A stretch of 64,000 nucleotides of DNA from Methanobrevibacter sp. YE315. GTDB taxonomy: Archaea > Methanobacteriota > Methanobacteria > Methanobacteriales > Methanobacteriaceae. Positions within the stretch are counted from its first letter, which is position 1. The number at the start of each line of letters is the position of its first letter. Below the pieces are notes generated by a model. The model had not been told where the DNA came from, ran no database searches, and saw only the letters and a list, made by a program, of their open reading frames with translations. A program made the translations under genes and the position numbers. The stretch covers positions 1,399,501 to 1,463,500 of the forward strand of contig NZ_CP010834.1 of assembly GCF_001548675.1 (NCBI RefSeq). Direction: 5' to 3'. Positions 1-64,000 of this stretch are shown here, piece by piece.

Positions 1-207
1 TGATCCTCCGCCTGTGAAAATAATTTCATCCGGATTTGCATTGATTGCATCCGCCACTCTTTGACGGGCTTGATTTAACGCTTTTTTAGATTCACGACCA
101 AATCCATATAGAGTGGAAGGATTTCCAAACACTTCTGTGAAATAAGGTTTCATTTCTTCAAAAACTTCTTTGCTGACCTGTGTAGTTGCTGAATTATCCA
201 AATACAT
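1..207 (-). CDS. nifS: Cysteine desulfurase, N-terminal part (cut by window edge)
   Basis: The minus strand opens with ATG at 207 and reads 69 codons to the window edge without a stop. The first residues, MYLDNSATT, and the following FGNPSTLYGFG are the classic start of class V PLP-dependent cysteine desulfurases (NifS/IscS), which take sulfur from cysteine to build Fe-S clusters and other sulfur compounds. The PLP lysine and active-site cysteine lie beyond the window and cannot be checked. It follows metY on the same strand, at the downstream end of a run of cysteine-related genes, so it probably acts as the consumer of the cysteine made by its neighbours. No palindrome like those in front of metY is visible in the 66-bp gap. 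Confidence 0.9.
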   Translation of the reverse strand, partial: MYLDNSATTQVSKEVFEEMKPYFTEVFGNPSTLYGFGRESKKALNQARQRVADAINANPDEIIFTGGGS

Positions 208-273
208 TCTTTATCTCCCAATTTTTATTAATATTAATAAATTTTAAATAATTCAAGTGAATAGATAGTTATT

Positions 274-1572
274 TTAATCTAAACTATCTAAAGCTTGACT
301 TAAATCATCAATTAAATCATTGACATCCTCTAAACCAATTGAAAGCCTGATAAAGTCAGGTGTTACACCAGTTGCTTCCTGCTCTTCAGGACTTAATTGC
401 TGGTGGGTTGTACTTGCAGGATGTATTGCTAGGCTTTTTGCATCACCGATATTTGCAAGTATAGAGAACAGTTCGAGTTTTTCAATTACTTTGCGACCTG
501 CTTCTTCTCCCCCTTCAACTCCAAATCCTAAGATTCCTGCAAAGTTATCTTTCAAGTATTTTTTGTTGATTTCATAGGTTGGATGTGATTCCAATCCAGG
601 GTAGTTTACCCATTTAACTTTCGGATGAGATTCTAAAAATTTAGCCACTTTAAGTGCATTTTCAGAATGTCTTTTTACCCTAACGTCAAGACTTTCAAGC
701 CCTTGCAAGAATATGAAACTGTGAACCGGTGCTTGAGTTGCACCCAAGTCTCTTAAAAGTCTTGCTCTTATCCTTACAGTAAATGCAAGATTTCCAAGTT
801 CAGGAACATCACCGAATGCATCCCAAAATACTAATCCATGATAACTTGGGTCCGGTTTGGTGAAATTTGCAAATTTGCCGTTTCCCCAGTTGAACTTACC
901 TGAATCTACAATATATCCTCCAACTGCAGTACCGTGGCCTCCAACATATTTGGTTGCTGATGCTGCAATAACGTCTGCGCCATGTTCCAATGGCCTAACC
1001 AATCCTACACCAACTGTATTGTCTACAATCAATGGGATGTCATGAGAGTGTGCAATTTCTGCTAATGCTTCAAAGTCAGGCACATCCAGTTTTGGATTTC
1101 CGATTGATTCAACATAGATTGCCTTTGTCTTTTCATCAATTGCGTCTTCAAAAGCCTGCAAATCCTGTGAGTTTACAAATTTGACCTCCCTTGCAAGATC
1201 CTTGAAGGTATAGTTGAACAATTGGTATGTTCCTCCATAAAGGTTGTCTGCAGAGACAATATTATCTCCAGGTTCTGTTACATTTAAGATTGCATATGAG
1301 ATTGCTGCAAGACCACTTGATGTTGAAATACCTGAATTACCACCTTCGATTGCAGCAATTCTTGCTTCAAATACATCGCTGGTTGGGTTTGTAAGTCTGG
1401 AGTAAATTTGTCCAAACTCTTGAAGGGCGAATCTCCTTGCAGCTTCATCTGAATCTTTAAATACATACGAAGTAGTTTGATAAATTGGAACTGCTTGAGC
1501 CCCAGTTACGGGGTCTGGTTGTTGTCCTGCGCGTACACCTAATGTTGCTAATCCATAATTTTTATTTGTCAT
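274..1572 (-). CDS. metY: O-acetylhomoserine (thiol)-lyase, Cys/Met metabolism PLP enzyme
   Basis: A 432-residue Cys/Met-metabolism PLP enzyme. The SATKYVGGHG motif near residue 208 carries the Schiff-base lysine, and the length (about 430) is that of O-acetylhomoserine sulfhydrylases rather than cystathionine gamma-synthases (about 380-400). The long insert after GKFNWGNGKFANF is also typical of this group. It would make homocysteine from O-acetylhomoserine and sulfide in the cytoplasm. The ATG at 1572 has a good ribosome site (GGTGA at about 1579-1583). The 261-bp upstream gap holds several TATAAC-N4-GTTATA palindromes and one TTTTGG-N4-CCTAAA palindrome, so it looks strongly regulated together with cysE and cysK. 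Use of O-succinylhomoserine or O-acetylserine cannot be excluded from sequence alone. Confidence 0.9.
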   Translation of the reverse strand: MTNKNYGLATLGVRAGQQPDPVTGAQAVPIYQTTSYVFKDSDEAARRFALQEFGQIYSRLTNPTSDVFEARIAAIEGGNSGISTSSGLAAISYAILNVTEPGDNIVSADNLYGGTYQLFNYTFKDLAREVKFVNSQDLQAFEDAIDEKTKAIYVESIGNPKLDVPDFEALAEIAHSHDIPLIVDNTVGVGLVRPLEHGADVIAASATKYVGGHGTAVGGYIVDSGKFNWGNGKFANFTKPDPSYHGLVFWDAFGDVPELGNLAFTVRIRARLLRDLGATQAPVHSFIFLQGLESLDVRVKRHSENALKVAKFLESHPKVKWVNYPGLESHPTYEINKKYLKDNFAGILGFGVEGGEEAGRKVIEKLELFSILANIGDAKSLAIHPASTTHQQLSPEEQEATGVTPDFIRLSIGLEDVNDLIDDLSQALDSLD

Positions 1573-1616
1573 TAATTATCACCTTAATAAATTGATTTCA
1601 GTAAAAATATATCACG

Positions 1617-1731
1617 TGTTATATTTACTATATAACAATAGTTATTTTTTATATATAAATGTTTTGGTATACCTAAATATTAATGGAAAAATAGATTATA
1701 ACTTATGTTATACAATTATAACATGTGTTAT
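1617..1731 (-). promoter_or_regulatory. metY upstream operator cluster, TATAAC-N4-GTTATA type
   Basis: Three copies of a 16-bp palindrome lie 59-159 bp upstream of metY: TATAAC-AATA-GTTATT at 1631-1646, TATAAC-TTAT-GTTATA at 1697-1712 (perfect) and TATAAC-ATGT-GTTATC at 1717-1732. A further TGTTATA half-site at 1617-1623 forms a perfect inverted repeat with 1631-1637 across 7 bp. The same palindrome occurs before cysE and cysK. AT-rich archaeal promoters give TATA-like strings by chance, but the fixed N4 spacing and the invariant C and G next to it argue for a protein-binding site. Confidence 0.7.
1662..1677. promoter_or_regulatory. TTTAGG-N4-CCTAAA-type palindrome upstream of metY
   Basis: Plus strand TTTTGG-TATA-CCTAAA, one mismatch from a perfect dyad. 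A near-identical site lies upstream of cysK (5574-5589) and two more precede the metal-ATPase operon (33150-33165, 33212-33227). The pattern resembles DtxR/IdeR-family operators (TTAGG...CCTAA). Confidence 0.5.
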
Positions 1732-1833
1732 CATACTATATAAAGATTTCCCTAAATGTTAAAAAAACATACTCAAAAAAACTATGATTATATAAAAAAA
1801 CAGAAAAAAATAAGGGACGATTAAATTAATCCC

Positions 1834-3180
1834 TTAATCATTAATTTCATAACCTAACGCTTGTAGGTTGTCACGGATTTTATCAGACAAATCATATTGC
1901 TTGTTAGCTCGAAGCTCTGATCTGACTTCAGAAATTACATTAAGCAAATCATCTGATCCGGCATTAACCTCTTCAGTTTCAAAGCTAATACCAAAAATAT
2001 GAGCAGCATCATCTAAAAATGCTTTAATGGCCACTTTATCAGAATCTGATAAATTATCCAATTCATTTTTAGTATCATTGATTAATCCAAAGATAGCTGC
2101 AATGGCCTTTGGAGTATTGAAGTCATCATCCATGCTGTCAAAGAATTCTTTCTTATGAGGAGCTAACACATCTGATTCATAAGTTTCCTCACCGACTTCA
2201 ACATCAAGAAGCTCATAGTACTTTCTGATTCTATCCAAGCTTTTTTCAGATTGATGAAGTGAATCCTTTGAAAAGTCAATAGGGCTTCTGTAATGAGTAG
2301 ATAAAACAAAGAATCTGAAAGTTTCAGCAGAATAATCCTTAAGCAATTCACGAATAGTGATGAAGTTGTTTAAGGATTTTGACATTTTTTCTCCGTTTAC
2401 ATTTAAAAATCCTGTGTGCAACCAGAATTTTACCATCGGAGCCTTACCGCTTACAGCTTCCATTTGAGTAATTTCCGCTTCGTGGTGTGGGAAAATTAAA
2501 TCCAAACCTCCACCGTGGGCATCGTATTGTGGTCCGAAGTAGTATTCGGTAATTGCAGTGTCTTCAATGTGCCATCCAGGCCTTCCGTCTCCCCATGGAG
2601 ATGGCCATACAGGTTCATCCACTCCAACACGTTTTTTCCAAAGTGCAAAGTCCTGTGGATTTTTCTTGGTTGTATCAGCTAAATCTCTGTGAGATTCCAA
2701 CTCTTCAACATTTCTGTTTGATAATTTACCGAATTCCGGGAATTTATCTATTTCAAAGTAAACACCATCTTCGGTTTCATAAGCAAAACCCTTATCAATT
2801 AATCTTTGAATTTGGTCTAGAATTTCATCAACATGATCTGTTGCTCTTGCAAATAAATTTACACCATTGACATTCAATTTGCTCATGTCTTCTTTGTATC
2901 TTTTTTCAAACTTACGGGCTAACTCCTGTGCTGGAATTCCACTTTCTTTTGATCTGTTAATGATTTTATCATCAATATCTGTGATATTCTGGATATAAAA
3001 TACGGCATAGCCCTTATATTCCAAATATCTTTTGATTGTATCAAATGAAATGTAGGTTCTTCCATGCCCAATATGAGCATCATCATAAACAGTAGGCCCG
3101 CAAACAAATAAGTTAACTCTGTTATTATTAATTGTTACAAAAGTCTCTTTACTGCGAGTTAAAGTTGAATAAACATCCAT
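1834..3180 (-). CDS. cysS: Cysteinyl-tRNA synthetase
   Basis: A 448-residue class I synthetase that charges tRNA-Cys. Visible are the N-terminal zinc/ATP region with CGPTVYDDAHIGHGRTY (HIGH signature), the zinc-site stretch around WHIEDTAI, and GEKMSKSLNNF (KMSKS). The open frame extends 35 codons further upstream, but that extension runs straight through the tRNA-Cys gene at 3213-3283, so the ATG at 3180 (MDVYSTLTR, the usual family start) is the real one. Many methanogens make Cys-tRNA by the SepRS/SepCysS route; this organism instead has a direct CysRS next to its own tRNA and cysteine-biosynthesis genes. Confidence 0.95.
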   Translation of the reverse strand: MDVYSTLTRSKETFVTINNNRVNLFVCGPTVYDDAHIGHGRTYISFDTIKRYLEYKGYAVFYIQNITDIDDKIINRSKESGIPAQELARKFEKRYKEDMSKLNVNGVNLFARATDHVDEILDQIQRLIDKGFAYETEDGVYFEIDKFPEFGKLSNRNVEELESHRDLADTTKKNPQDFALWKKRVGVDEPVWPSPWGDGRPGWHIEDTAITEYYFGPQYDAHGGGLDLIFPHHEAEITQMEAVSGKAPMVKFWLHTGFLNVNGEKMSKSLNNFITIRELLKDYSAETFRFFVLSTHYRSPIDFSKDSLHQSEKSLDRIRKYYELLDVEVGEETYESDVLAPHKKEFFDSMDDDFNTPKAIAAIFGLINDTKNELDNLSDSDKVAIKAFLDDAAHIFGISFETEEVNAGSDDLLNVISEVRSELRANKQYDLSDKIRDNLQALGYEIND

Positions 3181-3212
3181 AAAAATAACCTCAGAAAAAT
3201 AGTAATAGAAAA

Positions 3213-3283
3213 GGCAAGTGAGGGACTTGAACCCCCGTATTATGGTCTGCAGCCACACACCTAAGCCACTCGGTAAACTTGCC
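3213..3283 (-). tRNA. tRNA-Cys (anticodon GCA)
   Basis: The minus strand folds as a 71-nt cloverleaf: acceptor strands GGCAAGT (3277-3283) and ACTTGCC (3213-3219) pair perfectly. The anticodon loop reads CTGCAGA with anticodon GCA at about 3248-3250, and the T-loop is GTTCAAG closed by a G-rich stem. The CCA end is not encoded. It lies 32 bp upstream of cysS on the same strand, so tRNA and cognate synthetase may share a transcript. Confidence 0.95.
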
Positions 3284-3356
3284 ACTTAATATTAAAGTAT
3301 AATAAAATATTGGTTATTAATAGTTTAAATAGTTTACTATTATTCCCAATATTTCC

Positions 3357-3731
3357 CTAATTTACTTCAGAACCTAAACAAGATTGACAATCATCGCCAA
3401 GTTGGGATTTATCAATATTAAGTTGTTCTAAAACATCAACTATTTTAACATTATTACAAATTTTACAAGTTCTTGGTATTAAATCAGCTTTAGTAGCTTC
3501 ACCTTCAGATAACTGACGAGCAAAATCATGAATCATAGCTCTGACATTTTCATCAAGTTTAATTCCGCTACCACGTTTATCTGTTATATATTGAGATACT
3601 GCAGGTTGAGTAATATCCATAAGTTCTGAAACATCTTTCTGTTTCATTCCTAAGTTTAATAACTCTTTTGCTAGCTCTGATCTAATAGCAGGAATTACAT
3701 ACCATACAACAATTTCACAAGGAGGTTTCAT
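3357..3731 (-). CDS. HTH transcriptional regulator with two CxxC pairs, candidate cysteine-regulon regulator
   Basis: A 124-residue protein. Residues 14-55 form a Cro/XRE-like helix-turn-helix (GMKQKDVSELMDITQPAVSQY), and the C-terminal part has two cysteine pairs, C89-x2-C92 and C115-x2-C118, plus a cysteine at position 5. Four clustered cysteines suggest a zinc or Fe-S site able to sense redox, metal or sulfur status. Its ATG overlaps the cysE stop by 4 bp (ATGA), so it is translationally coupled to cysE and lies in the same transcript. It resembles the uncharacterised archaeal predicted-regulator group COG2522. Binding to the TATAAC-N4-GTTATA sites upstream of cysE, cysK and metY is inferred from position only. 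Confidence 0.8.
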   Translation of the reverse strand: MKPPCEIVVWYVIPAIRSELAKELLNLGMKQKDVSELMDITQPAVSQYITDKRGSGIKLDENVRAMIHDFARQLSEGEATKADLIPRTCKICNNVKIVDVLEQLNIDKSQLGDDCQSCLGSEVN

Positions 3732-4447
3732 TTTTTATCACCGTAATAACCAAATAATTCTTCGAAATTATAATCCTCATCCAGTTCATCATCAGGTATC
3801 GGCAATCCATTCTTTTCAAGCAGAATTTCAATGAGTTTTTCGTTTTCATGAATTTGCTTTTCTAAACGTCTGATTGCGGCTGCAACAGGGTCCGGCAATT
3901 TGCTGTGTTCCAAATCAACAACATGGCTTTGATTTTTACATTTAACAATCCTTCCTGGAACACCAACACAGGTGGATTCTGGAGGAACATCTTTAAGGAC
4001 TACCGCACCGGTACCGATTTTAGCATATTCACCAATTGTAATGTTACCCATTACTTTAGCACCTGCACCTATGATAACTCCTTTTTCAACTGTCGGGTGT
4101 CTTTTGCCTTTGTTGGTGGTGGTACCACCGAGGATTACTCCTTGATATATTAATACATCATCCCCAACAATTGCTGTTTCTCCAATTACAATTCCCATTC
4201 CATGATCTATAAATACACCTTCACCCAATTGTGCGCCGGGATGTATTTCAATACCTGTGAGAAGACGAGCCAAGGTTGAGAAAAACCTTGCAAGAAACTT
4301 TAATGAATGATTCCATAAATAATGATTGATTCTATGGAATAATATCGCATAGAATCCAGGATAACAAAAGAATGCCTCCACTGTTGAACGCATTGCAGGA
4401 TCTTTTTGTTTTATAGCATCTATTTCTCTTCTCAACTGGTCAAGCAT
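3728..4447 (-). CDS. cysE: Serine O-acetyltransferase
   Basis: A 239-residue left-handed beta-helix acetyltransferase that makes O-acetylserine from serine and acetyl-CoA. Family signatures are the N-terminal DPAMRSTVEAFFCYPGF stretch, IDHGMGIVIGETA and GVILGGTTTNKGKRHP, followed by hexapeptide repeats and GVPGRIV. An acidic C-terminal tail of about 60 residues after the hexapeptide domain is longer than in minimal archaeal and bacterial homologues; the tail is where CysK docks in bacteria, although the canonical terminal isoleucine is not present here. A ribosome site (TGGAG) sits about 7 bases before ATG 4447. cysK is just upstream, so the two enzymes make cysteine in sequence. Confidence 0.93.
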   Translation of the reverse strand: MLDQLRREIDAIKQKDPAMRSTVEAFFCYPGFYAILFHRINHYLWNHSLKFLARFFSTLARLLTGIEIHPGAQLGEGVFIDHGMGIVIGETAIVGDDVLIYQGVILGGTTTNKGKRHPTVEKGVIIGAGAKVMGNITIGEYAKIGTGAVVLKDVPPESTCVGVPGRIVKCKNQSHVVDLEHSKLPDPVAAAIRRLEKQIHENEKLIEILLEKNGLPIPDDELDEDYNFEELFGYYGDKK

Positions 4448-4461
4448 TTTGAAACTCCAAA

Positions 4462-4495
4462 GTTATATAACATTACTTATATAACATATGGTATA
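4462..4495 (-). promoter_or_regulatory. cysE upstream operator pair, TATAAC-N4-GTTATA type
   Basis: In the 59-bp gap between cysK and cysE are two overlapping palindromes: TATAAC-ATTA-CTTATA (4466-4481) and TATAAC-ATAT-GGTATA (4480-4495), each one mismatch from the dyad. The decamer GTTATATAAC at 4462-4471 recurs at 5516-5525 before cysK. Minus-strand TTATATAA strings inside the sites could serve as the TATA box, so a bound regulator would block TBP. Presence of these sites implies cysE has its own promoter despite lying behind cysK. Confidence 0.65.
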
Positions 4496-4506
4496 TATAA
4501 TTAATC

Positions 4507-5454
4507 TTATTCAAATAACCAATCTACAGAGAGATATCTGTCCCCTGCATCAGGTAATATAGCAATTATTCTTTTACCTTTATTTTCTTCCCTTTTAGCC
4601 AATTCCAATGCAGCCCAAGTCGCAGCACCTGATGATATACCGGTGAAAATACCTTCCTTTTTAGCAAGTGCAAGGAAAGTTTTTCCCGCATCTTCACTGG
4701 CAACAGGAATGATTTCATCAATCAAATCCGCATCATAAATTGACGGAACAAAACCTGCACCAATACCTTGAATTTTATGAGGTCCTTTTTCTCCTTTACC
4801 TAAGGTTTGTGATTCTTTTGGTTCTACTGCAACAACCTTAACATCAGGAAGTTTTTCTTTTAGGCCTTTTGCAATTCCAGTAGCTGTTCCACCTGTTCCT
4901 ACAGCTGATACGACAATATCTACATTGCCTTCTGTGTCTCTTAGGATTTCCTGAGCTGTAGTCCTGTAGTGAATATCCACATTGGCAGGATTATCAAATT
5001 GGCCTAAGATAATGGAATTTGGAGTTTCTTCATGCAATTCTTTTGCTTTTGCAATAGCCCCACCCATTCCTTCAGAACCTGGTGTCAATACAATTTCAGC
5101 TCCGAAAATTGCTAAAAGTTTTCTTCTTTCAACAGACATTGTATCAGGCATTGTTAAAATTAACTTGTATCCTTTTGCAGCTGAAACAAAACCTAATCCT
5201 ATACCGGTATTTCCACTTGTCGGTTCGATGATTGTGTCTCCAGGTTTTATTAAGCCTTTATTTTCTGCATCTTCAATCATTGCCACTCCAACACGGTCTT
5301 TAACACTGTTTGCTGGATTGAATGATTCAATCTTAACATCAACTTCCGCTTCTAATCCTTCTGTTAAATTATTTAATCTTACAATTGGAGTATTTCCTAT
5401 TGCATCAGTAATGCTATCCAATACTCCTCTTTTTAATTCTGGAATATTTACCAT
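4507..5454 (-). CDS. cysK: Cysteine synthase (O-acetylserine sulfhydrylase)
   Basis: A 315-residue fold-type II PLP enzyme that makes cysteine from O-acetylserine and sulfide. The PLP lysine lies in NPANSVKDRVG near residue 50, the substrate loop is EPTSGNTGIGLGFV, and the phosphate-binding SAVGTGGTATGIAKG and C-terminal GISSGAA motifs are present. ATG 5454 has a GGAGAT ribosome site at 5461-5466. Length and motifs are those of bacterial-type CysK, and together with cysE it forms the O-acetylserine route rather than the tRNA-dependent cysteine route of many methanogens, which suggests acquisition from bacteria at some point. Confidence 0.95.
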   Translation of the reverse strand: MVNIPELKRGVLDSITDAIGNTPIVRLNNLTEGLEAEVDVKIESFNPANSVKDRVGVAMIEDAENKGLIKPGDTIIEPTSGNTGIGLGFVSAAKGYKLILTMPDTMSVERRKLLAIFGAEIVLTPGSEGMGGAIAKAKELHEETPNSIILGQFDNPANVDIHYRTTAQEILRDTEGNVDIVVSAVGTGGTATGIAKGLKEKLPDVKVVAVEPKESQTLGKGEKGPHKIQGIGAGFVPSIYDADLIDEIIPVASEDAGKTFLALAKKEGIFTGISSGAATWAALELAKREENKGKRIIAILPDAGDRYLSVDWLFE

Positions 5455-5515
5455 ATTTTTATCTCCTTATTAATTAGTTATGTTTTTAATAGTATATTAA
5501 AAAAATTATTCTAAA

Positions 5516-5550
5516 GTTATATAACAAGTGTTATTATAACTATTGTTATA
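5516..5550 (-). promoter_or_regulatory. cysK upstream tandem operators, TATAAC-N4-GTTATA type
   Basis: Two directly abutting palindromes, TATAAC-AAGT-GTTATT at 5520-5535 and TATAAC-TATT-GTTATA at 5535-5550 (the second perfect), lie 66-96 bp upstream of the cysK ATG. GTTATATAAC at 5516-5525 repeats the decamer before cysE and contains a TATA-box-like TTATATAA. Confidence 0.75.
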
Positions 5551-5573
5551 TACGATGTTTTGATTAATAAATG

Positions 5574-5589
5574 TTTTGGTATGACTAAA
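5574..5589. promoter_or_regulatory. TTTAGG-N4-CCTAAA-like palindrome upstream of cysK
   Basis: Plus strand TTTTGG-TATG-ACTAAA, two mismatches from the perfect dyad. The surrounding string aaatgttttggta is also found upstream of metY (1658-1669), so the two promoters share both palindrome types in the same relative order. Confidence 0.45.
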
Positions 5590-5595
5590 AAAATA

Positions 5596-6225
5596 TTAAG
5601 GATTATCTTTAAAATAATCGCAAATGTCAGTGCAAGGACAAATTTCACATTGCGGAGAAATCGGTTTACAGATATTTTGCCCAAACTGAACCATCAAATC
5701 ATTCAATTTAATCCATAAATCCCTTGGAGCAATCTTGGACAATTCAAATTCAGTATCCTCCGGATCTTTGGTATCGACCAAACCCAATCTATTTGAAATT
5801 CTGTGCACATGAGTATCAACCGGAATGGCCGGAAGCTCGAAAGCAAAAACCATAACGCAATTCGCTGTTTTTCTGCCAACCCCTGGAAGCTTGACCAATT
5901 CCTCAACAGTATCAGGAACTTCCCCACCGTATTCATCGATTAAAATCTGTGAAACTTCAACAATTCTAGCTGCTTTGACATTATAAAAACCAGCAGGACG
6001 AATTAACTCTTTTATATCATCGATTGGAGCATCGACAACTTCATAGATGTCCTTATATTTGGAAAATAAATTATTAGTGGCCTGATCTGTATTTTCATCA
6101 CGAGTTCTTTGAGACAGAATTGTCCTAATTAAAACTTTATAAGGGTCATGGTCCAGAAATGTCCTTATTTCAAAAGTATTTTCCAGTTCTTCAATCAATC
6201 TAATTACGCGCTCTTCCTTATTCAC
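5596..6225 (-). CDS. nth: Endonuclease III, base-excision DNA glycosylase/AP lyase
   Basis: A 209-residue HhH-GPD glycosylase that removes oxidised pyrimidines. It has the helix-hairpin-helix [13 protein letters not shown] with the catalytic lysine, the downstream [14 protein letters not shown] with the catalytic aspartate, and a C-terminal C-x6-C-x2-C-x5-C [4Fe-4S] motif ([17 protein letters not shown]). Length is standard for the family. Its start overlaps the aroA stop by 4 bp, so the two genes are co-transcribed. Confidence 0.95.
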
Positions 6226-7541
6226 TCTACCAACTCCAATTCAAATCCAAGTTCCGCCATCGCTTCAATGAAATCAGGGAATGAAACATCAAACACTTCA
6301 CCGTTGGTAATTTGGATATCATGCTTCAGTCCAATTAAGGAAAATGCCATAGCCAATCTATGATCGCCATGTGAATCAACAATGCCGGATGTAACTCCTC
6401 CTGTTATGCTCATTCCATCTTCTCTTTCAATTAATTTACAGCCTAATTTTTCCAGTTCGCGGCAAGTAGTGTCAATCCTATCAGTTTCTTTTACCCTTGC
6501 ATGAGCAACACCAGTAATGTTTGTTGTGCCTTCCGCCATAGCAGCCAATACTGCAACGGTAATTAATAAATCAGGAGCATTTGATAAATCAACATCAATA
6601 GCCTTTAAATTACCATCTGAAGCAATTTCAACATAGTCTTCACCCCTAACAATGGTCGCTCCCATTTGCTGGAGGATGTCTAAAATAAACTTATCACCTT
6701 GCTTTGAATTTCTGAATAAGTTTTTGATTATGGCTTTTCCACCGTTAATAGCTATTAATGCAAGCAGATATGATGCAGATGAATAGTCTCCTTCAACAGT
6801 ATACTCACAGGCAACATAATCCTGTTTTTTGACTTTGAATTCATCGATTCTGCAGCTTTGGTGTTCCTGATTGCAAGTTTCATGTTTTAAATAGTATCCC
6901 TTTAAAACTTTAACGCCGAATTTTCTCATAATATCCAAAGTCATATTAACATAAGGCTTTGATTTAAATTCAGGCAATACATACAAAGTAACACCCTGTT
7001 CAGATAATGGTGAAGACAATATGATTGATGAAATGAACTGTGAACTAACATTTCCATAGATATTAGTCTCTCCACCAAAATAACCTGGTTTAATTAGAAT
7101 TGGTGCTTTTTCATTATTATTCAAGGATTCAGCTTCAACACCCAAAGGCTTTAAAGCATCCATCAATAATCCCATTGGTCTGGTTTGCAGGGATTCATCA
7201 CCTGTTAGAATAACTTCATTGTCACTTAAAGCCGAAACTGAAGTCATTAGCCTTAAGGTAGTTCCGGAATTTGCCAAATCAATTTGACCTTCACATGAAT
7301 TATGGAGCTTTCCACCAGTTCCTACAACTTCCAGATAATCATCAGCCCTACTTATTTGAGCGCCTAATTCCTGACAGACCCTAATTGATGCTAAAGTATC
7401 CTCCGAATATAACATATCATATAGTTTAGAAGTTCCCTTTGCCAAACTGGCCAAAATAACTGCTCTGTGAGAATAGCTTTTAGAAGGAGGTGCCTTTACT
7501 TCACCACCAATTTCTGAAATATTTTTTACCTTAAGAATCAT
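6222..7541 (-). CDS. aroA: 3-phosphoshikimate 1-carboxyvinyltransferase (EPSP synthase)
   Basis: The penultimate shikimate-pathway enzyme, joining shikimate-3-phosphate and PEP. Signatures are [20 protein letters not shown] near the N-terminus, [32 protein letters not shown] and [10 protein letters not shown]. An insert with several Cys/His residues (around [15 protein letters not shown]) follows the first half and makes it slightly longer than average. I prefer the second ATG (7541, MILKVKNI) because family members start there; the first ATG at 7553 adds four residues. Neither has a clear ribosome site, so translation may be leaderless. Confidence 0.93.
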
Positions 7542-7553
7542 TCTATCATACAA

Positions 7554-7847
7554 AAAAGATATTAAACTTATCGTTTCTCTCCAAACTTTTCTATAGTAAA
7601 GTTTGTTTGGGATAATTAATTAAATTTTTGGAAAGTTGATGAAAGTTTTTTTGGATTGTGCTGAGCTTTGAATAATTCTTTAAAAAAAATCAAAAGGCCC
7701 GCAAAAACTAATTTTGGCAGGCACTCTTTACAAAAAAAGATAAAAGATTGAAATTTGAGCAATCACACCACACTGTATACCCTCATGCTGGGGTGCAATC
7801 CTCAATCAATATTTGTTTTGGAAAAATTCTTTACAATTTCTCCAAAG
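7554..7847. other. Intergenic region between the surface-protein gene and aroA
   Basis: No credible coding frame. It holds the hairpin with T-run at 7681-7722 and a weakly structured stretch at 7755-7805 (outer TTGAG/CTCAA arms and inner GCACC/GGTGT arms on the minus strand). The remainder is AT-rich and presumably contains the aroA promoter. Confidence 0.5.
7681..7722 (-). terminator. Hairpin followed by T-run downstream of the 1001-aa surface protein gene
   Basis: Arms at 7697-7707 and 7712-7722 pair over 11 positions with a 4-nt loop and one mismatch; one further C-A apposition on the plus strand becomes G-U on the minus strand. On the minus strand the stem is followed by CCTTTTGATTTTTTTTA. 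That fits termination of minus-strand transcription about 150 nt beyond the stop at 7871. Confidence 0.5.
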
Positions 7848-7873
7848 TAGGAAAGTGAATTGTCACTTTCCTA
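7848..7873 (-). terminator. Perfect 11-bp hairpin spanning the surface-gene stop codon
   Basis: TAGGAAAGTGA (7848-7858) and TCACTTTCCTA (7863-7873) are perfect inverted copies around a 4-nt loop. The stop codon TAG (7871-7873) is inside the stem. There is no T-run behind it, so it may be an mRNA-stabilising 3' hairpin rather than a terminator; the T-run hairpin follows about 130 nt later. Confidence 0.5.
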
Positions 7874-10800
7874 ATTGGTGAAGTAAAATACTATTCCGAC
7901 AATAGCACCGGATAATCCTGCACCTAAAACTTCTCCAGTTACATAAGGGTCCAATCCGCTTGTACTGATTTCCACCCATGCATTTTCAGGGCCACCATTT
8001 TCTGCTATCCATTGTGCTTCTGCAGCCCATTGTGCACCTACAAATCCTCCGGCAATTCCACCTAATGCTCCTGCTCCTGCAGATCCAAGTACTAAAGTTA
8101 ATATGGTTTTTGTTCTGTCATAATTGACATCAAAATGTTCGGAAATAATCCATCCTGCACATGCACTACCTAAAAGAGCACCAACTGCACAACCTGCTAT
8201 ACCGCCAGTTATAGGATTAGCAGTTAATACACCAACTAAAGTACCTGTGACAAAACTTGCCACAACACATGTCACTGTAAGTAATGTACCTGCAGCTAAA
8301 GACATACTCTGAGTAATGTGTACAAATGCACATTGTGAATCGGAAGTGATTAATTTACCATTATAAATTACTTTACCACCGTCACCGACACAGATGTGAT
8401 TACCTTCACCATATGCCTCATTATTTGCGAAAAGACAATTCTGTACAGTCAATAATCCTTGGTTAAATATTGCTCCTCCGTTTTTGGCATAGTTGTTTGT
8501 AAAAGAACAATTGATACATGTGATTACTCCTGTGTTAAGTATTGCTGCTCCCCAATCCCTCTCGAAGAAATAATCCATTTTGTTCTTGTTGAAGTTTACA
8601 TGGTCAAGAATACATTGTCCTCCCATATTTTCAATAACTGTATTGAAACCTTCAAAAGTTATATTTTGCGCAGCAAATACATTTTTTTCAGACATTATTA
8701 TAAATTTTTCATCATCGCTAGAATCAAATGGACCTCTGATTTTTGATCCTGCACCCTCGATATTGAGCACATCAAAGCTTGATAAAGTCAAGTTCCATGC
8801 GTTAGGACAATTTATTGTCAGGGATTTTGTAAATATCATATCCAATGCCAAAGTAAAAGAATCTTTTTTCGCCATTGTTTTGGTAAGTGCCGCATCCTCC
8901 TTTAAAACATCATAGATTGGAATCAATGTTTTTCCTTTATAAAAGTTTTTCAATAAATTTAAGTAATCAGATCCGTTTGAAACATATGCTTTTTTGGTTA
9001 TTGTAAATTTGCTTTCATAATCATTATCTTTCAATTTATTGAAAATGGCATTGTAAGAGTAGTTGGAGATGTTGTTGAAATAGTAATTCTGTAAATAACT
9101 TATATCATATTCGGCATAATCCCTGATTATGGTAAATATAAAATCTCCGGTATCATTGTAATAGGCGGAATAATATAAAATTTTGTCATTATACTGTATT
9201 AATCCGCCGTCAATAATGGAATGATAAATCAATTCGCTGAGTTCAATGCACTCGCCGCCAACGTATATATAATTGACCGGTGAAATATCTTCCATATCAA
9301 TATCGCAGTTTACACTTCCCTCGTCAAAAAGATTCAATTTTAGATTATAGAATGCAATGTTTTCAAAAGTAAGATCTTTACGCTTATGGTCAACATATAT
9401 TGCTTCATCATTCCATTTTGAATAACAGTTTATAAATAAAGAGTTGGAAACTTTGTTGTTTTCACCGCTGATAAAGATTGCACCTGCAGCAACTTTCGCA
9501 GTGTTGTTTATGAAAGCGCAGTTGTCAATAATTCCGTCATTTCCTTTCCAGGTTATTGCTCCACCGCATGTTACTTGGTTTCCAATGAATGTACAGTTTG
9601 CAAGAGTGCCGTTATTTCCAATCCAGTAGACAAAACTTGCACCATAGTTGTCCAAATCATTAAAATCAAAAGTCAGATTGAATACCTTAACATTGTTTCC
9701 CTTAACCCAAATCAAAGGAAATCCTGCCGGTACGCTTCCATAAATTTTATGTCCGTTACCATTGATTGTAACATTGTTTGGCATGATTTGATAATAACAG
9801 CAATTATAGTCGAAATAATAGTCCCTAGTAAGATTGTAGACATCGCCTTCTTTTAATGTTGTAATGATATTTCGCAATTCATTGTATGATTCCGGCGGAA
9901 CTATAGGATAAACCACTTTGTTGTCGCTTGTTATTCTGCATGGTCCTTCAACATGAAAATCATTCATATATCCCCTATAGTCTTCAAAAGAACAATTGTA
10001 TAATGCAAATTCCATTACTTCTCCTTTTTCATCGAAGTTTTTAAAGAAAATTCCATCCAAATAAAATGAAAATGAATCTTTAAAGATACTGTTGCGGATT
10101 GTGTTGTTGTATCCGCTGATGAAGATTGAACCTCCACGTGTTGCAGCGTTAAGATTGAAATAGCAGTTATCAATCAGGCCGTTGTTTGCAATCCAGTATA
10201 ATGCTCCACCGTCCTCACCATTGTTGTCGTCAAATGTGCAATTTGATAGGACACCATTGTCCCCATGCCATTCTATAGGGCTTACCACCCTTGTATAGTC
10301 CGCACCATAGTGATTCCAGTAGGAACCTTGGTATTCAAGATTGCATGCTCTAACCTTAACGATGTTCAAATTCATTATTGTCACGTTATTTCCTGTTACA
10401 TTAAATATTGCAAAGTATCCTCTGTTTTTATTTCCATCTATGGTATGTCCATTACCGTTGATTACAACATTGTCTGCATTGATGTTTATTATACGATTTT
10501 TTGACAAGTCTTTGTCGCAATCTTCAATAATGTAGTCCTTTTTGATATCATAAACATCACCAGGTTTTAAGTTTTCAATGTCATGGCACAAATCATTGTA
10601 AGTGGCGGGAATAATTTCCGGGCTGAATTCCTCTTCCACAACATTTCCAGTCATATTTACATCATTTTCTAAGTCAGTTTGACTGATTTCCAGTACGACA
10701 TTTCCAGATGCATCTGCACTGGAATATCCCTCTTCAACATCCAGATTCATTTCAAAATCCCCTGCATCTGCAAGATTGCAAGTCTGGTTCGGATCGCTTG

Positions 10801-10876
10801 CAAATGCACAGGATGCACACATCAAAAGACATATGCATACTATAAATAAAATAATCGATTTTTTCAAACTAAACAT
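7871..10876 (-). CDS. Secreted adhesin-like beta-helix protein with glycine-zipper C-terminus
   Basis: A 1001-residue protein. Residues 1-27 form a signal peptide (MFSLKKSIILFIVCIC..CAFAS). The body contains parallel beta-helix repeats of the kind NNGLIDNCYFNLNAATRGGSIF, NNTIRNSIF and NCSFTNNYAKNGGAIF, in three blocks (about 95-320, 330-520 and 650-830). The last 150 residues are unusual: Gly/Ala-rich hydrophobic segments around 840-900, 915-945 and 975-1000 with many GxxxG steps, ending in IVFYFTN. They could insert in or span a membrane. The gene overlaps the upstream secreted-protein gene by 8 bp, and both share an aligned cysteine-rich signal peptide. Surface adhesion is inferred from the fold; the ligand is unknown. 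Confidence 0.8.
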   Translation of the reverse strand: MFSLKKSIILFIVCICLLMCASCAFASDPNQTCNLADAGDFEMNLDVEEGYSSADASGNVVLEISQTDLENDVNMTGNVVEEEFSPEIIPATYNDLCHDIENLKPGDVYDIKKDYIIEDCDKDLSKNRIININADNVVINGNGHTIDGNKNRGYFAIFNVTGNNVTIMNLNIVKVRACNLEYQGSYWNHYGADYTRVVSPIEWHGDNGVLSNCTFDDNNGEDGGALYWIANNGLIDNCYFNLNAATRGGSIFISGYNNTIRNSIFKDSFSFYLDGIFFKNFDEKGEVMEFALYNCSFEDYRGYMNDFHVEGPCRITSDNKVVYPIVPPESYNELRNIITTLKEGDVYNLTRDYYFDYNCCYYQIMPNNVTINGNGHKIYGSVPAGFPLIWVKGNNVKVFNLTFDFNDLDNYGASFVYWIGNNGTLANCTFIGNQVTCGGAITWKGNDGIIDNCAFINNTAKVAAGAIFISGENNKVSNSLFINCYSKWNDEAIYVDHKRKDLTFENIAFYNLKLNLFDEGSVNCDIDMEDISPVNYIYVGGECIELSELIYHSIIDGGLIQYNDKILYYSAYYNDTGDFIFTIIRDYAEYDISYLQNYYFNNISNYSYNAIFNKLKDNDYESKFTITKKAYVSNGSDYLNLLKNFYKGKTLIPIYDVLKEDAALTKTMAKKDSFTLALDMIFTKSLTINCPNAWNLTLSSFDVLNIEGAGSKIRGPFDSSDDEKFIIMSEKNVFAAQNITFEGFNTVIENMGGQCILDHVNFNKNKMDYFFERDWGAAILNTGVITCINCSFTNNYAKNGGAIFNQGLLTVQNCLFANNEAYGEGNHICVGDGGKVIYNGKLITSDSQCAFVHITQSMSLAAGTLLTVTCVVASFVTGTLVGVLTANPITGGIAGCAVGALLGSACAGWIISEHFDVNYDRTKTILTLVLGSAGAGALGGIAGGFVGAQWAAEAQWIAENGGPENAWVEISTSGLDPYVTGEVLGAGLSGAIVGIVFYFTN

Positions 10877-12206
10877 TTTTCAAATCCTCCAAAAGAAATA
10901 TGATGGCATCCACACTTTCATCGCCGGACAAAATCAATGCAGAATCGTCCGGCAAATTCACTGCTTGGTCATTATAAAAATAATATATTTCACATTCTTT
11001 TAGTGAAACGGTTCTTTGTAAAAAAGTAGCTATATTCAATGAGGCATAATTATCTTCGATGATGTGTCTAACAGTCAATGATTCAGGGATTTTACAATCG
11101 GTTGAAAAAGAATTATTAAGAGTTATCCAATGAATGGTAGTTTTCACATCAAAGGTTTTCAAGAAATAGTTGATATTGTTGTTAAAAATTAGGATGTTGG
11201 CTTTCGCCAATAGGGCTGTATTTTCTCTTTTGATAATTATGTCTGGGTTTGTAAACATATAATATTCTAAATTATAGTCTTTAATATCCAAATCCTGACT
11301 GTGTAAACTGTCTATATCCAATCCATTACAATTGCATTGTGAAAGCATGCCGTATTCTGAATTTGCCAAGGCACTGCACAAATCGATGTTTGGATGTGCG
11401 GAGTATCCCCTCGTAACATTTACACCCTTCCTTAGATTTGAATTTTGGGTGTGGTTGAAGATTAAAACATCAGTGATGTTTTCCTCTTCATTCTGGAATC
11501 TGACTACAGCATCATTAATAACATTGGCTTGAGTATAGAAATCGCATATACATTCAAAATCATCATCAATGTGATTGCCTATGCCCAGTATATTGTCAAC
11601 ACAATCATCTGAATCATGACAATGGCAATTAACCTTTCCACAGCAGCAAAAATCTAATTTTTTTGTTACCTTATTGCATTGGCTAACATTGCAGAATGAA
11701 CATGTGTCATTTAAACATAAAACATTGACAATATTTGTACCAATCAGGGTTTTTTCATTGTTTGCCATTGCTTGAGAGTCATCAAATGTAAATCCACCCC
11801 CCATATCATATTTGTGGATTTTATGATCAGATATTGTCCAATCATTATCCATTTTTATTTTAGAATTATCATTTATTTTAAAATCAGAATTATTCAGTTG
11901 GATTTTGTGATTATGATGACTTCCTCTGTCAAAATCATGCTTGCTGGAGTTATGGCTAAAATAAGTTTTGTTTATGTACTGCGAGTTGTGATTTGCAATA
12001 ACAGAATCTGTCATATTGCATGTGTCTTGATTTGGATTTTCATCTAGTGTTGCATTTGGTAAAATATCTATTACATCATCTGAAACAGCAGGGCTTAAGT
12101 TATTTGCTGATTCACTGTCAACATCAGCAGCATAAATGCAGGATGTACAAAGAAATAGACATATGCAAGAAATTAGCAATAATAGATTGAGTTTAGAATT
12201 GAATAT
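10869..12206 (-). CDS. Secreted Cys/His/Asn-rich protein, probable ATA start
   Basis: I do not recognise a family. Starting at ATA 12206 gives 445 residues with a signal peptide IFNSKLNLLLLISCICLFLC that aligns without gaps to the signal peptide of the next gene (MFSLKKSIILFIVCICLLMC), followed by TSCIYAAD versus ASCAFASD. The first conventional start in frame (TTG 12179) would cut that peptide in half and has no ribosome site, whereas GGAGG lies at 12217-12221, 10 nt before the ATA. The mature part is rich in His, Asn and Asp; residues about 165-230 hold a dense cysteine cluster (FCCCGKVNCHCH, CLNDTCSFC). No beta-helix or membrane anchor is seen. It overlaps the downstream surface-protein gene by 8 bp and probably works with it. 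Confidence 0.7.
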   Translation of the reverse strand: MFNSKLNLLLLISCICLFLCTSCIYAADVDSESANNLSPAVSDDVIDILPNATLDENPNQDTCNMTDSVIANHNSQYINKTYFSHNSSKHDFDRGSHHNHKIQLNNSDFKINDNSKIKMDNDWTISDHKIHKYDMGGGFTFDDSQAMANNEKTLIGTNIVNVLCLNDTCSFCNVSQCNKVTKKLDFCCCGKVNCHCHDSDDCVDNILGIGNHIDDDFECICDFYTQANVINDAVVRFQNEEENITDVLIFNHTQNSNLRKGVNVTRGYSAHPNIDLCSALANSEYGMLSQCNCNGLDIDSLHSQDLDIKDYNLEYYMFTNPDIIIKRENTALLAKANILIFNNNINYFLKTFDVKTTIHWITLNNSFSTDCKIPESLTVRHIIEDNYASLNIATFLQRTVSLKECEIYYFYNDQAVNLPDDSALILSGDESVDAIIFLLEDLKNV

Positions 12207-12221
12207 AAATTTTAAACCTCC
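12204..12221 (-). promoter_or_regulatory. Strong ribosome site in front of an ATA codon
   Basis: On the minus strand GGAGG (12217-12221) is followed after 10 nt by ATA (12204-12206). The neighbouring gene has GGAGG 9 nt before a normal ATG (10886-10890). The ATA is either a non-standard initiator or a recent ATG-to-ATA change. Confidence 0.6.
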
Positions 12222-12649
12222 AAATAAAACTACTTAATTTTTAATTTAAAAATTCATTTTATTTAAATATTTTTGCATGTAAGGACTTGCATGCATTTTA
12301 TTTTTTTAAATAAAAAAATATATGAAATATTATGCAAGTATGTGCTTGCTTGCATCGTTATTGGAAAAAATAAGTAATTTAAGAATTTTTAGAAATTTAA
12401 TTTCTGGTGAAAATTTGCAATGCCTCCAACTTAATTTTTATCATATTATGTTCCATCTAAAATTGCCATGATAATTTGTGCCTTATTTAATTATCGCCAG
12501 ATTCATACATTTTGCATTAAGTTTAACAATTTTACAATTGCAAAATACAAAAAATAGATTATTTTTCGCTTTTTGAACCTCTCCGGATTAAGCCTGAGCA
12601 TAATGTTAAAGTGCAGGCTGATTCATTCTAACTATTGATAAATATAGAT
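12222..12649. other. Divergent intergenic region, AT-rich
   Basis: About 430 bp between divergent genes. Besides the 23-bp repeats at 12274-12355 it has a small inverted repeat (AGCCTG 12591-12596, CAGGCT 12614-12619) shortly before the acetyltransferase. No reading frame looks coding. It should hold promoters in both directions. Confidence 0.5.
12274..12355. repeat. Two 23-bp near-direct repeats with internal dyad upstream of the secreted-gene pair
   Basis: Positions 12274-12296 and 12333-12355 match at 18 of 23 positions (pattern TGCAnGTAnGnnCTTGCnTGCAT) and start 59 bp apart. Each has GCAnG...CTTGC symmetry. They lie 68-150 bp upstream of the start of the Cys/His-rich gene, in the range expected for operators or an activator site. 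Confidence 0.55.
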
Positions 12650-13237
12650 ATGATAAATAATATAGATACCTATATGAAAGAAATTGACAAACTGAAAGCA
12701 GGACTTGAATACTGCTACGATGATGAAGAGGTAGATGCAATCAAACAGAATGCAATAAAAAACTGCAGAATCTACAACTCAATTGATGACGGCGACAGGC
12801 AGAAGCAATATGACTTTTTATGTGAAATGCTCGGTTCTGTCGGTGACGACGTTTGGATAGCTAAGACATTCAGCTGCGATAATGGAAAAAACATATTCAT
12901 CGGCAATAATTTTAGTGGAAACTTCAATCTAACCATTTTGGATGTTAAAGAGGTTTATATCGGGAACAATGTGATGATTGGGCCAAATTCTACAATAACT
13001 ACAGTTGGCCACCCAATTACACCGAAGGGCCGCAGGGATCATTTGGCACAAGGCAGTGAAATCAGAATCGGAGATGATGTATGGCTTGGAGCAAATGTAA
13101 CCGTTCTTCCGGGAGTTACAATCGGGAACAATGTCGTTGTCGGTGCCGGAGCGGTCGTCAACAAGGACATTCCTGACAATTCTCTGGCGGTAGGCGTTCC
13201 TGCAAAAGTTATTAAAGAAATTGAAAATGATTTATAA
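12650..13237 (+). CDS. Hexapeptide-repeat O-acetyltransferase, maltose/galactoside acetyltransferase type
   Basis: About 195 residues. The N-terminal MKEIDKLKAGLEYCYDDEEV matches the short helical region of the Maa/LacA/NodL group. It is followed by FSCDNGKNIFIGNNFSGNFNLTILDV, a histidine in TVGHPITP (the catalytic position in this family) and left-handed beta-helix hexapeptides ending in VGVPAKVIKEI. It would acetylate a sugar or similar hydroxyl from acetyl-CoA in the cytoplasm; the acceptor cannot be told. In-frame starts are TTG 12635, ATG 12650 and ATG 12674. None has a clear ribosome site, and family alignment favours 12650 or 12674. Confidence 0.85.
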   Translation: MINNIDTYMKEIDKLKAGLEYCYDDEEVDAIKQNAIKNCRIYNSIDDGDRQKQYDFLCEMLGSVGDDVWIAKTFSCDNGKNIFIGNNFSGNFNLTILDVKEVYIGNNVMIGPNSTITTVGHPITPKGRRDHLAQGSEIRIGDDVWLGANVTVLPGVTIGNNVVVGAGAVVNKDIPDNSLAVGVPAKVIKEIENDL

Positions 13238-13299
13238 GCAAAATATTAACAAATTATATTTCAACAAATTTGTGTTATAAAAAAAGATTTGAGAAGTAA

Positions 13300-16014
13300 T
13301 TATCTAATTACTTCAACAATCATATCTAAGTTTTCGGATTGGAGGATATCCACTTTCTTACCGGATGCTCCAACAATCTCTTTTTTGATATTTAACATAT
13401 CTTCAGGCACTACAATATCACCGACTGTAAGTTCATGGTTTTCCTCTAAAACAGAACCGATTTCGTCAATGTCAGTTGATTTTAAGTAACCAATGATTTT
13501 GCCAGCATCCTTTTTGAATGTTGGTCCAATTTGGGACATGTCCGGTTCAACTTCAATGATTTTTTCATGAACTTCAGGTTTTCCTTGGCTAATTGCCAAG
13601 TCTTTGATTTTTAAAGTACCCTCAATGTCGTCTCCAAATTCTTTGAAGATTTCAACCAATGAATCATCGGAAGTATAAACGTTTACTTCAGCTAATTCCG
13701 CATTCAATGGGATTTTAGAAGCGGATTTGAATCTTCTTACTTCATCGATTAATTCAACAGTTGTTTCTCCTTTGGTTTCCATTTCTTCACTGATTAATTC
13801 TTCATAAACTTCAGGCCATGAAGTTGTGTGAATTGATTCATCGGAGAAGTATTGGTAAACTTCTTCTGTAAAGAATGGTGCGATTGGAGCCAATAATTTA
13901 AGAGAAGTTTCAACAACTGTTCTTAAAGTGTATTTTGCAGCACGCCTTGATTCATCGGACACGTCTGTGTATAATCTGTATTTTACTGCTTCAATGTATT
14001 CGTCACAGAAGTCATGCCAGAAGAACCTTTCAATTGATGTAATTGTTTCTGCAAAGTTGTAGTCTGCAAATGCCTGGTCAACTGTTTTGTTCAAGTTGTT
14101 GAGTTTTGATAAGATCCATAAGTCAATTGGTCCTAAATTATCTTTAACGTCTTCATATGACACTTCTTCATCAAAAATCTGCATGCTGATAAATCTGAAA
14201 GCATTCCAGAATTTTCTTAAGAAACGGAATCCATGCTTGATGTCTTTCCAGTCAAATATTACATCTGATCCAGGTACACTGTTAGCCGCCCAGGTTCTTA
14301 AAGGGTCTGCACCATATTTTTCAATAACCTCTTCAGGGCCAACCACAAACTCAGGTCTTGATTTACTCATTTTATTTCCATCTTCACCGAATACCATACC
14401 ATTGATTACAATGTCATCGAACGGTTTTTGTCCGGTTAATGCTATGCATCTAAGGGTGGTGTAGAATGCCCATGTACGGATGATGTCGTGTCCTTGTGGA
14501 CGGAGATTTGATGGAAAATGATTAACATAATCTTCATCAGGCCATCCTGCAATGGATAACGGTGAAATTGATGAATCCATCCAAGTATCAAGAACATCTT
14601 CTTCAGGTATAAACTCTTCACAACCGCATTCACATGCGTGTTTTGGCTTATCTACTGTTGGATCGATTGGCAAATCTTCAACTTCAGGTAAAATTACCTT
14701 TCCACAGTCTTTACAGTACCATACTGGAATTGGGGTTGCAAATATTCTTTGCCTTGAGATACACCAGTCCCATTCCATTGAATCTGCCCAGTTGAGCATA
14801 CGGGATTTCATGTGGTCAGGAACCCATTTCATTTCATCTGCCGCTACTTTGGTTTTTTCGATTAAGTCACGAACAGCTACAAACCATTGCTTTTTAACAA
14901 GAATTTCAATAGGGGTTTTACATCTCCAACATTGCCCTACATTTTGATCCACTTCTTCCTGTTTTAATAAGTAACCTTCAGCATCCAAGTCTTCGATGGT
15001 TTGTTTTTTACAGCTTTGCAAGTCCATTCCTTCATATCTTCCGGCAGCTGCGGTTAATGTACCGGTTTCATCAATTGCATTAATGATTTCCAAATCATAT
15101 TTTTGAACCCAGCTTACGTCAGTCTTATCCCCGAAAGTACAAATCATTACTGCACCTGTACCGAATTCAGGATCTACCTCTTCATCTGCAATAATTTTTA
15201 CTTTTTGATGTGAAAGAGGAACTTCAACGTATTTTCCTAAAAGGTGAGTGTATCTTTCATCTTCAGGGTGGATTACAACCGCTACACATGCAGACATCAA
15301 TTCCGGACGGGTAGTTGCAATCAAAATACCTTCGGTTTTTGGGTCAGCTTGTTTTCCTGATGCCTGTGAAGACACTATATCATCATAAGAATCTTCAGTA
15401 GCAGGCGGGAAGTTAACATAGTTTAAAAATGTGGTATTGTCGCCGTATTCAACTTCTGCAAAAGCAATAGCTGTCTGACAACGAGGACACCAGTTTACAG
15501 GGTGAATACCCTGATAAATCAATCCTTCATCATACATTTTTAAAAATGAATATTGTGTTCTTTTCATGTACTCTGGAGTCATTGTTACGAACTCGCGAGT
15601 CCAATCCTGTGAATAACCCATTGCTCTCATATCTGATTTCATGCTTGCAATGTTTTTAGTGGTTAAGTCAATACAATATTGTCTGAATTGAGCTCTTGAA
15701 ACATCATTTTTATTAATATTATAAGTTTCTTCAACTTTCACTTCAGTTGGAAGACCGTGGCAGTCCCATCCCTGTGGGAATAAGACATCAAATCCTTTTT
15801 GTCTTCTGTATCTTGCGTCCATATCCATATAAACCCAATTTAGAACATGCCCTAAATGAATTGCTCCTGTTGGGTATGGTGGGGGAGTGTCGATTACATA
15901 TCTAGGACGAGATCCATCTCCAATGTATTTGTAGATGTTTTCATCTTCCCATTTTTTCTCCCATGCTTTTTCTTTTTTAAAGTCATAGTCTTTAGGAATC
16001 TCTTCGTTTGACAT
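13300..16014 (-). CDS. valS: Valyl-tRNA synthetase
   Basis: A 904-residue class I synthetase. [15 protein letters not shown] near residue 45 carries the HIGH box, the editing (CP1) domain includes [19 protein letters not shown], and [10 protein letters not shown] near residue 548 is the KMSKS loop. Zinc-binding CxxC pairs ([21 protein letters not shown]) are present. The C-terminal anticodon-binding domain is intact. Length matches archaeal ValRS. It stands alone on the minus strand. Confidence 0.96.
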
Positions 16015-16160
16015 AAATTTTCTCCTAATAAGTATAGATAAAAATAATATTATTAGATATGTAGTTTATTATTTAAAAATATTAAGTAAGATAGTTAACT
16101 ATATTATATAAAAAAATTAAATTATTAATATTATCAAATAAAAAAAAGGACTGTTAGATT

Positions 16161-16517
16161 ATGCATTTATTATGGTTTTATGTTGCTATTGTATTAGCTC
16201 TCAGCGATGTATTGCACACAACATTAATGTGGAAGGTTTTCAACAACTTTTACATATTGCTAGGAGGTTTAATAGACCAGACAACACATTCAACCTGGCA
16301 AACTTGGGTAATACATGAAATAATGGAAGCAGGATTCCATTTCATAATCCTATCAATAGTGTTCCTATCACCGACTGTAGGAATTTTAGCAGCCCTCATT
16401 CATTTTGTAATAGATGTAACCCATACCGTTTTCATACGCGATATGGGCATATTAGAACATAGAGCACTTCACTTTGTTTGTGAATCTCTATTTTTCATTA
16501 TACTTTTCGGATTCTAA
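16161..16517 (+). CDS. Small membrane protein, unknown function
   Basis: A 118-residue protein that I cannot assign. It has three or four hydrophobic helices (about 3-22, 55-75, 77-95 and 102-118) and an unusual number of histidines placed in or beside the helices (HTTLMW, HEIMEAGFHF, HFVIDVTH, HRALHFV). Such histidines could bind metal or heme, but there is no fixed motif to prove it. It precedes pheT by 22 bp on the same strand, so the two are likely co-transcribed. The start at ATG 16161 is preceded by a weak A-rich leader. Confidence 0.7.
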   Translation: MHLLWFYVAIVLALSDVLHTTLMWKVFNNFYILLGGLIDQTTHSTWQTWVIHEIMEAGFHFIILSIVFLSPTVGILAALIHFVIDVTHTVFIRDMGILEHRALHFVCESLFFIILFGF

Positions 16518-16539
16518 AAATAATTAATGGAGTTATTAA

Positions 16540-18198
16540 ATGCCAGTTATTACATTCAAATATCAAGATTTAAAAGATTTAGGAATAGATATGGAAAAAG
16601 ACGAATTGATAGACACATTGCCTATGATGTCAAGTGATATTGAAGACTATGATGATGAGGAAATCAAAGTCGAATTCTTCCCTAACAGACCTGACAATCT
16701 ATCTGTGGAAGGAGTAGCTAGATCTTTTAAAGGATTTATCGGCCAGGAAATCGGTTTTCCAGACTATGAAGTTGAAGAATCTGGAGAATATGTTACTGTT
16801 GATGAAGACGTGGCAAATATCAGACCTTACATTGGTTTTGCTAAAATTGATAATGTTGATTTTACTGGTGACAAACTCAAATACGTTATGGACTTCCAGG
16901 AAAACCTCCACTGGGTAATTGGAAGGGACAGAAAAAAAGTGGCTATCGGTATTCACAATGCAGATGTCGTGAACGGTCCGTTTAAGTACATTGCAACTCC
17001 AAAAGATGAAAATGCGTTTGTTCCTTTAGAAAAAGATAGTGAAATGACTCCAGATGAAATACTAACCGAACATGACAAAGGTAAAGATTATGCTCATTTA
17101 ATCCAGGATTTCGATAAGTATCCATTGATTTTAGATAAGGATGATAATGTCCTATCCATGCCTCCAATCATCAACGGAGAGTTGACCAAACTTAAGGAAG
17201 ATACAAAAAACATTATCGTTGACGTGACTGGAACTGATGAAAGGGCAGTTAACCAGGCATTGAACATTATCTGCTCCTCTTTTGCAGAAGTCGGAGGCCA
17301 AATAAAATCCATGGAAGTCAGATATGCTGATAAAACCATTGTCAGTCCTGATTTAACTCCACAGGAAATGAACGTTCATGTTGATACAGCTAACGAATTG
17401 ATTGGTGGAACCAACCTCACTGCAGAAGACATTAAAGGATTATTGCTAAAAGCTCGTTTTGACGCAGAAATCATTGATGATAATGAAGTCAAAGCCATTA
17501 TTCCTGCCTACAGAGTAGATATCCTACATGAAGTCGATATCGTTGAAAACATTGCAGTGCAATACCACATCAATGATGTCGTTGCGAAATTGCCAGACAT
17601 CAATACTGTAGCTTATGAAAACAACTGGTTTAAAGCTGAAAGCACTATCCGTGAAGTAATGATTGCGCTTGGATTCCAGGAAGTAATGAGTCTGATGCTT
17701 ACAAACGAAGAGGCACATTACACAAAAATGAATCAACCCGAAGAACCGCACGTTCAGGTTGCAAGGCCGATTACCATTGACAGAACCATGATCAGAACCA
17801 GCCTTATCAACAGCCTGATGGAATTTTTAGAAGACAACAAACATGAAGATTTGCCGCAAAAGATATTTGAAATCGGAGATGTATTATACTTGGATGAAAC
17901 CAAAGAGAATAAAACTGTCGCTTCTAAAAAACTAGCTGGCTTGATTTGCCATTCAACTGCAAACTTTACTGAAATCAAATCTGTTGTAAGCAGTGTTTTA
18001 TCAAACTTGGGCTATTCAATGGAAATATCTGACAGCGAAAACAAAACCTTCATCGAAGGAAGGGCAGCAGATGTTACCGGCGAAGCTTTAAACGGTACAA
18101 TCAAAGGATTCTTTGGTGAAGTATCACCAGAGGTTATCACAAACTTCACTTTGGAATACCCTGTAATCGCATTTGAAATTGAGTTCAATAATAACTGA
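16540..18198 (+). CDS. pheT: Phenylalanyl-tRNA synthetase beta subunit
   Basis: A 552-residue archaeal/eukaryal-type PheRS beta chain. The N-terminal [28 protein letters not shown], the B3/B4 stretch [18 protein letters not shown] and the C-terminal class II-like core with [11 protein letters not shown] and IEGRAADV are family hallmarks. It pairs with PheS (not in this window) to charge tRNA-Phe. A GGAG ribosome site precedes the ATG. Confidence 0.95.
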
Positions 18199-18215
18199 AC
18201 TCCCCAATTCTTTTT

Positions 18216-18356
18216 TTAATACCACAATCTCCTCATGTCAACTTCAATCTGGGAGTAATTGCTCACCTGTGGTGAAACATCATAATTATTGAAAACAAGT
18301 ATGAAAATTAATAGGATAATTATAATTGCTATTAAAATTATTGTCCATTTTTTCAA
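18216..18356 (-). CDS. 46-residue single-span membrane protein
   Basis: A very short gene beginning with TTG 18356, directly after the stop codon of the YjbQ-family gene and in the same frame. It encodes 46 residues: a lysine start (MKKWT), one long Ile/Leu-rich membrane helix (residues 5-22) and a polar tail ending in RRLWY. GGTGA inside the last codons of the upstream gene can serve as the ribosome site with a 4-nt gap. The clean hydrophobic helix flanked by charged ends favours a real gene over chance, but no homologue is known to me. Readthrough of the upstream TAA would give a tail-anchored fusion; I regard that as less likely. Confidence 0.5.
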   Translation of the reverse strand: MKKWTIILIAIIIILLIFILVFNNYDVSPQVSNYSQIEVDMRRLWY

Positions 18357-18761
18357 TTATTCACCAACCATTGTCAAAGTTACTGTTCTGTTGCTTCTTG
18401 GTCCATCTAATTCTATGAAAAAAACGGATTGCCATTTGCCTAAATCCAATTTCTTATTTTTAATAGGCAGACATTCACTTGAAGAAAGCAAAAATGACTT
18501 CAGATGTGATCTTGCATTATCATCAATCCTGTCATGCTGATAGCTGAATTTATCTGAAACCACCTTATTTAACATGAATTCCAAATCAGCCAATAATCCT
18601 TTTTCATTTTCATTGACGACAATAGCTGAGGTAGAATGTCTGGAAAAAATAGAGATGATTCCCTCTTCAATATCAATTAATTCATTAATCTGGGAAGTGA
18701 TATCTACAATTTCGAAACTTTTATGCGTATTGATTTTTAAAGAATTAGATTTAATTGTCAT
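18357..18761 (-). CDS. YjbQ/UPF0047 family protein
   Basis: A 134-residue single-domain protein. The sequence SRHSTSAIVVNENEKGL, the central YQHDRIDDNARSHLKSF and the C-terminal LGKWQSVFFIELDGPRSNR are the conserved pattern of the YjbQ/UPF0047 family. The trimeric fold has low thiamine-phosphate-synthase activity in some bacteria, but the physiological role is not established. The conserved histidines needed for the putative active site are present. It is followed without a gap by a small membrane protein gene. Confidence 0.88.
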   Translation of the reverse strand: MTIKSNSLKINTHKSFEIVDITSQINELIDIEEGIISIFSRHSTSAIVVNENEKGLLADLEFMLNKVVSDKFSYQHDRIDDNARSHLKSFLLSSSECLPIKNKKLDLGKWQSVFFIELDGPRSNRTVTLTMVGE

Positions 18762-18819
18762 TGATAATTAATTTGTAAATACTGCTTAATAAAAATAAAA
18801 GAAAAAAGAAATGAAAATT

Positions 18820-20568
18820 TTAGTATTCATCCCTTTTACGCCAGTATCCATAGATTAACATTGCCATTATGACAACAATGCTTAATACTACAAGACCTGA
18901 TGTATCATTAATTTTTTTTGAAATTTTGCTTGGAGGAACAACTTCATATGCTTTTCCTTCTTGGGATGCTTCACCCACACTGGAATCACCAGCATTAATG
19001 TTACCGTTAGTTAATGCACTTTCACCATTATCTGATGAGTCTTGAAGCTCACCAGAAGCATTTCTACCATAAACTTTAGTACTGTTTGAATTTGCGAAAT
19101 GGGCACTGGTGGAAGTTCCATTTTGTGAAATATTGCTGCCTTTTGATGTTCCGTTACTGTTTGAGTTTGCGGATTCATTCGCCTTAGATCCATCCATGCC
19201 ATGTTTTCCATCAGGAATGACAGATGTTTGCGAATCCTGATTTGTACCTTTTTCACCGGATGCTGTTTTATATGTGTATTTAACTGGCTCTCCGCCAACC
19301 ATTACTTCAATATCATATTCCTTATCATCATCCAGATTTGCATCAATGGTAGCTTTACCATTTACAAATCTTGCAGTATACTGATTTCCATCAACATTTA
19401 CAGTAGTGTCAAAGGTTCCAAATTCATTTACGGGGTTTCCGTTTGTATCATACATCTGAAGACCAATACCATTTTTAACGGAGAAAGTTCCCATTTTCAT
19501 GATTCCGGCAATAAGCATTGGGCAAACAAAGGTATTCTCATCATCAGTTGAATCAAACCAATTATCACCTAGCTTAAATACAGGTAAGTCCGGATTATTC
19601 TTTGCCTGATAACCTTCATTATGAGCCAATACATTATATTTAACTTCCAATCTTGAAGGATTTCCTTCTTTAGCAGTTTTAAAGTCTTCACCAAATAATA
19701 AACCATTACCTGATTCAAATGCTCCCAATTCATAATCAGTATAACGACGATTATAATTGAATGTATTTGCATTTATGACATCATCTGTTGATATGGAATT
19801 GATATAAATTCCATTAGGATTTTCAAAAGCCTGATTATGCTTTATAATATTTCCTTGAGATATATTGAACAACGAGATTCCATTGAATTTATTGTGATGA
19901 ACAGTATTATTGGTTATATTGCAGTAATATATATCAGAAGTTTCAATACCTGACCTTCCAGTATTGAAAACCTCATTTTCTGAAATTAATGAATTTTTTA
20001 CATTTTGTAATTGGATTCCATTAACGTTGGCAGCGGAAATATTATTGTTTGAAATATCGATTCCACCAGCATTTTTAACCAAAATGCTATTATCTCCACC
20101 ATCAATAATGTTATTTTTAATTGTTGTATTGTCTGATGAATCTACAATAATCCCATAATCACTATTGGAAGCAATGATTTTAATGCCTGTTAAAACGCTT
20201 CCGCCACTATTTGGAGTAAAGTAAAATCCGAAAGTATCAGTTATTCCCAAACTTCTAGCTTTATCAGTTAACTGATTTGATGTATGAACTACAGAATTCT
20301 GTTTAGAGACAATATTTAACTTTTTATCCACAACCAAGGAAACACCATCATATTTCTTGTCTGTGAATTCAAATGTATCTCCATCAATAGCATTATCAAA
20401 CATGAACTGAACATTCTCATTTGTTAAATCAGAAGTTATCTGATAAACGGTATTATCATATGAAGTAACAATTCCATTTGCTTGAGATTCATCAGCTGCG
20501 CTAACTGCCGAAACCAGGAATAAACTGATTAAACATATGAACAAAATATTAATAATTTTTTTATTCAT
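18820..20568 (-). CDS. Membrane-anchored beta-helix surface protein (NosD-like repeats)
   Basis: A 582-residue extracellular protein. It has a signal peptide (residues 1-26, ending VSAAD), a right-handed beta-helix of about 45-300 (DNTTIKNNIIDGGDNSILV, NISNNNIS, CNITNNTVHHNKFNGISL), a small beta domain around 330-430, and a Ser/Asn/Thr/Gly linker (about 440-540). A single membrane helix (SGLVVLSIVVIMAMLIYGYW) is followed by a basic tail, so the protein is cell-anchored with the helix outermost. AGGAGAGG precedes the ATG. It is one of the adhesin-like proteins typical of Methanobrevibacter; the ligand is unknown. Confidence 0.85.
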   Translation of the reverse strand: MNKKIINILFICLISLFLVSAVSAADESQANGIVTSYDNTVYQITSDLTNENVQFMFDNAIDGDTFEFTDKKYDGVSLVVDKKLNIVSKQNSVVHTSNQLTDKARSLGITDTFGFYFTPNSGGSVLTGIKIIASNSDYGIIVDSSDNTTIKNNIIDGGDNSILVKNAGGIDISNNNISAANVNGIQLQNVKNSLISENEVFNTGRSGIETSDIYYCNITNNTVHHNKFNGISLFNISQGNIIKHNQAFENPNGIYINSISTDDVINANTFNYNRRYTDYELGAFESGNGLLFGEDFKTAKEGNPSRLEVKYNVLAHNEGYQAKNNPDLPVFKLGDNWFDSTDDENTFVCPMLIAGIMKMGTFSVKNGIGLQMYDTNGNPVNEFGTFDTTVNVDGNQYTARFVNGKATIDANLDDDKEYDIEVMVGGEPVKYTYKTASGEKGTNQDSQTSVIPDGKHGMDGSKANESANSNSNGTSKGSNISQNGTSTSAHFANSNSTKVYGRNASGELQDSSDNGESALTNGNINAGDSSVGEASQEGKAYEVVPPSKISKKINDTSGLVVLSIVVIMAMLIYGYWRKRDEY

Positions 20569-20966
20569 ATAACCTCTCCTAAATGCATTATAATCAATAC
20601 CTTGAATTTAATCAATTTCATAAGAAAATGCAATGTGAAATCATGAAAATATTGATAAAATTTCATTGATATTTCGTAATAAAAATATTACATAATCACA
20701 TCGAAAGAAATTAATTGTAATATTGATTATACAATTAATAATTAATTTAAATTAATATATAAAGTTTATTAAAATATATTAAAAAAGAAACAGTTTCCTA
20801 CTTTTAATTACTATAAAAATATTAATAACAATGTTATATCAGAAAATCAAGACATTTTAATTTAAATATGATGAAAAACACAATATAAACTGTATTGCTT
20901 ATCGATATTTCATAAGCATTATGATTAAAAAAAAGTTATTTTGAAATTAAAAAAATGAGTGATAAA
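20569..20966. other. Divergent intergenic region between two surface-protein genes
   Basis: About 390 bp, strongly AT-rich, with no coding frame. It must hold the promoters of both divergent surface-protein genes. Several near-palindromic AT strings occur (for example around 20640-20700), but none is distinctive enough to call. Confidence 0.5.
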
Positions 20967-23678
20967 ATGAATAAAAAGAGCTTAATAATAGCTATTTTAT
21001 TAGTTTTTGTTGTAATAGTAAGTTCTAGTGCGGTTTTCGCCGAAGAATCAACAAATAATAATCCATTACAAGAAGGCAATGATATAGCAACAATAAGTCA
21101 GACAAACGATGATACACTATCATCACAACAGACCATAAGAGTTGGATCAACAAGTGATGAAATCCAAGCGGTAATTGATGGTCTGTCCGATGGAGACACA
21201 TTAAACTTCGAAAATGGAAAATATAGAAATGTATGTATTTATGTTAACAAAAGCATTACAATAAACGGAAATGGTGCAACAATAGTCGGTTACGATACAC
21301 CCTCTAAAAATACCACTCCTGAAATAATCTACAAGCCAACAAGTGAAGGTGGATATGCAATAGGTAACCTCGCTACATTTTATATCGTAAAAGCTGATGG
21401 AGTCACAATCAACGGTTTAAACATAGTTGGTGGTGCACACAGCGGTAGCGAAACTGCAGGACCTGCCTATTCCAATGCTGTAGTTTATGCAATGAATGCA
21501 AATAACTTGAATATAACCAATTGTGTAATCAGAGGTTCATCCTGGGGATTATATTTACAATACTGTGCAAATGGAACAATAATAAAAAATACAATTAGAG
21601 ATCAGGCTGTAACAGGTATTTTAAACTTTGGTTCAGCAAATACAAACATAAGAGAAAATACAGTAAGGAACGCTAAAAATCATGGTATTGATGTAAGACA
21701 CGGAACCGGACCGAATGTTAAAGTCGTAGGAAATAAAATTATTGGTTCCAAAGAAGGTATCTATTTAATGCATTCAAAAGGACACATGGCATCCTATAAC
21801 ACCATGATTAACTGTAGTTTAAGTGCAATTAGCTGTTATGGATCTTCTGACATAAAACTATACAAAAATAAAATGAAAAAATCAAGAATTGGAATTTTAC
21901 TTGGTGGAGGATACTCCAACATCATTGTTAAAGAAAATACTTATGATTTAGATAATTTACCATTCCCTCCAACATTCGTATACTATGTTGCGGAAGCTAA
22001 AAGTGATTATCAAAGTGCAGAAGACATAATGGGTACTCACAGTGACAGTTCCTCAAACTCACCAAACTATGTCCCATATGAAGAGATTGAAACTCCTGCA
22101 GACATCAATATTAACTACAATCAAATCATGAAGAAAACCGGAACCAAATATGCAGTTTACAAAGGATGGACTAACGAACAAATCCAAAACTTAATCAACA
22201 CAATGGAAGACGGTGACTCAATTACATTCTCTAAAAACGCAGTATTTAATGACATCTGTCTTTACATTGACAAAAACATTAAAGTTTTCGGAAACAATGC
22301 AACCATCATTGGATGCAAAAACATTGATTTCTCAAACAATAGCGCTTACTTAGATAATGTGCCTGAAAAAATCAAAAATTCAACTGCTGATGGTGGATAT
22401 GCAGTAGCTTATAACTCTGTATTATATGTGATGAATACCAGCTCTGCTGTAATTAGCGGTTTTAACATTAAAGCACAATATCCATCATATAATCCAAACG
22501 ACGTTGGGGCAATGACCAATGAATATAAAACTTGTGGAATCTATGCTGGTTCAAATAACAATTTAATAATAACCGGCTGTGACATTTCCGGTGCATCATG
22601 GGGTATCTTCCAACAATCCTCAAAAGACAGCATCATAAGTAGAAACAATATTCATGACATTTATACCAGCGGAATAATGAACTTCGGTTCTGCAAATGCA
22701 GTTATTACTGAAAACACAATTACTGATGCTTTAAACCATGGTATTGATGTAAGACACGGAACCGGACCAAATGCAATAATCTTCAACAACACCATTTCTG
22801 GAGCAAAAGAAGGAATTTATTTGATGCACTCCAAAGGACACCTTGCATACAATAACACAATCCTCAACTGTAAAATTAGTGGAATTACTGCATATGGATC
22901 TGGAAACGAAGCAATTTTCAACAACACCATTGCAGGAAGCAGAATTGGTATTTTACTTGGAGGAAACTACTATAATGTAACTATTGGTGAAAATAAATAT
23001 AATTTAGACTTTTTACCATTCCCACCAACATTTGTAACCTATTTAGCAAAAGCTGAACAAAAATATCAATCTGTAGATAATGTTCAAAGAGTATACTCTG
23101 ATAAAACTGCAACCAAAATAGTATCCGTTGACAAAACCGTATACCTACAAAAAATAGCTAACGGATTAACCTACAATTTAATCTTAAGAGATGCAAAAAA
23201 CAATCCTTTAGCAAACAAAGAAGTAACAGTTAACTTCGATGGTGTAGATCAAACCGTTAAAACAAGTGCAACTGGAGCTGCAAGCGTTAAATTAACTTCC
23301 AAAACAACTGGAATCAAGCAAGTAACAATTACATTTGCTGGTGATGACGAATATAGTCCAATTACTAAAGTTACTAATATCACAATCACCCAAGAAGCAT
23401 CTGTTTTAACAGCTCCTGGAAAAACTTACACTATTGCAGAAACACCTAAAACCTACAGCGTTACTTTAAAATCCGCTTCAGGAAAAGCTCTTGCTAAAAC
23501 AACCATTAAACTGAAAATAAATGGTAAAACATATAGTGCAGTAGCTGATTCCAAAGGTGTAGCTAACTTTGAACTACCATTAACAAGTCCTGGAAATTAT
23601 GAAGCAGTTTTAACTTATGCTGGAAGTAGATACTTTGCAGGTACAAACGCAACTGCTACAATAATAGTAAAAAATTAA
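20967..23678 (+). CDS. Secreted protein with duplicated beta-helix and Ig-like repeats
   Basis: About 903 residues. The ATG at 20967 (MNKKSLIIAILLVFVVIVSS, a good signal peptide) is preferred over ATG 20955 because GTGAT precedes it. The protein is built of two homologous beta-helix units (about 50-350 and 390-690) sharing NHGIDVRHGTGPN, KEGIYLMHSKGH and the repeated ending LPFPPTFV-Y-AEA. Two Ig-like domains follow (about 715-810 and 815-903; NGLTYNLILRDAKNNPLANKEV and KTYSVTLKSASGKALAK). There is no C-terminal membrane helix, so it may be released or held non-covalently. The duplicated helix suggests an elongated adhesin or glycan-binding rod. Confidence 0.85.
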   Translation: MNKKSLIIAILLVFVVIVSSSAVFAEESTNNNPLQEGNDIATISQTNDDTLSSQQTIRVGSTSDEIQAVIDGLSDGDTLNFENGKYRNVCIYVNKSITINGNGATIVGYDTPSKNTTPEIIYKPTSEGGYAIGNLATFYIVKADGVTINGLNIVGGAHSGSETAGPAYSNAVVYAMNANNLNITNCVIRGSSWGLYLQYCANGTIIKNTIRDQAVTGILNFGSANTNIRENTVRNAKNHGIDVRHGTGPNVKVVGNKIIGSKEGIYLMHSKGHMASYNTMINCSLSAISCYGSSDIKLYKNKMKKSRIGILLGGGYSNIIVKENTYDLDNLPFPPTFVYYVAEAKSDYQSAEDIMGTHSDSSSNSPNYVPYEEIETPADININYNQIMKKTGTKYAVYKGWTNEQIQNLINTMEDGDSITFSKNAVFNDICLYIDKNIKVFGNNATIIGCKNIDFSNNSAYLDNVPEKIKNSTADGGYAVAYNSVLYVMNTSSAVISGFNIKAQYPSYNPNDVGAMTNEYKTCGIYAGSNNNLIITGCDISGASWGIFQQSSKDSIISRNNIHDIYTSGIMNFGSANAVITENTITDALNHGIDVRHGTGPNAIIFNNTISGAKEGIYLMHSKGHLAYNNTILNCKISGITAYGSGNEAIFNNTIAGSRIGILLGGNYYNVTIGENKYNLDFLPFPPTFVTYLAKAEQKYQSVDNVQRVYSDKTATKIVSVDKTVYLQKIANGLTYNLILRDAKNNPLANKEVTVNFDGVDQTVKTSATGAASVKLTSKTTGIKQVTITFAGDDEYSPITKVTNITITQEASVLTAPGKTYTIAETPKTYSVTLKSASGKALAKTTIKLKINGKTYSAVADSKGVANFELPLTSPGNYEAVLTYAGSRYFAGTNATATIIVKN

Positions 23679-23724
23679 GAGATTAAATAATCTCTTTTAT
23701 TTTCTTTTTTTAAAAAAATTAAAA

Positions 23725-23949
23725 TCAGTAATATTTCTTTTTATGGTCATATGCAAAATAAATAATTGCTATTCCAATTAAAATCAGAACAATTTGCGGA
23801 AATATTACAAATACAATAGCTGGAATAACATGCAATTCAGCAAGCAACCATAAAACACCATAAATTATAATCAACGCTCCAAATATGAAAGCGATTTTAT
23901 AACCCAAATCCTTTAAATCATAAAAGGGCATGCCACCCGGAATCGGCAT
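23725..23949 (-). CDS. Small two-span membrane protein
   Basis: A 74-residue protein with a short Pro/Gly-rich start (MPIPGGMPFYD), two hydrophobic helices (about 18-38 and 42-65) and a basic tail (DHKKKYY). I do not recognise the family. It starts 8 bp after the rpiA stop and so belongs to the egsA-UPF0179-rpiA transcript; nothing in its sequence suggests a role. Confidence 0.65.
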   Translation of the reverse strand: MPIPGGMPFYDLKDLGYKIAFIFGALIIIYGVLWLLAELHVIPAIVFVIFPQIVLILIGIAIIYFAYDHKKKYY

Positions 23950-23957
23950 ATTATCAC

Positions 23958-24647
23958 CTATAACTCTTTAGTGCCTTCAGGAGTTCCGACAATGACTTTA
24001 TCAACCATTTGTGAGAAGATTCCGTTTTCTACAACACCTGGAATTGTATTTAAATCTATTTCCAAATGTTGCGGTGATTCTATTTTATCAAATTTGGCAT
24101 CAATCACGAAATTGCCGTTGTCAGTGATTACAGGACCATCCTTTCTTTGCGCCATTCTTATTTCGCATTCAGCACCCATATCCTCTAACTCTTTGATGAC
24201 CATGCGGGATGCATCAGGCAAAACTTCAACAGGCACTGGAAAATTGCCTAACTCTTCGACAACTTTTGATTCATCTACAATGACAATGAATTCCTTTGCT
24301 GCATAATCGACAATTTTCTCTTTGGTGTGAGCTGCCCCTCCACCTTTGATTAAATTAAACTCAGCATCGACCTCATCAGCACCGTCAACTGACAGGTCAA
24401 TGTCGTTTTCTTCCAAAGTGGTGAGAGGAATATCCCACTGTTTAGCAATTAATAATGATTGGAATGATGTTGGAATACCTTTTACACTAATTCCCTCATC
24501 TTTGATTCTCATACCGACTTTTTCAATGAAATAATGGGTTGTTGAACCTGTACCAAGTCCTAAAACCATTCCATCATTTACATATTCTGCAGCTTTATAG
24601 CCTGCATTCTTTTTGCTAGAATCATTGCTACTTGCATTTTTCATCAT
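23958..24647 (-). CDS. rpiA: Ribose-5-phosphate isomerase A
   Basis: A 229-residue isomerase interconverting ribose-5-phosphate and ribulose-5-phosphate. Signatures are [37 protein letters not shown] and [13 protein letters not shown], which hold the substrate-binding and catalytic residues. The ATG overlaps the UPF0179 stop by 4 bp. In methanogens the enzyme feeds nucleotide and aromatic synthesis from the pentose pool. Confidence 0.95.
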
Positions 24648-25081
24648 ATCACAAATCCCAAAGTAAGTCTATTAAGTTTGTAACCTTTTTTACATTCATC
24701 TTTATGTTTTCCCTCATTTTTCAAGACAATGCACTTATCATTTTCCTGCAAGCCTTCCGGGAAACAATCATCATGAAAATCACAGTTTTCATCACAATCA
24801 GGAGCATTATATGTAAATGTTGATCCTTCAAAAATACTTTTTGAATCTGTTAACAATGTAATTTTTGCTCTATCAACTTCAACAGGGACAACTGCGCCCT
24901 CTGCATGTATTGGACATTTCTGTTCATTATCTTTTACATCAACAATAACATATTTTCTATTCTTTTCTAAATTGCCAACACATGATGATTTAAATCTACA
25001 GTTTTCACAGTCTTCAGCAGGCCCTAGAAAAACAAATTCCTGGCCTTCTTTTGCCAAATCTTTACCAATTAATGTAATCAT
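24644..25081 (-). CDS. UPF0179 family cysteine-rich protein
   Basis: A 145-residue archaeal protein of the uncharacterised UPF0179 family. It has about ten cysteines, arranged as [12 protein letters not shown] near the N-terminus and [12 protein letters not shown] in the second half, plus further single cysteines, which suggests one or two metal or Fe-S sites. It overlaps the egsA stop by 1 bp (TAATG) and the rpiA start by 4 bp, so it is firmly embedded between a lipid-backbone gene and a sugar-phosphate gene. The biochemical function is unknown. Confidence 0.88.
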
Positions 25082-26124
25082 TAAATCACCTCTGTTTTAT
25101 AAGCTAATTCATAAGCTGCTTCACGAGAAATACCATTATCCCCCAAAATTGTGTATCTGTTAGGTCGAATCTTATGAGCCATGACCAATGCTTCAATAAT
25201 ATCATCATCACTGATGCCGACTTCAGCAGCTGTTGTTGGTGCTTGCACTGCCTTTAAAGCGCCTTGAATTGCTTTCCAATCCCCACCATGCAGATACATC
25301 ATCATTATTGTACCGATACCACATTGTTCACCGTGCAATGCCGGCTTATCAAGTATCTTGTCCAAAGCATGGGAGAATAAATGTTCTGAACCGCTTGCCG
25401 GACGTGAAGAACCTGCAATGCTGATTGCCATTCCGCCGCTGAATAGTGACTTCATAACAATGCGGGCGCTTGGCTCAAGATTAGGTTTGATATTGGCAAT
25501 ATTATCGGTAATCAAATGAGCAGACATTATGGATAATGCCGCAGCTGATTCACTGAAGGATTCGTTTTTTAAACGATGAGCCAATTCCCAATCCTTAATA
25601 GCTGTGAAATTAGCCATCAAATCAGCACAACCCGCTGCAAGCAATCTGAATGGAGATTGTGCAAGGACTTCTGAATCTGCAATAACCGCTATCGGAGAGT
25701 GTGCAGTGACGGATATTGAAGTATTAGGATTTTTTATTGATGCCATAGGAGATACAATACCGTCATGTGAAGCAGTTGTTGGCATGGATATGAAGTATAC
25801 GTCTTGATTGAATGATGACAATTTAGCCACATCGATAACTTTTCCTCCGCCGACACCCAAAACTGTGGTATCTGGAGTAATCAGTTCTTCAACTTCAGAA
25901 ATTGATTCTTCTGAAGCATTTTCAACTTTTATTACATCATAATCGAGATTACTCTTCTCTAAGCTTTCTATTACTGGTTTGGCACCTACCTCAAACGTAT
26001 GTGAACCGGTAACGATTAAAAACTTTTTATCTAAATGCAAAGATTTACATATTTCGGCAGTATTGTGTATAATACCGGGGTCAATGTAAACTTCACGAGG
26101 CATTTGTATTTTCCTATTACTCAT
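25081..26124 (-). CDS. egsA: sn-glycerol-1-phosphate dehydrogenase
   Basis: A 347-residue metal-dependent dehydrogenase making sn-glycerol-1-phosphate, the stereospecific backbone of archaeal lipids. Visible are the nucleotide-binding region VLGVGGGKVIDVAKL, FISMPTTASHDGIVSPMAS and the zinc-ligand stretches ADLMANF, SGSEHLFSHALD and LHGEQCGIG. The start is ATG 26124 (AGGGG ribosome site at 26130-26134); an upstream in-frame start adds nine unlikely residues. It is strong evidence that the DNA is archaeal. Confidence 0.95.
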   Translation of the reverse strand: MSNRKIQMPREVYIDPGIIHNTAEICKSLHLDKKFLIVTGSHTFEVGAKPVIESLEKSNLDYDVIKVENASEESISEVEELITPDTTVLGVGGGKVIDVAKLSSFNQDVYFISMPTTASHDGIVSPMASIKNPNTSISVTAHSPIAVIADSEVLAQSPFRLLAAGCADLMANFTAIKDWELAHRLKNESFSESAAALSIMSAHLITDNIANIKPNLEPSARIVMKSLFSGGMAISIAGSSRPASGSEHLFSHALDKILDKPALHGEQCGIGTIMMMYLHGGDWKAIQGALKAVQAPTTAAEVGISDDDIIEALVMAHKIRPNRYTILGDNGISREAAYELAYKTEVI

Positions 26125-26251
26125 AATATCCCCTAAAATTAAATTATACATTAATATATATGAATAAAATAATTTAAAAAACTTTCTTTTGATTAAATTT
26201 AATACTTATTAAAAACAAAATAATTAATGTTATAAAATTTATTTAGGTGAT

Positions 26252-27655
26252 ATGGTGGAAAATTTTGATGAATGGTTTCATGATATTTTAGAAAATGCGA
26301 ATATTACTGATTCAAGATACCCTATTAAGGGAATGGCAGTGTGGATGCCATACGGTTTTCAGATAAGAAAACATTCAATGAACATTATTAAAAAATTATT
26401 AGATAAAGATCATGATGAAGTATTATTCCCTATGCTTGTTCCTGAAACCGAACTTGCAAAGGAAGGAATCCATGTAAAAGGATTTGAAGATGAAGTGTAC
26501 TGGGTAACAAAAGGCGGACAGACCGAATTAAATGAGCATCTTGCTTTAAGGCCTACAAGTGAAACCGCAATATATCCAATGTACGCTTTATGGATTAGAA
26601 CCCATATTGACCTTCCAATCAAATATTATCAGATTGTTAATACATTCAGATATGAAACTAAACACACAAGACCTTTAATACGTGTAAGGGAAATTACAAC
26701 ATTTAAAGAAGCACATACCGCTCATGCAACCCGTGAAGAATCAGATGAGCAAATTCAAGACTTTATTGAAATTTATAAAGAATTCTTTGACGATTTGGAT
26801 ATTCCATACTTGATTTCCAAAAGGCCGGAATGGGATAAATTCCCTGGTGCAGACTATACAATGGCTTTTGACGTGATTATGCCAAACGGAAAAACCTTGC
26901 AGGTTGGTACAATCCACAATTTAGGCCAGACATTTGCAAAAACCTTCGACATAACATTTGAAGACAAGGACGGAGAACACAAATATGTTTACCAGACCTG
27001 TGCAGGAGTGTCTGACAGAGTAATAGCTTCAATTATTGGAATTCATGGAGATGAAAAAGGACTTCGCCTCCCACCAAAAGTATCACCGAACCAAGTTACA
27101 ATTATACCAATTTTATTCAAAAAAGGAAAAGAGGAAGTTCTTGCTAAATGCAGTGAAATTAAAGCTCAACTAGAGGATGCCGGCTTAAGGGTTAACCTTG
27201 ATGACAGGGACATCCGCCCGGGTAAGAAATTCAACGATTGGGAATTGAGAGGAACTCCATTGAAATTAGAATTGGGACCAAGAGATTTGGAAAATAACAT
27301 TACAATAGCCATGAGAAGGGATGACGGCGAAAAAATTGAGCTTCCATTAGATGAGAATTTAGCTGCAAATGTTCTCGAATTATTGGACAAATCAGATGAA
27401 AACCTATCAAAAATGGCTTGGAACTTCCAAGACGAACATGTCAAATTTACAGAAAACATAGAAGAAATCCCTGAACTTGTTGAAGCGGGCTATGTTGTTA
27501 AATTCAACTGGTGCGGTGATGAATCAATAGGAAAAGAAATCGAAGAAAAAACCGGTTATGACATCCTAGGTATTCAGGAAGAAATCTCTGAAGGAAAATG
27601 CATAGCCAGCGATAACGATGCAAAATACCTTGCCTTAATTGCCAAAACTTATTAA
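26252..27655 (+). CDS. proS: Prolyl-tRNA synthetase (archaeal type)
   Basis: A 467-residue class II synthetase lacking the bacterial editing insert. Motif 2 ([27 protein letters not shown]), [10 protein letters not shown] and motif 3 near the [13 protein letters not shown] stretch are visible. The anticodon domain follows, and the protein ends in KTY, the usual archaeal/eukaryal-type terminus. It heads a short plus-strand run with cofC and thiD, 9 and 3 bp apart. Confidence 0.95.
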
Positions 27656-27664
27656 GTGATTTAA

Positions 27665-28336
27665 ATGGATGATATATACGCAATAATTCCAGTAACTAAA
27701 TTCAAAAATGCAAAAACCCGTTTATCACCTTTTTTATCTGAAGATGAACGAGAAAAACTTTTAAAAGTAATGCTTCAGGATGTGACTGACACCCTAAAAA
27801 AGTATGTTGACAAGATTGTTCTCATAAGCAGAGATGAGGAAGTGCTGAAATATGCTGAAAGCTTGAACTTGGTGACCATCCTTGAAGATGACAATTCAAA
27901 CTTAAACAAAGCATTGAAACAAGCAATGAAATATTGTAAAGGAAAAGCAAGAAAGATCATTATTGTTCCATCCGATATTCCGCTGATTGGAAAAACCAAC
28001 ATCGCAATGCTAATTGAAGCTTCTAAAAGCCTAGATTTTATCATTGTTCCATCAAAAGGTGGTGGGACCAATATGATAATTATGAAACCTTTAGCAATTC
28101 ACACCAGATTTGAAGGATTCAGCTATGAAGAGCATGTTAAAGTTGCAGAAAAGAAAAATCTAAATCCTCAGGTCCATGATTCATTCTTTATGGCATTAGA
28201 TGTAAATACCACTGAAGATTTGGGAGAAATAATGATTCATGGAAAAAATACCCATACCAGAAAATACTTGAAGGAACTTAAAGTGAATGTTGAGCCTTAC
28301 CGCGGAAGTGAACGATTGAAGGTTACAAGGAGCTAA
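27665..28336 (+). CDS. cofC: 2-phospho-L-lactate guanylyltransferase
   Basis: A 223-residue nucleotidyltransferase that activates 2-phospholactate (or PEP) with GTP in coenzyme F420 synthesis. The fold starts IIPVTKFKNAKTRLSPFLSEDER, and the nucleotide and metal site is IIVPSDIPLIG with the GGGTNMI stretch after it. It follows proS by 9 bp. Its presence supports an F420-using methanogen. Confidence 0.92.
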   Translation: MDDIYAIIPVTKFKNAKTRLSPFLSEDEREKLLKVMLQDVTDTLKKYVDKIVLISRDEEVLKYAESLNLVTILEDDNSNLNKALKQAMKYCKGKARKIIIVPSDIPLIGKTNIAMLIEASKSLDFIIVPSKGGGTNMIIMKPLAIHTRFEGFSYEEHVKVAEKKNLNPQVHDSFFMALDVNTTEDLGEIMIHGKNTHTRKYLKELKVNVEPYRGSERLKVTRS

Positions 28337-28339
28337 TAA

Positions 28340-29074
28340 ATGATTGTGATGTCCATTGCAGGCGTTGATCCGTCAGGCGGTGCTGGTGTTTTTGCCGATT
28401 TGAAAACATTTCAGGCAATTGGGGTTTACGGAACAGGAATCGTGACAGCACTGACTGCACAAAATCCCTATAAATTCTTCTCAACATTGCCAATCAGTGA
28501 AAATTATATTTCCGAACAGATTGACTCCGTACTTGACGCATATGATGTTGAATTTATCAAAACAGGAATGCTCTATTCTCCGGAAATCATAAAACTTGTT
28601 TCAAAAAAGATTAAAGAATATAATCTAAAGGCGGTTGTTGACCCTGTTATGGTTGCAACTTCAGGCGGAGATTTGACAAGAGAAGATCTTGCAAAAGCGA
28701 TGAACAAATATCTGCTTCCAAATTCAATATTGACCACACCAAACATTGCCGAAGCCGAAAAACTAACAGATTTAAAGATTAACACCAAAGAAGATGCAAT
28801 TAAAGCTTCTGAAAAAATAATATGCGACAACATCATTACCGGCGGACACCTAGACGGCATAAATACAATAAACATCAACGATGAGATTACCATCAAAAAA
28901 CAGGAACTAATAAAAACGGATAACCTGCATGGTACAGGGTGTAATCTATCCTCAGCAATTGTCGCTTATCTTGCAAAGAACAATGACCTCCATACATCAA
29001 TCTTGAAAGCATTAGATTACGTGTATGAAGGAATAAAAAATGGAAATCATGGAACATTAATAGCTAAGCTATAA
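28340..29074 (+). CDS. thiD: Hydroxymethylpyrimidine/phosphomethylpyrimidine kinase
   Basis: A 244-residue ribokinase-fold enzyme of thiamine synthesis. N-terminal SIAGVDPSGGAGVFADLKTFQAIGVYG, GMLYSPEIIKLV, VDPVMVATSGG and the C-terminal anion hole and catalytic base LHGTGCNLSSAI are all present. It stands 3 bp after cofC. Length is slightly below the usual 260. Confidence 0.93.
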   Translation: MIVMSIAGVDPSGGAGVFADLKTFQAIGVYGTGIVTALTAQNPYKFFSTLPISENYISEQIDSVLDAYDVEFIKTGMLYSPEIIKLVSKKIKEYNLKAVVDPVMVATSGGDLTREDLAKAMNKYLLPNSILTTPNIAEAEKLTDLKINTKEDAIKASEKIICDNIITGGHLDGINTININDEITIKKQELIKTDNLHGTGCNLSSAIVAYLAKNNDLHTSILKALDYVYEGIKNGNHGTLIAKL

Positions 29075-29077
29075 CTA

Positions 29078-29830
29078 TTATTCTTCCATATTCAATTGGT
29101 CAACAATAGATTCTTGAAGAGCAATGAATTCAGGTGATTCCCTTTTTCTTGGCCTTTCAATATCTACTTCAACAATTTTTGCAATTCTGCCCGGATTTTT
29201 ATCTAAGATAACAATCTTATCAGCCAAATAGACTGCTTCATCAACATCGTGAGTTACAAAAACAATTGTATTTTCAAATCTTTTCCAAACCCCAATGAGC
29301 TGTTCTTGAAGACTATGTCTATTTTGCATATCCACCGCAGAAAACGGCTCATCCATAAGCAATATTGGTGAATGATTAAGTAAGGATCTAATAATTGCAA
29401 CCCTTTGCTTCATACCACCGGAAAGTTCATGAGGATAGCTATCTTTAAAGTCAATTAATCCGACACTTGTCAAGTATCTCTCAGCGGCAGCAATATTTTC
29501 AGCTTTTGAACCTTTATTTGTCATTTCCAAACCGAATGTTACATTCTGAAGTACAGTCAGCCAAGGGAATAATGAATACTGTTGGAAAATAACCGCCCTG
29601 TCACCAGACGGTTTTTTGACGACTTCACCATTGGCTACAATTTCACCGGAAGTAGGCTGTTCAAGACCTGCAATCAATCTTAAGAGAGTTGTTTTACCGC
29701 AACCGGATGGTCCTAAAAGGCATATCAATTCACCATCATTAATAGTCAAATTAATATTTTCTAAAACTGATAATTGATTTGTTTTTTTGCTTTTAAAAGT
29801 TTTATAAATATTTTTAACTTCAATTGACAT
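29078..29830 (-). CDS. ABC transporter ATP-binding protein, nitrate/sulfonate/taurine type
   Basis: A 250-residue ABC ATPase with Walker A GPSGCGKTTLLRLIAGL, Q-loop FQQYSLFPWL, signature LSGGMKQRVAI, Walker B ILLMDEPFSAVD and the H-loop VTHDVDEAVYLAD. Best fit is the SsuB/TauB/NrtD branch that energises uptake of small sulfonates, nitrate or similar compounds. ATG 29830 has AGGTG nine bases earlier; an upstream GTG adds three residues. It overlaps nothing and follows its permease by 9 bp. No substrate-binding protein gene is adjacent, so the substrate is open. Confidence 0.9.
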   Translation of the reverse strand: MSIEVKNIYKTFKSKKTNQLSVLENINLTINDGELICLLGPSGCGKTTLLRLIAGLEQPTSGEIVANGEVVKKPSGDRAVIFQQYSLFPWLTVLQNVTFGLEMTNKGSKAENIAAAERYLTSVGLIDFKDSYPHELSGGMKQRVAIIRSLLNHSPILLMDEPFSAVDMQNRHSLQEQLIGVWKRFENTIVFVTHDVDEAVYLADKIVILDKNPGRIAKIVEVDIERPRKRESPEFIALQESIVDQLNMEE

Positions 29831-29839
29831 GTAAAACAC

Positions 29840-30589
29840 CTACCAAAATATCCTATCTTGAGCCTTGCTGAATACAAAGTCAAATACAAGTCCAATCAAA
29901 CCAATCACTATCATACCAACAACTGTTGTACCAGTGTCAAAAAGGTTTGTTGCAGTTAAAATCATATAACCTAAACCGCTGCTGGACCCAATCATTTCCG
30001 CTGAGATGGTACACATCAAAGCAATACCGATACCAACTTTTAAACCGGAAACAATATATGGAACTGCAGAAGGCACTACTACGCGTTTTAAAACATTCCA
30101 GTCATTTGCTCCAAGTGTTTGAGCGGACTCAACCAATACCTTATCTGTTCTTTTAACACCATCAATTGTATAGACTAGAATAGGGAACACACAACCCATG
30201 AAAATAATAAATACAGCAGGGAATGTGCCTATACCGAACCACAAAATTGAAAATGGAATCCATGCAACCGGAGGAATCGGTCTTAAAACACTAATTACAA
30301 AAGTACATAAATCTTCTAAAGTCTTATACCAACCAAGCAATATTCCTGCTGGAATAGCTACAACAGATGCTAAAATTAAACCTGCAAACACTTTGTATAA
30401 TGTATCAATGGTGTTTGTTAAGAGTCTGCCGTTTTGTATCACTACCCAAGCGGAATTTACCACATCAACAGGGCTTGGCAATATATATGAAGAAAATAAC
30501 TCCAATCCATCAGTAATAACATACCAGAACAATATCAGGACAATAGGTAAAATCAATGGAATGAATTTATTCTTATAATTTTCAAACAT
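29840..30589 (-). CDS. ABC transporter permease, SsuC/TauC type
   Basis: A 249-residue inner-membrane permease with about six helices (first near 10-27) and the cytoplasmic EAA loop around SAQTLGANDWNVLKRVVVPSAVPYIVSGLKVGIG, which contacts the ATPase. It is the first gene of a two-gene operon with the ATPase. The missing binding protein may be elsewhere in the genome. Confidence 0.9.
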   Translation of the reverse strand: MFENYKNKFIPLILPIVLILFWYVITDGLELFSSYILPSPVDVVNSAWVVIQNGRLLTNTIDTLYKVFAGLILASVVAIPAGILLGWYKTLEDLCTFVISVLRPIPPVAWIPFSILWFGIGTFPAVFIIFMGCVFPILVYTIDGVKRTDKVLVESAQTLGANDWNVLKRVVVPSAVPYIVSGLKVGIGIALMCTISAEMIGSSSGLGYMILTATNLFDTGTTVVGMIVIGLIGLVFDFVFSKAQDRIFW

Positions 30590-30675
30590 TTCATCACTTA
30601 AACAAAATTATTATACATAAACAATTATGTGTTTCTTAATATAAAAACTTTAAAAAAAAAATTAAAAAAAGAAAA

Positions 30676-32823
30676 TTAAGAAGCATCAGCTACTTCAATA
30701 GCCTCTACTTCTATACTTCTATTATAATCCTCGTCACCTAGAACAGACTTAGTACTTAAAGCACCAAATAGCATTGTAGATAAATTATGTATCATTGAAG
30801 ATGTTGACGGTGGAATAACACCTAAAACACCCAAAACAAGAAGACTACCATTCACTGCAACGATATTATGGTAATTGGTATTAATCTTATCTAACATTCC
30901 AACACTTAATTTTCTAAGAGTTACAAGGTCATGCAAATCATCAGACAATAATGAAATGTCTGCAACTTCACGAGCAATGTCAGATGAGTTTTTCATGGAA
31001 ACGGACACATCTGCTGCCGCAAGAGCAGGAGAATCATTAATTCCATCCCCAACCATGATTACAGTTTTGCCTTCTTCTTTGAGTTCTTCAACTATTTTAG
31101 ATTTATCTTCAGGAAGCACTTGTGATCTGTATTCGGTTATGCCCAATGCTTTTGCTCCTGCACGGGCGCCGCTTTCACTGTCTCCTGTAAGCATTATGAT
31201 ATTTTCGATGCCTAACGATTTAAGCTCCTCAATAACATATTTTGCTTCTTCACGTACAGGATCATCAATGCAGATAATTCCTTCAAGCTTTCCATCAAGA
31301 GCCAAATAGACAACAGAATGTTCTTCAGCCTTTTTGGCTATCTTTTTCTCTTGAGTTTTGGTTACTTTAACGTTCTCATCATCGAATAGGAAATGTTTTG
31401 AACCAATTACAGCACGTTTGCCTTCATATTCAGTTACAATACCATGAGCCACAATATATTCAACTTCACTGTGGTCTTCCTCGTGTTTAAGACCTTCTTC
31501 TTCAGCTTGTTTTACAATAGCTGTGGCAATACTGTGTGCAAAGTGCTCTTCAATGCATGCCGCCATCCTTAAGATTTCATCACGTTTGTATCTTCTAGAC
31601 ATCGGAATTACGTCAACAACTTTTGGAGTTGCATTTGTTAATGTTCCTGTTTTATCAAATACCATAGTGTCGGCATTTGCATAGTTTTCAAGGAATTTGC
31701 CTCCTTTAACCATCATTCTATTATCAGATGCTTCACGCATTGCTGAAATAATAGATAACGGAGTCGTTAGCTTAATTGCACATGAAAAATCAACCATCAG
31801 GACAGATAATGCTTTTGTTGGATTTCCAGTAATCAAGTAAGTTAAAGCCGTTGCAATAAAGCTATATGGAACAATCGAATCGGCGAGTTTTTCTGCTTTA
31901 CTTTGAGTTTCAGCCTTTAACTCTTCGGAATTTTCTATCAGATCAATGATTTTATTCAATCTTGTTTCCTTATTCATAGAATAAACTTCAATGATTAAAT
32001 TACCTTCTTCAATGACGGTTCCCGCATGGACTGTCTTGCCAGGCATTTTATGAACGGCCAATGGCTCTCCAGTCATTGAAGCTTCATTAACCATTCCTTC
32101 TCCTTCAATTACTTTTCCATCAACAGGTATTACATCACCCATATGAATTTTAACTTTACTTCCCTTATCAATATCAACAAGAGGACACTGTTTTTCCTCA
32201 CCATCATCTCCTACTACCCATACAGTGTCAATGTTTAAAGCTAAACTATCTTTTAAAGTGCTTTTGGCTTTTTGTAATGTGTAGTCCTCTAATGCATCGG
32301 AGATTGACAATAAGAACATCATAGAACTGGCAGGTTTATAATGTTTATGCAATAATGCTCCTGTAACCGCCGCCCCGTCAAGCAAAGCAACGTCAATATT
32401 GAAACTGGTTAAACTATCCAGACCATGCCAGATGTATTCTGCAGCATGATAAATAGTCAAAGCATTTCTTACGGGTATTGGTAGGAATAATTTATAAATT
32501 CCTCTGCGAAAAATCATTTTTGTTAATTTTAAATAAAAATTGCTTGTTATTTCATTTGAAGTTTGAATTTGTGTTGGTTCTGCTTCAAATAAATCGTCCA
32601 TAGTAATTTTATCTAAAATATCGAATATCTTTTGTTTATTCTCAATACCCTCATCATAGTATATCAAAATACTTCCATTCCTATGGGAGGTATGTACCTC
32701 ATGTATAAAGCTTTGATTTAAAAGTAATGAAGCCAGCCCGTAACCTTCCTTTTTAGTGAAGGCCCATTGGCCTGAACGAATCCTTAAACGAGGCCCGTTA
32801 TCATACATTACTTGATATTTCAT
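30676..32823 (-). CDS. P1B-type heavy-metal transporting ATPase with SCA in place of CPC
   Basis: A 715-residue cation pump. It has SMTGEP (actuator), DKTGTLTNATP with the phosphorylated aspartate near residue 391, and GDGINDSPAL. The transmembrane metal site, usually Cys-Pro-Cys, reads DFSCAIKLTTPLS, and the canonical HP dipeptide of the nucleotide domain reads HS (FAHSIATAIV). No N-terminal CxxC metal-binding domain is present; about 110 N-terminal residues look like a degenerate ferredoxin-like domain. Fewer than eight strong membrane helices are visible. The metal cannot be read from sequence; SCA-type pumps and the DtxR-like operators upstream would fit Mn, Fe or Zn. An 88-residue partner gene precedes it by 21 bp. 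Confidence 0.88.
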   Translation of the reverse strand: MKYQVMYDNGPRLRIRSGQWAFTKKEGYGLASLLLNQSFIHEVHTSHRNGSILIYYDEGIENKQKIFDILDKITMDDLFEAEPTQIQTSNEITSNFYLKLTKMIFRRGIYKLFLPIPVRNALTIYHAAEYIWHGLDSLTSFNIDVALLDGAAVTGALLHKHYKPASSMMFLLSISDALEDYTLQKAKSTLKDSLALNIDTVWVVGDDGEEKQCPLVDIDKGSKVKIHMGDVIPVDGKVIEGEGMVNEASMTGEPLAVHKMPGKTVHAGTVIEEGNLIIEVYSMNKETRLNKIIDLIENSEELKAETQSKAEKLADSIVPYSFIATALTYLITGNPTKALSVLMVDFSCAIKLTTPLSIISAMREASDNRMMVKGGKFLENYANADTMVFDKTGTLTNATPKVVDVIPMSRRYKRDEILRMAACIEEHFAHSIATAIVKQAEEEGLKHEEDHSEVEYIVAHGIVTEYEGKRAVIGSKHFLFDDENVKVTKTQEKKIAKKAEEHSVVYLALDGKLEGIICIDDPVREEAKYVIEELKSLGIENIIMLTGDSESGARAGAKALGITEYRSQVLPEDKSKIVEELKEEGKTVIMVGDGINDSPALAAADVSVSMKNSSDIAREVADISLLSDDLHDLVTLRKLSVGMLDKINTNYHNIVAVNGSLLVLGVLGVIPPSTSSMIHNLSTMLFGALSTKSVLGDEDYNRSIEVEAIEVADAS

Positions 32824-32844
32824 TTTATAACCCTGAAACTGGAT

Positions 32845-33111
32845 TTATTCTTCAGATTCTACATAAATTTCTTTTTTACTTTCTGCATTAGCATCAACGA
32901 CAATATCCTCTGCATTTTGTTTCATGTCTTCAAAACATTCTTCTGCATCTTTTTTAATGGACATAACTTCTGCCATACCTTTAGTTGCCGCATCTTTTAC
33001 AGTTTTTGATTCTAAAACTTTTTTACCTACTACTGCAGTTGCTATTCCTGCTGCAAAAAGTAAAACATGTTTGTGTTCTACACATTTATCGAAAAATTCA
33101 TCATGTCTCAT
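32845..33111 (-). CDS. Small membrane-anchored partner of the metal ATPase (PacL/DUF1490/DUF6110-like)
   Basis: An 88-residue protein with an N-terminal hydrophobic helix (HVLLFAAGIATAVVGKKVL, about residues 14-32) and a charged Glu/Lys-rich helix with one cysteine (EECFEDMKQNAEDIV). The shape and the SKTVKDAATKG stretch resemble small proteins encoded beside P1B ATPases in Firmicutes and mycobacteria (PacL type), which act as metal chaperones or scaffolds for the pump. The relation is judged by eye. GAGGAG precedes the ATG; two TTTAGG-type palindromes lie upstream, so it opens the operon. Confidence 0.7.
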   Translation of the reverse strand: MRHDEFFDKCVEHKHVLLFAAGIATAVVGKKVLESKTVKDAATKGMAEVMSIKKDAEECFEDMKQNAEDIVVDANAESKKEIYVESEE

Positions 33112-33149
33112 TTTTAATACTCCTCGAATTTATTAATAAATTAAAATAG

Positions 33150-33165
33150 TTTAGGCAAACCTAAA
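33150..33165. promoter_or_regulatory. Perfect TTTAGG-N4-CCTAAA palindrome before the metal-ATPase operon
   Basis: TTTAGG-CAAA-CCTAAA, 39 bp upstream of the 88-residue gene. It is close to DtxR/IdeR-family boxes, which respond to Fe or Mn. Confidence 0.65.
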
Positions 33166-33211
33166 AATATTTTAATCCCACTTAATATTATATAAAAGGT
33201 ATTATATAAAT

Positions 33212-33227
33212 TTTAGGAATGACTAAA
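33212..33227. promoter_or_regulatory. Second TTTAGG-type palindrome in the metal-ATPase/CPBP intergenic region
   Basis: TTTAGG-AATG-ACTAAA, one mismatch from the dyad, 62 bp from the first copy and 61 bp before the divergent CPBP protease gene. It could regulate either direction. Confidence 0.5.
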
Positions 33228-33287
33228 TTTATTACGATTAAATTTATTTACCAAAAAACAATATTGATATAAAGGAATGGTGAAAAC

Positions 33288-34202
33288 TTGAATTCAAACA
33301 AAAAATTCTTTTCAAAAATCGGATTTAATTACCTGATCTATGCAATATCAGCAATGATTATAGCAATAATAATAATCAATGTCATTAATGGCTTGAACTT
33401 GATTCCCCTTGATGATATTAATGTGCTTTCAATAATAAGCGCTATCTGCAATTATCTGCTTCCATTGCCGATTTTTTTATACTTAATGAAAAAATTAGAT
33501 TCTGAAAAGATTGAAAAAAGCAAAATAGATTTTAAAACATTACTGAAATACCTATGTATCACATTTACCTTAATGTGGATTGGAAACATCATTGGGCTGC
33601 TTCTAACAGCAGGGATTGGCGTTCTAATTCAAAAAAGCATATCCAATCCTATACAGAACCTGATTGAAACAACAGACATCATATTAAATCTTTTATTAAT
33701 AAGCATCATCGGCCCGATTTTTGAAGAGTTCATATTCAGGAAATTATTGATAGACAGAACCATAAAATACGGCGTTACAACATCAATACTGCTTTCTGCA
33801 GTACTTTTCGGATTGTTCCATGGAAATCTTAATCAATTCTTCTATGCCGCATTGATTGGAAGCTTTTTTGCATACGTTTATATAAAAACCGGGAAAATAA
33901 CCTACCCCATAATTCTACATATTATTGTCAACATAATGGGGTCCGTTGTAAGCTTATTCCTAGTGAACAGCGCAAATGCATTAACAACAAATATCAATCC
34001 GACCGATTTAACTATTATATTGCTTTATTTAATTATAATGGCAATAACATTCCTAATCGGTTTGATTGCACTTATAAGATATCTTGAAACAAATCATAAA
34101 AATATAAAAACAGAAATTCCACTAAAAGACATATTCCTAAATGCTGGAATGATATGTTTCATAGCATTCTTTGTTATTCAAATGATAATTCAATTGTTTT
34201 AA
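33288..34202 (+). CDS. CPBP-family intramembrane metalloprotease
   Basis: A 304-residue polytopic membrane protein (about eight helices). It has the glutamate motif EEFIFRKLLIDR near residue 145, the first histidine motif FGLFHGNLNQF, and a third motif around ILHIIVNIMGS. This is the CPBP (CAAX protease and bacteriocin-processing) family. In archaea and bacteria these may process membrane-bound peptides or confer bacteriocin immunity; the substrate here is unknown. TTG 33288 follows GGTGA and is the likely start. Confidence 0.88.
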   Translation: MNSNKKFFSKIGFNYLIYAISAMIIAIIIINVINGLNLIPLDDINVLSIISAICNYLLPLPIFLYLMKKLDSEKIEKSKIDFKTLLKYLCITFTLMWIGNIIGLLLTAGIGVLIQKSISNPIQNLIETTDIILNLLLISIIGPIFEEFIFRKLLIDRTIKYGVTTSILLSAVLFGLFHGNLNQFFYAALIGSFFAYVYIKTGKITYPIILHIIVNIMGSVVSLFLVNSANALTTNINPTDLTIILLYLIIMAITFLIGLIALIRYLETNHKNIKTEIPLKDIFLNAGMICFIAFFVIQMIIQLF

Positions 34203-34220
34203 AAAAAATAAGAGAAGGAT

Positions 34221-34571
34221 TTAAGCCTTATCTTCCCTATCTTCCTCAATAGCTTCGGTAACGCTATTTAATATTTGAAGTGATTTGGAAAATGCAGGCA
34301 TACCGGATGTCAACAATACCACTCTTAAAACATCCACAATTTCTTCTTTAGTAATGCCCAAAACTTCAATAGCACTTCTAATTTGTTTTTTGGTAGCTCT
34401 AGGATCGGCACGAGAAGCGGTAATACCGATTGCAATTAATTTTTGAGTTTTATAATCTAAGACTTTTCCATCCCATACAGTTTCGTTAATGTCAGATACT
34501 AACTCATACAAATCAGGATATTCATCTTTTAATTCTCTGATACCTTTACCGTAATATACATCGCCTTTCAT
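34221..34571 (-). CDS. Carboxymuconolactone decarboxylase-like (AhpD fold) protein lacking the catalytic cysteines
   Basis: A 116-residue all-helical CMD/AhpD-fold protein (LDYKTQKLIAIGITASRADPRATKKQIRSAIEVLGITKEEIVDVLRV). In active AhpD-like peroxidases the stretch after the third helix has a CxxC pair; here it reads ASRADPRATKK and there is no cysteine in the whole protein. It therefore cannot do disulfide chemistry and may be structural or bind a cofactor or substrate. A GGAGAGG ribosome site precedes the ATG, and part of its leader is duplicated near 38.4 kb. Confidence 0.85.
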   Translation of the reverse strand: MKGDVYYGKGIRELKDEYPDLYELVSDINETVWDGKVLDYKTQKLIAIGITASRADPRATKKQIRSAIEVLGITKEEIVDVLRVVLLTSGMPAFSKSLQILNSVTEAIEEDREDKA

Positions 34572-34638
34572 ATCAAATTCCTCTCCAAAAATATATTAGT
34601 TAATTAATTATTTCATTTTTAAATTATATATAATTAAT

Positions 34639-35388
34639 TTAAATATTATACTTCCTGTTAATCCTGATTACATTTTCATGACTATAATCCTCACCTGTCA
34701 GTTCTGCAAAATTACTCATTACATATTGCCTATTTTTTGCTACACTTTCTGGAGTTTGTTCGGATTTTTCCTTAACTGATTTAAGTTCGTCAATTGTATA
34801 ATCACAACAATATCCTGCAGATGTAGGCTGCATTTTCCATGATTCTGTCAAACTTCCGCAATCATAAGGATCAAAACCGCACTCATTTACCAAAGCCATG
34901 ACAATTTCCTTTTGCATTGCATCATCACCGGCAACCTGCATGGCTATTCTTCCGCTTTCCCCTTCTCCAACTCCCAATTCAGCAAGAGAATATGCCAATA
35001 GATTATTGAATGATTTGATTACGGGTTTTTTAATTTTTTCTGAAAGCCATAGGCTTTCCACTTCCCCGTTTCCAAGACCTTCAATTGCTTCATCACGCAT
35101 CTCAGGATAGAAGTTTCCAGTGTCGATTACAAATGCATCATCATTTAAATTTGCAAAAACGCTTTCAGGCATTGTATCAATTGCAGTATAGGGAACAGAG
35201 AGAACCAGTACTTCAATGTCATCTGAAATTTCTGCAAGGTCTGATGGAATTGCTCCAATTTCATCTGCAAACTCCCTTACAGCTTCCTTTCCTCTTGAAT
35301 TTGCCACTTTTATCTCATGTCCTGCTTTTGCAAGTTTTCCGGCAATTGTGCCTCCAATTGCTCCGACTCCAATAATACCTATTTTCAT
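34639..35388 (-). CDS. NADP-binding oxidoreductase related to F420H2:NADP oxidoreductase
   Basis: A 249-residue Rossmann protein. N-terminal GIIGVGAIGGTIAGKLAKAGHEIKVANSRG has the GxGxxG loop and an NSR that favours NADP(H). The Fno-like pattern continues with VIDTGNFYP and IKSFNNLLAYSL. It is more divergent than true Fno and has a C-terminal extension, so the partner (F420 or another) is uncertain. It stands 32 bp behind the HxlR regulator gene in a redox-related group. Confidence 0.85.
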   Translation of the reverse strand: MKIGIIGVGAIGGTIAGKLAKAGHEIKVANSRGKEAVREFADEIGAIPSDLAEISDDIEVLVLSVPYTAIDTMPESVFANLNDDAFVIDTGNFYPEMRDEAIEGLGNGEVESLWLSEKIKKPVIKSFNNLLAYSLAELGVGEGESGRIAMQVAGDDAMQKEIVMALVNECGFDPYDCGSLTESWKMQPTSAGYCCDYTIDELKSVKEKSEQTPESVAKNRQYVMSNFAELTGEDYSHENVIRINRKYNI

Positions 35389-35420
35389 TTTATAACCTCA
35401 ATATCTGTTTGAATGAGAAA

Positions 35421-35792
35421 TCATTCTGTTAGTTTTAATGTTTTTTTATAACTCTCTTTTATTTCAATTTTTTCACTATCCTCTAGTGAAGAGTATTTTA
35501 ACTCATCTAAAGAATAGCATGCAAGTTCAAATATGATTTTATTTGCTTTAAACCCCTTTTCTGTTAAATCATATATGGTTTTGTTTCCGTCCTGAACCTT
35601 ACTGATTAATCCATTTTCCACCATGTATTTTAACGTTTGGGACAGTACATGGTTACTTATATCCAGATTGAGTTCCTTGAATTCCTTAAAATGTTTTGCG
35701 CCATAGAAAATATTGGACAATATGCAGAATATCCACTTTCTGTTGAACAAATCCAAAGTATCTCCAACGGGACAAATATCTTCTGTTTCCAT
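35421..35792 (-). CDS. HxlR-family transcriptional regulator
   Basis: A 123-residue winged-helix protein. CPVGDTLDLFNRKWIFCILSNI near the N-terminus, HFKEFKELNLDISNHVLSQTLKYMVENGLI and the following wing match the HxlR/YodB family; the early conserved cysteine (C8) is the usual redox or electrophile sensor. It is divergent from a flavodoxin-like/nitroreductase pair and probably controls it and itself. Confidence 0.9.
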   Translation of the reverse strand: METEDICPVGDTLDLFNRKWIFCILSNIFYGAKHFKEFKELNLDISNHVLSQTLKYMVENGLISKVQDGNKTIYDLTEKGFKANKIIFELACYSLDELKYSSLEDSEKIEIKESYKKTLKLTE

Positions 35793-35816
35793 ATTATTAA
35801 ATTTGTTTAATGAACC

Positions 35817-35843
35817 TTTTAAAATTTAAGTCATTTTAAAATT
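35817..35843. promoter_or_regulatory. Direct repeats in the HxlR/flavodoxin divergent promoter
   Basis: TTTTAAAATT occurs at 35817-35826 and 35834-35843, 17 bp apart, in the 105-bp divergent gap. The composition is very AT-rich, so this could be chance, but the position is right for an HxlR operator. Confidence 0.3.
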
Positions 35844-35897
35844 ACTAACAATTTTATTATTGGGTGGATATAAACTAAAAATAACAGAGGGATTATC

Positions 35898-36404
35898 ATG
35901 AAAAAGATTCTCATACTAAACGGGTCCCCCCGCAAAAACGGCAAAACAGCATCTTTAATAAATGCATTTAGCCAAGGAGCGGAAAGGACTGGAAATGAAG
36001 TAAGCAGCTTGTATCTCAACAGCATGAATATAAAAGGATGTCTTGCCTGTGAGAAATGCAGCAAGAACGGCGGCGAATGCGTTCAAAAGGACGATATGGA
36101 AACAGTTAAGGAAGCCTTTGAATGGGCTGATGTGGTAGTGTTTGCATCCCCACAGTTCTGGGGAACAATCACCGGACAGCTTAAGGTTGTTATCGACAGA
36201 TTATATTCTGAAATGCACAGACTAGGCTTTGAAAATTTTGTAAAGGAAACTGCATTAATCATGACCGCACGCGGTGACAACTATCAGTTTGCCCTTGATT
36301 TCTATGCCATATTTGTTAACCTGCTGGGATGGAAAGACCACGGCACAGTTTTAGGTGCAGGCAAAGAAGATGAAGCACGGGAAATTGGCGCTAATATAAA
36401 ATGA
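35898..36404 (+). CDS. Flavodoxin-fold NAD(P)H-dependent oxidoreductase
   Basis: A 168-residue FMN-binding protein. It opens with ILNGSPRKNGKTASLINAF (FMN phosphate loop), contains the cysteine stretch GCLACEKCSKNGGECVQKDD seen in iron-sulfur flavoprotein and NADPH-FMN reductase relatives, and FASPQFWGTITGQLKVVIDR. It would reduce quinones, nitro compounds or similar electrophiles using FMN. It is followed after 9 bp by a nitroreductase gene. Confidence 0.87.
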   Translation: MKKILILNGSPRKNGKTASLINAFSQGAERTGNEVSSLYLNSMNIKGCLACEKCSKNGGECVQKDDMETVKEAFEWADVVVFASPQFWGTITGQLKVVIDRLYSEMHRLGFENFVKETALIMTARGDNYQFALDFYAIFVNLLGWKDHGTVLGAGKEDEAREIGANIK

Positions 36405-36413
36405 AGTGATAAT

Positions 36414-36926
36414 ATGGATGATTTTTTACAGTTGGCAAAGGACCGGCATTCAGTTCGTCTCTTTGACCAAAGAAAGATTGAACAGGAAAAGTTGGATAAG
36501 ATTCTTGAAGCCGGAAGGGTTGCACCTACAGCCGCAAACTTCCAGCCGCAAAGGATATTCGTGCTTGAAAGCGACGAGGCACTGGCGCAGGCAAAGGCAG
36601 TAACGCCATTCTGCTTTAATGCCCCAATGGTTTTGTTGATCTGTTGGGACCGCAACGTGTCATGGAAAGCCATTGACGGACATGACTCCGGAGTGGTTGA
36701 TGCAACAATAGCTATTACACAAATGATGCTTGAAGCACAGGATCTAGGACTAGGAACCTGCTGGGTTAGAGGATATGACAAAAGAGTGCTGGATAAAGTG
36801 TTTGGACTTCCGGAAAATCTGGAATCGGTGGCATTGCTGCCTATTGGATATCCCGACAAAAGGTCAAAACCCCATTCAGTCCATTATTCAAGAATTCCAA
36901 TTGAAGATATGGTAAGCTACTTGTAA
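36414..36926 (+). CDS. Nitroreductase-family flavoenzyme
   Basis: A 170-residue FMN protein (DRHSVRLFDQRKI, GRVAPTAANFQPQRIFV, DATIAITQMMLEAQDLGLGTCWVRGYD) of the NfsB/Rossmann-alternative nitroreductase fold. It would act on electrophilic or oxidised small molecules. Forms a two-gene unit with the preceding flavodoxin-like gene, divergent from the HxlR regulator. Confidence 0.9.
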   Translation: MDDFLQLAKDRHSVRLFDQRKIEQEKLDKILEAGRVAPTAANFQPQRIFVLESDEALAQAKAVTPFCFNAPMVLLICWDRNVSWKAIDGHDSGVVDATIAITQMMLEAQDLGLGTCWVRGYDKRVLDKVFGLPENLESVALLPIGYPDKRSKPHSVHYSRIPIEDMVSYL

Positions 36927-36943
36927 AATTTTACATCCCCCTC

Positions 36944-38059
36944 TTAAAGTTTAACCATCACCCATCCAAGAGGTATTGTAATCAGACATGACAGAATTAC
37001 TGCCGGAGGCCACCAAAGATAACCTATAACCATTCCAATCATTACAATGGCAAATACCATCAAAAAGGAATAATTGTCATAGACCTTTATGAGTTCCTCA
37101 TTGTCCGAATCCGCTTTTATGAGATATCTTTTCAAGAAGATTCCAGATGCAGTAATTGCCAGATATTCCGCCCCATACAATGCTTGCGGCGCAAACGCAT
37201 AAAAGTTTTCGGCCACAAACTTTGTAAGATACGGAACCAATGAAAGTATGAAAAGAGAAATTCCGCTTGTCCAAATGACCTTGTAATCAATTCTTTTAAC
37301 AAAATTAAACAAATTAGTGTTATAAAGCCAATAATTGAAGCATAGAAGAAAGCTGATTGCATATGCTACAAATTCCAATTTCAAATCAAAGAGCGCCTGC
37401 CAGTTCCCGCTGTGAGCCATGGTAATTTCCAAAACAATGATTGTCAGCACAATGGCAATGATTGCATCAATCAATGCTTCGAATCTTTCACTGTCGACAA
37501 TTTCATGTTTGATGGTATTGTGGCTGAAAGTTGCATAGACAACTGCAACAACACAGCAAAGATCAATTCCTGGAGGATAAATCGTATAGGTCAATGCAAA
37601 TCCTATCAGGATAATGATTGTAGAAAGATAAGTGTGGATATTTTTAAAATCAACCAAAACGATTCCGGGATTTGCTTTGGCAATTGCATTCACTGACAGC
37701 AGATACATGACCTGCATGAAAAGGAAATTCAATCCGAACATTGTTTCACTGGCAATGGAACGGGGATTCAAGGTCAGCCATACGGAAAAATATGGAAGCA
37801 GCGACATTGAAAAAAGAAGCAGACCATAAAAAAACAGGGACTTATTGTCTATTTCATCAATCTTTTGAAACAGATTATGGTTTCCATGCCATATATTGAA
37901 AATCATCAAAAAGCAAACAAAATACGCCACATAGAAACTAATCAAATCACCCACTGCATCAAATGTTGGAGCAGCAGGCTGAACCAGTTTTAAAACAAGC
38001 ACAGTAATGATAATTGCAATGACTGCGTCAAAGAATGTTTCAAACCTTTGAGTTTTCAT
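36944..38059 (-). CDS. Two-repeat TMEM175/DUF1211 family putative K+ channel
   Basis: A 371-residue membrane protein made of two DUF1211 repeats. Repeat one starts RFETFFDAVIAIIITVLVLKL (residue 5) and repeat two RFEALIDAIIAIVLTIIVLEI (about 194); each carries the RF-xx-D-A-xx-AI pattern of TMEM175-family selectivity helices, with the usual FSD triplet replaced by FFD and LID. About twelve membrane helices are expected, as in animal TMEM175; most prokaryotic members have one repeat and assemble as tetramers. It would conduct K+ or another cation. The neighbours are stress and redox genes. Confidence 0.8.
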   Translation of the reverse strand: MKTQRFETFFDAVIAIIITVLVLKLVQPAAPTFDAVGDLISFYVAYFVCFLMIFNIWHGNHNLFQKIDEIDNKSLFFYGLLLFSMSLLPYFSVWLTLNPRSIASETMFGLNFLFMQVMYLLSVNAIAKANPGIVLVDFKNIHTYLSTIIILIGFALTYTIYPPGIDLCCVVAVVYATFSHNTIKHEIVDSERFEALIDAIIAIVLTIIVLEITMAHSGNWQALFDLKLEFVAYAISFLLCFNYWLYNTNLFNFVKRIDYKVIWTSGISLFILSLVPYLTKFVAENFYAFAPQALYGAEYLAITASGIFLKRYLIKADSDNEELIKVYDNYSFLMVFAIVMIGMVIGYLWWPPAVILSCLITIPLGWVMVKL

Positions 38060-38167
38060 ATTAATCTATTATATTTTTGGTATTAAAAGTAATTATCCAT
38101 CACCCAATCATGAGATGTCCATTTTAGCAAATGACTTACAAATTTAAAATTTGGCATTAACATCAGC

Positions 38168-38200
38168 CATTTGGGATTTGTAAATTGCTTTGGAAAACCC
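38168..38200 (-). repeat. Dispersed 33-bp intergenic element, copy A
   Basis: Shares the pattern CATTTGnGATTTGnAAATTG-CTTTGGAAAACCC with copies at 40423-40455 and 42233-42265. The homology with copy B extends about 30 bp further to the left (ATTTAAAATnTG..CATnAnCATCA). It is about 110 bp upstream of the TMEM175-like gene. Function unknown. Confidence 0.55.
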
Positions 38201-38331
38201 TGTATATGCTGGAGTTGAATCAAGTTTAATTTTCAATATCATTGGCGTTAATGTCAACAACATATCATAAAATGAAAGTTTTAAGAATTAGCTTTGTTTA
38301 AACGAATGAAAATCTTTAATTATTATAAGTT

Positions 38332-38450
38332 CTAAAAAAAGTAGTGTAGAGAGACCATAAGTATGACAACTATCGCATGTCCTTTCATATTTGACTCCTC
38401 TCCAAATAATTACTTAATTAATATTTTAAATTTCAAGTTATATTATAATT
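38332..38450 (-). pseudogene. Duplicated leader and start of a CMD/AhpD-like gene, relic
   Basis: The minus strand from 38450 to 38381 matches the leader of the CMD-like gene (34564-34636): an AT-rich stretch with TTAATTAA, then TTTGGAGAGGA, then ATATGAAAGG. The ATG at 38388 opens only 18 codons before TAG at 38332-38334, and after the first three residues (MKG) similarity stops. It looks like a second copy of that gene that lost its body, leaving a promoter and ribosome site. A functional 18-residue peptide cannot be excluded. Confidence 0.5.
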
Positions 38451-38584
38451 AAGTAGCTATTTTTTCTTTTCATTTAACAGTTGGTTTTACATTAACAACA
38501 GTAATTTTAGATTTGGATATGAAAATAAATTAGTTTTTAGACATCTCAATGACTGCCCATAATAAAAAATAGAAAAGAAAGTAT

Positions 38585-39361
38585 TTATGGATAAATACTT
38601 TGCGGAGGATTTTCCAAATCAATGACTTTTTTATTTTCAAGGTTTTCATGACCTAATGGAGTATGTGTGGACAAATATACTGTAGGATTGCTTTTAATGA
38701 ACTCCCTGACATTGTCCAAGGTTTCCCTTGCCTTTGCAACATCCTCAAAAACAATTGACAGCTTATTTTCATACAATGCCTCATCGGTATAGGTTACATC
38801 GCCATGAAACATATAAAACAGTCCGCCATCTTCTGCAATGACAATACTGTTGCCTGTTGTATGGCCAATGGCTTCAATAAGATATACTCCATCGACAATC
38901 CTTTCTGATTTTTCAAAGTTATGATATGATCCATCCTTGAATTCAACAGGGATGATGTTGTCTCCTGTGAGATTCAATTCTTCGGCTTCTGTTTTAGAAA
39001 GATATATCTTTGCATTTGGAAACTGTCTTAACTCGCCAGTATGGTCTGCATGTTTATGGGTAATCAGAATCTTTGTTATGTCTTCTGGCTTATATCCCAG
39101 ATTGTTGAGTGCTGTAAGATAGTCGCTGATTCGCTCACCCATTGACAGAGGTGTGTTTTCATCAACTTCCATCTGCGGCGCTTCACTCGGCATGTCGGTA
39201 TCTACAAGGATTACTTCATCACCTGTGTCAATCAGGTAGTTTTGAATGCTTGAGCGGTATTTTACTGAAGCGTCGAATTTATCCATGCCTTCTTCTCCGC
39301 CGAAAGCGAAGGTCTGTTTCATGAAACCGTTTTCATATGTTTTGATAGCTTTAATTTCCAT
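38585..39361 (-). CDS. Metallo-beta-lactamase-fold hydrolase, AHL-lactonase-like
   Basis: A 258-residue MBL-fold protein with the zinc motif THKHADHTGEL (HxHxDH), a later ligand in AIGHTTGNS, and the bridging aspartate in FHGDVTYTDE. General architecture and LVDTDMPSE resemble quorum-quenching lactonase-like hydrolases, but the substrate is not deducible. ATG 39361 is preferred; ATG 39370 adds three residues. It overlaps the upstream bacterioferritin-like gene by about 11 bp, so the two are co-expressed. Confidence 0.85.
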   Translation of the reverse strand: MEIKAIKTYENGFMKQTFAFGGEEGMDKFDASVKYRSSIQNYLIDTGDEVILVDTDMPSEAPQMEVDENTPLSMGERISDYLTALNNLGYKPEDITKILITHKHADHTGELRQFPNAKIYLSKTEAEELNLTGDNIIPVEFKDGSYHNFEKSERIVDGVYLIEAIGHTTGNSIVIAEDGGLFYMFHGDVTYTDEALYENKLSIVFEDVAKARETLDNVREFIKSNPTVYLSTHTPLGHENLENKKVIDLENPPQSIYP

Positions 39362-39830
39362 TTTGATCATTGATTAACAGTTGTGTTAGATAATTCTGTT
39401 TTCCAATCATTTTACAGAGGTCTAGTTGTTGTTCTGACCAGTACATGTCTTCCTCTTCGTCTTTGAGATATACTTTCATTAAATCATAGGTTGTTGTATC
39501 CAATATTCCGGATTCCATTACATCATTTAAATAGGCAATTCCTTCAACGGATACGTTGTAGTCATGTTCAATGAATTCTACAATGTCTGTGAATACTGGT
39601 GCTTCAGGTGCTGCTTCTTGCTTGAGTTCGCCTCCTAAATCAAGGATGCGGTCCATGAACTGTTCGACGAAATCCAGCTCTTCTGTTGCATGTGCTGTAT
39701 ATTTGTCTCCAAGAGACTGGAAGCCTAGGCCTGCAAATATTTTTGATTGGATTCTGTGTCCAAATGAGTTTGCAGCAAGACCAGTTACTAAGAATTGTAA
39801 AAATTCAATTGTTTTTTCTTTATCTGACAT
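39351..39830 (-). CDS. Bacterioferritin-like diiron protein
   Basis: A 159-residue four-helix bundle. HATEELDFVEQFMDRILDLGGEL and YLKDEEEDMYWSEQQLDLCKMIGKQNYL closely follow bacterioferritin helices B and D, including EE-type iron ligands. The first helix is shortened and some ligands are changed (E-x2-H to E-x3-F near FVEQF), so ferroxidase activity is uncertain. It probably stores or detoxifies iron. A perfect palindrome lies 24 bp upstream, and a MarR regulator gene precedes it on the same strand. Confidence 0.8.
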   Translation of the reverse strand: MSDKEKTIEFLQFLVTGLAANSFGHRIQSKIFAGLGFQSLGDKYTAHATEELDFVEQFMDRILDLGGELKQEAAPEAPVFTDIVEFIEHDYNVSVEGIAYLNDVMESGILDTTTYDLMKVYLKDEEEDMYWSEQQLDLCKMIGKQNYLTQLLINDQNGN

Positions 39831-39853
39831 GATTTATCACCTAAAACATTAAT

Positions 39854-39872
39854 GACTTAAGAGTCTTAAGTC
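39854..39872. promoter_or_regulatory. Perfect 19-bp palindrome, candidate MarR operator
   Basis: GACTTAAG (39854-39861) and CTTAAGTC (39865-39872) are perfect inverted repeats around AGT, between the marR-like gene and the bacterioferritin-like gene. The length and dyad are typical of MarR-family operators. Confidence 0.65.
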
Positions 39873-39909
39873 TTAATTTTAAGGTTTATCTGAAATAATA
39901 TATAAAAGT

Positions 39910-40359
39910 TTAGTATGAATTAATAGCCAGTTGAGAATAATCGTATAGCATTTTTTTGAATTTTTCAACATCTTCTGGAGAATAATTTTCAAAGAATTTG
40001 GCTTCACCTTCATAAGCTTCTTTTAGTAATTTGAAATGAATTTCCTTTCCTTTTTCTGTTAAATTTAAAATTCTCCGGCTTTTGTTTTTCTCATCAACAT
40101 CCCGTTTTACCAATCCATTTTTTTCAAGTCTCTTAATTATTTGGGCGACATTTGATTCGCTTACAAACAATAACTCCGCCAAATCCTTTTGGGAACAGTT
40201 CGGATAGTAGAAAATATTAGCAAGATACGTAAAGTCATAAGGAGTGATATCCTCATGTTTCTTTTTTAGATAGTACTTAAAATGCAAATTAATGTAGTCA
40301 ATGTAGAGCAAAGCAGGCGTAAACATTATTCTTTCATGATCAAAATTTAAATCTGCCAT
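39910..40359 (-). CDS. MarR-family transcriptional regulator
   Basis: A 149-residue winged-helix protein (NCSQKDLAELLFVSESNVAQIIKRLEKNGLVKRDVDEKNKSRRILNLTEKG). It is the standard MarR size and order: dimerisation helices, wHTH, C-terminal helix. It lies upstream of the bacterioferritin-like and MBL genes on the same strand, with the candidate operator between. The ligand (oxidant, phenolic or metal) is unknown. Confidence 0.9.
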   Translation of the reverse strand: MADLNFDHERIMFTPALLYIDYINLHFKYYLKKKHEDITPYDFTYLANIFYYPNCSQKDLAELLFVSESNVAQIIKRLEKNGLVKRDVDEKNKSRRILNLTEKGKEIHFKLLKEAYEGEAKFFENYSPEDVEKFKKMLYDYSQLAINSY

Positions 40360-40702
40360 TTTTCAATCCACCTCAATATAACTATTGGACTTTTATAGAT
40401 TTAAAATATGACATAACATCATCATTTGAGATTTAAAAATTACTTTGAGAATCCATGTGATAATCCTCTTTAACTACCAAATCTGATTTCAAAGGTTATG
40501 GATAGTTTAATGAGTAAATTTTAAACATCTAAACTGTTATGCTAATTTTAAAAAAAGAAAAATAGTCAACATTATATAAATAAAATATATTACTACAAAA
40601 ATCAATAAATAGTAATATATAACTTTAAAAATTTGAAAATTTGATAACCAACATTCTATAATTTAGGATATAAATCATATCCCCAATATATAATCAGATA
40701 AT
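40360..40702. other. Divergent intergenic region with repeat copy B
   Basis: About 343 bp, AT-rich, no coding frame. It holds repeat copy B at 40423-40455 and the promoters of the marR-like and LytS-like genes. Confidence 0.5.
40423..40455 (-). repeat. Dispersed 33-bp intergenic element, copy B
   Basis: CATTTGAGATTTAAAAATTA-CTTTGAGAATCCA, the most diverged of three copies, about 64 bp upstream of the marR-like gene. It shares extra upstream sequence with copy A. Confidence 0.5.
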
Positions 40703-41779
40703 ATGTTCTCTAATCTTAAAAATAAACTCACTGGCGATAAAAAGATTCTAATATTACTTTCAATATTGTTAGTTTTCAATATCGCCTTGTTTATTAATCT
40801 ATTTGCTTATATGATTATTGTTAAGCATTTAAGCGCATCAGCTTTACATGACCTTGTTACAATCATTTCAGCAATCATAATTTTAGGTTTTATTTCGACT
40901 AGGCTCACGAAACTTAAAGAATTAACCGATGGATCAGTTTATGAAATCGGTTATCTGATTATTATGGGTTTGTTAAGCCTTACTATTTCCTATTTTAATA
41001 AATCCACTAATGGTGAATCATTATGGGCCCCATTTCTAGAAATGTTTAGGATGTTATCTGTAGTTCTGATTTTAACATACCTTGCCACTAAATCTAAAAG
41101 TTTTCAAGCTATACTTAGAGGCGATAATTCTCGCAGAACCATAATCTGGCAGATTATCATATTTTCCATTCTAGGAATTCTTGCATCATATTTCACCATG
41201 AATGTCAATGGAATTCCCGCCAATTCAAGAGGATTAATTGTAATGATATCCTCAATGCTTGGAGGACCATATGTCGGAATACCTGTAGGAATAATATCCG
41301 GACTCTGGAGATATAGCCTGGGGGGCCCTACTGCCTTGGCATGTGGTGTTGCAACAATAATGGCAGGCATTGTTGGAAGTCTCGTCTATATATGGAACAA
41401 CGGAGAATTCTTAAGGTCATATAAAGCCGCACTTCTAATGCTTTTATATAGTGGATTTGACATGTTTCTAGTAACTGTATTAACCCCCCAACCAGATGGA
41501 ATCATTATCGCCAATGCCCTTTATGCTCCAATGACATTCGGTGCCGTTCTTGGAATGATACTCTTTACCATGTTCTTAGGTGAGAAAAAAGAGGAAGTGC
41601 AAATAAGCGAGGAATTAAAACAAACCCTTGATGACAACACTGATAAAATCTCAGTCAATAGTGATATAATTGATGTAAACACAGATAGGATAATTGAAAT
41701 GTCACAAGAATTAAAAGAATATAAAGATAAAGTTGATAAATTAGAGCAGGAATTAAGTGATATTAAAAATAAATTGTAA
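40703..41779 (+). CDS. LytS-like membrane sensor ending in a coiled coil, no output domain
   Basis: A 358-residue protein with an eight-helix membrane part. The second half carries the 5TM-5TMR_LYT signature (IPANSRGLIVMISSMLGGPYVGIPVGIISGLWRYSLGGPTALACGVATIMAGIVGS). After residue about 300 a heptad-patterned cytoplasmic tail follows (DNTDKISVNSDIIDVNTDRIIEMSQELKEYKDKVDKLEQELSDIKNKL). Bacterial LytS continues into a histidine kinase, but none is present here or next door. It may signal through a protein partner held by the coiled coil. No strong ribosome site precedes ATG 40703. Confidence 0.75.
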   Translation: MFSNLKNKLTGDKKILILLSILLVFNIALFINLFAYMIIVKHLSASALHDLVTIISAIIILGFISTRLTKLKELTDGSVYEIGYLIIMGLLSLTISYFNKSTNGESLWAPFLEMFRMLSVVLILTYLATKSKSFQAILRGDNSRRTIIWQIIIFSILGILASYFTMNVNGIPANSRGLIVMISSMLGGPYVGIPVGIISGLWRYSLGGPTALACGVATIMAGIVGSLVYIWNNGEFLRSYKAALLMLLYSGFDMFLVTVLTPQPDGIIIANALYAPMTFGAVLGMILFTMFLGEKKEEVQISEELKQTLDDNTDKISVNSDIIDVNTDRIIEMSQELKEYKDKVDKLEQELSDIKNKL

Positions 41780-41895
41780 TAATTTCATCGTTTGGCGGAC
41801 TTTTTTTAATCTTTAGTTTATAGGCAGTTTTATCATTAACTAATCATTAAATATTGTTAATAGAAAAAAGTTTAATAGAATAGGAGTTATCTAAA

Positions 41896-42228
41896 ATGAA
41901 TAATATAATCTTTCTTTTACTTGCCATTATATTTGAAACAAGTGCTACAACACTATTAAAAGTTTCTGATGGATTTAGTAAACTTTTACCAACCATAGCA
42001 TCAATCATACTATATATACTTTCATTTTATTGCCTTAGTAACTGCTTAAAAACAGTACCTATAGGAATTGCTTACGCCATTTGGTCAGCATTAGGAATAG
42101 TGCTTGTGACACTTGTCGGCATTATTGCGTTTAAGCAAACACCTGATTGGGCTGCAATCATTGGGCTTTTATTAATCATTATTGGAGTAGGAGTGCTGAA
42201 TTTATTCTCAAATATGGCCATTCACTAA
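41896..42228 (+). CDS. Small multidrug-resistance (SMR/EmrE-type) transporter
   Basis: A 110-residue four-helix protein. The first helix has the essential glutamate (LLAIIFETSATTLLKVSDGF) and PIGIAYAIWSALGIVLVTLVG is the SMR signature. It would exchange cations or small toxic organic cations for protons as a dimer. It stands 116 bp behind the LytS-like gene. Confidence 0.93.
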   Translation: MNNIIFLLLAIIFETSATTLLKVSDGFSKLLPTIASIILYILSFYCLSNCLKTVPIGIAYAIWSALGIVLVTLVGIIAFKQTPDWAAIIGLLLIIIGVGVLNLFSNMAIH

Positions 42229-42232
42229 AAAC

Positions 42233-42265
42233 CATATTAGATTTGAAACTTGCTTTGGAAAACCC
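42233..42265. repeat. Dispersed 33-bp intergenic element, copy C
   Basis: CATATTAGATTTGAAACTTG-CTTTGGAAAACCC, matching copy A over GATTTG and CTTTGGAAAACCC; lies just beyond the SMR stop in the gap to the DUF1848 gene. Confidence 0.5.
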
Positions 42266-42291
42266 AATGGTGCATTACTTCTTTTAATCAT

Positions 42292-43230
42292 TTAAAAATC
42301 AAATAATGTTGTTTGATTCTGTTCAATATAACTTATTACCTCTGTCTCAATTAGCTTATCATTTTCTTTTAGGTGTCCAAGCAACAATGGTGATTTCTCA
42401 TCATGCAGTTTTATAACTTTTTTGGGGATATCCGGTTTTCTGTTGGCGTAGCAATATTTACATTCACTTAAACAGGAATTGTAATCACCAATATCCCTTG
42501 ATGGAATGCAATGACAGTTTTCTCTAATTCCGGTTCCTTTAACATTTTTGTAAACTACATTATGTGCCTGCTGCAATATTTCCCTAGTTGTACATCCTGA
42601 AGCATGTATGCCATATTTCCCATAGCTTTCGTTTGTTGCACATGTTTGAGTATAAAGATTATATTTTTTTGATATCTCTCCAATTCCTTTCAATAATCTT
42701 TCCTTATCTTTTTCAGTGAGTGGAATTATCTCAGGCATGTTCTCTTCAACTTTCTTATACATATCCACAAAGCTGAAGATGCATCTGTAAACCAATGGTG
42801 CAATCTTTTCAGCCATATACTCAAAAGTTTCCAAATGTTTTTCAACAGTGTATTTTTCAGTCAGAAGTATCGGATCATATCTCCATAGGATTTTATTGCT
42901 GCCAACAATATCCGATAATCTTTCCAATGTCTTTATGGATTGATTTATTGTCGGAACTTTCGGTTCTACATCCTTGCCATAGCAGGTAATTGTATATTGG
43001 CACAGAATATGATACTTTTCATCTATCTCACTTATATGCTCCAATATAGGTTGGTAGTTTTTAGAGCAAAACAGAATACAATCCACATCCTCCGGCTTTA
43101 AACTTAACTTGTATACGTTCTCCTTTGCAAATGGATTTCTTGAATATGCATATCCCTCTTCAAGCCTGTTCAATAGCCATGGAGTGTAATAGTTCACTAT
43201 ATCTGTTCTTCCGCCAACGTTTATTATCAT
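42292..43230 (-). CDS. DUF1848 family protein
   Basis: A 312-residue protein with the DUF1848 pattern: N-terminal IINVGGRTDIVNYYTPWLLNRLEEG, central WRYDPILL and a C-terminal cysteine array (CHCIPSRDIGDYNSCLSECKYCYAN), plus CATN and CTTRE further in. The cysteine spacing resembles an Fe-S site of radical-type proteins, but the function is unknown. It stands alone on the minus strand. Confidence 0.85.
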   Translation of the reverse strand: MIINVGGRTDIVNYYTPWLLNRLEEGYAYSRNPFAKENVYKLSLKPEDVDCILFCSKNYQPILEHISEIDEKYHILCQYTITCYGKDVEPKVPTINQSIKTLERLSDIVGSNKILWRYDPILLTEKYTVEKHLETFEYMAEKIAPLVYRCIFSFVDMYKKVEENMPEIIPLTEKDKERLLKGIGEISKKYNLYTQTCATNESYGKYGIHASGCTTREILQQAHNVVYKNVKGTGIRENCHCIPSRDIGDYNSCLSECKYCYANRKPDIPKKVIKLHDEKSPLLLGHLKENDKLIETEVISYIEQNQTTLFDF

Positions 43231-43287
43231 CTTATCACATAATATATTTGGTGTGCATCACATTTTTTATTTTTGTTTTTACCGGCA

Positions 43288-44859
43288 TCATGCATCAAAT
43301 TCTGATAAATCAATTATGTTCATAACAACTGAATTATTTTGGGCATCTAAACTAACGGTGTCTACATAAATCGCTCCGCCTTCATCAGTACAATGATTAT
43401 TTAAAAAGACACAACCTGAAATGCTAAGAACATCCATCTTTTCATCGGAAATGTAAATTGCACCACCATCATCACTGGTTTTTGCACCCTCACCAGCCTT
43501 ATTGCCAATGAATATTCCGCTTTTAATATCCTCTTTAAATGACTCTGTATATATTGCACCGCCTTGAAACTTATATGCCACATTATTCTCAAAATAAGAA
43601 GCAGGACCCCATAAACTCGCAGTTTTCGCATGTATTGCCCCACCACTATTTTCCGCATAGTTATTTATAAATCTGCAGTTATAAGAATTAGTTTCCTGCC
43701 ATGAGTTTATGGCTCCTCCCCAGCATCTTTCAATTAATGCTCCTTCTACCCTATTTGAATCGAATACGGAATTATGTACATTACAATGGTAAGAAGTATC
43801 AATTGCTCCGCCATCTGTTTTCGCCTTATTTCCCTTGAAATATGAGCAGTATACATCTGCATCGCTTCTACTATATATGGCTCCACCGCCACAACTTTTT
43901 GCTTGGTTGTCAATAAAAAATGAGATAGGTTCAGTAGCCCAATTGTCATCGTTAACACATACCCAATCAGCTCTTACAGCTCCGCCATAATCTTCAGCAG
44001 TATTGGACTTGAAAGTTGAGTTGTAAATGTAAAGATAAACATTTTGATAAATCGCCCCACCTTCTTTTCCAGCAGAATTCTTTTCAAAGGTACAGCCGTG
44101 TACCCATGCGTAAGATAAACCTGTATAATCACTACCTTTAGCATAAACCGCACCTCCATTTTCTTTCGCAGAATTTGAAGAGAAATATGAATCATCGATA
44201 TGGAAATCTCCAATACCATATATAGCTCCACCATTCTCCTTTTCCGCTTTATTGTTTATAAATGTACAATTTATAATAGAAATTGAAGAACGCTGTACTC
44301 CATTATATATTGCTCCACCGTTTTTAGTTGCCTTATTATCTCGAAATGTACAATTGATAATAATGTATTTTGCAGAACCGGTAATGGCAATTGCGCCCCC
44401 ATTTTCAGTATAATCATTATTACAGTTACATATTACAAGATTCTTTAAGTATATGACTCAGCTGCTTGAATAAAATGCACTGCAGCCTCCCTCATTTAAA
44501 CCGTTAAGTTTATGGCCGTGTCCATCAATAGTTAAATCTTTATTAAGCTGGATTCTGGAACCGTAATGTCCATTATAATCCCTATACAAATCCAAAGTGA
44601 ATCCTTTAGGAGCCGCATTTATCTCTCTTTGAAGGTCATCAAATGTGCCGGGTCCAGGATCACTGCCCCATAGTTCATTATTATCATGATTTTGAGAACT
44701 TAAGTTCTCATTAATTTCTAAATAATTTCCCTCATTAACAATTAACTGCCCATCAACATCAGTATCATTTAAATCCGCCGCTGAAACGACAGTTATTGAT
44801 AAAATAAAAAGCATTAATGAAAAAATATTAACGTTTTGAATTTCATCATATTGCCTCAT
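43288..44859 (-). pseudogene. Beta-helix adhesin-like protein gene interrupted by one in-frame TGA
   Basis: From ATG 44859 the frame runs 133 codons (signal peptide to about residue 28, then LDLYRDYNGHYGSRIQLNKDLTIDGHGHKLNG), stops at TGA 44458-44460, and stays open in the same frame for a further 389 codons to the stop at 43288. The second part is a regular beta-helix of NGGAIY-type repeats (TKNGGAIYNG, KENGGAIYG, EDYGGAV, DEGGAIYVD) with no internal start near the break. The protein also ends abruptly after the helix with no Ig domain or membrane anchor, so the gene looks both nonsense-mutated and 3'-truncated. The residue before the TGA in related proteins is usually followed by Gly, fitting a GGA-to-TGA change. 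Confidence 0.8.
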
Positions 44860-45246
44860 CTCTATATATTATTAATATATACGTATATTATTTTTAATAA
44901 AACTTATTATTAGAATGCAAAACTTTAAAAACTTAAATGATTTTTAGTAAATCATTGCTCTCATCACAATACTTCAATTTCAAATCAAATCTTTTTAAAA
45001 CTTATTTATATGTTTTAAACCCCTTCTTCAATGATTATTGACTTCTCCATATAATATAGGTATTTTAATTTTTAAATCCTATAATTAAAAATTTTCATAA
45101 AATTTATAGTTTTTATCAGTATACAATTAAAAAAAAAACAAATTTTTACGGATTATTTTCAGCACATCCCCCTTAAAAATATAATAACAATGAGAATAAA
45201 ATTAATTAACATATGAATTCAAATTAGATGTGAAAAAAGTGTTAAG
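44860..45246. other. Divergent intergenic region, AT-rich
   Basis: About 387 bp with no coding frame or distinctive repeat. It must contain the promoter of the phosphatase gene and that of the broken surface-protein gene. Confidence 0.5.
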
Positions 45247-47145
45247 ATGAATAAAAAAATAAAAAAAATAATAGTGCCTTTTATATTAATGTTAATCTTT
45301 AATTTGGGTTCCTATTATTTTATGATGGGCAAAAATTTCGGTGAGGGCTTTTCTCCCCATGTAGGCCTTTTAGTCATTTCAGGATTGTTATTTGGACCTT
45401 ATGGTGCCATAGGTTCTGTTTTGGGAAATACATTATGTGACTTAATCAGAGGATATAATCTAGGATTAACAGCAACATCCGAAATCGTCAGCCTAGGAAT
45501 TTCATACCTGGCCTATAAAATATGGTATGAACCCATTAAATCAAGACCTCCAGTCAATAAACCTAGATTAAACAACACATCCAATATCCTCCTATTTTTA
45601 GGAATAGTTATAGTCTGTTCACTATTATTTGCATTGATAAACAAAAAACTATTTAATTTAATGTATCCGGAAACAATTCCCCTCAACATGCAAATCGGAA
45701 TCAGATATTATGTTAATTTTATCAATTCAGGATTCCTATTTGGAATAATTGGAATATGGATTTCTAAAAGAATTGACTTTGTCCATATTCCTAAAAAGTC
45801 TAAAAGAAAATTAAACAAAAAACTATATTATGGAATTGGAATTATTCTAGCAATCTCTACATTGATAATTCTAATTACAGATTACTACTTTAACATAAGC
45901 GAAACAATTTCAGTAATTGAAGTTATACTTCTCACATCTTTAATATTTTTATACACCACCAAACCTATAACAGCAAAGATATATGAAATAACATTCACTT
46001 CTATACCTGAAAAGATAATGAATATTTTCCTTTTAACAACAATGCTTATCGTAATTCTTGGAATGTTAGTTTCATTAGACCCGGTATTAATTAGAGACAT
46101 CGATGAAATCTTTCTTATTGGATTTAATGAAGTTAAGTTATCAATTATGGTATTCATAGATATCTTATTAATTATATTCTTCATCCCGTCCATTGCTGTT
46201 TTGAGGTATGTGGAACACGAAGTGATTTATCCGATAACATCATTTTCGAAAATTGAAAAATTTGTCAAAAAAGGAGATAAAATCGAATCCGAAGGATTAA
46301 TAGACATTTATTCTGATTATTTGAATAACGAAGATGAAATTGGAATGTTAGCCCGCAGTTATACTGATTTAATTAACTATACTAATGAGTATATAGAAAA
46401 TATTCATAAAATTGAAAGTGAAAAAGAAAAAATAAAAGCAGAACTCAACATTGCAGAAAGAATTCAAAAATCAAACTTGCCAACCCATAGCATTGAAAAT
46501 GAAGATTATACGGTTTATGGATTTTCAAAACCTGCAAAAGAGGTGGGTGGAGATTTTTATGATTATTATCCAATAGATGAAGACAATGTTGCCATCATAA
46601 TTGGAGATGCATCTGGAAAAGGAGTGCCTGCCGCTTTGCTTTCAACAATCACCCAATCAATAATTAGGCAAATATTGAAGAGTGAAACTGATCCTTCAAA
46701 GGCATTATATATGCTTAACAACCAATTATGTGAAAACAATACAGAGTGCATGTTTGTTACTTTGTGGTTAGGAATTTACAATAATAAAACAAAAGACATT
46801 ATTTTTTCCAATGCAGGACATAATTCTCCTTTGGTTATGGAAGACGGACAATTCAGAGCTTTAAAAGTCAATAACGGCATCAGCTTAGGAATTATGAGTG
46901 ACTATGAATTCATAACCGAAAAAATTAATATTTCCAAAGGGATAATAGTTTATACTGATGGAATAACTGATGAAAAAAATTCAAATGATGAATTTTATGG
47001 AAAAGACAGAGTTATTGACTTTTTAAATAATCATACTTTTGAAAATAAAGTAATTACAAACCTACTGCAAGACATTGATAGGTTTAAAGGAACTGAAGAA
47101 CAGTTTGATGACATGACCCTCGTACTTTTAGACAGACATAAATAA
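45247..47145 (+). CDS. Membrane-bound SpoIIE/RsbU-type serine phosphatase
   Basis: A 632-residue protein. An N-terminal membrane part (about residues 5-320, roughly ten helices; FGPYGAIGSVLGNTLCDLIRGY resembles substrate-binding membrane sensors) is followed by a short HAMP-like segment (about 330-375) and coiled linker (ESEKEKIKAELNIAERIQKS). The C-terminal PP2C/SpoIIE domain (about 395-632) has VGGDFYDYYP, IIIGDASGKGVPAALL, FSNAGHNSPL and YTDGITDEKN, which hold the metal-binding aspartates. It would dephosphorylate a STAS-domain antagonist in response to a membrane signal. The STAS gene follows on the same strand after 260 bp. Confidence 0.9.
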   Translation: MNKKIKKIIVPFILMLIFNLGSYYFMMGKNFGEGFSPHVGLLVISGLLFGPYGAIGSVLGNTLCDLIRGYNLGLTATSEIVSLGISYLAYKIWYEPIKSRPPVNKPRLNNTSNILLFLGIVIVCSLLFALINKKLFNLMYPETIPLNMQIGIRYYVNFINSGFLFGIIGIWISKRIDFVHIPKKSKRKLNKKLYYGIGIILAISTLIILITDYYFNISETISVIEVILLTSLIFLYTTKPITAKIYEITFTSIPEKIMNIFLLTTMLIVILGMLVSLDPVLIRDIDEIFLIGFNEVKLSIMVFIDILLIIFFIPSIAVLRYVEHEVIYPITSFSKIEKFVKKGDKIESEGLIDIYSDYLNNEDEIGMLARSYTDLINYTNEYIENIHKIESEKEKIKAELNIAERIQKSNLPTHSIENEDYTVYGFSKPAKEVGGDFYDYYPIDEDNVAIIIGDASGKGVPAALLSTITQSIIRQILKSETDPSKALYMLNNQLCENNTECMFVTLWLGIYNNKTKDIIFSNAGHNSPLVMEDGQFRALKVNNGISLGIMSDYEFITEKINISKGIIVYTDGITDEKNSNDEFYGKDRVIDFLNNHTFENKVITNLLQDIDRFKGTEEQFDDMTLVLLDRHK

Positions 47146-47405
47146 CCTGATTGCTGCAACTACTTTTAAATGTTAGTATCTAGCCAATGGTAATGTTTCT
47201 TATACTTCATTTTGTTTTGGACAGCTGCATGTTATGGAATTCCCAGTTTAGCAAAAACCGGTCCAACGAATATTCCCTTACAACATCACCACCCCCCATT
47301 TAAAGTATGATTTGATAATGCCTTGATTTTCAAGATTATATTAAAAAAATTTAAATTATAAAATCGGCCATAATTAATAATATAATTAAGAAATATGTGA
47401 TTTAC

Positions 47406-47702
47406 ATGAATCTGATAAAGCAATATAATGAAAAAGAATTAACAATATCAGTTAAAGGTAAAATCGATACAAATATTTCACCTGACTTTCAAAACGAAAT
47501 AATGGACGAAATGGGCAAATTTGATTCATTAATAATTGATTTTACAGAGTTAGAATACATTTCAAGTGCAGGTTTAAGAGTTTTACTCATCATTGGAAAA
47601 GAATTAAAACCTAAAAACATTCCTTATACAATTAAAGTTAATGATGCTATTAGAGAGATTCTTGTAATTTCTGGCTTTGATAATGTATTGAATTTGGAAT
47701 AA
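47406..47702 (+). CDS. STAS-domain protein, anti-sigma-factor-antagonist (RsbV/SpoIIAA) type
   Basis: A 98-residue single-domain STAS protein. The phosphorylatable serine lies in YISSAGLRVLLIIGKEL, the normal position in RsbV/SpoIIAA; the N-terminal beta strands (ELTISVKGKIDTNISPDF) also fit. ATG 47406 has GTGAT 5 nt before it; an upstream GTG adds three residues. Since archaea have no sigma factors, its partner must be another HATPase-like protein; the best candidate is the C-terminal domain of the convergent MATE protein. Confidence 0.9.
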   Translation: MNLIKQYNEKELTISVKGKIDTNISPDFQNEIMDEMGKFDSLIIDFTELEYISSAGLRVLLIIGKELKPKNIPYTIKVNDAIREILVISGFDNVLNLE

Positions 47703-47868
47703 AAGTTAAAGGGAGATATGCTCCTCATTCAGAATAATCTATTGACAGTTTAAAATTGCCCTTATGTAGTTTAGCTAATTAAAATCCTAATGAATGAAGA
47801 ATCCAGTAGCATGCTCCATCCTGACCTTTTTCTCAAAGTTTACAAAAAATGTAATGGCAAAAAAATAT

Positions 47869-49551
47869 TTAGTTCTTATCCATTACATATTCTATTGTAT
47901 TGAATCCCAAAACTTCGGCATATTTTAAAAGGCCTTCTGGGAAGCTATGTTTTATGTGCTCAAGATTTTCCTTTTCTCCATCGTATTTAATGTCAACATG
48001 GATATTGTCATCATAATCAATGACTAACACTTCAATATATGTGCCATGGGGATTTGTATCAAGAATCACGTCAAAAATCTTGTTGACATTGGCACAGAAT
48101 TCCTCATCAGCATTCAAACCTTTTAGATGTTGCAAACATTCTTCTCTTGCTTTCAAATCATTGTCTGTCAAAACGAAGTTTTGGGTTTTACTGACCAAAT
48201 CCTTTTCAATGAAGAACAGACCACTGTATTTCGGTTCTCTTTTTTGAATCAATTTAACAATAATGACTGTGATAATCATTGTAATTATGCAAGATACAGG
48301 AAATCCTAGCCATATTCCATCGGATCCTATTAACTCATACAATACGAACACTGAAATCAATGGCAGTACAAGTGTTTCAAGAACTGAAAGCACTGTTGAG
48401 AGCACAGACCTTTCAATAGCTTCGTAATAGAATATAAATAAGCTAGGAAGTATTGAGCATAGGAAGAGGAATGAATATAATTTAATCGCATTTTTTGCAA
48501 ATTCAGCAATGTCCAGATGGTTGAAGTTATAAAGGGCGAGGAATCCTTCAGGCCATATCCATATCAACAGTGTTAGAATTATTGCAAAAGCTACTGAAAT
48601 GATGATAGAATTTCTAATTAAATGATTTAGATTAGCATAATCGTGCTTTGCATAATATATCGGAACGATTGAAGTTAATGTTTCTGAAATTCCAACATCA
48701 ATAATACTTGCAATTACCAGTAAATCCATACATAACAAATAGGTGGCCAATCCTGCATCACCTAATGTTACAGCTATGAAAGAGTTCATAATGTAAACGA
48801 ATATTATGTCGAAAATACCCATACTTGCACTAGGAAAACCTACTTTTATCATTTCTGCACTGCTTTTAATGAATGTTTTAAAGGCAAGAGCCGCACGGGA
48901 AAACCTGAATGTCCTTTTTGGATTGCGGATGTATAATAAACATATTAAAAGGCCTACAGTATATCCGATAAATGTTGCAAGTGAAGCGGAACTCATGCCC
49001 ATTCCTGATGATAAGAATAAATAATCGAGGATTATATTGATTATATTGGCCACGATAATTACTACTGATGCGAAGTTTGGCTGGCCATCCACACGGATAT
49101 ATTGGGTAAGTACTCCAGAAACCGTGGATACGATAAAACAGGCATATAAAAATGTGGAATATTGTAATACAAGAGGTTTTGTAGCTGGTGTTGCCCGTAA
49201 TATTGTGGCTAGAGGATCCATAAAAAATAAACAGATAATTGCCATTATAAAAGAGCCAATGAATGATAATGCAATGGACACTGTAAAGTAACGATTACTT
49301 CCTTCAGTATCAAATTCCGCTTTTTTGTTCAATGCTAAAATTTGTCCTCCAAGACCAAATAACCATTCGAAAACTGTTATTAATAATATTACAGGTTCCA
49401 ATATTTCAATAGCTGCAGCAGCATTTTCACCCAAAAATGACGTTACGAAAAAGCTGTCGACAACTGAGCTAATGTTCAAAGCCATTACTATAAGTAATGT
49501 TGGCAATAATAATTCCTTAAATTTACTGTCAGCAATTTTGAAATTCTTCAT
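47869..49551 (-). CDS. MATE-family exporter with C-terminal RsbW-like (degenerate HATPase) domain
   Basis: A 560-residue protein. Residues 1-440 are a twelve-helix MATE transporter (LLPTLLIVMALNISSVVDSFFVTSFLGENAAAA, and a repeat half around 230-440). From about 450 a cytoplasmic domain follows whose strands (TYIEVLVIDYDDNIHVDIKYDGE) and ending (YAEVLGFNTIEYVM) resemble the RsbW/SpoIIAB-type histidine-kinase-like ATPase fold, where LGxN also occurs at the end. The N-box expected as ExxxN reads IFDVILDTN, so ATP binding may be lost. It starts 12 bp after the NRPS stop on the same strand and is the obvious exporter of the NRPS product. Confidence 0.85.
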   Translation of the reverse strand: MKNFKIADSKFKELLLPTLLIVMALNISSVVDSFFVTSFLGENAAAAIEILEPVILLITVFEWLFGLGGQILALNKKAEFDTEGSNRYFTVSIALSFIGSFIMAIICLFFMDPLATILRATPATKPLVLQYSTFLYACFIVSTVSGVLTQYIRVDGQPNFASVVIIVANIINIILDYLFLSSGMGMSSASLATFIGYTVGLLICLLYIRNPKRTFRFSRAALAFKTFIKSSAEMIKVGFPSASMGIFDIIFVYIMNSFIAVTLGDAGLATYLLCMDLLVIASIIDVGISETLTSIVPIYYAKHDYANLNHLIRNSIIISVAFAIILTLLIWIWPEGFLALYNFNHLDIAEFAKNAIKLYSFLFLCSILPSLFIFYYEAIERSVLSTVLSVLETLVLPLISVFVLYELIGSDGIWLGFPVSCIITMIITVIIVKLIQKREPKYSGLFFIEKDLVSKTQNFVLTDNDLKAREECLQHLKGLNADEEFCANVNKIFDVILDTNPHGTYIEVLVIDYDDNIHVDIKYDGEKENLEHIKHSFPEGLLKYAEVLGFNTIEYVMDKN

Positions 49552-49563
49552 TGAATCACCTAT

Positions 49564-52500
49564 TTACTCAAAATAATGTACCTCAATCAAATATTCGATG
49601 AATCGTTTAAGATATCCTTCATCACATTCAGGCCAGCTAAATCCTAAAGTGTTAAGAATGTCAAGGGTTAAATCCATTTTGACAAGTTCACCTGTATCAC
49701 TTTCGTGGGATTCATTTTCGCCAGTCTCTTCAATGTCGAAGTCATCTATGGTTAAATCAGCTGTAATAATTCCCTGGATATTCTCGTCCATGTTTTGCTC
49801 ATAGATTTTTCTAAACTCTTCATGGGTGACTTCCTCGATACCAAATCCGAATGAATTTAAAGCATCAATGATGTCCCTGGTCGGTATTAATTTGTCACTT
49901 ACTGCATGGAATACTATGGATTCTTTCGGAGTTCTTGCAAGAGCAAGTATTGCTTTTGCCACATAATCTATTTGACTTAGTTCAACTATTTCTTCAGATA
50001 TTGCTGGAGTGGTAGCTTTGAGATTCTTGAGGGCTTTGATACCATTCAGGAATGCATTTGTGTCATAATTTCTCTGGAATACTCCATCAGAGTGACGTGC
50101 CATAAGGTTTCCTACTCTTATTATTTTTGTATTCAAACCAGATAAAGCTTTTTCAAGCACCATTCTTTCTGACAGGAATTTACTGTTAAGGTATTTGTTG
50201 GACAAGTCTTGTCCCCAGTATAACGTTTTTTCATCACAATGCACATTGCTGAGGCCCGTATCTTCAGTGTATTCATCCAAAACACTGGTTGTTGATATTT
50301 GCACGTAAGTGATGTTGTTTGCTTCAGCAAATTCAAGTCCGTTGATTACTCCATCAACATTGACCCTAAAGATGTAATCGTCATGAGTATAGTGTTTTAC
50401 AATGGCTGCACAGTTGATTATTGTGTCAATTGGATAATTTTCTAACTTTTTAAAGTCATCCAAGTTGGTTATGTCGCCTTCACTTAGGATTATGCGTGAT
50501 CCAATAAGGTCGCTGAAGTCTTCGTCGAAGTAGTAATTCAATAAATCTATGAAACGCTCTTCGCAGGAATCGAATTGGCCTTTTCTTAACATACAGTAAA
50601 TGGTTCCCTCTTCATTCTTGATGTATTCATATAACACATGAACACCCAGAAAACCAGTCACCCCAGTCAGCAATACATTGCCTAACTCCAGGTTTTTACC
50701 TTTGGCAAAGTTTTCAAAGGTATTTTTCTCTAAAAGATTATTTATTTCACCATAATCGTAGTTTTCAATAATGCCAATATCCAAATCATCTGTGTTTTCA
50801 TCACCTGAAAGGAAACTAGCCAATTTTCTTGGAGTTTGGTTTTTGAAGATGTCATCATATTTCACGGCATAGTCTTGTTTGAGTAGCTCAATGATTAGTT
50901 TTGATGCGATAAGTGAGGTTCCTCCTATTTCAAAGAAGTTATCTTCTGCACCAACAATCTCTATGTCAAGTATGGATGAGTATATTGCACAGATTGTTTG
51001 CTCTAGCTTGTTTTTAGGAGGGACATATGTTAATTCTAATTTAGGTTCAGGTAATGCCTTTACATCTGTTTTGCCGTTAGGGGTTTGAGGTATTTCATCA
51101 ATCTGCATGAAGACTGTCGGAACCATATATTGTGTAAGTCTTTCACTTAAGTATGCCTTGAGTGCATCCTTGTCGATTTTTTCATCTGCTGTGAAGTATG
51201 CGCATAAATGTTCATTGTTTCTGATTTTCTTGATTACAACAATATTCTGTCTGATATTAGGGAATTGGGATATGTTGGATTCGATTTCTCCGATTTCTAT
51301 TCTCAGTCCTCTGAGTTTGATTTGGTTGTCGATTCTTCCCTTAATGTCAATGTCTCCATCAGGAAGTTCAATTGCATAATCTCCACTCTTATAGTATGGG
51401 ATACCATCAATTTTCAGATATACCTCTTCTGTTTTATCCGGCATGTTGTAGTATCCCTTACCTACACCGACACCACCTATGTACAGCTCACCCATAACTC
51501 CTTTAGGCAGGAGTTTTCCGTCAATATCTCTTACATCAGTTATGTAGTTTCTTAAAGCTTTACCGATTGTAATGTTTTCAGGATCAGTTATTTCCTTATA
51601 GTTTGAAGCAATTGTAGCCTCAGTTGGTCCGTAACTGTTATATATTGCCGCATCACAGTATTTTTTTACTCCATTGAACGCCTGGGCTGAGAACTGCTCT
51701 CCTCCCATAACGATACATTTTGCACAATCAATCACATCACAGAACTCTTCAAATTCAAGATAGGATAACAATCTTGAAGGTGTGAATTCCATTACTTCAG
51801 GTTTTTCACGTTTAATCAGTTTGATTAGCTCAGCGATGCTTTTTATTTCATCATCATTTGCAAAGATGATTTTTATTCCGTTGGTTATACCTGTCAGAAT
51901 ATCTTCAAGAGATGTATCAAATGCGATTGTTGCAATACTTAATAGATTGCTGTATTCACATTTAGGGTTAGCTTCAGTTTGGTTACATGCATTTTCATGA
52001 CTAATCATTACACCTTTTGGATTGCCTGTTGACCCTGATGTATAAATCATGTATGCCAGATCATCTGGAGTAAGGTCAATATCAGTATTCTCAACATTGC
52101 TTTCTTTGAGCAATTCTTTAATAGATAGTGAATTTGGTGCAAGACCATCTACATTAATTATGTAATCTGCTTGACTGTTTTCATAGATGTACTCAATTCT
52201 TTCTTTAGGGAACTTTAAATCAAGTGGTATGAAGGCACAACCTGCTTTTAATACACCGATTATTGAAGCAATCAAGTCACTGTTACGAGGGAGCATAATC
52301 AATATATTGCTTCTTGGCTTGACGCCTTTTTTAATCAATGCATTTGCTATACGATTTGACTTTTTGTTAAGCTCATCATAGGATAGTGTCTCATCTGTTG
52401 CAACAAGTGCAATTTCATCTGGCTTTTCATCCACTTGTGCTTCAAAACGTCTGTGTAAGAATGGGTTGACTACCTCTTCAAATTCAGGCAGCATTAAGTT

Positions 52501-55500
52501 GGTTGCAAGCTCAATGTCTTCAATTCTCAATTTATCCATATCATTCACGAAGAATTGTACTAATATGTATTTTATTGCCCTCAGGAATTCCTTAGCATAA
52601 TCTTCAGTATAGATTTGGTCATTGTACTCGATGAAAATTCCAATGTTTTCCCCATCATCATAAATGTCCAGGTTAATTTTGTAGTCTGTTGCTACGGTTC
52701 CGTCAAGCTCTTCCATGGCATAGGTATTTCCATCCATTTCCAGTTGGTCTGTTTCGAATGCTCCGTGATATGCATAGAAGAATTCAGGTTTTAAGTGATA
52801 TTCTTCGGAAAGTTTGGTATATGGATAATTGCTGTGCACTAAAGCGTCTTTCCAGGATTTATCTACCACCTTAATGAAGTCCTCAACCATCATTGACCTG
52901 TTTTCACTGCCGACCATGATTGGAAGTGTCTTTACCAGCATTCCCTGCGTATTGAAGTAGTTTGAGTTGGACCTGCCGTTGAAGATTGTTGTTATCAGTG
53001 CTTTATCTGAGAATGTAAACTTGTTTAGAGCCAGAATTGTAGCGCTCATGAACAGCACATTTGGACTTATTGAATGGTCTTGACAGAACAGCCTTACAAA
53101 GTTGGAATTAATAGAATCATAGATGAGTTTAATCTTACCGTCATCCGGATTTCCATTAATGTTAGGAGTTAAAACCGTAGACTCAAATCCTTGAGCAAAC
53201 CTATCTTTATAATACTCTTTTGAAACTTCATTTTCACTAAGTTCTGTTTCAATTAGGCTGTAAACGAATCCGTCTACAATTTCCTCATTGATATCTCCTC
53301 CATTGTACAGGCTGAGTATGTCTTCATAAAGAAGGTCTATTGAAACTCCGTCTGTAATTATATGGTGGATGTCAAAGAACAGTACTGTTTCTGCTGGAGT
53401 TTTATAGATTTTGAATCTGAATAGCTGATTGTCATCCAATGGAATATACTTGATATCGTTGTCCATCATTTCCCTGTTGGTAATTGAATCAACTTCTACA
53501 ATTTCAATTTCTTCAATTTCGACATCATCACATCTTTTTTGCCTTAATTCACCCTCAGAAGTAGTGATTATTCTTGTTTTAAGATATGGATGTGCTTCAA
53601 TTGTATCAATTATTGCCTGTTTGAGTTTAAATGGATCGATATTGCTGTCGAAACGAATGGCTGAAGGCATTGTGTACTTGATTTCATCGGTTTGTGCACA
53701 TTCATAGTAGATACCTAACTGATTTGATGTCAATGGGAATGAATCCATTGCCTCTGCGGTTTTGATAAGCTCTTCGACATCAATCTGTATGTTAATGTTG
53801 TTGTCAATCTTATCTGCAAGGTTTTGTATTGTTGGATTATTGAATAAGTCAGTTATCTCAATGTTAACGCCAGTCTCATTGTATATCAATGAATTCAGCT
53901 TCATCAATGTTAATGATGTGAATCCTATGGAGTACAAATCATCGGTTATACCAAATTCTTTAGCGCTTGAAAGTGATGAAACTAATTCAAATATTTTTTT
54001 CTCGGTTTCAGTTTCAGGTTGAACGAAATCAAGTGCCAGTGAAGGTTCAGGCAATGCTTTTATGTCTGTTTTTCCGTTTGGAGTTTGAGGCATTTCATCA
54101 ATCTGCATGAAGACAGTTGGAACCATGTATTTAGTCAACTTGTTTTGCAAGTAACGTTTTAAGAGTTTGATGTCAATTTTTTCTTCTCCAGTGAAGTAAG
54201 CACATAAATGCTCACTGTTATTGATTTCTTTAATTACAACAACAGCATTTTTGATGTTCGGGAATCTGTTAATGTTGGATTCTATTTCTCCGATTTCTAT
54301 TCTCAATCCTCTGAGTTTGATTTGGTTATCGATTCTTCCTTTGATGTCTATATCTCCGTCAGGAAGTTCTATTGCATAGTCTCCGCTTCTGTAGTATGGG
54401 ATATCGTTTATTGTCAGGTATACTTCTTCGGTTTTTTCAGGCATGTTGTAGTATCCCTTACCTACGCCGACACCACCGATGTATAGCTCTCCCATTACAC
54501 CTTTTGGAAGTAGTTTCCCATCTATGTCTCTTACTTCAGTTACATAGTTTTTAAGGGCTTTTCCGATTGTAATGTTTTCAGGGTCGGTTATTTCCTTATA
54601 GTTGGAAGCTATTGTTGCTTCTGTCGGTCCGTAACTGTTGTAAACTTTAGCATCACAGTATTCTTTAACTCCGTTGAATGCTTTGGCTGAGAACTGTTCT
54701 CCTCCCATCACAATACATTTTGCACAATCAATCACTTCACAGAACGTGTCAACTTCTAGATAGGATAACAGTCTTGATGGAGTGAATTCCATGACTTGCG
54801 GTTTTTCCTTTTTGATTAATTGTGTTAAGTCAACGACATTCTTGATTTCAGAATCGTTTGCAAAGATTATTTTTATTCCGTTGGTGATACCGGTTAAGAT
54901 ATCTTCCAAAGATGTATCGAATGCTATTGTCGCAATACTTAACAGATTATCGTATTCTGCCTTTGGATTTGCTTCAACTTGGTTACATGCATTTTCATGA
55001 CCAATCATTACACCTTTAGGTTTTCCAGTGGATCCAGAGGTGTAAATCATGTATGCAGTATCGTCAGGAGAGATTTCTATGTCAGGATTTTCGATATTTT
55101 CCTCTTCAAGCAGTTCTTTGATGTCTAACGTAATATCATAAGTTTCGTTTGATATTATATAATCTGCCTGACTGTTTTCGTATATGTACTCGATTCTTTC
55201 CTTAGGATATTCCATATCGATTGGAATAAATCCACAGCCAGCTTTCAGGATACCGATTATTGATGCAATTAGGTTGCTGGTCCTTGGAAGCATGATTAGA
55301 ATACTGTGTCTTGGTTCAACTCCACGTCTAATCAATCCATTGGCAACCCTGTTACTCATTTCGTTCAATTCCTTGTAAGTGTATTCCTCTCCATTTGAAA
55401 CCAGTGCGATTTCGTCAGGTTTGAGTTCCACTTGCTTTTCAAAGCGTTTGTGGATAAATGGAGTTTCTAATGGGGTGAATGTTGGTAACTCTTTGGTTGT

Positions 55501-58500
55501 TTCAAGTTCAACATCACAGATTCTCATGGTATTGATGTCATTAGTTACAAATTGGTCTAGAATTGTTTTGGTTGAATTTAGGAATGTTTCAATATATCCT
55601 TCGGAATATAATTGGTCATTGTATGATATGCTTATTTCAATAGATGTATCATGTTTGAACACACTTAAATCTATTTTATATTCCATTATTCCATTGCCGT
55701 CGTCCAGTTCATAGTTTTCATAGTCATTACCACTCATTTCAAGACTTTCAGAGTCGGAATCTTCATCATATGAATAGAAGAATTCAGGTTTCAACTGATA
55801 TTTGTCGGCAATCTTTGTGTATGGATATATGCTGTTGTTTATTGATTCAATCCATGTTTTGTCAACTGATTTGATGAATTCTTCAATTGTTTGTTCTCTG
55901 TTTTCCTGTTTGATAATCAATGGGATTGTTTTTACTAAAAATCCTTGGGTATTGAAGTAATTAGGGTCTGCTCTTCCGTTGAATATTGTTGTTATCAATG
56001 TTTTGTCGCTGAATGTGAATTTGTTCAGGTTCAATATGATTGCAGACATGACCAGTGAATTGTGTCCGATTGAGTTTTCAAGACAGAATTCGTCAATTTT
56101 GTTTATGTCAATGTTTATACCAGCGGTTTCCTGTTTTCCTTCTTCAGGATTTCCATTGAGGTCCGGAGTCAGTATAGTGGAATCGATTTCCTGTGATAAT
56201 TTGTCGTCAAAGAATTTTTCGGCTGTTTCATATTTCTCACTGTTTTGAAGGTCATGTTCAATAAGGCTGAAGACATATCCATCAACGATTTCCGGTTCAA
56301 TGTCTTCAAGGTTATATGCTCTTCCTATTTCTTCAAATAATATGCTTTGTGATGCTCCATCTGTGATTATGTGGTGGAAGTCACTGAAGAGTATGATTTC
56401 ATCAGAAGTGTCATATATTTTGAATCTGAACATTTGTTCGCCGTCTAATGAAAATGCTTTTACATCGTTTTTGATAATCTCCTCATCAGTTATTGAGTCG
56501 ACTTTGACGATTTCGATTTCATCTATTTCAGCATCATCGTTTCTGTACTGTTTTATGCTTCCATCATCTGAGAATACAATTTTAGTTTTAAGATATGGAT
56601 GTGCTTCAATTACTTTTATTACTGCTTCTTTTAATTTTTCAGCATCAATTTCATTATCGAATCTTGTAACTGATGGCATTGTGTATTTGATTTCACCAGG
56701 ACTTTGCATACACTCATAGTATACACCCAGCTGATTTTCTGTCAATGGGAAGTATTCCATTTTTCCGGACATTTCGACAAACTCATTCAGTTTGGAAGCG
56801 TTATCATCACTGCCTAAAATCTCATCCGCTAGCTTTTTGATTGTTGGGCTGTTGAATAAAATTGATATGTCAAGGTTCACATTCATTTCCTTGTAGATTA
56901 ATGTGTTTAGCTTCATTAATGTCAAGGAGGTGTATCCTATGGCATACAAATCATCGGTCGTACCGAATTCATCGGTTTCGATTAGCTCTGATGCAATGTC
57001 GAACAATTTCTGTTCAGTTTCATTTTCAGGCTTTATATTTTCAAGTACTAACTTAGGTTCAGGCAATGCATTTATGTCTGTTTTTCCGTTTGGTGTTTGT
57101 GGTATTTCATCCAACTGCATGAATACTGTTGGAACCATATAATATGTCAGTCTTTCTTTTAGGAATTCTTTCAATGAATTTTTGTCAATTTCCTTTTCAG
57201 CTGTGAAGTAGGCGCATAGGTGATCGTTATCGTTTATTTCTTTGATTACGACAACGGCATTTTTGATATCATTGAATTTGTTGATGTTGGATTCGATTTC
57301 ACCAATTTCTATTCTTAGTCCTCTGAGTTTGATTTGATTGTCTATTCTTCCTAGGAGTTCTATTTCACCGTCTGGTCTTGAGATTGCGTAGTCTCCACTT
57401 CTGTAGTATGGAATATCGTTGATGGTCAGGAATACTTCTTCTGTTTTATCTGGCATATTGTAGTATCCTTTACCTACACCGACACCTCCAATGTATAGTT
57501 CTCCCATTACTCCGCAAGGCAGGAGTTTTCCATCGATATCACGTACGTCAGTGACGTAGTTGTATAGTGGGTACCCAACGGTTATGTCGTTGACATCTGT
57601 TATTTCCTTATTGTTTGATGTGATTGTGGTTTCTGTTGGTCCGTAACTGTTGTATACGATTGCATCAGAGTGTTTTCTGAAGTTTTCATATACTTTGGTT
57701 GAGAACTGTTCTCCTCCGAGGAAGAGGCATTTCAAGCAGCTAATTGCTTTACAGAATTCAGGCACTTCAAGGTGTAACGCCAGTCTGGACGGTGTGAAAT
57801 CTGCAACTTCCGGTTTATGTTTATTTATTAATTCAGTTAGTTCTGGTATGTTTTTGATTTCTGAATCGTTTGCAAATATGAGTTTAATTCCATTTGCAAG
57901 TGCTGTGAATATATCATCCATAGCTACATCGAAAGAAATTGTTGTAATACATAATAAGCTTTCGTATTCTGATTTTGGATTTCCAACTTCGTTACAGATG
58001 TTTTCATGTGAAATCATTACTCCTTTTGGATTTCCTGTTGAACCTGATGTATAAATCATATAGGCCAGGTCATCTGGTGTAATTTCAACATCTGGATTTT
58101 CGATGTTTTCCTCTTCAAGCAGTTCTTTGATGTCTAAGAAGTTGTCATGAGTTTCATTGGATATTATGTAGTCTGCCTGACTGTTTTCATAGATGTATTC
58201 AATCCTTTCCTTAGGATATTCCAAATCTATTGGGATATATGCACATCCTGCTTTTAAAACACCGAGTATTGATGCAATCATGTCGCTGTTTCTTGGAAGC
58301 ATTACTAAAACATTATTTCTTGGTTCAACTCCACGTTTGATTAATGCATTGGCAACCCGGTTACTTAATTCATTCAATTCCTTGTAAGTGTACTCTTCTT
58401 CATTTGAAATCAGTGCGATTTCGTCAGGTTTGGTTTCAACTTGTTTTTCAAAGCGTTTGTGGATAAATGGAGTTTCAACTGGAGTGAATGTTGGTAACTC

Positions 58501-61500
58501 TTTGGTTGTTTCAAGTTCAACATCACAAATTCTCATGGTCTTAATGTCATTAGATACAAATTGCTCTAGAATTGTCCTGGTTGACTCGAGGAATTTTTCA
58601 ATATAATCTTTAGAATATAATTGATTATTGTATGATACGTTTATATCAATAGCTGTACCATAATTGAACACATTAAGGTCTATTTTATATTCCATTATTC
58701 CATTGCCATCATCAAGTTCATAGTTTTCAAAATCTTTGCCATCAATTTTTAGACTTTCAGAATCGGAACCTTCATCATAGGAATAGAAGAATTCAGGTTT
58801 CAACTGATATTTACCAGCAATCTTTGTATATGGATATATGCTGTTGTTTATTGATTCAATCCATGTTTTGTCAACTGATTTAATGAATTTTTTAATTGTT
58901 TGTTGTCTGTTTTCATGTTTAATAATCAGAGGCAGTGTTTTAACTAAAAATCCTTGGGTATTGAAGTAATTCGGATTGGCTCTTCCGTTGAATATTGTTG
59001 TTATTAGTGTCTCATCGCTGAATGTGAATTTGTTCAGGTTCAATATGATTGCAGACATGAATAGTGAATTGTGCCCGATTGAATTTTCCAGACAGAACTC
59101 ATCAATTTTGTTTATGTCAATCCTTATGGTAGCAGTTTCCTGTTTTCCTTCATCAGGATTTCCATTAAGGTCGGGAGTCAGTACAGTGGAATCGATTTCC
59201 TGTGATAACTTGTTGTCAAAGAATTTTTCGGCTGTTTTATATCTTTTGCTGTTTTGAAGGTCATGTTCAATAAGGCTGAAGACATATCCGTCAACGATTT
59301 CCGGTTCAATGTCTTCATTGTTATAGGCTTTTCCTATTTCTTCAAATAAGAGACCTTGTGATGCTCCGTCTGTGATTATGTGGTGGAAGTCACTGAAGAG
59401 TACGATTTCATCAGAAGTGTCATATATCTTGAATCTGAACATCTGTTCACCATCTAATGGAAATGCTTTTACATCGTTTTTGATGATTTCCTCATCGGTT
59501 ATTGAATCGATTTTAACTATTTCGATTTCATCTATTTCAGCATCATCGTTTCTGTACTGTTTTATGCTTCCATCATCTGATACAATTCTTGCTTTAAGAT
59601 ATGGATGGAATTCAATAACTTTAATGATAGCTTCTTTTAATTTTTCAGCATCAATTTCATCATCGAATCTTGTAACTGATGGCATTGTGTATTTGATTTC
59701 ACCAGGACTTTGCATACACTCATAGTATACACCCAGCTGATTTTCTGTCAATGGGAAGTATTCCATTTCTCTGGACATTTCAACAAAATCATTCAGTTTG
59801 GAAGTGTTATCATCGCTGTCCAGAATCTTTTCCGCTAACTTTTTGATTGTTGGGCTGTTGAATAAAATTGATATGTCAAGGTTCACATTCATTTCCTTGT
59901 AGATTAATGTGTTCAGCTTCATTAATGTCAAGGAGGTGTATCCTATGGCATACAAATCATCGGTCGTACCGAATTCATCGGTCCCGATTAGCTCTGATGC
60001 GATGTCGAACAATTTCTGTTCAGTTTCATTTTCAGGTTTTACGTTTTCAAGCTCTAACTTAGGTTCAGGCAATTTTTTGGTATCTGTTTTACCATTCGGC
60101 AATTGTGGAATTTCATCCAATTGCATGAATACTGTTGGAACCATGTAATATGTTAATCTTTCTTTTAGGAATTCTTTCAGTGAATCGGTATCTATCTCTT
60201 TTTCAGCTGTGAAATATGCGCATAGGTGGTCGTTGTTGTTGATTTCCTTGATTACAACAACGGCATTTTTGATATCTTTGAATTTGTTTATGCTTGATTC
60301 AATTTCACCTATCTCTATTCTCAATCCTCTGAGTTTGATTTGATTGTCGATTCTTCCTTTGATGTCTATGTCTCCGTCAGGAAGTTCTATTGCATAGTCT
60401 CCGCTTCTGTAGTATGGGATATTGTTGATTGTTAGGTATACCTCTTCGGTTTTGTCTGGCATGTTGTAGTATCCTTTACCAACACCGACACCACCAATGT
60501 ACAGTTCACCCATTACTCCTTTAGGCAGAAGCTTTCCATCAATGTCTCTTACTTCAGTTACATAATTTTTAAGGGCTTTTCCGATTGTAATGTTTTCAGG
60601 ATCGGTTATTTCCTTATAGTTGGAAGCTATTGTTGCTTCTGTCGGTCCGTAACTGTTGTAAACTTTAGCATCACAGTATTTCTTAACTCCGTTGAATGCT
60701 TTGGCTGAGAACTGTTCTCCTCCCATGACTATACATTTGGCGCAGTCAATCACTTCACAGAACTCTTCTACTTCAAGATAGGATATTAATCTTGAAGGGG
60801 TGAATTCCATTACTTGCGGTTTGTGTTCTTTGATTAATTTGATTAAATCCACGATGTTTTTGATTTCGGAATCGTTTGCAAATATTATTTTGATGCCATT
60901 TGTGATTCCTGTCAGGATATCTTCAAGGGATGTGTCGAATGCAATTGTTGCAATGCTTAATAGATTGTCATATTCACATTTAGGGTTTGATTCAGCCTGG
61001 TTGCATGCGTTTTTGTGACCAATCATTACTCCTTTTGGATTTCCTGTTGATCCTGATGTGTAAATCATGTATGCAAGATCATCTGGAGTAATGTCAACAT
61101 TAGGGTTTGATGTATTTCTTTCTTCAAGCAGATCATAGATGTCCAGCGCATTGTCTGCTTTTCCATCTGCTGTTATGATGTAATCGGCCTGACTGTTTTC
61201 GTAGATGTATTCAATTCTTTCTTTAGGATATTCCAAGTCAATTGGGATGAATGTGCATCCTGCCTTCATGATACCTATTATGGTCGCTATGAGGTTACTG
61301 TCCCTTGGAAGCATTGCCAGAACATTGCTTTTTGCTTTAACACCTCTATTTATGAGAGCATTGGCTATACGGTTTGCCTTGATGTTAAGTTGCTCATTGG
61401 TTAATGTGGCATCTGTTGCAACAAGTGCAATGCTGTTTGGGTTTGTTTCAACTTGTTTTTCAAAGCGTTTGTGGATAAATGGAGTTTCCACAGTGCTGAA

Positions 61501-64000
61501 TGTAGGTATTTCTTTGGTGGTTTCAAGTTCCACATCACAAATCACCATTTCATTAATGTCATTTTCCATGAATTGGCCTAAAACGAGTTTCATGGAGTTT
61601 ATAAATGTTTTGATGTAGTCTTCTGTATATAATTCGTCATTGTATTGAATTATAAAGTCTATTTGTTCTTCTGAAACATCAACATCGAAGTTTATCTTAT
61701 ATTCTGTTGTATTCAGGTCATCTGCAACCAATTCTCTTTCTTCATAAACTGTTCCATTTATCATGCGAGGTTCTGAATTATAGAACTCCTGATATGTGAA
61801 GAAAAATTCCGGTTTCAATTGATAAGCTTCTGCAATACTTGTGTATGGGTAAATACTGTTAGTCATGCTGTCTTTCCATACTTCATCAACATCATTTATG
61901 AATTCTTTAATTGTCACTTCCCTATTTTCGTTGTTGAATATTAATGGGAGTGTTTTAACCAGGAAACCTTGTGTATCATAGTATTGCGGATTGGATCTTC
62001 CATTGAAAATGGTTGTTATCAGTGTTTTGTCACTGAATGTGTATTTGTTTAAGGTTAATATAAGGCTTGAGAGGAACAATGAGTTTTGACTGAATGAATG
62101 GCGATTACAGAATTCCTTAATTTCATTGGCATCGATTGTTTCAATTACACTTTGCAGTTTGCCTTCATCCGGATTACCGTTAATGTTAGGGGTTAACACT
62201 GTAGATTCGATTTCCTGTGATAGTTTTTCATCGAAGAATTCCTTAGCTTTATCGTAGGCATCACTATTTTTATGCTTATCCTCAAGAAGGCTGTAAACAT
62301 ATCCGTCGACAATTTCAGCATTTGCTTCGTTTCCTTCATAAATATTTGCAATGTCATCAAAGAAATTAATCTGTGATACACCGTCAGTGATTAAGTGGTG
62401 GAAATCAGTAAAGAGCACTATTTCATCAGGTGTCTTATATATTTTGACTCTGAATAACTGTTCACCGTAAAGGGAAAATGCCTTTACATCATTTTCAAGT
62501 ATTTCTTCATCACTTATTGAATCCACTTCAACAATTTCTATTTCATCCATTTCCACATCATCACATCTTTTCTGTTTCAGCTCTCCTTCATCATTGATGA
62601 GAATTCTTGTTTTGAGATATGGATGAGCATCTATTGTTTTGATTACTGCTTCTTTTAATTTTTCCGCATCAACATCACTACCTAATCTCATGGTAGTCGG
62701 CATTGTGTATTTGATTTCCCCAGGACTTTGCATACACTCATAGTATACGCCAATTTGATTATCAGTCAACGGCAGGTAATCCATGCTATTTGCCAATTCA
62801 ATGATTTCAGATAAATCTGAATCCTCATCACTGTCTTCGATTTGTGATGCGAGCTTTCTGATTGTTGGGTCATTGAACAGTACTGAAATGTCTATGTTTA
62901 CACCCATTTCAGCATAGATTAATGAGTTGAATTTCATTAATATTAATGATGTAAATCCGATTGCGTATAAATCATCGGTTACACCGAATTGATCAGTGTT
63001 GATGAGTTCTGCTGCAATTTCAAAGAGTTTTTCTTCCAATTCGTTTTCTGCTTTTACGTTTTCTAAATCCAATTTCGGTTCAGGCAGCGCTTTCACATCA
63101 GTTTTACCGTTTGGTGTTTGAGGCATTTCATCAAGTTGCATGTATGCGGTAGGAATCATATACTTGGTTAATTTATCTTTTAGGAAGTCTTTTAAGCTAC
63201 GGGAGTCAACTTCATCCTCAGCAGTATAATAAGCGCATAAATGGTCGTTGTTGTTGATTTCCTTGATTACGACAACTGCCTGTTTTACTGATGGGTATTT
63301 GTTGATGTTGGATTCGATTTCACCGATTTCTATTCTCAGTCCTCTGAGTTTGATTTGATTGTCTATTCTTCCTTGAATGTCTATTTCACCATTTGGAGTT
63401 TCAATAGCATAGTCTCCGCTTCTGTAGTATGGGATATCGTTGATGGTTAGGAATACCTCTTCTGTTTTATCAGGCATGTTGTAGTATCCTTTACCTACAC
63501 CGACACCACCGATGTACAGTTCACCCATAACTCCTTTAGGCAGGAGTTTTCCATCAATATCACGCACATCAGTAACATAATTGTCCAATGGGAAACCTAC
63601 AGTAATATCATTGCTGTCTGTGACTTCTTTGTTGTTTGATGTGATTGTGGTTTCTGTTGGTCCGTAACTGTTGTATACGACTGCATCGGAGTATTTTTTG
63701 AAGTTTTCATATACTTTGGTTGAGAACTGTTCTCCTCCAAGGAATACGCATTTCAGACAGCTTATTACTTCGCAGAATTCCGGCACTTCAAGATAGGATG
63801 CAAGTCTTGACGGAGTGATTTCTGATACCTCAGGTTTTTCATCATCAATTAATCTTATTAACTCTGGAATGTTTTTGATTTGAGTATCACTTGCCAATAT
63901 CAATTTCAATCCGTTTGAAAGGGAAGTCAGGATATCATCTACTGATACGTCGAATGATATTGTTGCAAGACATAACAAACTTTCATATTGTGATTTAGGG
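49564..64000 (-). CDS. Multimodular non-ribosomal peptide synthetase with terminal reductase, 5'-truncated by window edge
   Basis: At least 4811 residues; the frame is still open at 64000 and the true start is outside the window. Domain order is A1(partial)-PCP1-C2-A2-PCP2-C3-A3-PCP3-C4-A4-PCP4-C5-A5-PCP5-reductase. The A domains carry YTSGSTG(N/K)PKG, YGPTE, GELYIGGVGVGKGYYN, GRIDNQIKLRG and NGKTD motifs. The phosphopantetheine serines are at about 62947, 59932, 56926, 53914 and 50914. Each C domain has an intact HHxITDG or HHLITDG (62380, 59365, 56356, 53347). The C-terminus has LTGVTGFLG and YLNSK (YxxxK), i.e. an NAD(P)H thioester reductase that releases the peptide as aldehyde or alcohol. 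There is no epimerase or thioesterase. The modules repeat about every 3.0 kb with long near-identical stretches. The MATE exporter follows. Confidence 0.95.
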   Translation of the reverse strand, partial: PKSQYESLLCLATISFDVSVDDILTSLSNGLKLILASDTQIKNIPELIRLIDDEKPEVSEITPSRLASYLEVPEFCEVISCLKCVFLGGEQFSTKVYENFKKYSDAVVYNSYGPTETTITSNNKEVTDSNDITVGFPLDNYVTDVRDIDGKLLPKGVMGELYIGGVGVGKGYYNMPDKTEEVFLTINDIPYYRSGDYAIETPNGEIDIQGRIDNQIKLRGLRIEIGEIESNINKYPSVKQAVVVIKEINNNDHLCAYYTAEDEVDSRSLKDFLKDKLTKYMIPTAYMQLDEMPQTPNGKTDVKALPEPKLDLENVKAENELEEKLFEIAAELINTDQFGVTDDLYAIGFTSLILMKFNSLIYAEMGVNIDISVLFNDPTIRKLASQIEDSDEDSDLSEIIELANSMDYLPLTDNQIGVYYECMQSPGEIKYTMPTTMRLGSDVDAEKLKEAVIKTIDAHPYLKTRILINDEGELKQKRCDDVEMDEIEIVEVDSISDEEILENDVKAFSLYGEQLFRVKIYKTPDEIVLFTDFHHLITDGVSQINFFDDIANIYEGNEANAEIVDGYVYSLLEDKHKNSDAYDKAKEFFDEKLSQEIESTVLTPNINGNPDEGKLQSVIETIDANEIKEFCNRHSFSQNSLFLSSLILTLNKYTFSDKTLITTIFNGRSNPQYYDTQGFLVKTLPLIFNNENREVTIKEFINDVDEVWKDSMTNSIYPYTSIAEAYQLKPEFFFTYQEFYNSEPRMINGTVYEERELVADDLNTTEYKINFDVDVSEEQIDFIIQYNDELYTEDYIKTFINSMKLVLGQFMENDINEMVICDVELETTKEIPTFSTVETPFIHKRFEKQVETNPNSIALVATDATLTNEQLNIKANRIANALINRGVKAKSNVLAMLPRDSNLIATIIGIMKAGCTFIPIDLEYPKERIEYIYENSQADYIITADGKADNALDIYDLLEERNTSNPNVDITPDDLAYMIYTSGSTGNPKGVMIGHKNACNQAESNPKCEYDNLLSIATIAFDTSLEDILTGITNGIKIIFANDSEIKNIVDLIKLIKEHKPQVMEFTPSRLISYLEVEEFCEVIDCAKCIVMGGEQFSAKAFNGVKKYCDAKVYNSYGPTEATIASNYKEITDPENITIGKALKNYVTEVRDIDGKLLPKGVMGELYIGGVGVGKGYYNMPDKTEEVYLTINNIPYYRSGDYAIELPDGDIDIKGRIDNQIKLRGLRIEIGEIESSINKFKDIKNAVVVIKEINNNDHLCAYFTAEKEIDTDSLKEFLKERLTYYMVPTVFMQLDEIPQLPNGKTDTKKLPEPKLELENVKPENETEQKLFDIASELIGTDEFGTTDDLYAIGYTSLTLMKLNTLIYKEMNVNLDISILFNSPTIKKLAEKILDSDDNTSKLNDFVEMSREMEYFPLTENQLGVYYECMQSPGEIKYTMPSVTRFDDEIDAEKLKEAIIKVIEFHPYLKARIVSDDGSIKQYRNDDAEIDEIEIVKIDSITDEEIIKNDVKAFPLDGEQMFRFKIYDTSDEIVLFSDFHHIITDGASQGLLFEEIGKAYNNEDIEPEIVDGYVFSLIEHDLQNSKRYKTAEKFFDNKLSQEIDSTVLTPDLNGNPDEGKQETATIRIDINKIDEFCLENSIGHNSLFMSAIILNLNKFTFSDETLITTIFNGRANPNYFNTQGFLVKTLPLIIKHENRQQTIKKFIKSVDKTWIESINNSIYPYTKIAGKYQLKPEFFYSYDEGSDSESLKIDGKDFENYELDDGNGIMEYKIDLNVFNYGTAIDINVSYNNQLYSKDYIEKFLESTRTILEQFVSNDIKTMRICDVELETTKELPTFTPVETPFIHKRFEKQVETKPDEIALISNEEEYTYKELNELSNRVANALIKRGVEPRNNVLVMLPRNSDMIASILGVLKAGCAYIPIDLEYPKERIEYIYENSQADYIISNETHDNFLDIKELLEEENIENPDVEITPDDLAYMIYTSGSTGNPKGVMISHENICNEVGNPKSEYESLLCITTISFDVAMDDIFTALANGIKLIFANDSEIKNIPELTELINKHKPEVADFTPSRLALHLEVPEFCKAISCLKCLFLGGEQFSTKVYENFRKHSDAIVYNSYGPTETTITSNNKEITDVNDITVGYPLYNYVTDVRDIDGKLLPCGVMGELYIGGVGVGKGYYNMPDKTEEVFLTINDIPYYRSGDYAISRPDGEIELLGRIDNQIKLRGLRIEIGEIESNINKFNDIKNAVVVIKEINDNDHLCAYFTAEKEIDKNSLKEFLKERLTYYMVPTVFMQLDEIPQTPNGKTDINALPEPKLVLENIKPENETEQKLFDIASELIETDEFGTTDDLYAIGYTSLTLMKLNTLIYKEMNVNLDISILFNSPTIKKLADEILGSDDNASKLNEFVEMSGKMEYFPLTENQLGVYYECMQSPGEIKYTMPSVTRFDNEIDAEKLKEAVIKVIEAHPYLKTKIVFSDDGSIKQYRNDDAEIDEIEIVKVDSITDEEIIKNDVKAFSLDGEQMFRFKIYDTSDEIILFSDFHHIITDGASQSILFEEIGRAYNLEDIEPEIVDGYVFSLIEHDLQNSEKYETAEKFFDDKLSQEIDSTILTPDLNGNPEEGKQETAGINIDINKIDEFCLENSIGHNSLVMSAIILNLNKFTFSDKTLITTIFNGRADPNYFNTQGFLVKTIPLIIKQENREQTIEEFIKSVDKTWIESINNSIYPYTKIADKYQLKPEFFYSYDEDSDSESLEMSGNDYENYELDDGNGIMEYKIDLSVFKHDTSIEISISYNDQLYSEGYIETFLNSTKTILDQFVTNDINTMRICDVELETTKELPTFTPLETPFIHKRFEKQVELKPDEIALVSNGEEYTYKELNEMSNRVANGLIRRGVEPRHSILIMLPRTSNLIASIIGILKAGCGFIPIDMEYPKERIEYIYENSQADYIISNETYDITLDIKELLEEENIENPDIEISPDDTAYMIYTSGSTGKPKGVMIGHENACNQVEANPKAEYDNLLSIATIAFDTSLEDILTGITNGIKIIFANDSEIKNVVDLTQLIKKEKPQVMEFTPSRLLSYLEVDTFCEVIDCAKCIVMGGEQFSAKAFNGVKEYCDAKVYNSYGPTEATIASNYKEITDPENITIGKALKNYVTEVRDIDGKLLPKGVMGELYIGGVGVGKGYYNMPEKTEEVYLTINDIPYYRSGDYAIELPDGDIDIKGRIDNQIKLRGLRIEIGEIESNINRFPNIKNAVVVIKEINNSEHLCAYFTGEEKIDIKLLKRYLQNKLTKYMVPTVFMQIDEMPQTPNGKTDIKALPEPSLALDFVQPETETEKKIFELVSSLSSAKEFGITDDLYSIGFTSLTLMKLNSLIYNETGVNIEITDLFNNPTIQNLADKIDNNINIQIDVEELIKTAEAMDSFPLTSNQLGIYYECAQTDEIKYTMPSAIRFDSNIDPFKLKQAIIDTIEAHPYLKTRIITTSEGELRQKRCDDVEIEEIEIVEVDSITNREMMDNDIKYIPLDDNQLFRFKIYKTPAETVLFFDIHHIITDGVSIDLLYEDILSLYNGGDINEEIVDGFVYSLIETELSENEVSKEYYKDRFAQGFESTVLTPNINGNPDDGKIKLIYDSINSNFVRLFCQDHSISPNVLFMSATILALNKFTFSDKALITTIFNGRSNSNYFNTQGMLVKTLPIMVGSENRSMMVEDFIKVVDKSWKDALVHSNYPYTKLSEEYHLKPEFFYAYHGAFETDQLEMDGNTYAMEELDGTVATDYKINLDIYDDGENIGIFIEYNDQIYTEDYAKEFLRAIKYILVQFFVNDMDKLRIEDIELATNLMLPEFEEVVNPFLHRRFEAQVDEKPDEIALVATDETLSYDELNKKSNRIANALIKKGVKPRSNILIMLPRNSDLIASIIGVLKAGCAFIPLDLKFPKERIEYIYENSQADYIINVDGLAPNSLSIKELLKESNVENTDIDLTPDDLAYMIYTSGSTGNPKGVMISHENACNQTEANPKCEYSNLLSIATIAFDTSLEDILTGITNGIKIIFANDDEIKSIAELIKLIKREKPEVMEFTPSRLLSYLEFEEFCDVIDCAKCIVMGGEQFSAQAFNGVKKYCDAAIYNSYGPTEATIASNYKEITDPENITIGKALRNYITDVRDIDGKLLPKGVMGELYIGGVGVGKGYYNMPDKTEEVYLKIDGIPYYKSGDYAIELPDGDIDIKGRIDNQIKLRGLRIEIGEIESNISQFPNIRQNIVVIKKIRNNEHLCAYFTADEKIDKDALKAYLSERLTQYMVPTVFMQIDEIPQTPNGKTDVKALPEPKLELTYVPPKNKLEQTICAIYSSILDIEIVGAEDNFFEIGGTSLIASKLIIELLKQDYAVKYDDIFKNQTPRKLASFLSGDENTDDLDIGIIENYDYGEINNLLEKNTFENFAKGKNLELGNVLLTGVTGFLGVHVLYEYIKNEEGTIYCMLRKGQFDSCEERFIDLLNYYFDEDFSDLIGSRIILSEGDITNLDDFKKLENYPIDTIINCAAIVKHYTHDDYIFRVNVDGVINGLEFAEANNITYVQISTTSVLDEYTEDTGLSNVHCDEKTLYWGQDLSNKYLNSKFLSERMVLEKALSGLNTKIIRVGNLMARHSDGVFQRNYDTNAFLNGIKALKNLKATTPAISEEIVELSQIDYVAKAILALARTPKESIVFHAVSDKLIPTRDIIDALNSFGFGIEEVTHEEFRKIYEQNMDENIQGIITADLTIDDFDIEETGENESHESDTGELVKMDLTLDILNTLGFSWPECDEGYLKRFIEYLIEVHYFE
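50800..63060 (-). repeat. Tandem NRPS module repeats with ~3.0-kb period
   Basis: The PCP serine codons are spaced 3015, 3006, 3012 and 3000 bp apart. Blocks around PCP2 (59868-60062) and PCP3 (56862-57056) are almost identical at DNA level, and the flanking A-domain motifs are identical in protein across modules. This suggests repeated module duplication and gene conversion. Confidence 0.8.

What the first reader, a model, noticed from the sequence alone, without database searches (positions are those of the whole stretch)
30676..33227. SCA-motif P1B pump with a PacL-like partner in an archaeon
The ATPase lacks CPC (it reads SCA) and is preceded by an 88-residue one-helix protein resembling the small partners of CtpC-type pumps that build metal-efflux platforms in mycobacteria. 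Operators upstream look DtxR-like.
Basis: partly seen in the sequence, partly recalled or inferred. Interest (0 to 1): 0.6.

Follow-up and report, generated by a model that had tools for sequence, protein, structure and literature searches.

The report
Iron-regulated metal pump with small partner
A gut methane-making archaeon carries a metal pump and a tiny membrane partner of a known pair; their iron-type switches and, in sister species, their place beside the iron-import genes suggest that they handle iron, perhaps storing it in compartments, rather than expelling zinc as the mycobacterial look-alikes do.

Summary
Confirmed: a 715-aa P1B-type ATPase (30676-32823, minus) with SCA in place of CPC, an 88-aa one-helix protein upstream (32845-33111), and two DtxR-type palindromes (33150-33165, 33212-33227). 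The small protein is DUF6110 (29.8 bits, cut-off 26) and only sub-threshold DUF1490/PacL (16.6, cut-off 28.4). The pump has the HN motif of P1B-6 ATPases. The DUF6110/P1B-6 pairing, archaea included, is already in print (PMC9374683): a new member of a known kind. The efflux-platform reading is weaker than an iron one. The same operator precedes feoB-feoA and a DtxR-family gene in this genome. In 64 of 89 family pairs it precedes DUF6110 (0.12 expected). In 10 family genomes the pair follows feoB-feoA in one apparent operon, and 20 of 64 bacterial relatives have FeoB or DtxR genes nearby. This matches the iron-repressed two-gene fezAB system of C. difficile, which makes iron-storing ferrosomes. 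I favour a Fez-like iron-sequestration module (0.5); plain iron efflux remains possible. C. difficile FezA was not available for comparison. In 11 genomes DUF6110 genes also follow a CPC-type pump, a setting not mentioned in the passages I read.

The parts
30676..32823 (-). P1B-6-type heavy-metal ATPase (FezB-like), 715 aa
   Evidence: TIGR01525 494 bits, cut-off 346; SCA and HN invariant in 26 relatives; fold matches CopA, ATP7B, ZntA
31777..31785 (-). SCA motif of TM4 (residues 347-349)
   Evidence: sequence; invariant in alignment A4
30784..30789 (-). HN motif of TM6 (residues 679-680), named in PMC9374683 as a P1B6 feature
   Evidence: sequence; invariant in alignment A4; passage
32845..33111 (-). 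DUF6110 one-helix protein, 88 aa (PacL-like, candidate FezA counterpart)
   Evidence: PF19605 29.8 bits, cut-off 26; two-helix model
33150..33165 (.). operator 1, TTTAGGCAAACCTAAA, perfect palindromic DtxR-type site
   Evidence: conserved in relatives
33212..33227 (.). operator 2, one mismatch, next to the TATA-like box
33203..33210 (-). TATA-like box TTTATATA of the DUF6110 promoter (a second copy at 33189-33196)
   Evidence: pattern only; no start site mapped
29078..30589 (-). ABC transporter permease and ATP-binding genes downstream on the same strand; possibly co-transcribed, role unknown
   Evidence: same order in many relatives

Best explanation
A Fez-like ferrous-iron sequestration module in an archaeon. 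When iron is scarce, a DtxR/IdeR-type repressor leaves two operators at the core promoter, and the DUF6110 and P1B-6 genes are expressed along with the FeoAB iron importer. The DUF6110 protein, a one-helix membrane protein with a small-residue helix face and a charged cytoplasmic helix, gathers and stabilises the pump in membrane patches, as PacL does. The pump then moves Fe(II) out of the cytosol into a membrane-bounded store (ferrosome), so that iron arriving after starvation is buffered. Shown here: the gene pair, the family assignments, the operators and their shared use with feoAB and a DtxR gene, and the feoAB-DUF6110-P1B6 gene order in sister species. Inferred: Fe(II) as substrate, DtxR binding and direction of control, the scaffold role of DUF6110, and a store rather than the outside as destination.
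For: The operator precedes feoB-feoA (4 sites with at most one mismatch) and a DtxR-family gene with a FeoA domain in the same genome. It precedes DUF6110 in 64 of 89 family pairs, 0.12 expected. In 10 genomes the pair follows feoB-feoA directly; 9 of 10 have two operators before feoB, the tenth is cut by the contig end. In 64 bacterial loci FeoB lies in 11, DtxR-family genes in 18, either in 20. C. difficile fezAB, a P1B pump plus a small protein, is induced by low iron and by loss of Fur (PMC6311696) and needed for ferrosomes (PMC12574912). A pump encoded with an importer makes little sense for plain efflux (inference).
Against: No C. difficile or other characterised FezA sequence could be compared. 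A Fur-box scan of 60 bacterial upstream regions was negative. The genome has ferritin-superfamily genes, so another store exists. DUF4405, the FezC-related family, is in only 34 of 151 genomes. Operators are missing in 25 of 89 pairs, mostly divergent ones. FezAB was down in vivo in one mouse study (PMC11651100). No granules have been looked for.
Confidence: 0.5

Rival explanations
1. Iron efflux at the cell membrane: the pump expels Fe(II), DUF6110 is a PacL-like chaperone that clusters pumps, and placement in the iron regulon prevents overload when derepressed import meets fresh iron.
For: The iron evidence is the same as for the best explanation. PacL proteins do cluster efflux pumps (PMC13043812). 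A Fur-repressed iron-efflux pump is known in Listeria (FrvA; recalled).
Against: Co-expression with the importer in one apparent operon in 10 genomes would be futile cycling; the closest characterised layout, fezAB, builds stores.
Confidence: 0.3
2. PacL/CtpC-type zinc (or cadmium) efflux platform.
For: Weak DUF1490 similarity; published relation of the families; DUF6110 also follows CPC-type pumps in 11 family genomes.
Against: No CPC, no CxxC in the N-terminal domain (Cys only at 213, 348, 423, 518), no His-rich tail on the small protein; the operators are shared with feoAB.
Confidence: 0.08
3. A manganese or cobalt/nickel pump under a DtxR/MntR-type regulator.
For: DtxR-type operators alone do not separate Fe from Mn; a perfect site also lies 439 nt before a CbiM (Co/Ni uptake) gene.
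Against: The clearest co-regulated genes are feoB and feoA, and the repressor gene with an operator carries a FeoA domain.
Confidence: 0.08

Closest known systems
DUF6110 plus P1B-6 ATPase pairs (Boudehen et al. 2022, PMC9374683; 'PacL-like' in PMC13043812)
   Same: Same two families in the same order, archaea included
   Different: Those papers infer efflux platforms; here the operators and feoAB gene order argue for iron
C. difficile ferrosome system fezAB (CD630_05910-05920)
   Same: Two-gene layout of small membrane protein and P1B-type pump; iron-repressed control
   Different: Fur there, DtxR-type operator here; sequence of FezA not compared; no organelle shown here
Mycobacterial PacL1-CtpC (DUF1490, CPC pump)
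   Same: One-helix partner encoded before a P1B ATPase; Lys-to-Gly spacing of 8 in the helix as in PacL2 K9-G17
   Different: DUF1490 below cut-off, no metal-binding tail, second Gly shifted, SCA not CPC
Multi-gene P1B-6 operons of Azospirillum and Arcobacter plasmids (YtxH, HMA2, hypothetical genes)
   Same: SCA and HN pump with small proteins directly upstream
   Different: No DUF6110 match in the seven upstream proteins scanned; pumps outside the DUF6110-associated group in the tree

Membership tests
P1B-6 ATPase | HN motif in TM6 (PMC9374683) | tested here: met
   H679-N680 invariant in 26 sequences
P1B-6 ATPase | SCA in place of CPC in TM4 (recalled) | tested here: met
   S347-C348-A349 invariant in 26 sequences
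P1B-6 ATPase | P-type catalytic motifs (TGE, DKTGT, GDGIND) | tested here: met
   invariant columns 251-253, 390-394, 592-597
DUF6110 (PF19605) | profile score over curated cut-off | tested here: met
   29.8 bits, cut-off 26; 36 of 36 relatives match at E up to 0.1
PacL (DUF1490, PF07371) | profile score over curated cut-off | tested here: not met
   16.6 bits, cut-off 28.4
PacL (DUF1490, PF07371) | C-terminal metal-binding motif | tested here: not met
   tail reads KKEIYVESEE, no His
PacL (DUF1490, PF07371) | Lys and GXXG in the TM helix | tested here: inconclusive
   K14 and G22 keep the K9-G17 spacing; the next small residues are A26 and G29, not G at +3 (motif)
PacL (DUF1490, PF07371) | encoded with a P1B ATPase | tested here: met
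   99 of 122 family DUF6110 genes before a P1B-6 pump, 20 after a CPC pump
Ferrosome (Fez) system | P1B-6 ATPase with adjacent small membrane protein | tested here: met
   the definition is partly recalled (primary papers not held)
Ferrosome (Fez) system | sequence homology to characterised FezA and FezB | not tested
   no named Fez sequence could be reached
Ferrosome (Fez) system | repressed by iron | tested here: inconclusive
   iron-type operators shared with feoAB; no expression data
Ferrosome (Fez) system | membrane-bounded iron granules | not testable with these tools
   needs microscopy with elemental mapping

The most novel reading that the evidence does not exclude
Gut methanogens of the Methanobrevibacter family make archaeal ferrosomes: FeoAB imports iron, and a DUF6110-clustered P1B-6 pump made from the same iron-repressed regulon loads it into membrane stores. 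PacL (effluxosome scaffold), DUF6110 and FezA would then be one scaffold family that organises P1B pumps in membranes, and a second set of DUF6110 genes (one to four in a row) serves a CPC-type pump in the same archaea.
Probability: 0.35. Interest if true: 0.75.

Novelty: new member of a known kind. Interest (0 to 1): 0.48.

Why it matters
It moves a pair that was filed with zinc-efflux platforms towards iron. It gives an uncharacterised DUF6110/P1B-6 couple a likely substrate, a likely regulator and a direct experiment in gut archaea. It also proposes a link between two literatures, PacL effluxosomes and Fez ferrosomes, that I did not find joined in the papers I could search. If right, iron-storage organelles extend to gut methanogens.

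Tried and rejected
Zinc/CtpC-type efflux as the main reading: rejected because CPC, CxxC and the metal-binding tail are absent and the regulon is of iron type. FezC link through DUF4405: a DUF4405 gene (L081:2307-2711, 34.9 bits) has an operator with one mismatch upstream, but the family occurs in only 34 of 151 genomes, so it is a lead only. Fur boxes before DUF6110 in bacterial loci: no enrichment, 5 of 60 with 3.3 expected. Absence of ferritin as an argument for another store: rejected, ferritin-superfamily genes are present. Sigma-70-type promoter and terminator scan: no excess over shuffles, and unsuited to archaea. Search of viral contigs with the pump: no relative. N-terminal 150 residues against plasmids: no match. 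DUF1490 in six genomes that have the bacterial pair: none over cut-off.

I looked at nine pump places without an adjacent Pfam hit. G062, G066 and G022 do have a DUF6110 gene by my own profile. G020, G029 and G095 have at most 213 nt of upstream sequence. G078's second copy has an assembly gap there. G150 and G153 show no DUF6110 within 900 and 608 nt, so they are real or possible exceptions. In one search, 99 of 122 DUF6110 genes lie before a P1B-6 pump (5 of these pump frames are fragments without a readable motif), 20 lie after a CPC pump, and 3 have no pump in reach.

Full report
WHAT IS THERE. The window holds, on the minus strand, an 88-codon gene (32845-33111) and, 21 nt further on, a 715-codon gene (30676-32823). 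The large protein is a heavy-metal P-type ATPase (TIGR01525, 494 bits, cut-off 346). Its TM4 motif reads SCA instead of CPC, with HN in the last membrane helix; both are invariant in 26 aligned relatives. An AlphaFold model (pLDDT 77) shows the expected membrane helices and an N-terminal domain of beta-beta-alpha-beta-beta-alpha order. That domain has no Cys, since the protein's four Cys are 213, 348, 423 and 518, and the HMA_2 profile matches it only weakly (13.5 bits, cut-off 30). The nearest solved folds are CopA, ATP7B and ZntA. The small protein is DUF6110 (29.8 bits, cut-off 26) and sub-threshold DUF1490 (16.6, cut-off 28.4). Its model is two helices of low confidence.

IS IT KNOWN. Boudehen et al. 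2022 (PMC9374683, passages) state that DUF6110 proteins are related to DUF1490/PacL, lack the metal-binding motif, occur also in archaea, and are typically encoded with P1B6 ATPases, which carry a conserved HN motif in TM6. The 2026 effluxosome paper (PMC13043812, passages) calls them PacL-like. So 'SCA pump with a PacL-like partner in an archaeon' is an instance of a published association. Only these two held papers contain the word DUF6110. A search for papers with two of PacL, FezA and ferrosome gave 18, of which I saw five titles; none of the five joins PacL with the Fez proteins, and PMC13043812 is not among the papers with the word ferrosome. The two primary ferrosome papers (Grant 2022; Pi 2023) are not held. 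I recall from their abstracts that FezB is a P1B-6 ATPase found also in archaea, and that C. difficile FezA and FezB are repressed by iron and Fur.

OPERATORS. The palindrome TTTAGGNNNNCCTAAA is perfect at 33150-33165 and has one mismatch at 33212-33227. On the minus strand operator 2 abuts a TATA-like box (33203-33210), and operator 1 lies between that box and the gene. This layout fits repression; no start site was mapped. The genome has 14 perfect sites against about 0.2-0.26 expected. Four sites with at most one mismatch precede feoB-feoA, one precedes a DtxR-family gene with a FeoA domain, and one precedes a DUF4405 gene; a perfect site lies 439 nt before a CbiM gene. Other sites lie near genes with no evident iron link, such as an MFS transporter, an ABC exporter and a methyltransferase-like gene. 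In the phylum set 101 of 151 genomes have DUF6110, in 7 of 20 genera, all hits being in the window's family. I fetched loci for all 101 and found 122 DUF6110 genes. Of these, 99 lie directly before a P1B-6 pump; 10 of the 99 follow feoB-feoA; of the other 89, 64 have the operator within -300..+40 (51 perfect), with 0.12 expected from first-order Markov shuffles. Presence falls with divergence of the small protein: 42 of 46 among the closest, 17 of 24 in the middle, 5 of 19 among the most divergent.

IRON LINK BY GENE ORDER. In 10 family genomes (G001, G013, G016, G023, G028, G101, G107, G112, G116, G119) the order is feoB, feoA, a spacer, DUF6110, P1B-6 pump. In L065 the spacer holds a small reading frame of zinc-ribbon look (7721-8020, by eye). 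Nine of ten have two operators before feoB; the tenth is cut by the contig end. Of these, 64 are bacterial, mostly Clostridia. A DUF6110-like gene was found in 61 of the 64; the other three (L116, L119, L170) have little or no sequence before the pump. FeoB lies within the fetched locus in 11, a DtxR-family gene in 18, one or both in 20 of the 64. A Fur-box scan of 60 upstream regions gave no excess. The pump tree (quick method, long branches flagged) puts the 20 sampled family pumps in one supported clade (99) next to Clostridial pumps (support 83), compatible with one transfer from gut Clostridia.

WHAT IT MOST LIKELY DOES. C. difficile CD630_05910 (listed as ATPase) and CD630_05920 (hypothetical) rise by 2.0-2.4 log2 in low iron and by 1.9-2.8 in the fur mutant at RNA level, more at protein level, with a Fur box noted at 05920 (PMC6311696, table passage). 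These are the fezAB genes (PMC11651100, passage, which reports them lower in vivo). FezA and FezB are needed for ferrosomes and repressed by Fur (PMC12574912, passage). FezB is described as a putative ferrous iron transporter (PMC10979944, passage). Ferrosomes accumulate when D. [quoted passage not shown] The archaeal module has the same layout and an iron-type operator, so I favour iron sequestration into a store. Plain iron efflux is the main rival, and the data here cannot tell the destination. The PacL analogy remains useful for the small partner: the Lys-to-Gly spacing of 8 is shared with PacL2, while the second Gly is shifted.

A SECOND SETTING. In 11 of the 101 genomes 20 DUF6110 genes (one to four in tandem) follow a CPC-type pump, which in the two copies I aligned has a His-rich N-terminus. 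Nine of the 11 also have the P1B-6 pair. The spacer between that pump and the first DUF6110 gene is conserved in the 10 loci aligned and carries several degenerate DtxR-like half-palindromes. This resembles the mycobacterial case of several PacL proteins for several pumps and deserves its own study.

VERDICT. Observation confirmed; interpretation partly supported; a new member of a known kind, with iron storage or efflux a better hypothesis than zinc efflux.

Noticed in passing
L048, L050, L052, L056, L058, L060, L172, L180, L197, L212, L253: DUF6110 genes, one to four in tandem, directly after a CPC-type P1B pump in 11 family genomes; 9 of these also have the P1B-6 pair. The spacer before the first DUF6110 gene is highly conserved and holds degenerate DtxR-like half-palindromes.
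   Followed up: partly
L081:2246-2711 (own genome 122245-122710): A DUF4405 gene (family related to the ferrosome cytochrome FezC, PMC10979944) with an operator of one mismatch upstream; DUF4405 occurs in 34 of 151 genomes.
   Followed up: partly
29078-30589: A permease and ATP-binding ABC pair without a substrate-binding gene follows the pump on the same strand here and in many relatives.
   Followed up: no
1662-1677: A one-mismatch operator lies just upstream of a gene that looks like an O-acetylhomoserine sulfhydrylase (274-1572, by eye), so sulfur metabolism may share the regulon.
   Followed up: no
L279 (G150) and L283 (G153): Two genus-g27 P1B-6 pumps without an adjacent DUF6110 gene; a small gene that looks GerW-like by eye follows both.
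   Followed up: no
39405-39743: A ferritin-superfamily gene inside the window (52 bits), with no operator of at most one mismatch near it.
   Followed up: no
33288-34202: A divergent CPBP/Rce1-type protease gene (76 bits) sits beside the operators; similar divergent genes recur beside the pair in many relatives.
   Followed up: no

Follow-up and report, generated by a model that had tools for sequence, protein, structure and literature searches.

Partner switching is best known for freeing sigma factors, which archaea, to our knowledge, lack. What, then, could such a switch control in the archaeon Methanobrevibacter sp. YE315, where partner-switching genes lie beside a nonribosomal peptide synthetase (NRPS) and a MATE exporter? 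We addressed this question in a stretch of 64,000 nucleotides of the genome (the window). An earlier note on the same DNA had placed a phosphatase, a STAS protein and a MATE exporter close together, and all three genes were confirmed at the positions given here, with the evidence in brackets.

45247..47145, plus strand: membrane SpoIIE/RsbU-type Ser/Thr phosphatase, 632 aa (Pfam SpoIIE, motifs in the translation)
47406..47702, plus strand: RsbV/SpoIIAA-like STAS protein, 98 aa (Pfam STAS, ISSAGLR)
47869..49551, minus strand: MATE exporter, 560 aa, with an extra C-terminal domain (Pfam MatE, AlphaFold model)
47869..48237, minus strand: tail of the MATE exporter, residues 439-560, a very probable RsbW/SpoIIAB-like pseudokinase (AlphaFold, Foldseek, profile link)
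49564..64000, minus strand: NRPS, C-terminal part with a reductase-like end (ORF, condensation domains)

The open frame of the NRPS runs past the window to a full length of 8210 aa, with condensation domains in a single frame. The MATE gene comes right after it on the same strand, across the 12 bp that had been claimed, and lies tail-to-tail with the STAS gene. The open reading frame of the latter begins at a GTG (47397), and comparison with homologues makes the ATG at 47406 the more likely start.

The phosphatase has a transmembrane part at the N-terminus and a phosphatase domain of the SpoIIE/PP2C type at the C-terminus (Pfam SpoIIE on residues 444-630, E 2e-42), in which the catalytic acidic motifs are intact (GGDFYD, GDASGKG, YTDG and DDMT). 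It falls into one clade with the phosphatases of the STAS-kinase-phosphatase operons of relatives. The small protein matched Pfam STAS (E 2e-11) and NCBIfam TIGR00377 (E 1e-13, slightly under the family cut-off). Its sequence agrees with the proposed RsbV-like role: it carries a serine motif that is predicted to be phosphorylatable (ISSAGLR), and the SSAG serines are found in every homologue shown. On the STAS tree, the MATE-linked proteins are more clustered than in most shuffles, but the label needs five changes, and a single clean origin of these proteins was not upheld. The kinase had been thought to be elsewhere or absent. It is elsewhere and not absent: at 555372-555749 of this genome, outside the window, lies the gene of an RsbW-like kinase (HATPase_c_2, E 6e-15) that keeps the N-box, G1 and glycine-rich lid motifs. 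No other stand-alone HATPase_c_2 kinase was detected in the genome; this count, like the other genome-wide counts here, depends on what the search tool finds at its thresholds. The kinase gene is paired with a STAS gene, and next to the two lies a second NRPS-MATE pair. Since the only detected kinase of this type adjoins that second pair, the circuit in the window seems to be one half of a more extensive system.

The exporter belongs to the MATE family by both sequence and fold, as Pfam MatE matched at E 4e-20 and the AlphaFold model of the full-length protein (pLDDT 89.7) matched solved MATEs at E 1e-13. Its tail (residues ~440-560) gave no credible match in the Pfam search, including at the cut-off of HATPase_c_2 (PF13581). 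The AlphaFold model of residues 439-560 (pLDDT 89.1, pTM 0.84) was compared with the PDB by Foldseek, and the best 12 matches were all SpoIIAB, UsfX or RsbW entries (E 2e-4 to 2e-3, probability 1.00, TM 0.55-0.62). Structure prediction thus bears out the RsbW-type (HATPase_c_2) fold that the earlier note had suspected at this terminus. Sequence searches of the PDB with alignments of the tail and of the kinase added nothing of use, so the evidence for the fold is this model together with homology via a paralogous group of MATE tails, group B. Group-B tails match HATPase_c_2 by sequence, some of them reaching the curated cut-off. In profile comparisons, they are homologous to the kinases of the genus, and tails of the window's type (group A) are homologous to the B tails; the direct comparison of A tails with the kinases was not significant.

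Residue comparison confirmed that the N-box of the tail is degenerate, as had been noticed. In the window's group, the N-box Glu and Asn, the G1 Asp and the glycine-rich ATP lid are lost in 14/14 tails, so the tail is not classed as an active RsbW/SpoIIAB kinase, and the idea that it is itself the kinase of the circuit was rejected on these counts. The catalytic Glu is replaced by Lys in all 14 tails of the window's subgroup; this invariant Lys raises the possibility that the tail might read the phosphorylated form of the STAS protein. In RsbW, the Glu contacts the RsbV serine (PMC7340262). Any contact of an A tail with a STAS protein must therefore differ from the known one. We are highly confident that a partner-switching module is present here and that the MATE tail is a pseudokinase derived from RsbW. 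An earlier report of a kinase-like MATE tail was not found in the searchable literature.

The linkage that had been expected between the switch genes and the NRPS-MATE pair holds in relatives. When 67 genomes of the genus were searched, the MATE family, STAS and phosphatase were present in 47/47 that bear an NRPS. An NRPS reductase lies directly upstream of 65 of the 75 distinct MATEs of the family, and the tail-to-tail arrangement of STAS and MATE genes recurs in ten genomes. At twelve loci, phosphatase, kinase and STAS genes are divergent from NRPS and MATE, while one relative (locus L134) has all of them in a co-directional row, NRPS-MATE-STAS-kinase-phosphatase. That an exporter with a kinase-like tail travels with the matching switch genes in these gut and rumen methanogens suggests phosphorylation-controlled peptide export without a sigma factor, and the exporter is probably the direct target of the switch. 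The MATE-HATPase fusion was found in Clostridia too. One clostridial genome repeats the NRPS-MATE-STAS layout of the window, so the module is not purely archaeal, and a reading restricted to archaea was ruled out by the clostridial loci. The family is sparse there (4/396 genomes of one order at E 1e-50). The profile scan of genome contigs used an alignment of B tails only, the mixed A and B alignment being too diverse.

These observations most likely reflect a sigma-free partner switch in which the STAS protein acts on the tail of the exporter; phosphorylation of the STAS serine, STAS-tail binding and the gating of export are the steps that we infer. The membrane phosphatase would sense a signal and dephosphorylate the STAS serine, and the RsbW-like kinase encoded beside the other NRPS-MATE pair would rephosphorylate it. 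In one of its phosphorylation states, the STAS protein would dock on the kinase-dead tail and switch the export of the nonribosomal peptide on or off. The regulated protein would thus be the exporter, where a classical switch has a sigma factor. An adjacent STAS gene accompanies just 3/14 group-A1 MATEs and a minority of A2 MATEs, which counts against this reading, as do the loss of the Glu from the A tails and the non-significant comparison of these tails with the kinases. We give a probability of about 0.5 to the full reading, in which the exporter is the terminal partner, the activity of a natural-product MATE depends, via its pseudokinase tail, on the phosphorylation state of the STAS protein, and the module is common to methanogens and Clostridia.

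It is rather unlikely, though worth serious weight, that the phosphatase, STAS protein and kinase instead control NRPS transcription via an archaeal regulator, the MATE tail only tethering or titrating the STAS protein or the kinase at the membrane. Classical partner switches do act on transcription, and the switch genes that are divergent from the NRPS lie just 37-107 bp from it. The MatE, NRPS and PPTase genes of M. ruminantium rise together under lauric acid (PMC5816558), which also fits transcriptional control. However, archaea are not known to have a sigma factor, and the loci read here share no recurring transcription regulator. Furthermore, it is to the exporter that the RsbW-like domain is fused, and a STAS gene lies beside the MATE gene even where no kinase is nearby.

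The tail might also be an active second STAS kinase, through which the exporter would inform the switch of its own state rather than serve as the target of the switch. The N-box Glu and Asn and the G1 Asp are indeed kept in 21/21 group-B tails, but the glycine-rich lid motif is kept in no A or B tail, the genes next to the B exporters include one for a complete kinase, and the other residues too are lost in the window's group. We consider this improbable overall and close to excluded for the window protein; group-B tails may act in this way. Slightly less probable still is a decaying remnant without a present role, whose STAS and phosphatase neighbours are there by history only. The ATP site is eroded in tail groups A1 and A2, and beside some A MATEs there is no STAS gene. 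Against decay, the tails of A1 relatives share 71-85% identity, the model is compact and confident, the G1 Gly and the LG(F/L)N motif remain fixed, and STAS adjacency recurs in the ten genomes and a bacterium. Docking of the exporter to the NRPS (e.g. to a carrier protein), so that the peptide is channelled, with the switch genes acting elsewhere, would suit a tailed MATE that nearly always directly follows the NRPS, but is the least probable reading, since the tail has the fold of anti-sigma kinases, which bind STAS proteins, and since no NRPS lies near one clostridial MATE of the tailed type (locus L148).

A partner switch in archaea whose exporter contains a kinase-dead RsbW fold suggests that the export of natural products is under direct control after translation. 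In rumen methanogens, the NRPS clusters can now be assigned a sensor, a kinase, a switch protein and a probable target by name, all open to tests with purified proteins.

Several known systems share parts of this arrangement. The natural-product MATEs SolL, WgkD and MbnM (NCBIfam) have the MATE fold and a biosynthetic context and were matched weakly by the window MATE; their models are 410-458 positions long and without such a tail. The RsbU-RsbV-RsbW and SpoIIE-SpoIIAA-SpoIIAB switches of Bacillus comprise the same three families, here with the kinase encoded beside a STAS protein. Unlike in Bacillus, the sigma factor is absent, and the fourth part is an RsbW-like tail fused to a MATE, kinase-dead in the window's group. 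A paper of 2010 on M. ruminantium M1 already describes this gene neighbourhood, as the earlier note had indicated: phosphatases, an anti-sigma antagonist and MatE surround the NRPS mru0068 (mru0066-0071), and mru0513-0516 are antagonist, phosphatase, kinase and PPTase (PMC2812497). The available part of that paper names these genes, proposes environment sensing and control of NRPS expression, and does not describe the MATE tail. The transcriptional reading discussed above is close to the view expressed in that part.

STAS proteins outside sigma control are known from bacteria. In Vibrio fischeri, SypA is controlled by SypE via phosphorylation of the conserved serine; kinase and phosphatase reside in one protein there, unlike the separate genes here, and the target of SypA was not known in that study (PMC4517449). 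MlaB is a STAS protein with a transporter as its binding partner and target of control; a phosphomimetic in place of Thr52 weakens the binding (PMC7367683). A STAS-controlled transporter is what we propose here as well, but the partner of MlaB is the ABC ATPase MlaF and not a MATE, and an RsbW-like domain, a kinase and a phosphatase were not established in that system (PMC7367683). In Pseudomonas aeruginosa SiaABCD, a PP2C-type phosphatase and a kinase set the phosphorylation state of SiaC, whose direct target is not a sigma factor but an enzyme, the diguanylate cyclase SiaD, according to the available parts of PMC7647112 and PMC8457831. The window phosphatase matched NCBIfam SiaA at E 1e-11, far below the family cut-off. 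An RsbW-like domain on SiaD is not described in those parts, and the effector proposed here would be an exporter in place of a cyclase. By analogy with SiaC, the fusion and the gene linkage suggest that the STAS protein of this archaeon likewise acts directly on a non-sigma effector.

The genome of Methanobrevibacter sp. YE315 (G000) is a single contig of 2.27 Mb, and the relatives compared with it are Methanobrevibacter. Three genes of the window are central here:

within 45247-49551, strand opposite to the MATE gene: phosphatase, a membrane protein of 632 aa carrying a SpoIIE domain at its C-terminus
within 45247-49551, same strand as the phosphatase: STAS protein of about 100 aa
within 45247-49551, strand opposite to the other two: MATE protein of 560 aa

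A very long NRPS gene lies 12 bp ahead of the MATE gene. On inspection of the sequences, the acidic motifs of the phosphatase and the serine motif of the STAS protein are intact. A short ORF beside the phosphatase gene (44458-44859, minus strand) has an adhesin-like start, with a signal peptide and Asn-rich sequence, and may be a broken adhesin gene. Three more MATEs of this genome have long frames (558-592 aa); the other MATEs found there measure 456-493 aa.

The extra C-terminal domain of the window MATE (the tail) is, by profile comparison and structure modelling, a predicted RsbW-type fold. A Pfam scan of this tail gave no convincing match. The second MATE of the genome (L003), which overlaps the end of the second NRPS, has a tail matching HATPase_c_2 at E 1e-4 in a genome search and 1e-3 in the Pfam scan (below cut-off); such matches recur in the tails of many orthologues of this type, a few of them above cut-off. 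A single-sequence search with a stand-alone RsbW-like kinase (free kinase) as query reached such MATE tails at E 7e-6. The tailed family has subgroups A1 (the window's), A2 and B; hhalign matched group-B tails to the kinase family at E 1.2e-9, and reversed or shuffled controls scored no better than 0.05. Profile comparison linked window-type tails to B tails at E 4e-5 and gave no significant match when they were compared with the kinases directly. The AlphaFold model of residues 439-560 (pLDDT 89.1, pTM 0.84) had SpoIIAB, UsfX or RsbW entries as all twelve of its top PDB matches, although this evidence is not fully independent of the homology evidence because the alignment used for the model contained B tails. 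The full-length protein models as a MATE plus a tail domain.

All 20 free kinases and all 21 group-B tails have the catalytic N-box Glu; it occurs in only one of the 14 A2 tails and in none of the 14 A1 tails, all of which have Lys there. The G1 Asp is retained in the kinases, the B tails and 12/14 A2 tails, and is Tyr throughout A1. The glycine-rich lid motif occurs in every free kinase and in none of the B or A tails, while the G1 Gly and a C-terminal LG(F/L)N motif are almost invariant across the tails. The ATP site therefore erodes from B through A2 to A1. Judged from these residues, the window tail is a predicted pseudokinase, and their loss bears out the suspicion of the earlier note that the kinase of the circuit is not this tail.

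NRPS condensation domains were found in 47 of the 67 genomes of the genus, and all 47 carry the MATE family, the STAS protein and the phosphatase; in the 20 others, MATE occurs in two and STAS in five. Fisher tests of co-occurrence with NRPS gave 2e-14 (MATE) and 4e-11 (STAS), values that overstate the evidence because these are related genomes, some of them incomplete. Of the distinct family MATEs, 75 had sufficient upstream sequence, and in 65 of these an NRPS reductase lies immediately upstream. STAS and MATE genes are tail-to-tail in ten genomes, and phosphatase-kinase-STAS is divergent from NRPS-MATE at twelve loci (STAS-NRPS spacing 37-107 bp). At L134, in Methanobacteriaceae, NRPS, MATE, STAS, kinase and phosphatase are all co-directional. 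Many MATEs of the A groups lack an adjacent STAS gene. Other arrangements were seen: at L126:10001-14817 two NRPS-MATE pairs stand face to face, with 1.4 kb between their MATEs, one of group B and one of group A. In the window's genome, a fourth-type long MATE of 587 aa (L017:9543-11306, plus strand) has no adjoining NRPS, and its tail gives weak matches to the profiles of the kinases and B tails; the third NRPS (L018:7391-15956, minus strand) is followed by three tandem ATP-grasp-like genes and by a long MATE with a tail that is difficult to align with the RsbW fold.

The sole stand-alone HATPase_c_2 kinase detected in the window's genome (555372-555749) overlaps a STAS gene and runs divergently from the second NRPS-MATE pair, with a PPTase gene adjoining. 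In relatives a SpoIIE phosphatase usually comes after the STAS-kinase pair; this genome lacks one there, and in the tree the window phosphatase groups with the phosphatases of those operons. These sequence data suggest a single relay, common to both loci, that is served by the window phosphatase together with the distant kinase. Two tandem SpoIIE phosphatases lie far from the window (L016:4866-8688, minus strand); similar pairs recur in many of the Methanobrevibacter genomes and group in clades of their own. A 544-aa frame in G003 (L078:1397-3031, minus strand) links the first 70 residues of an RsbW-like kinase with the later portion of a SpoIIE phosphatase. It looks like two neighbours fused by a deletion, and an assembly error is another possibility. 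Four contigs (G060:C18, G040:C18, G059:C7 and G012:C23) carry a distant STAS protein (about 30% identity), tandem phosphatases and HATPase domains within frames about 583-720 aa long, possibly a second switch system.

Rumen Clostridia also have the NRPS and MATE-HATPase pair (L131, L132). A locus in a genome of the same order (L147) repeats the layout of the window, an NRPS and a MATE with a STAS gene in convergent orientation, and L148 has a MATE-HATPase fusion with a more complete ATP site and no NRPS beside it. Transfer between the archaeal and bacterial domains is likely; a bacterial origin of the M. ruminantium NRPS genes was already suspected in a 2010 report (PMC2812497).

That report also describes the M. 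ruminantium neighbourhood and assigns the switch genes to sensing and NRPS expression. In a later M. ruminantium transcriptome, two MatE genes, one NRPS and the PPTase rise together under lauric acid (PMC5816558). The openly searchable literature yielded neither an account of an RsbW-like tail in these exporters nor a report of an exporter as a partner-switch target.

The most economical reading of the analysis is a partner switch with the exporter as its target. The phosphatase and kinase would determine the phosphorylation state of the STAS protein, which would dock on the RsbW-like tail and thereby change export. In the RsbV-RsbW structure, the RsbV serine is contacted by RsbW Glu49 (PMC7340262); group A1 has Lys at the matching position, and the predicted STAS-tail contact must therefore differ. 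With this Lys, the tail might read phosphorylated STAS. Each proposed step has a precedent: SiaC acts on SiaD in a sigma-free switch, an example of direct effector control (PMC7647112, PMC8457831); MlaB is a STAS protein that controls a transporter (PMC7367683); and SypA is a STAS protein governed by serine phosphorylation (PMC4517449).
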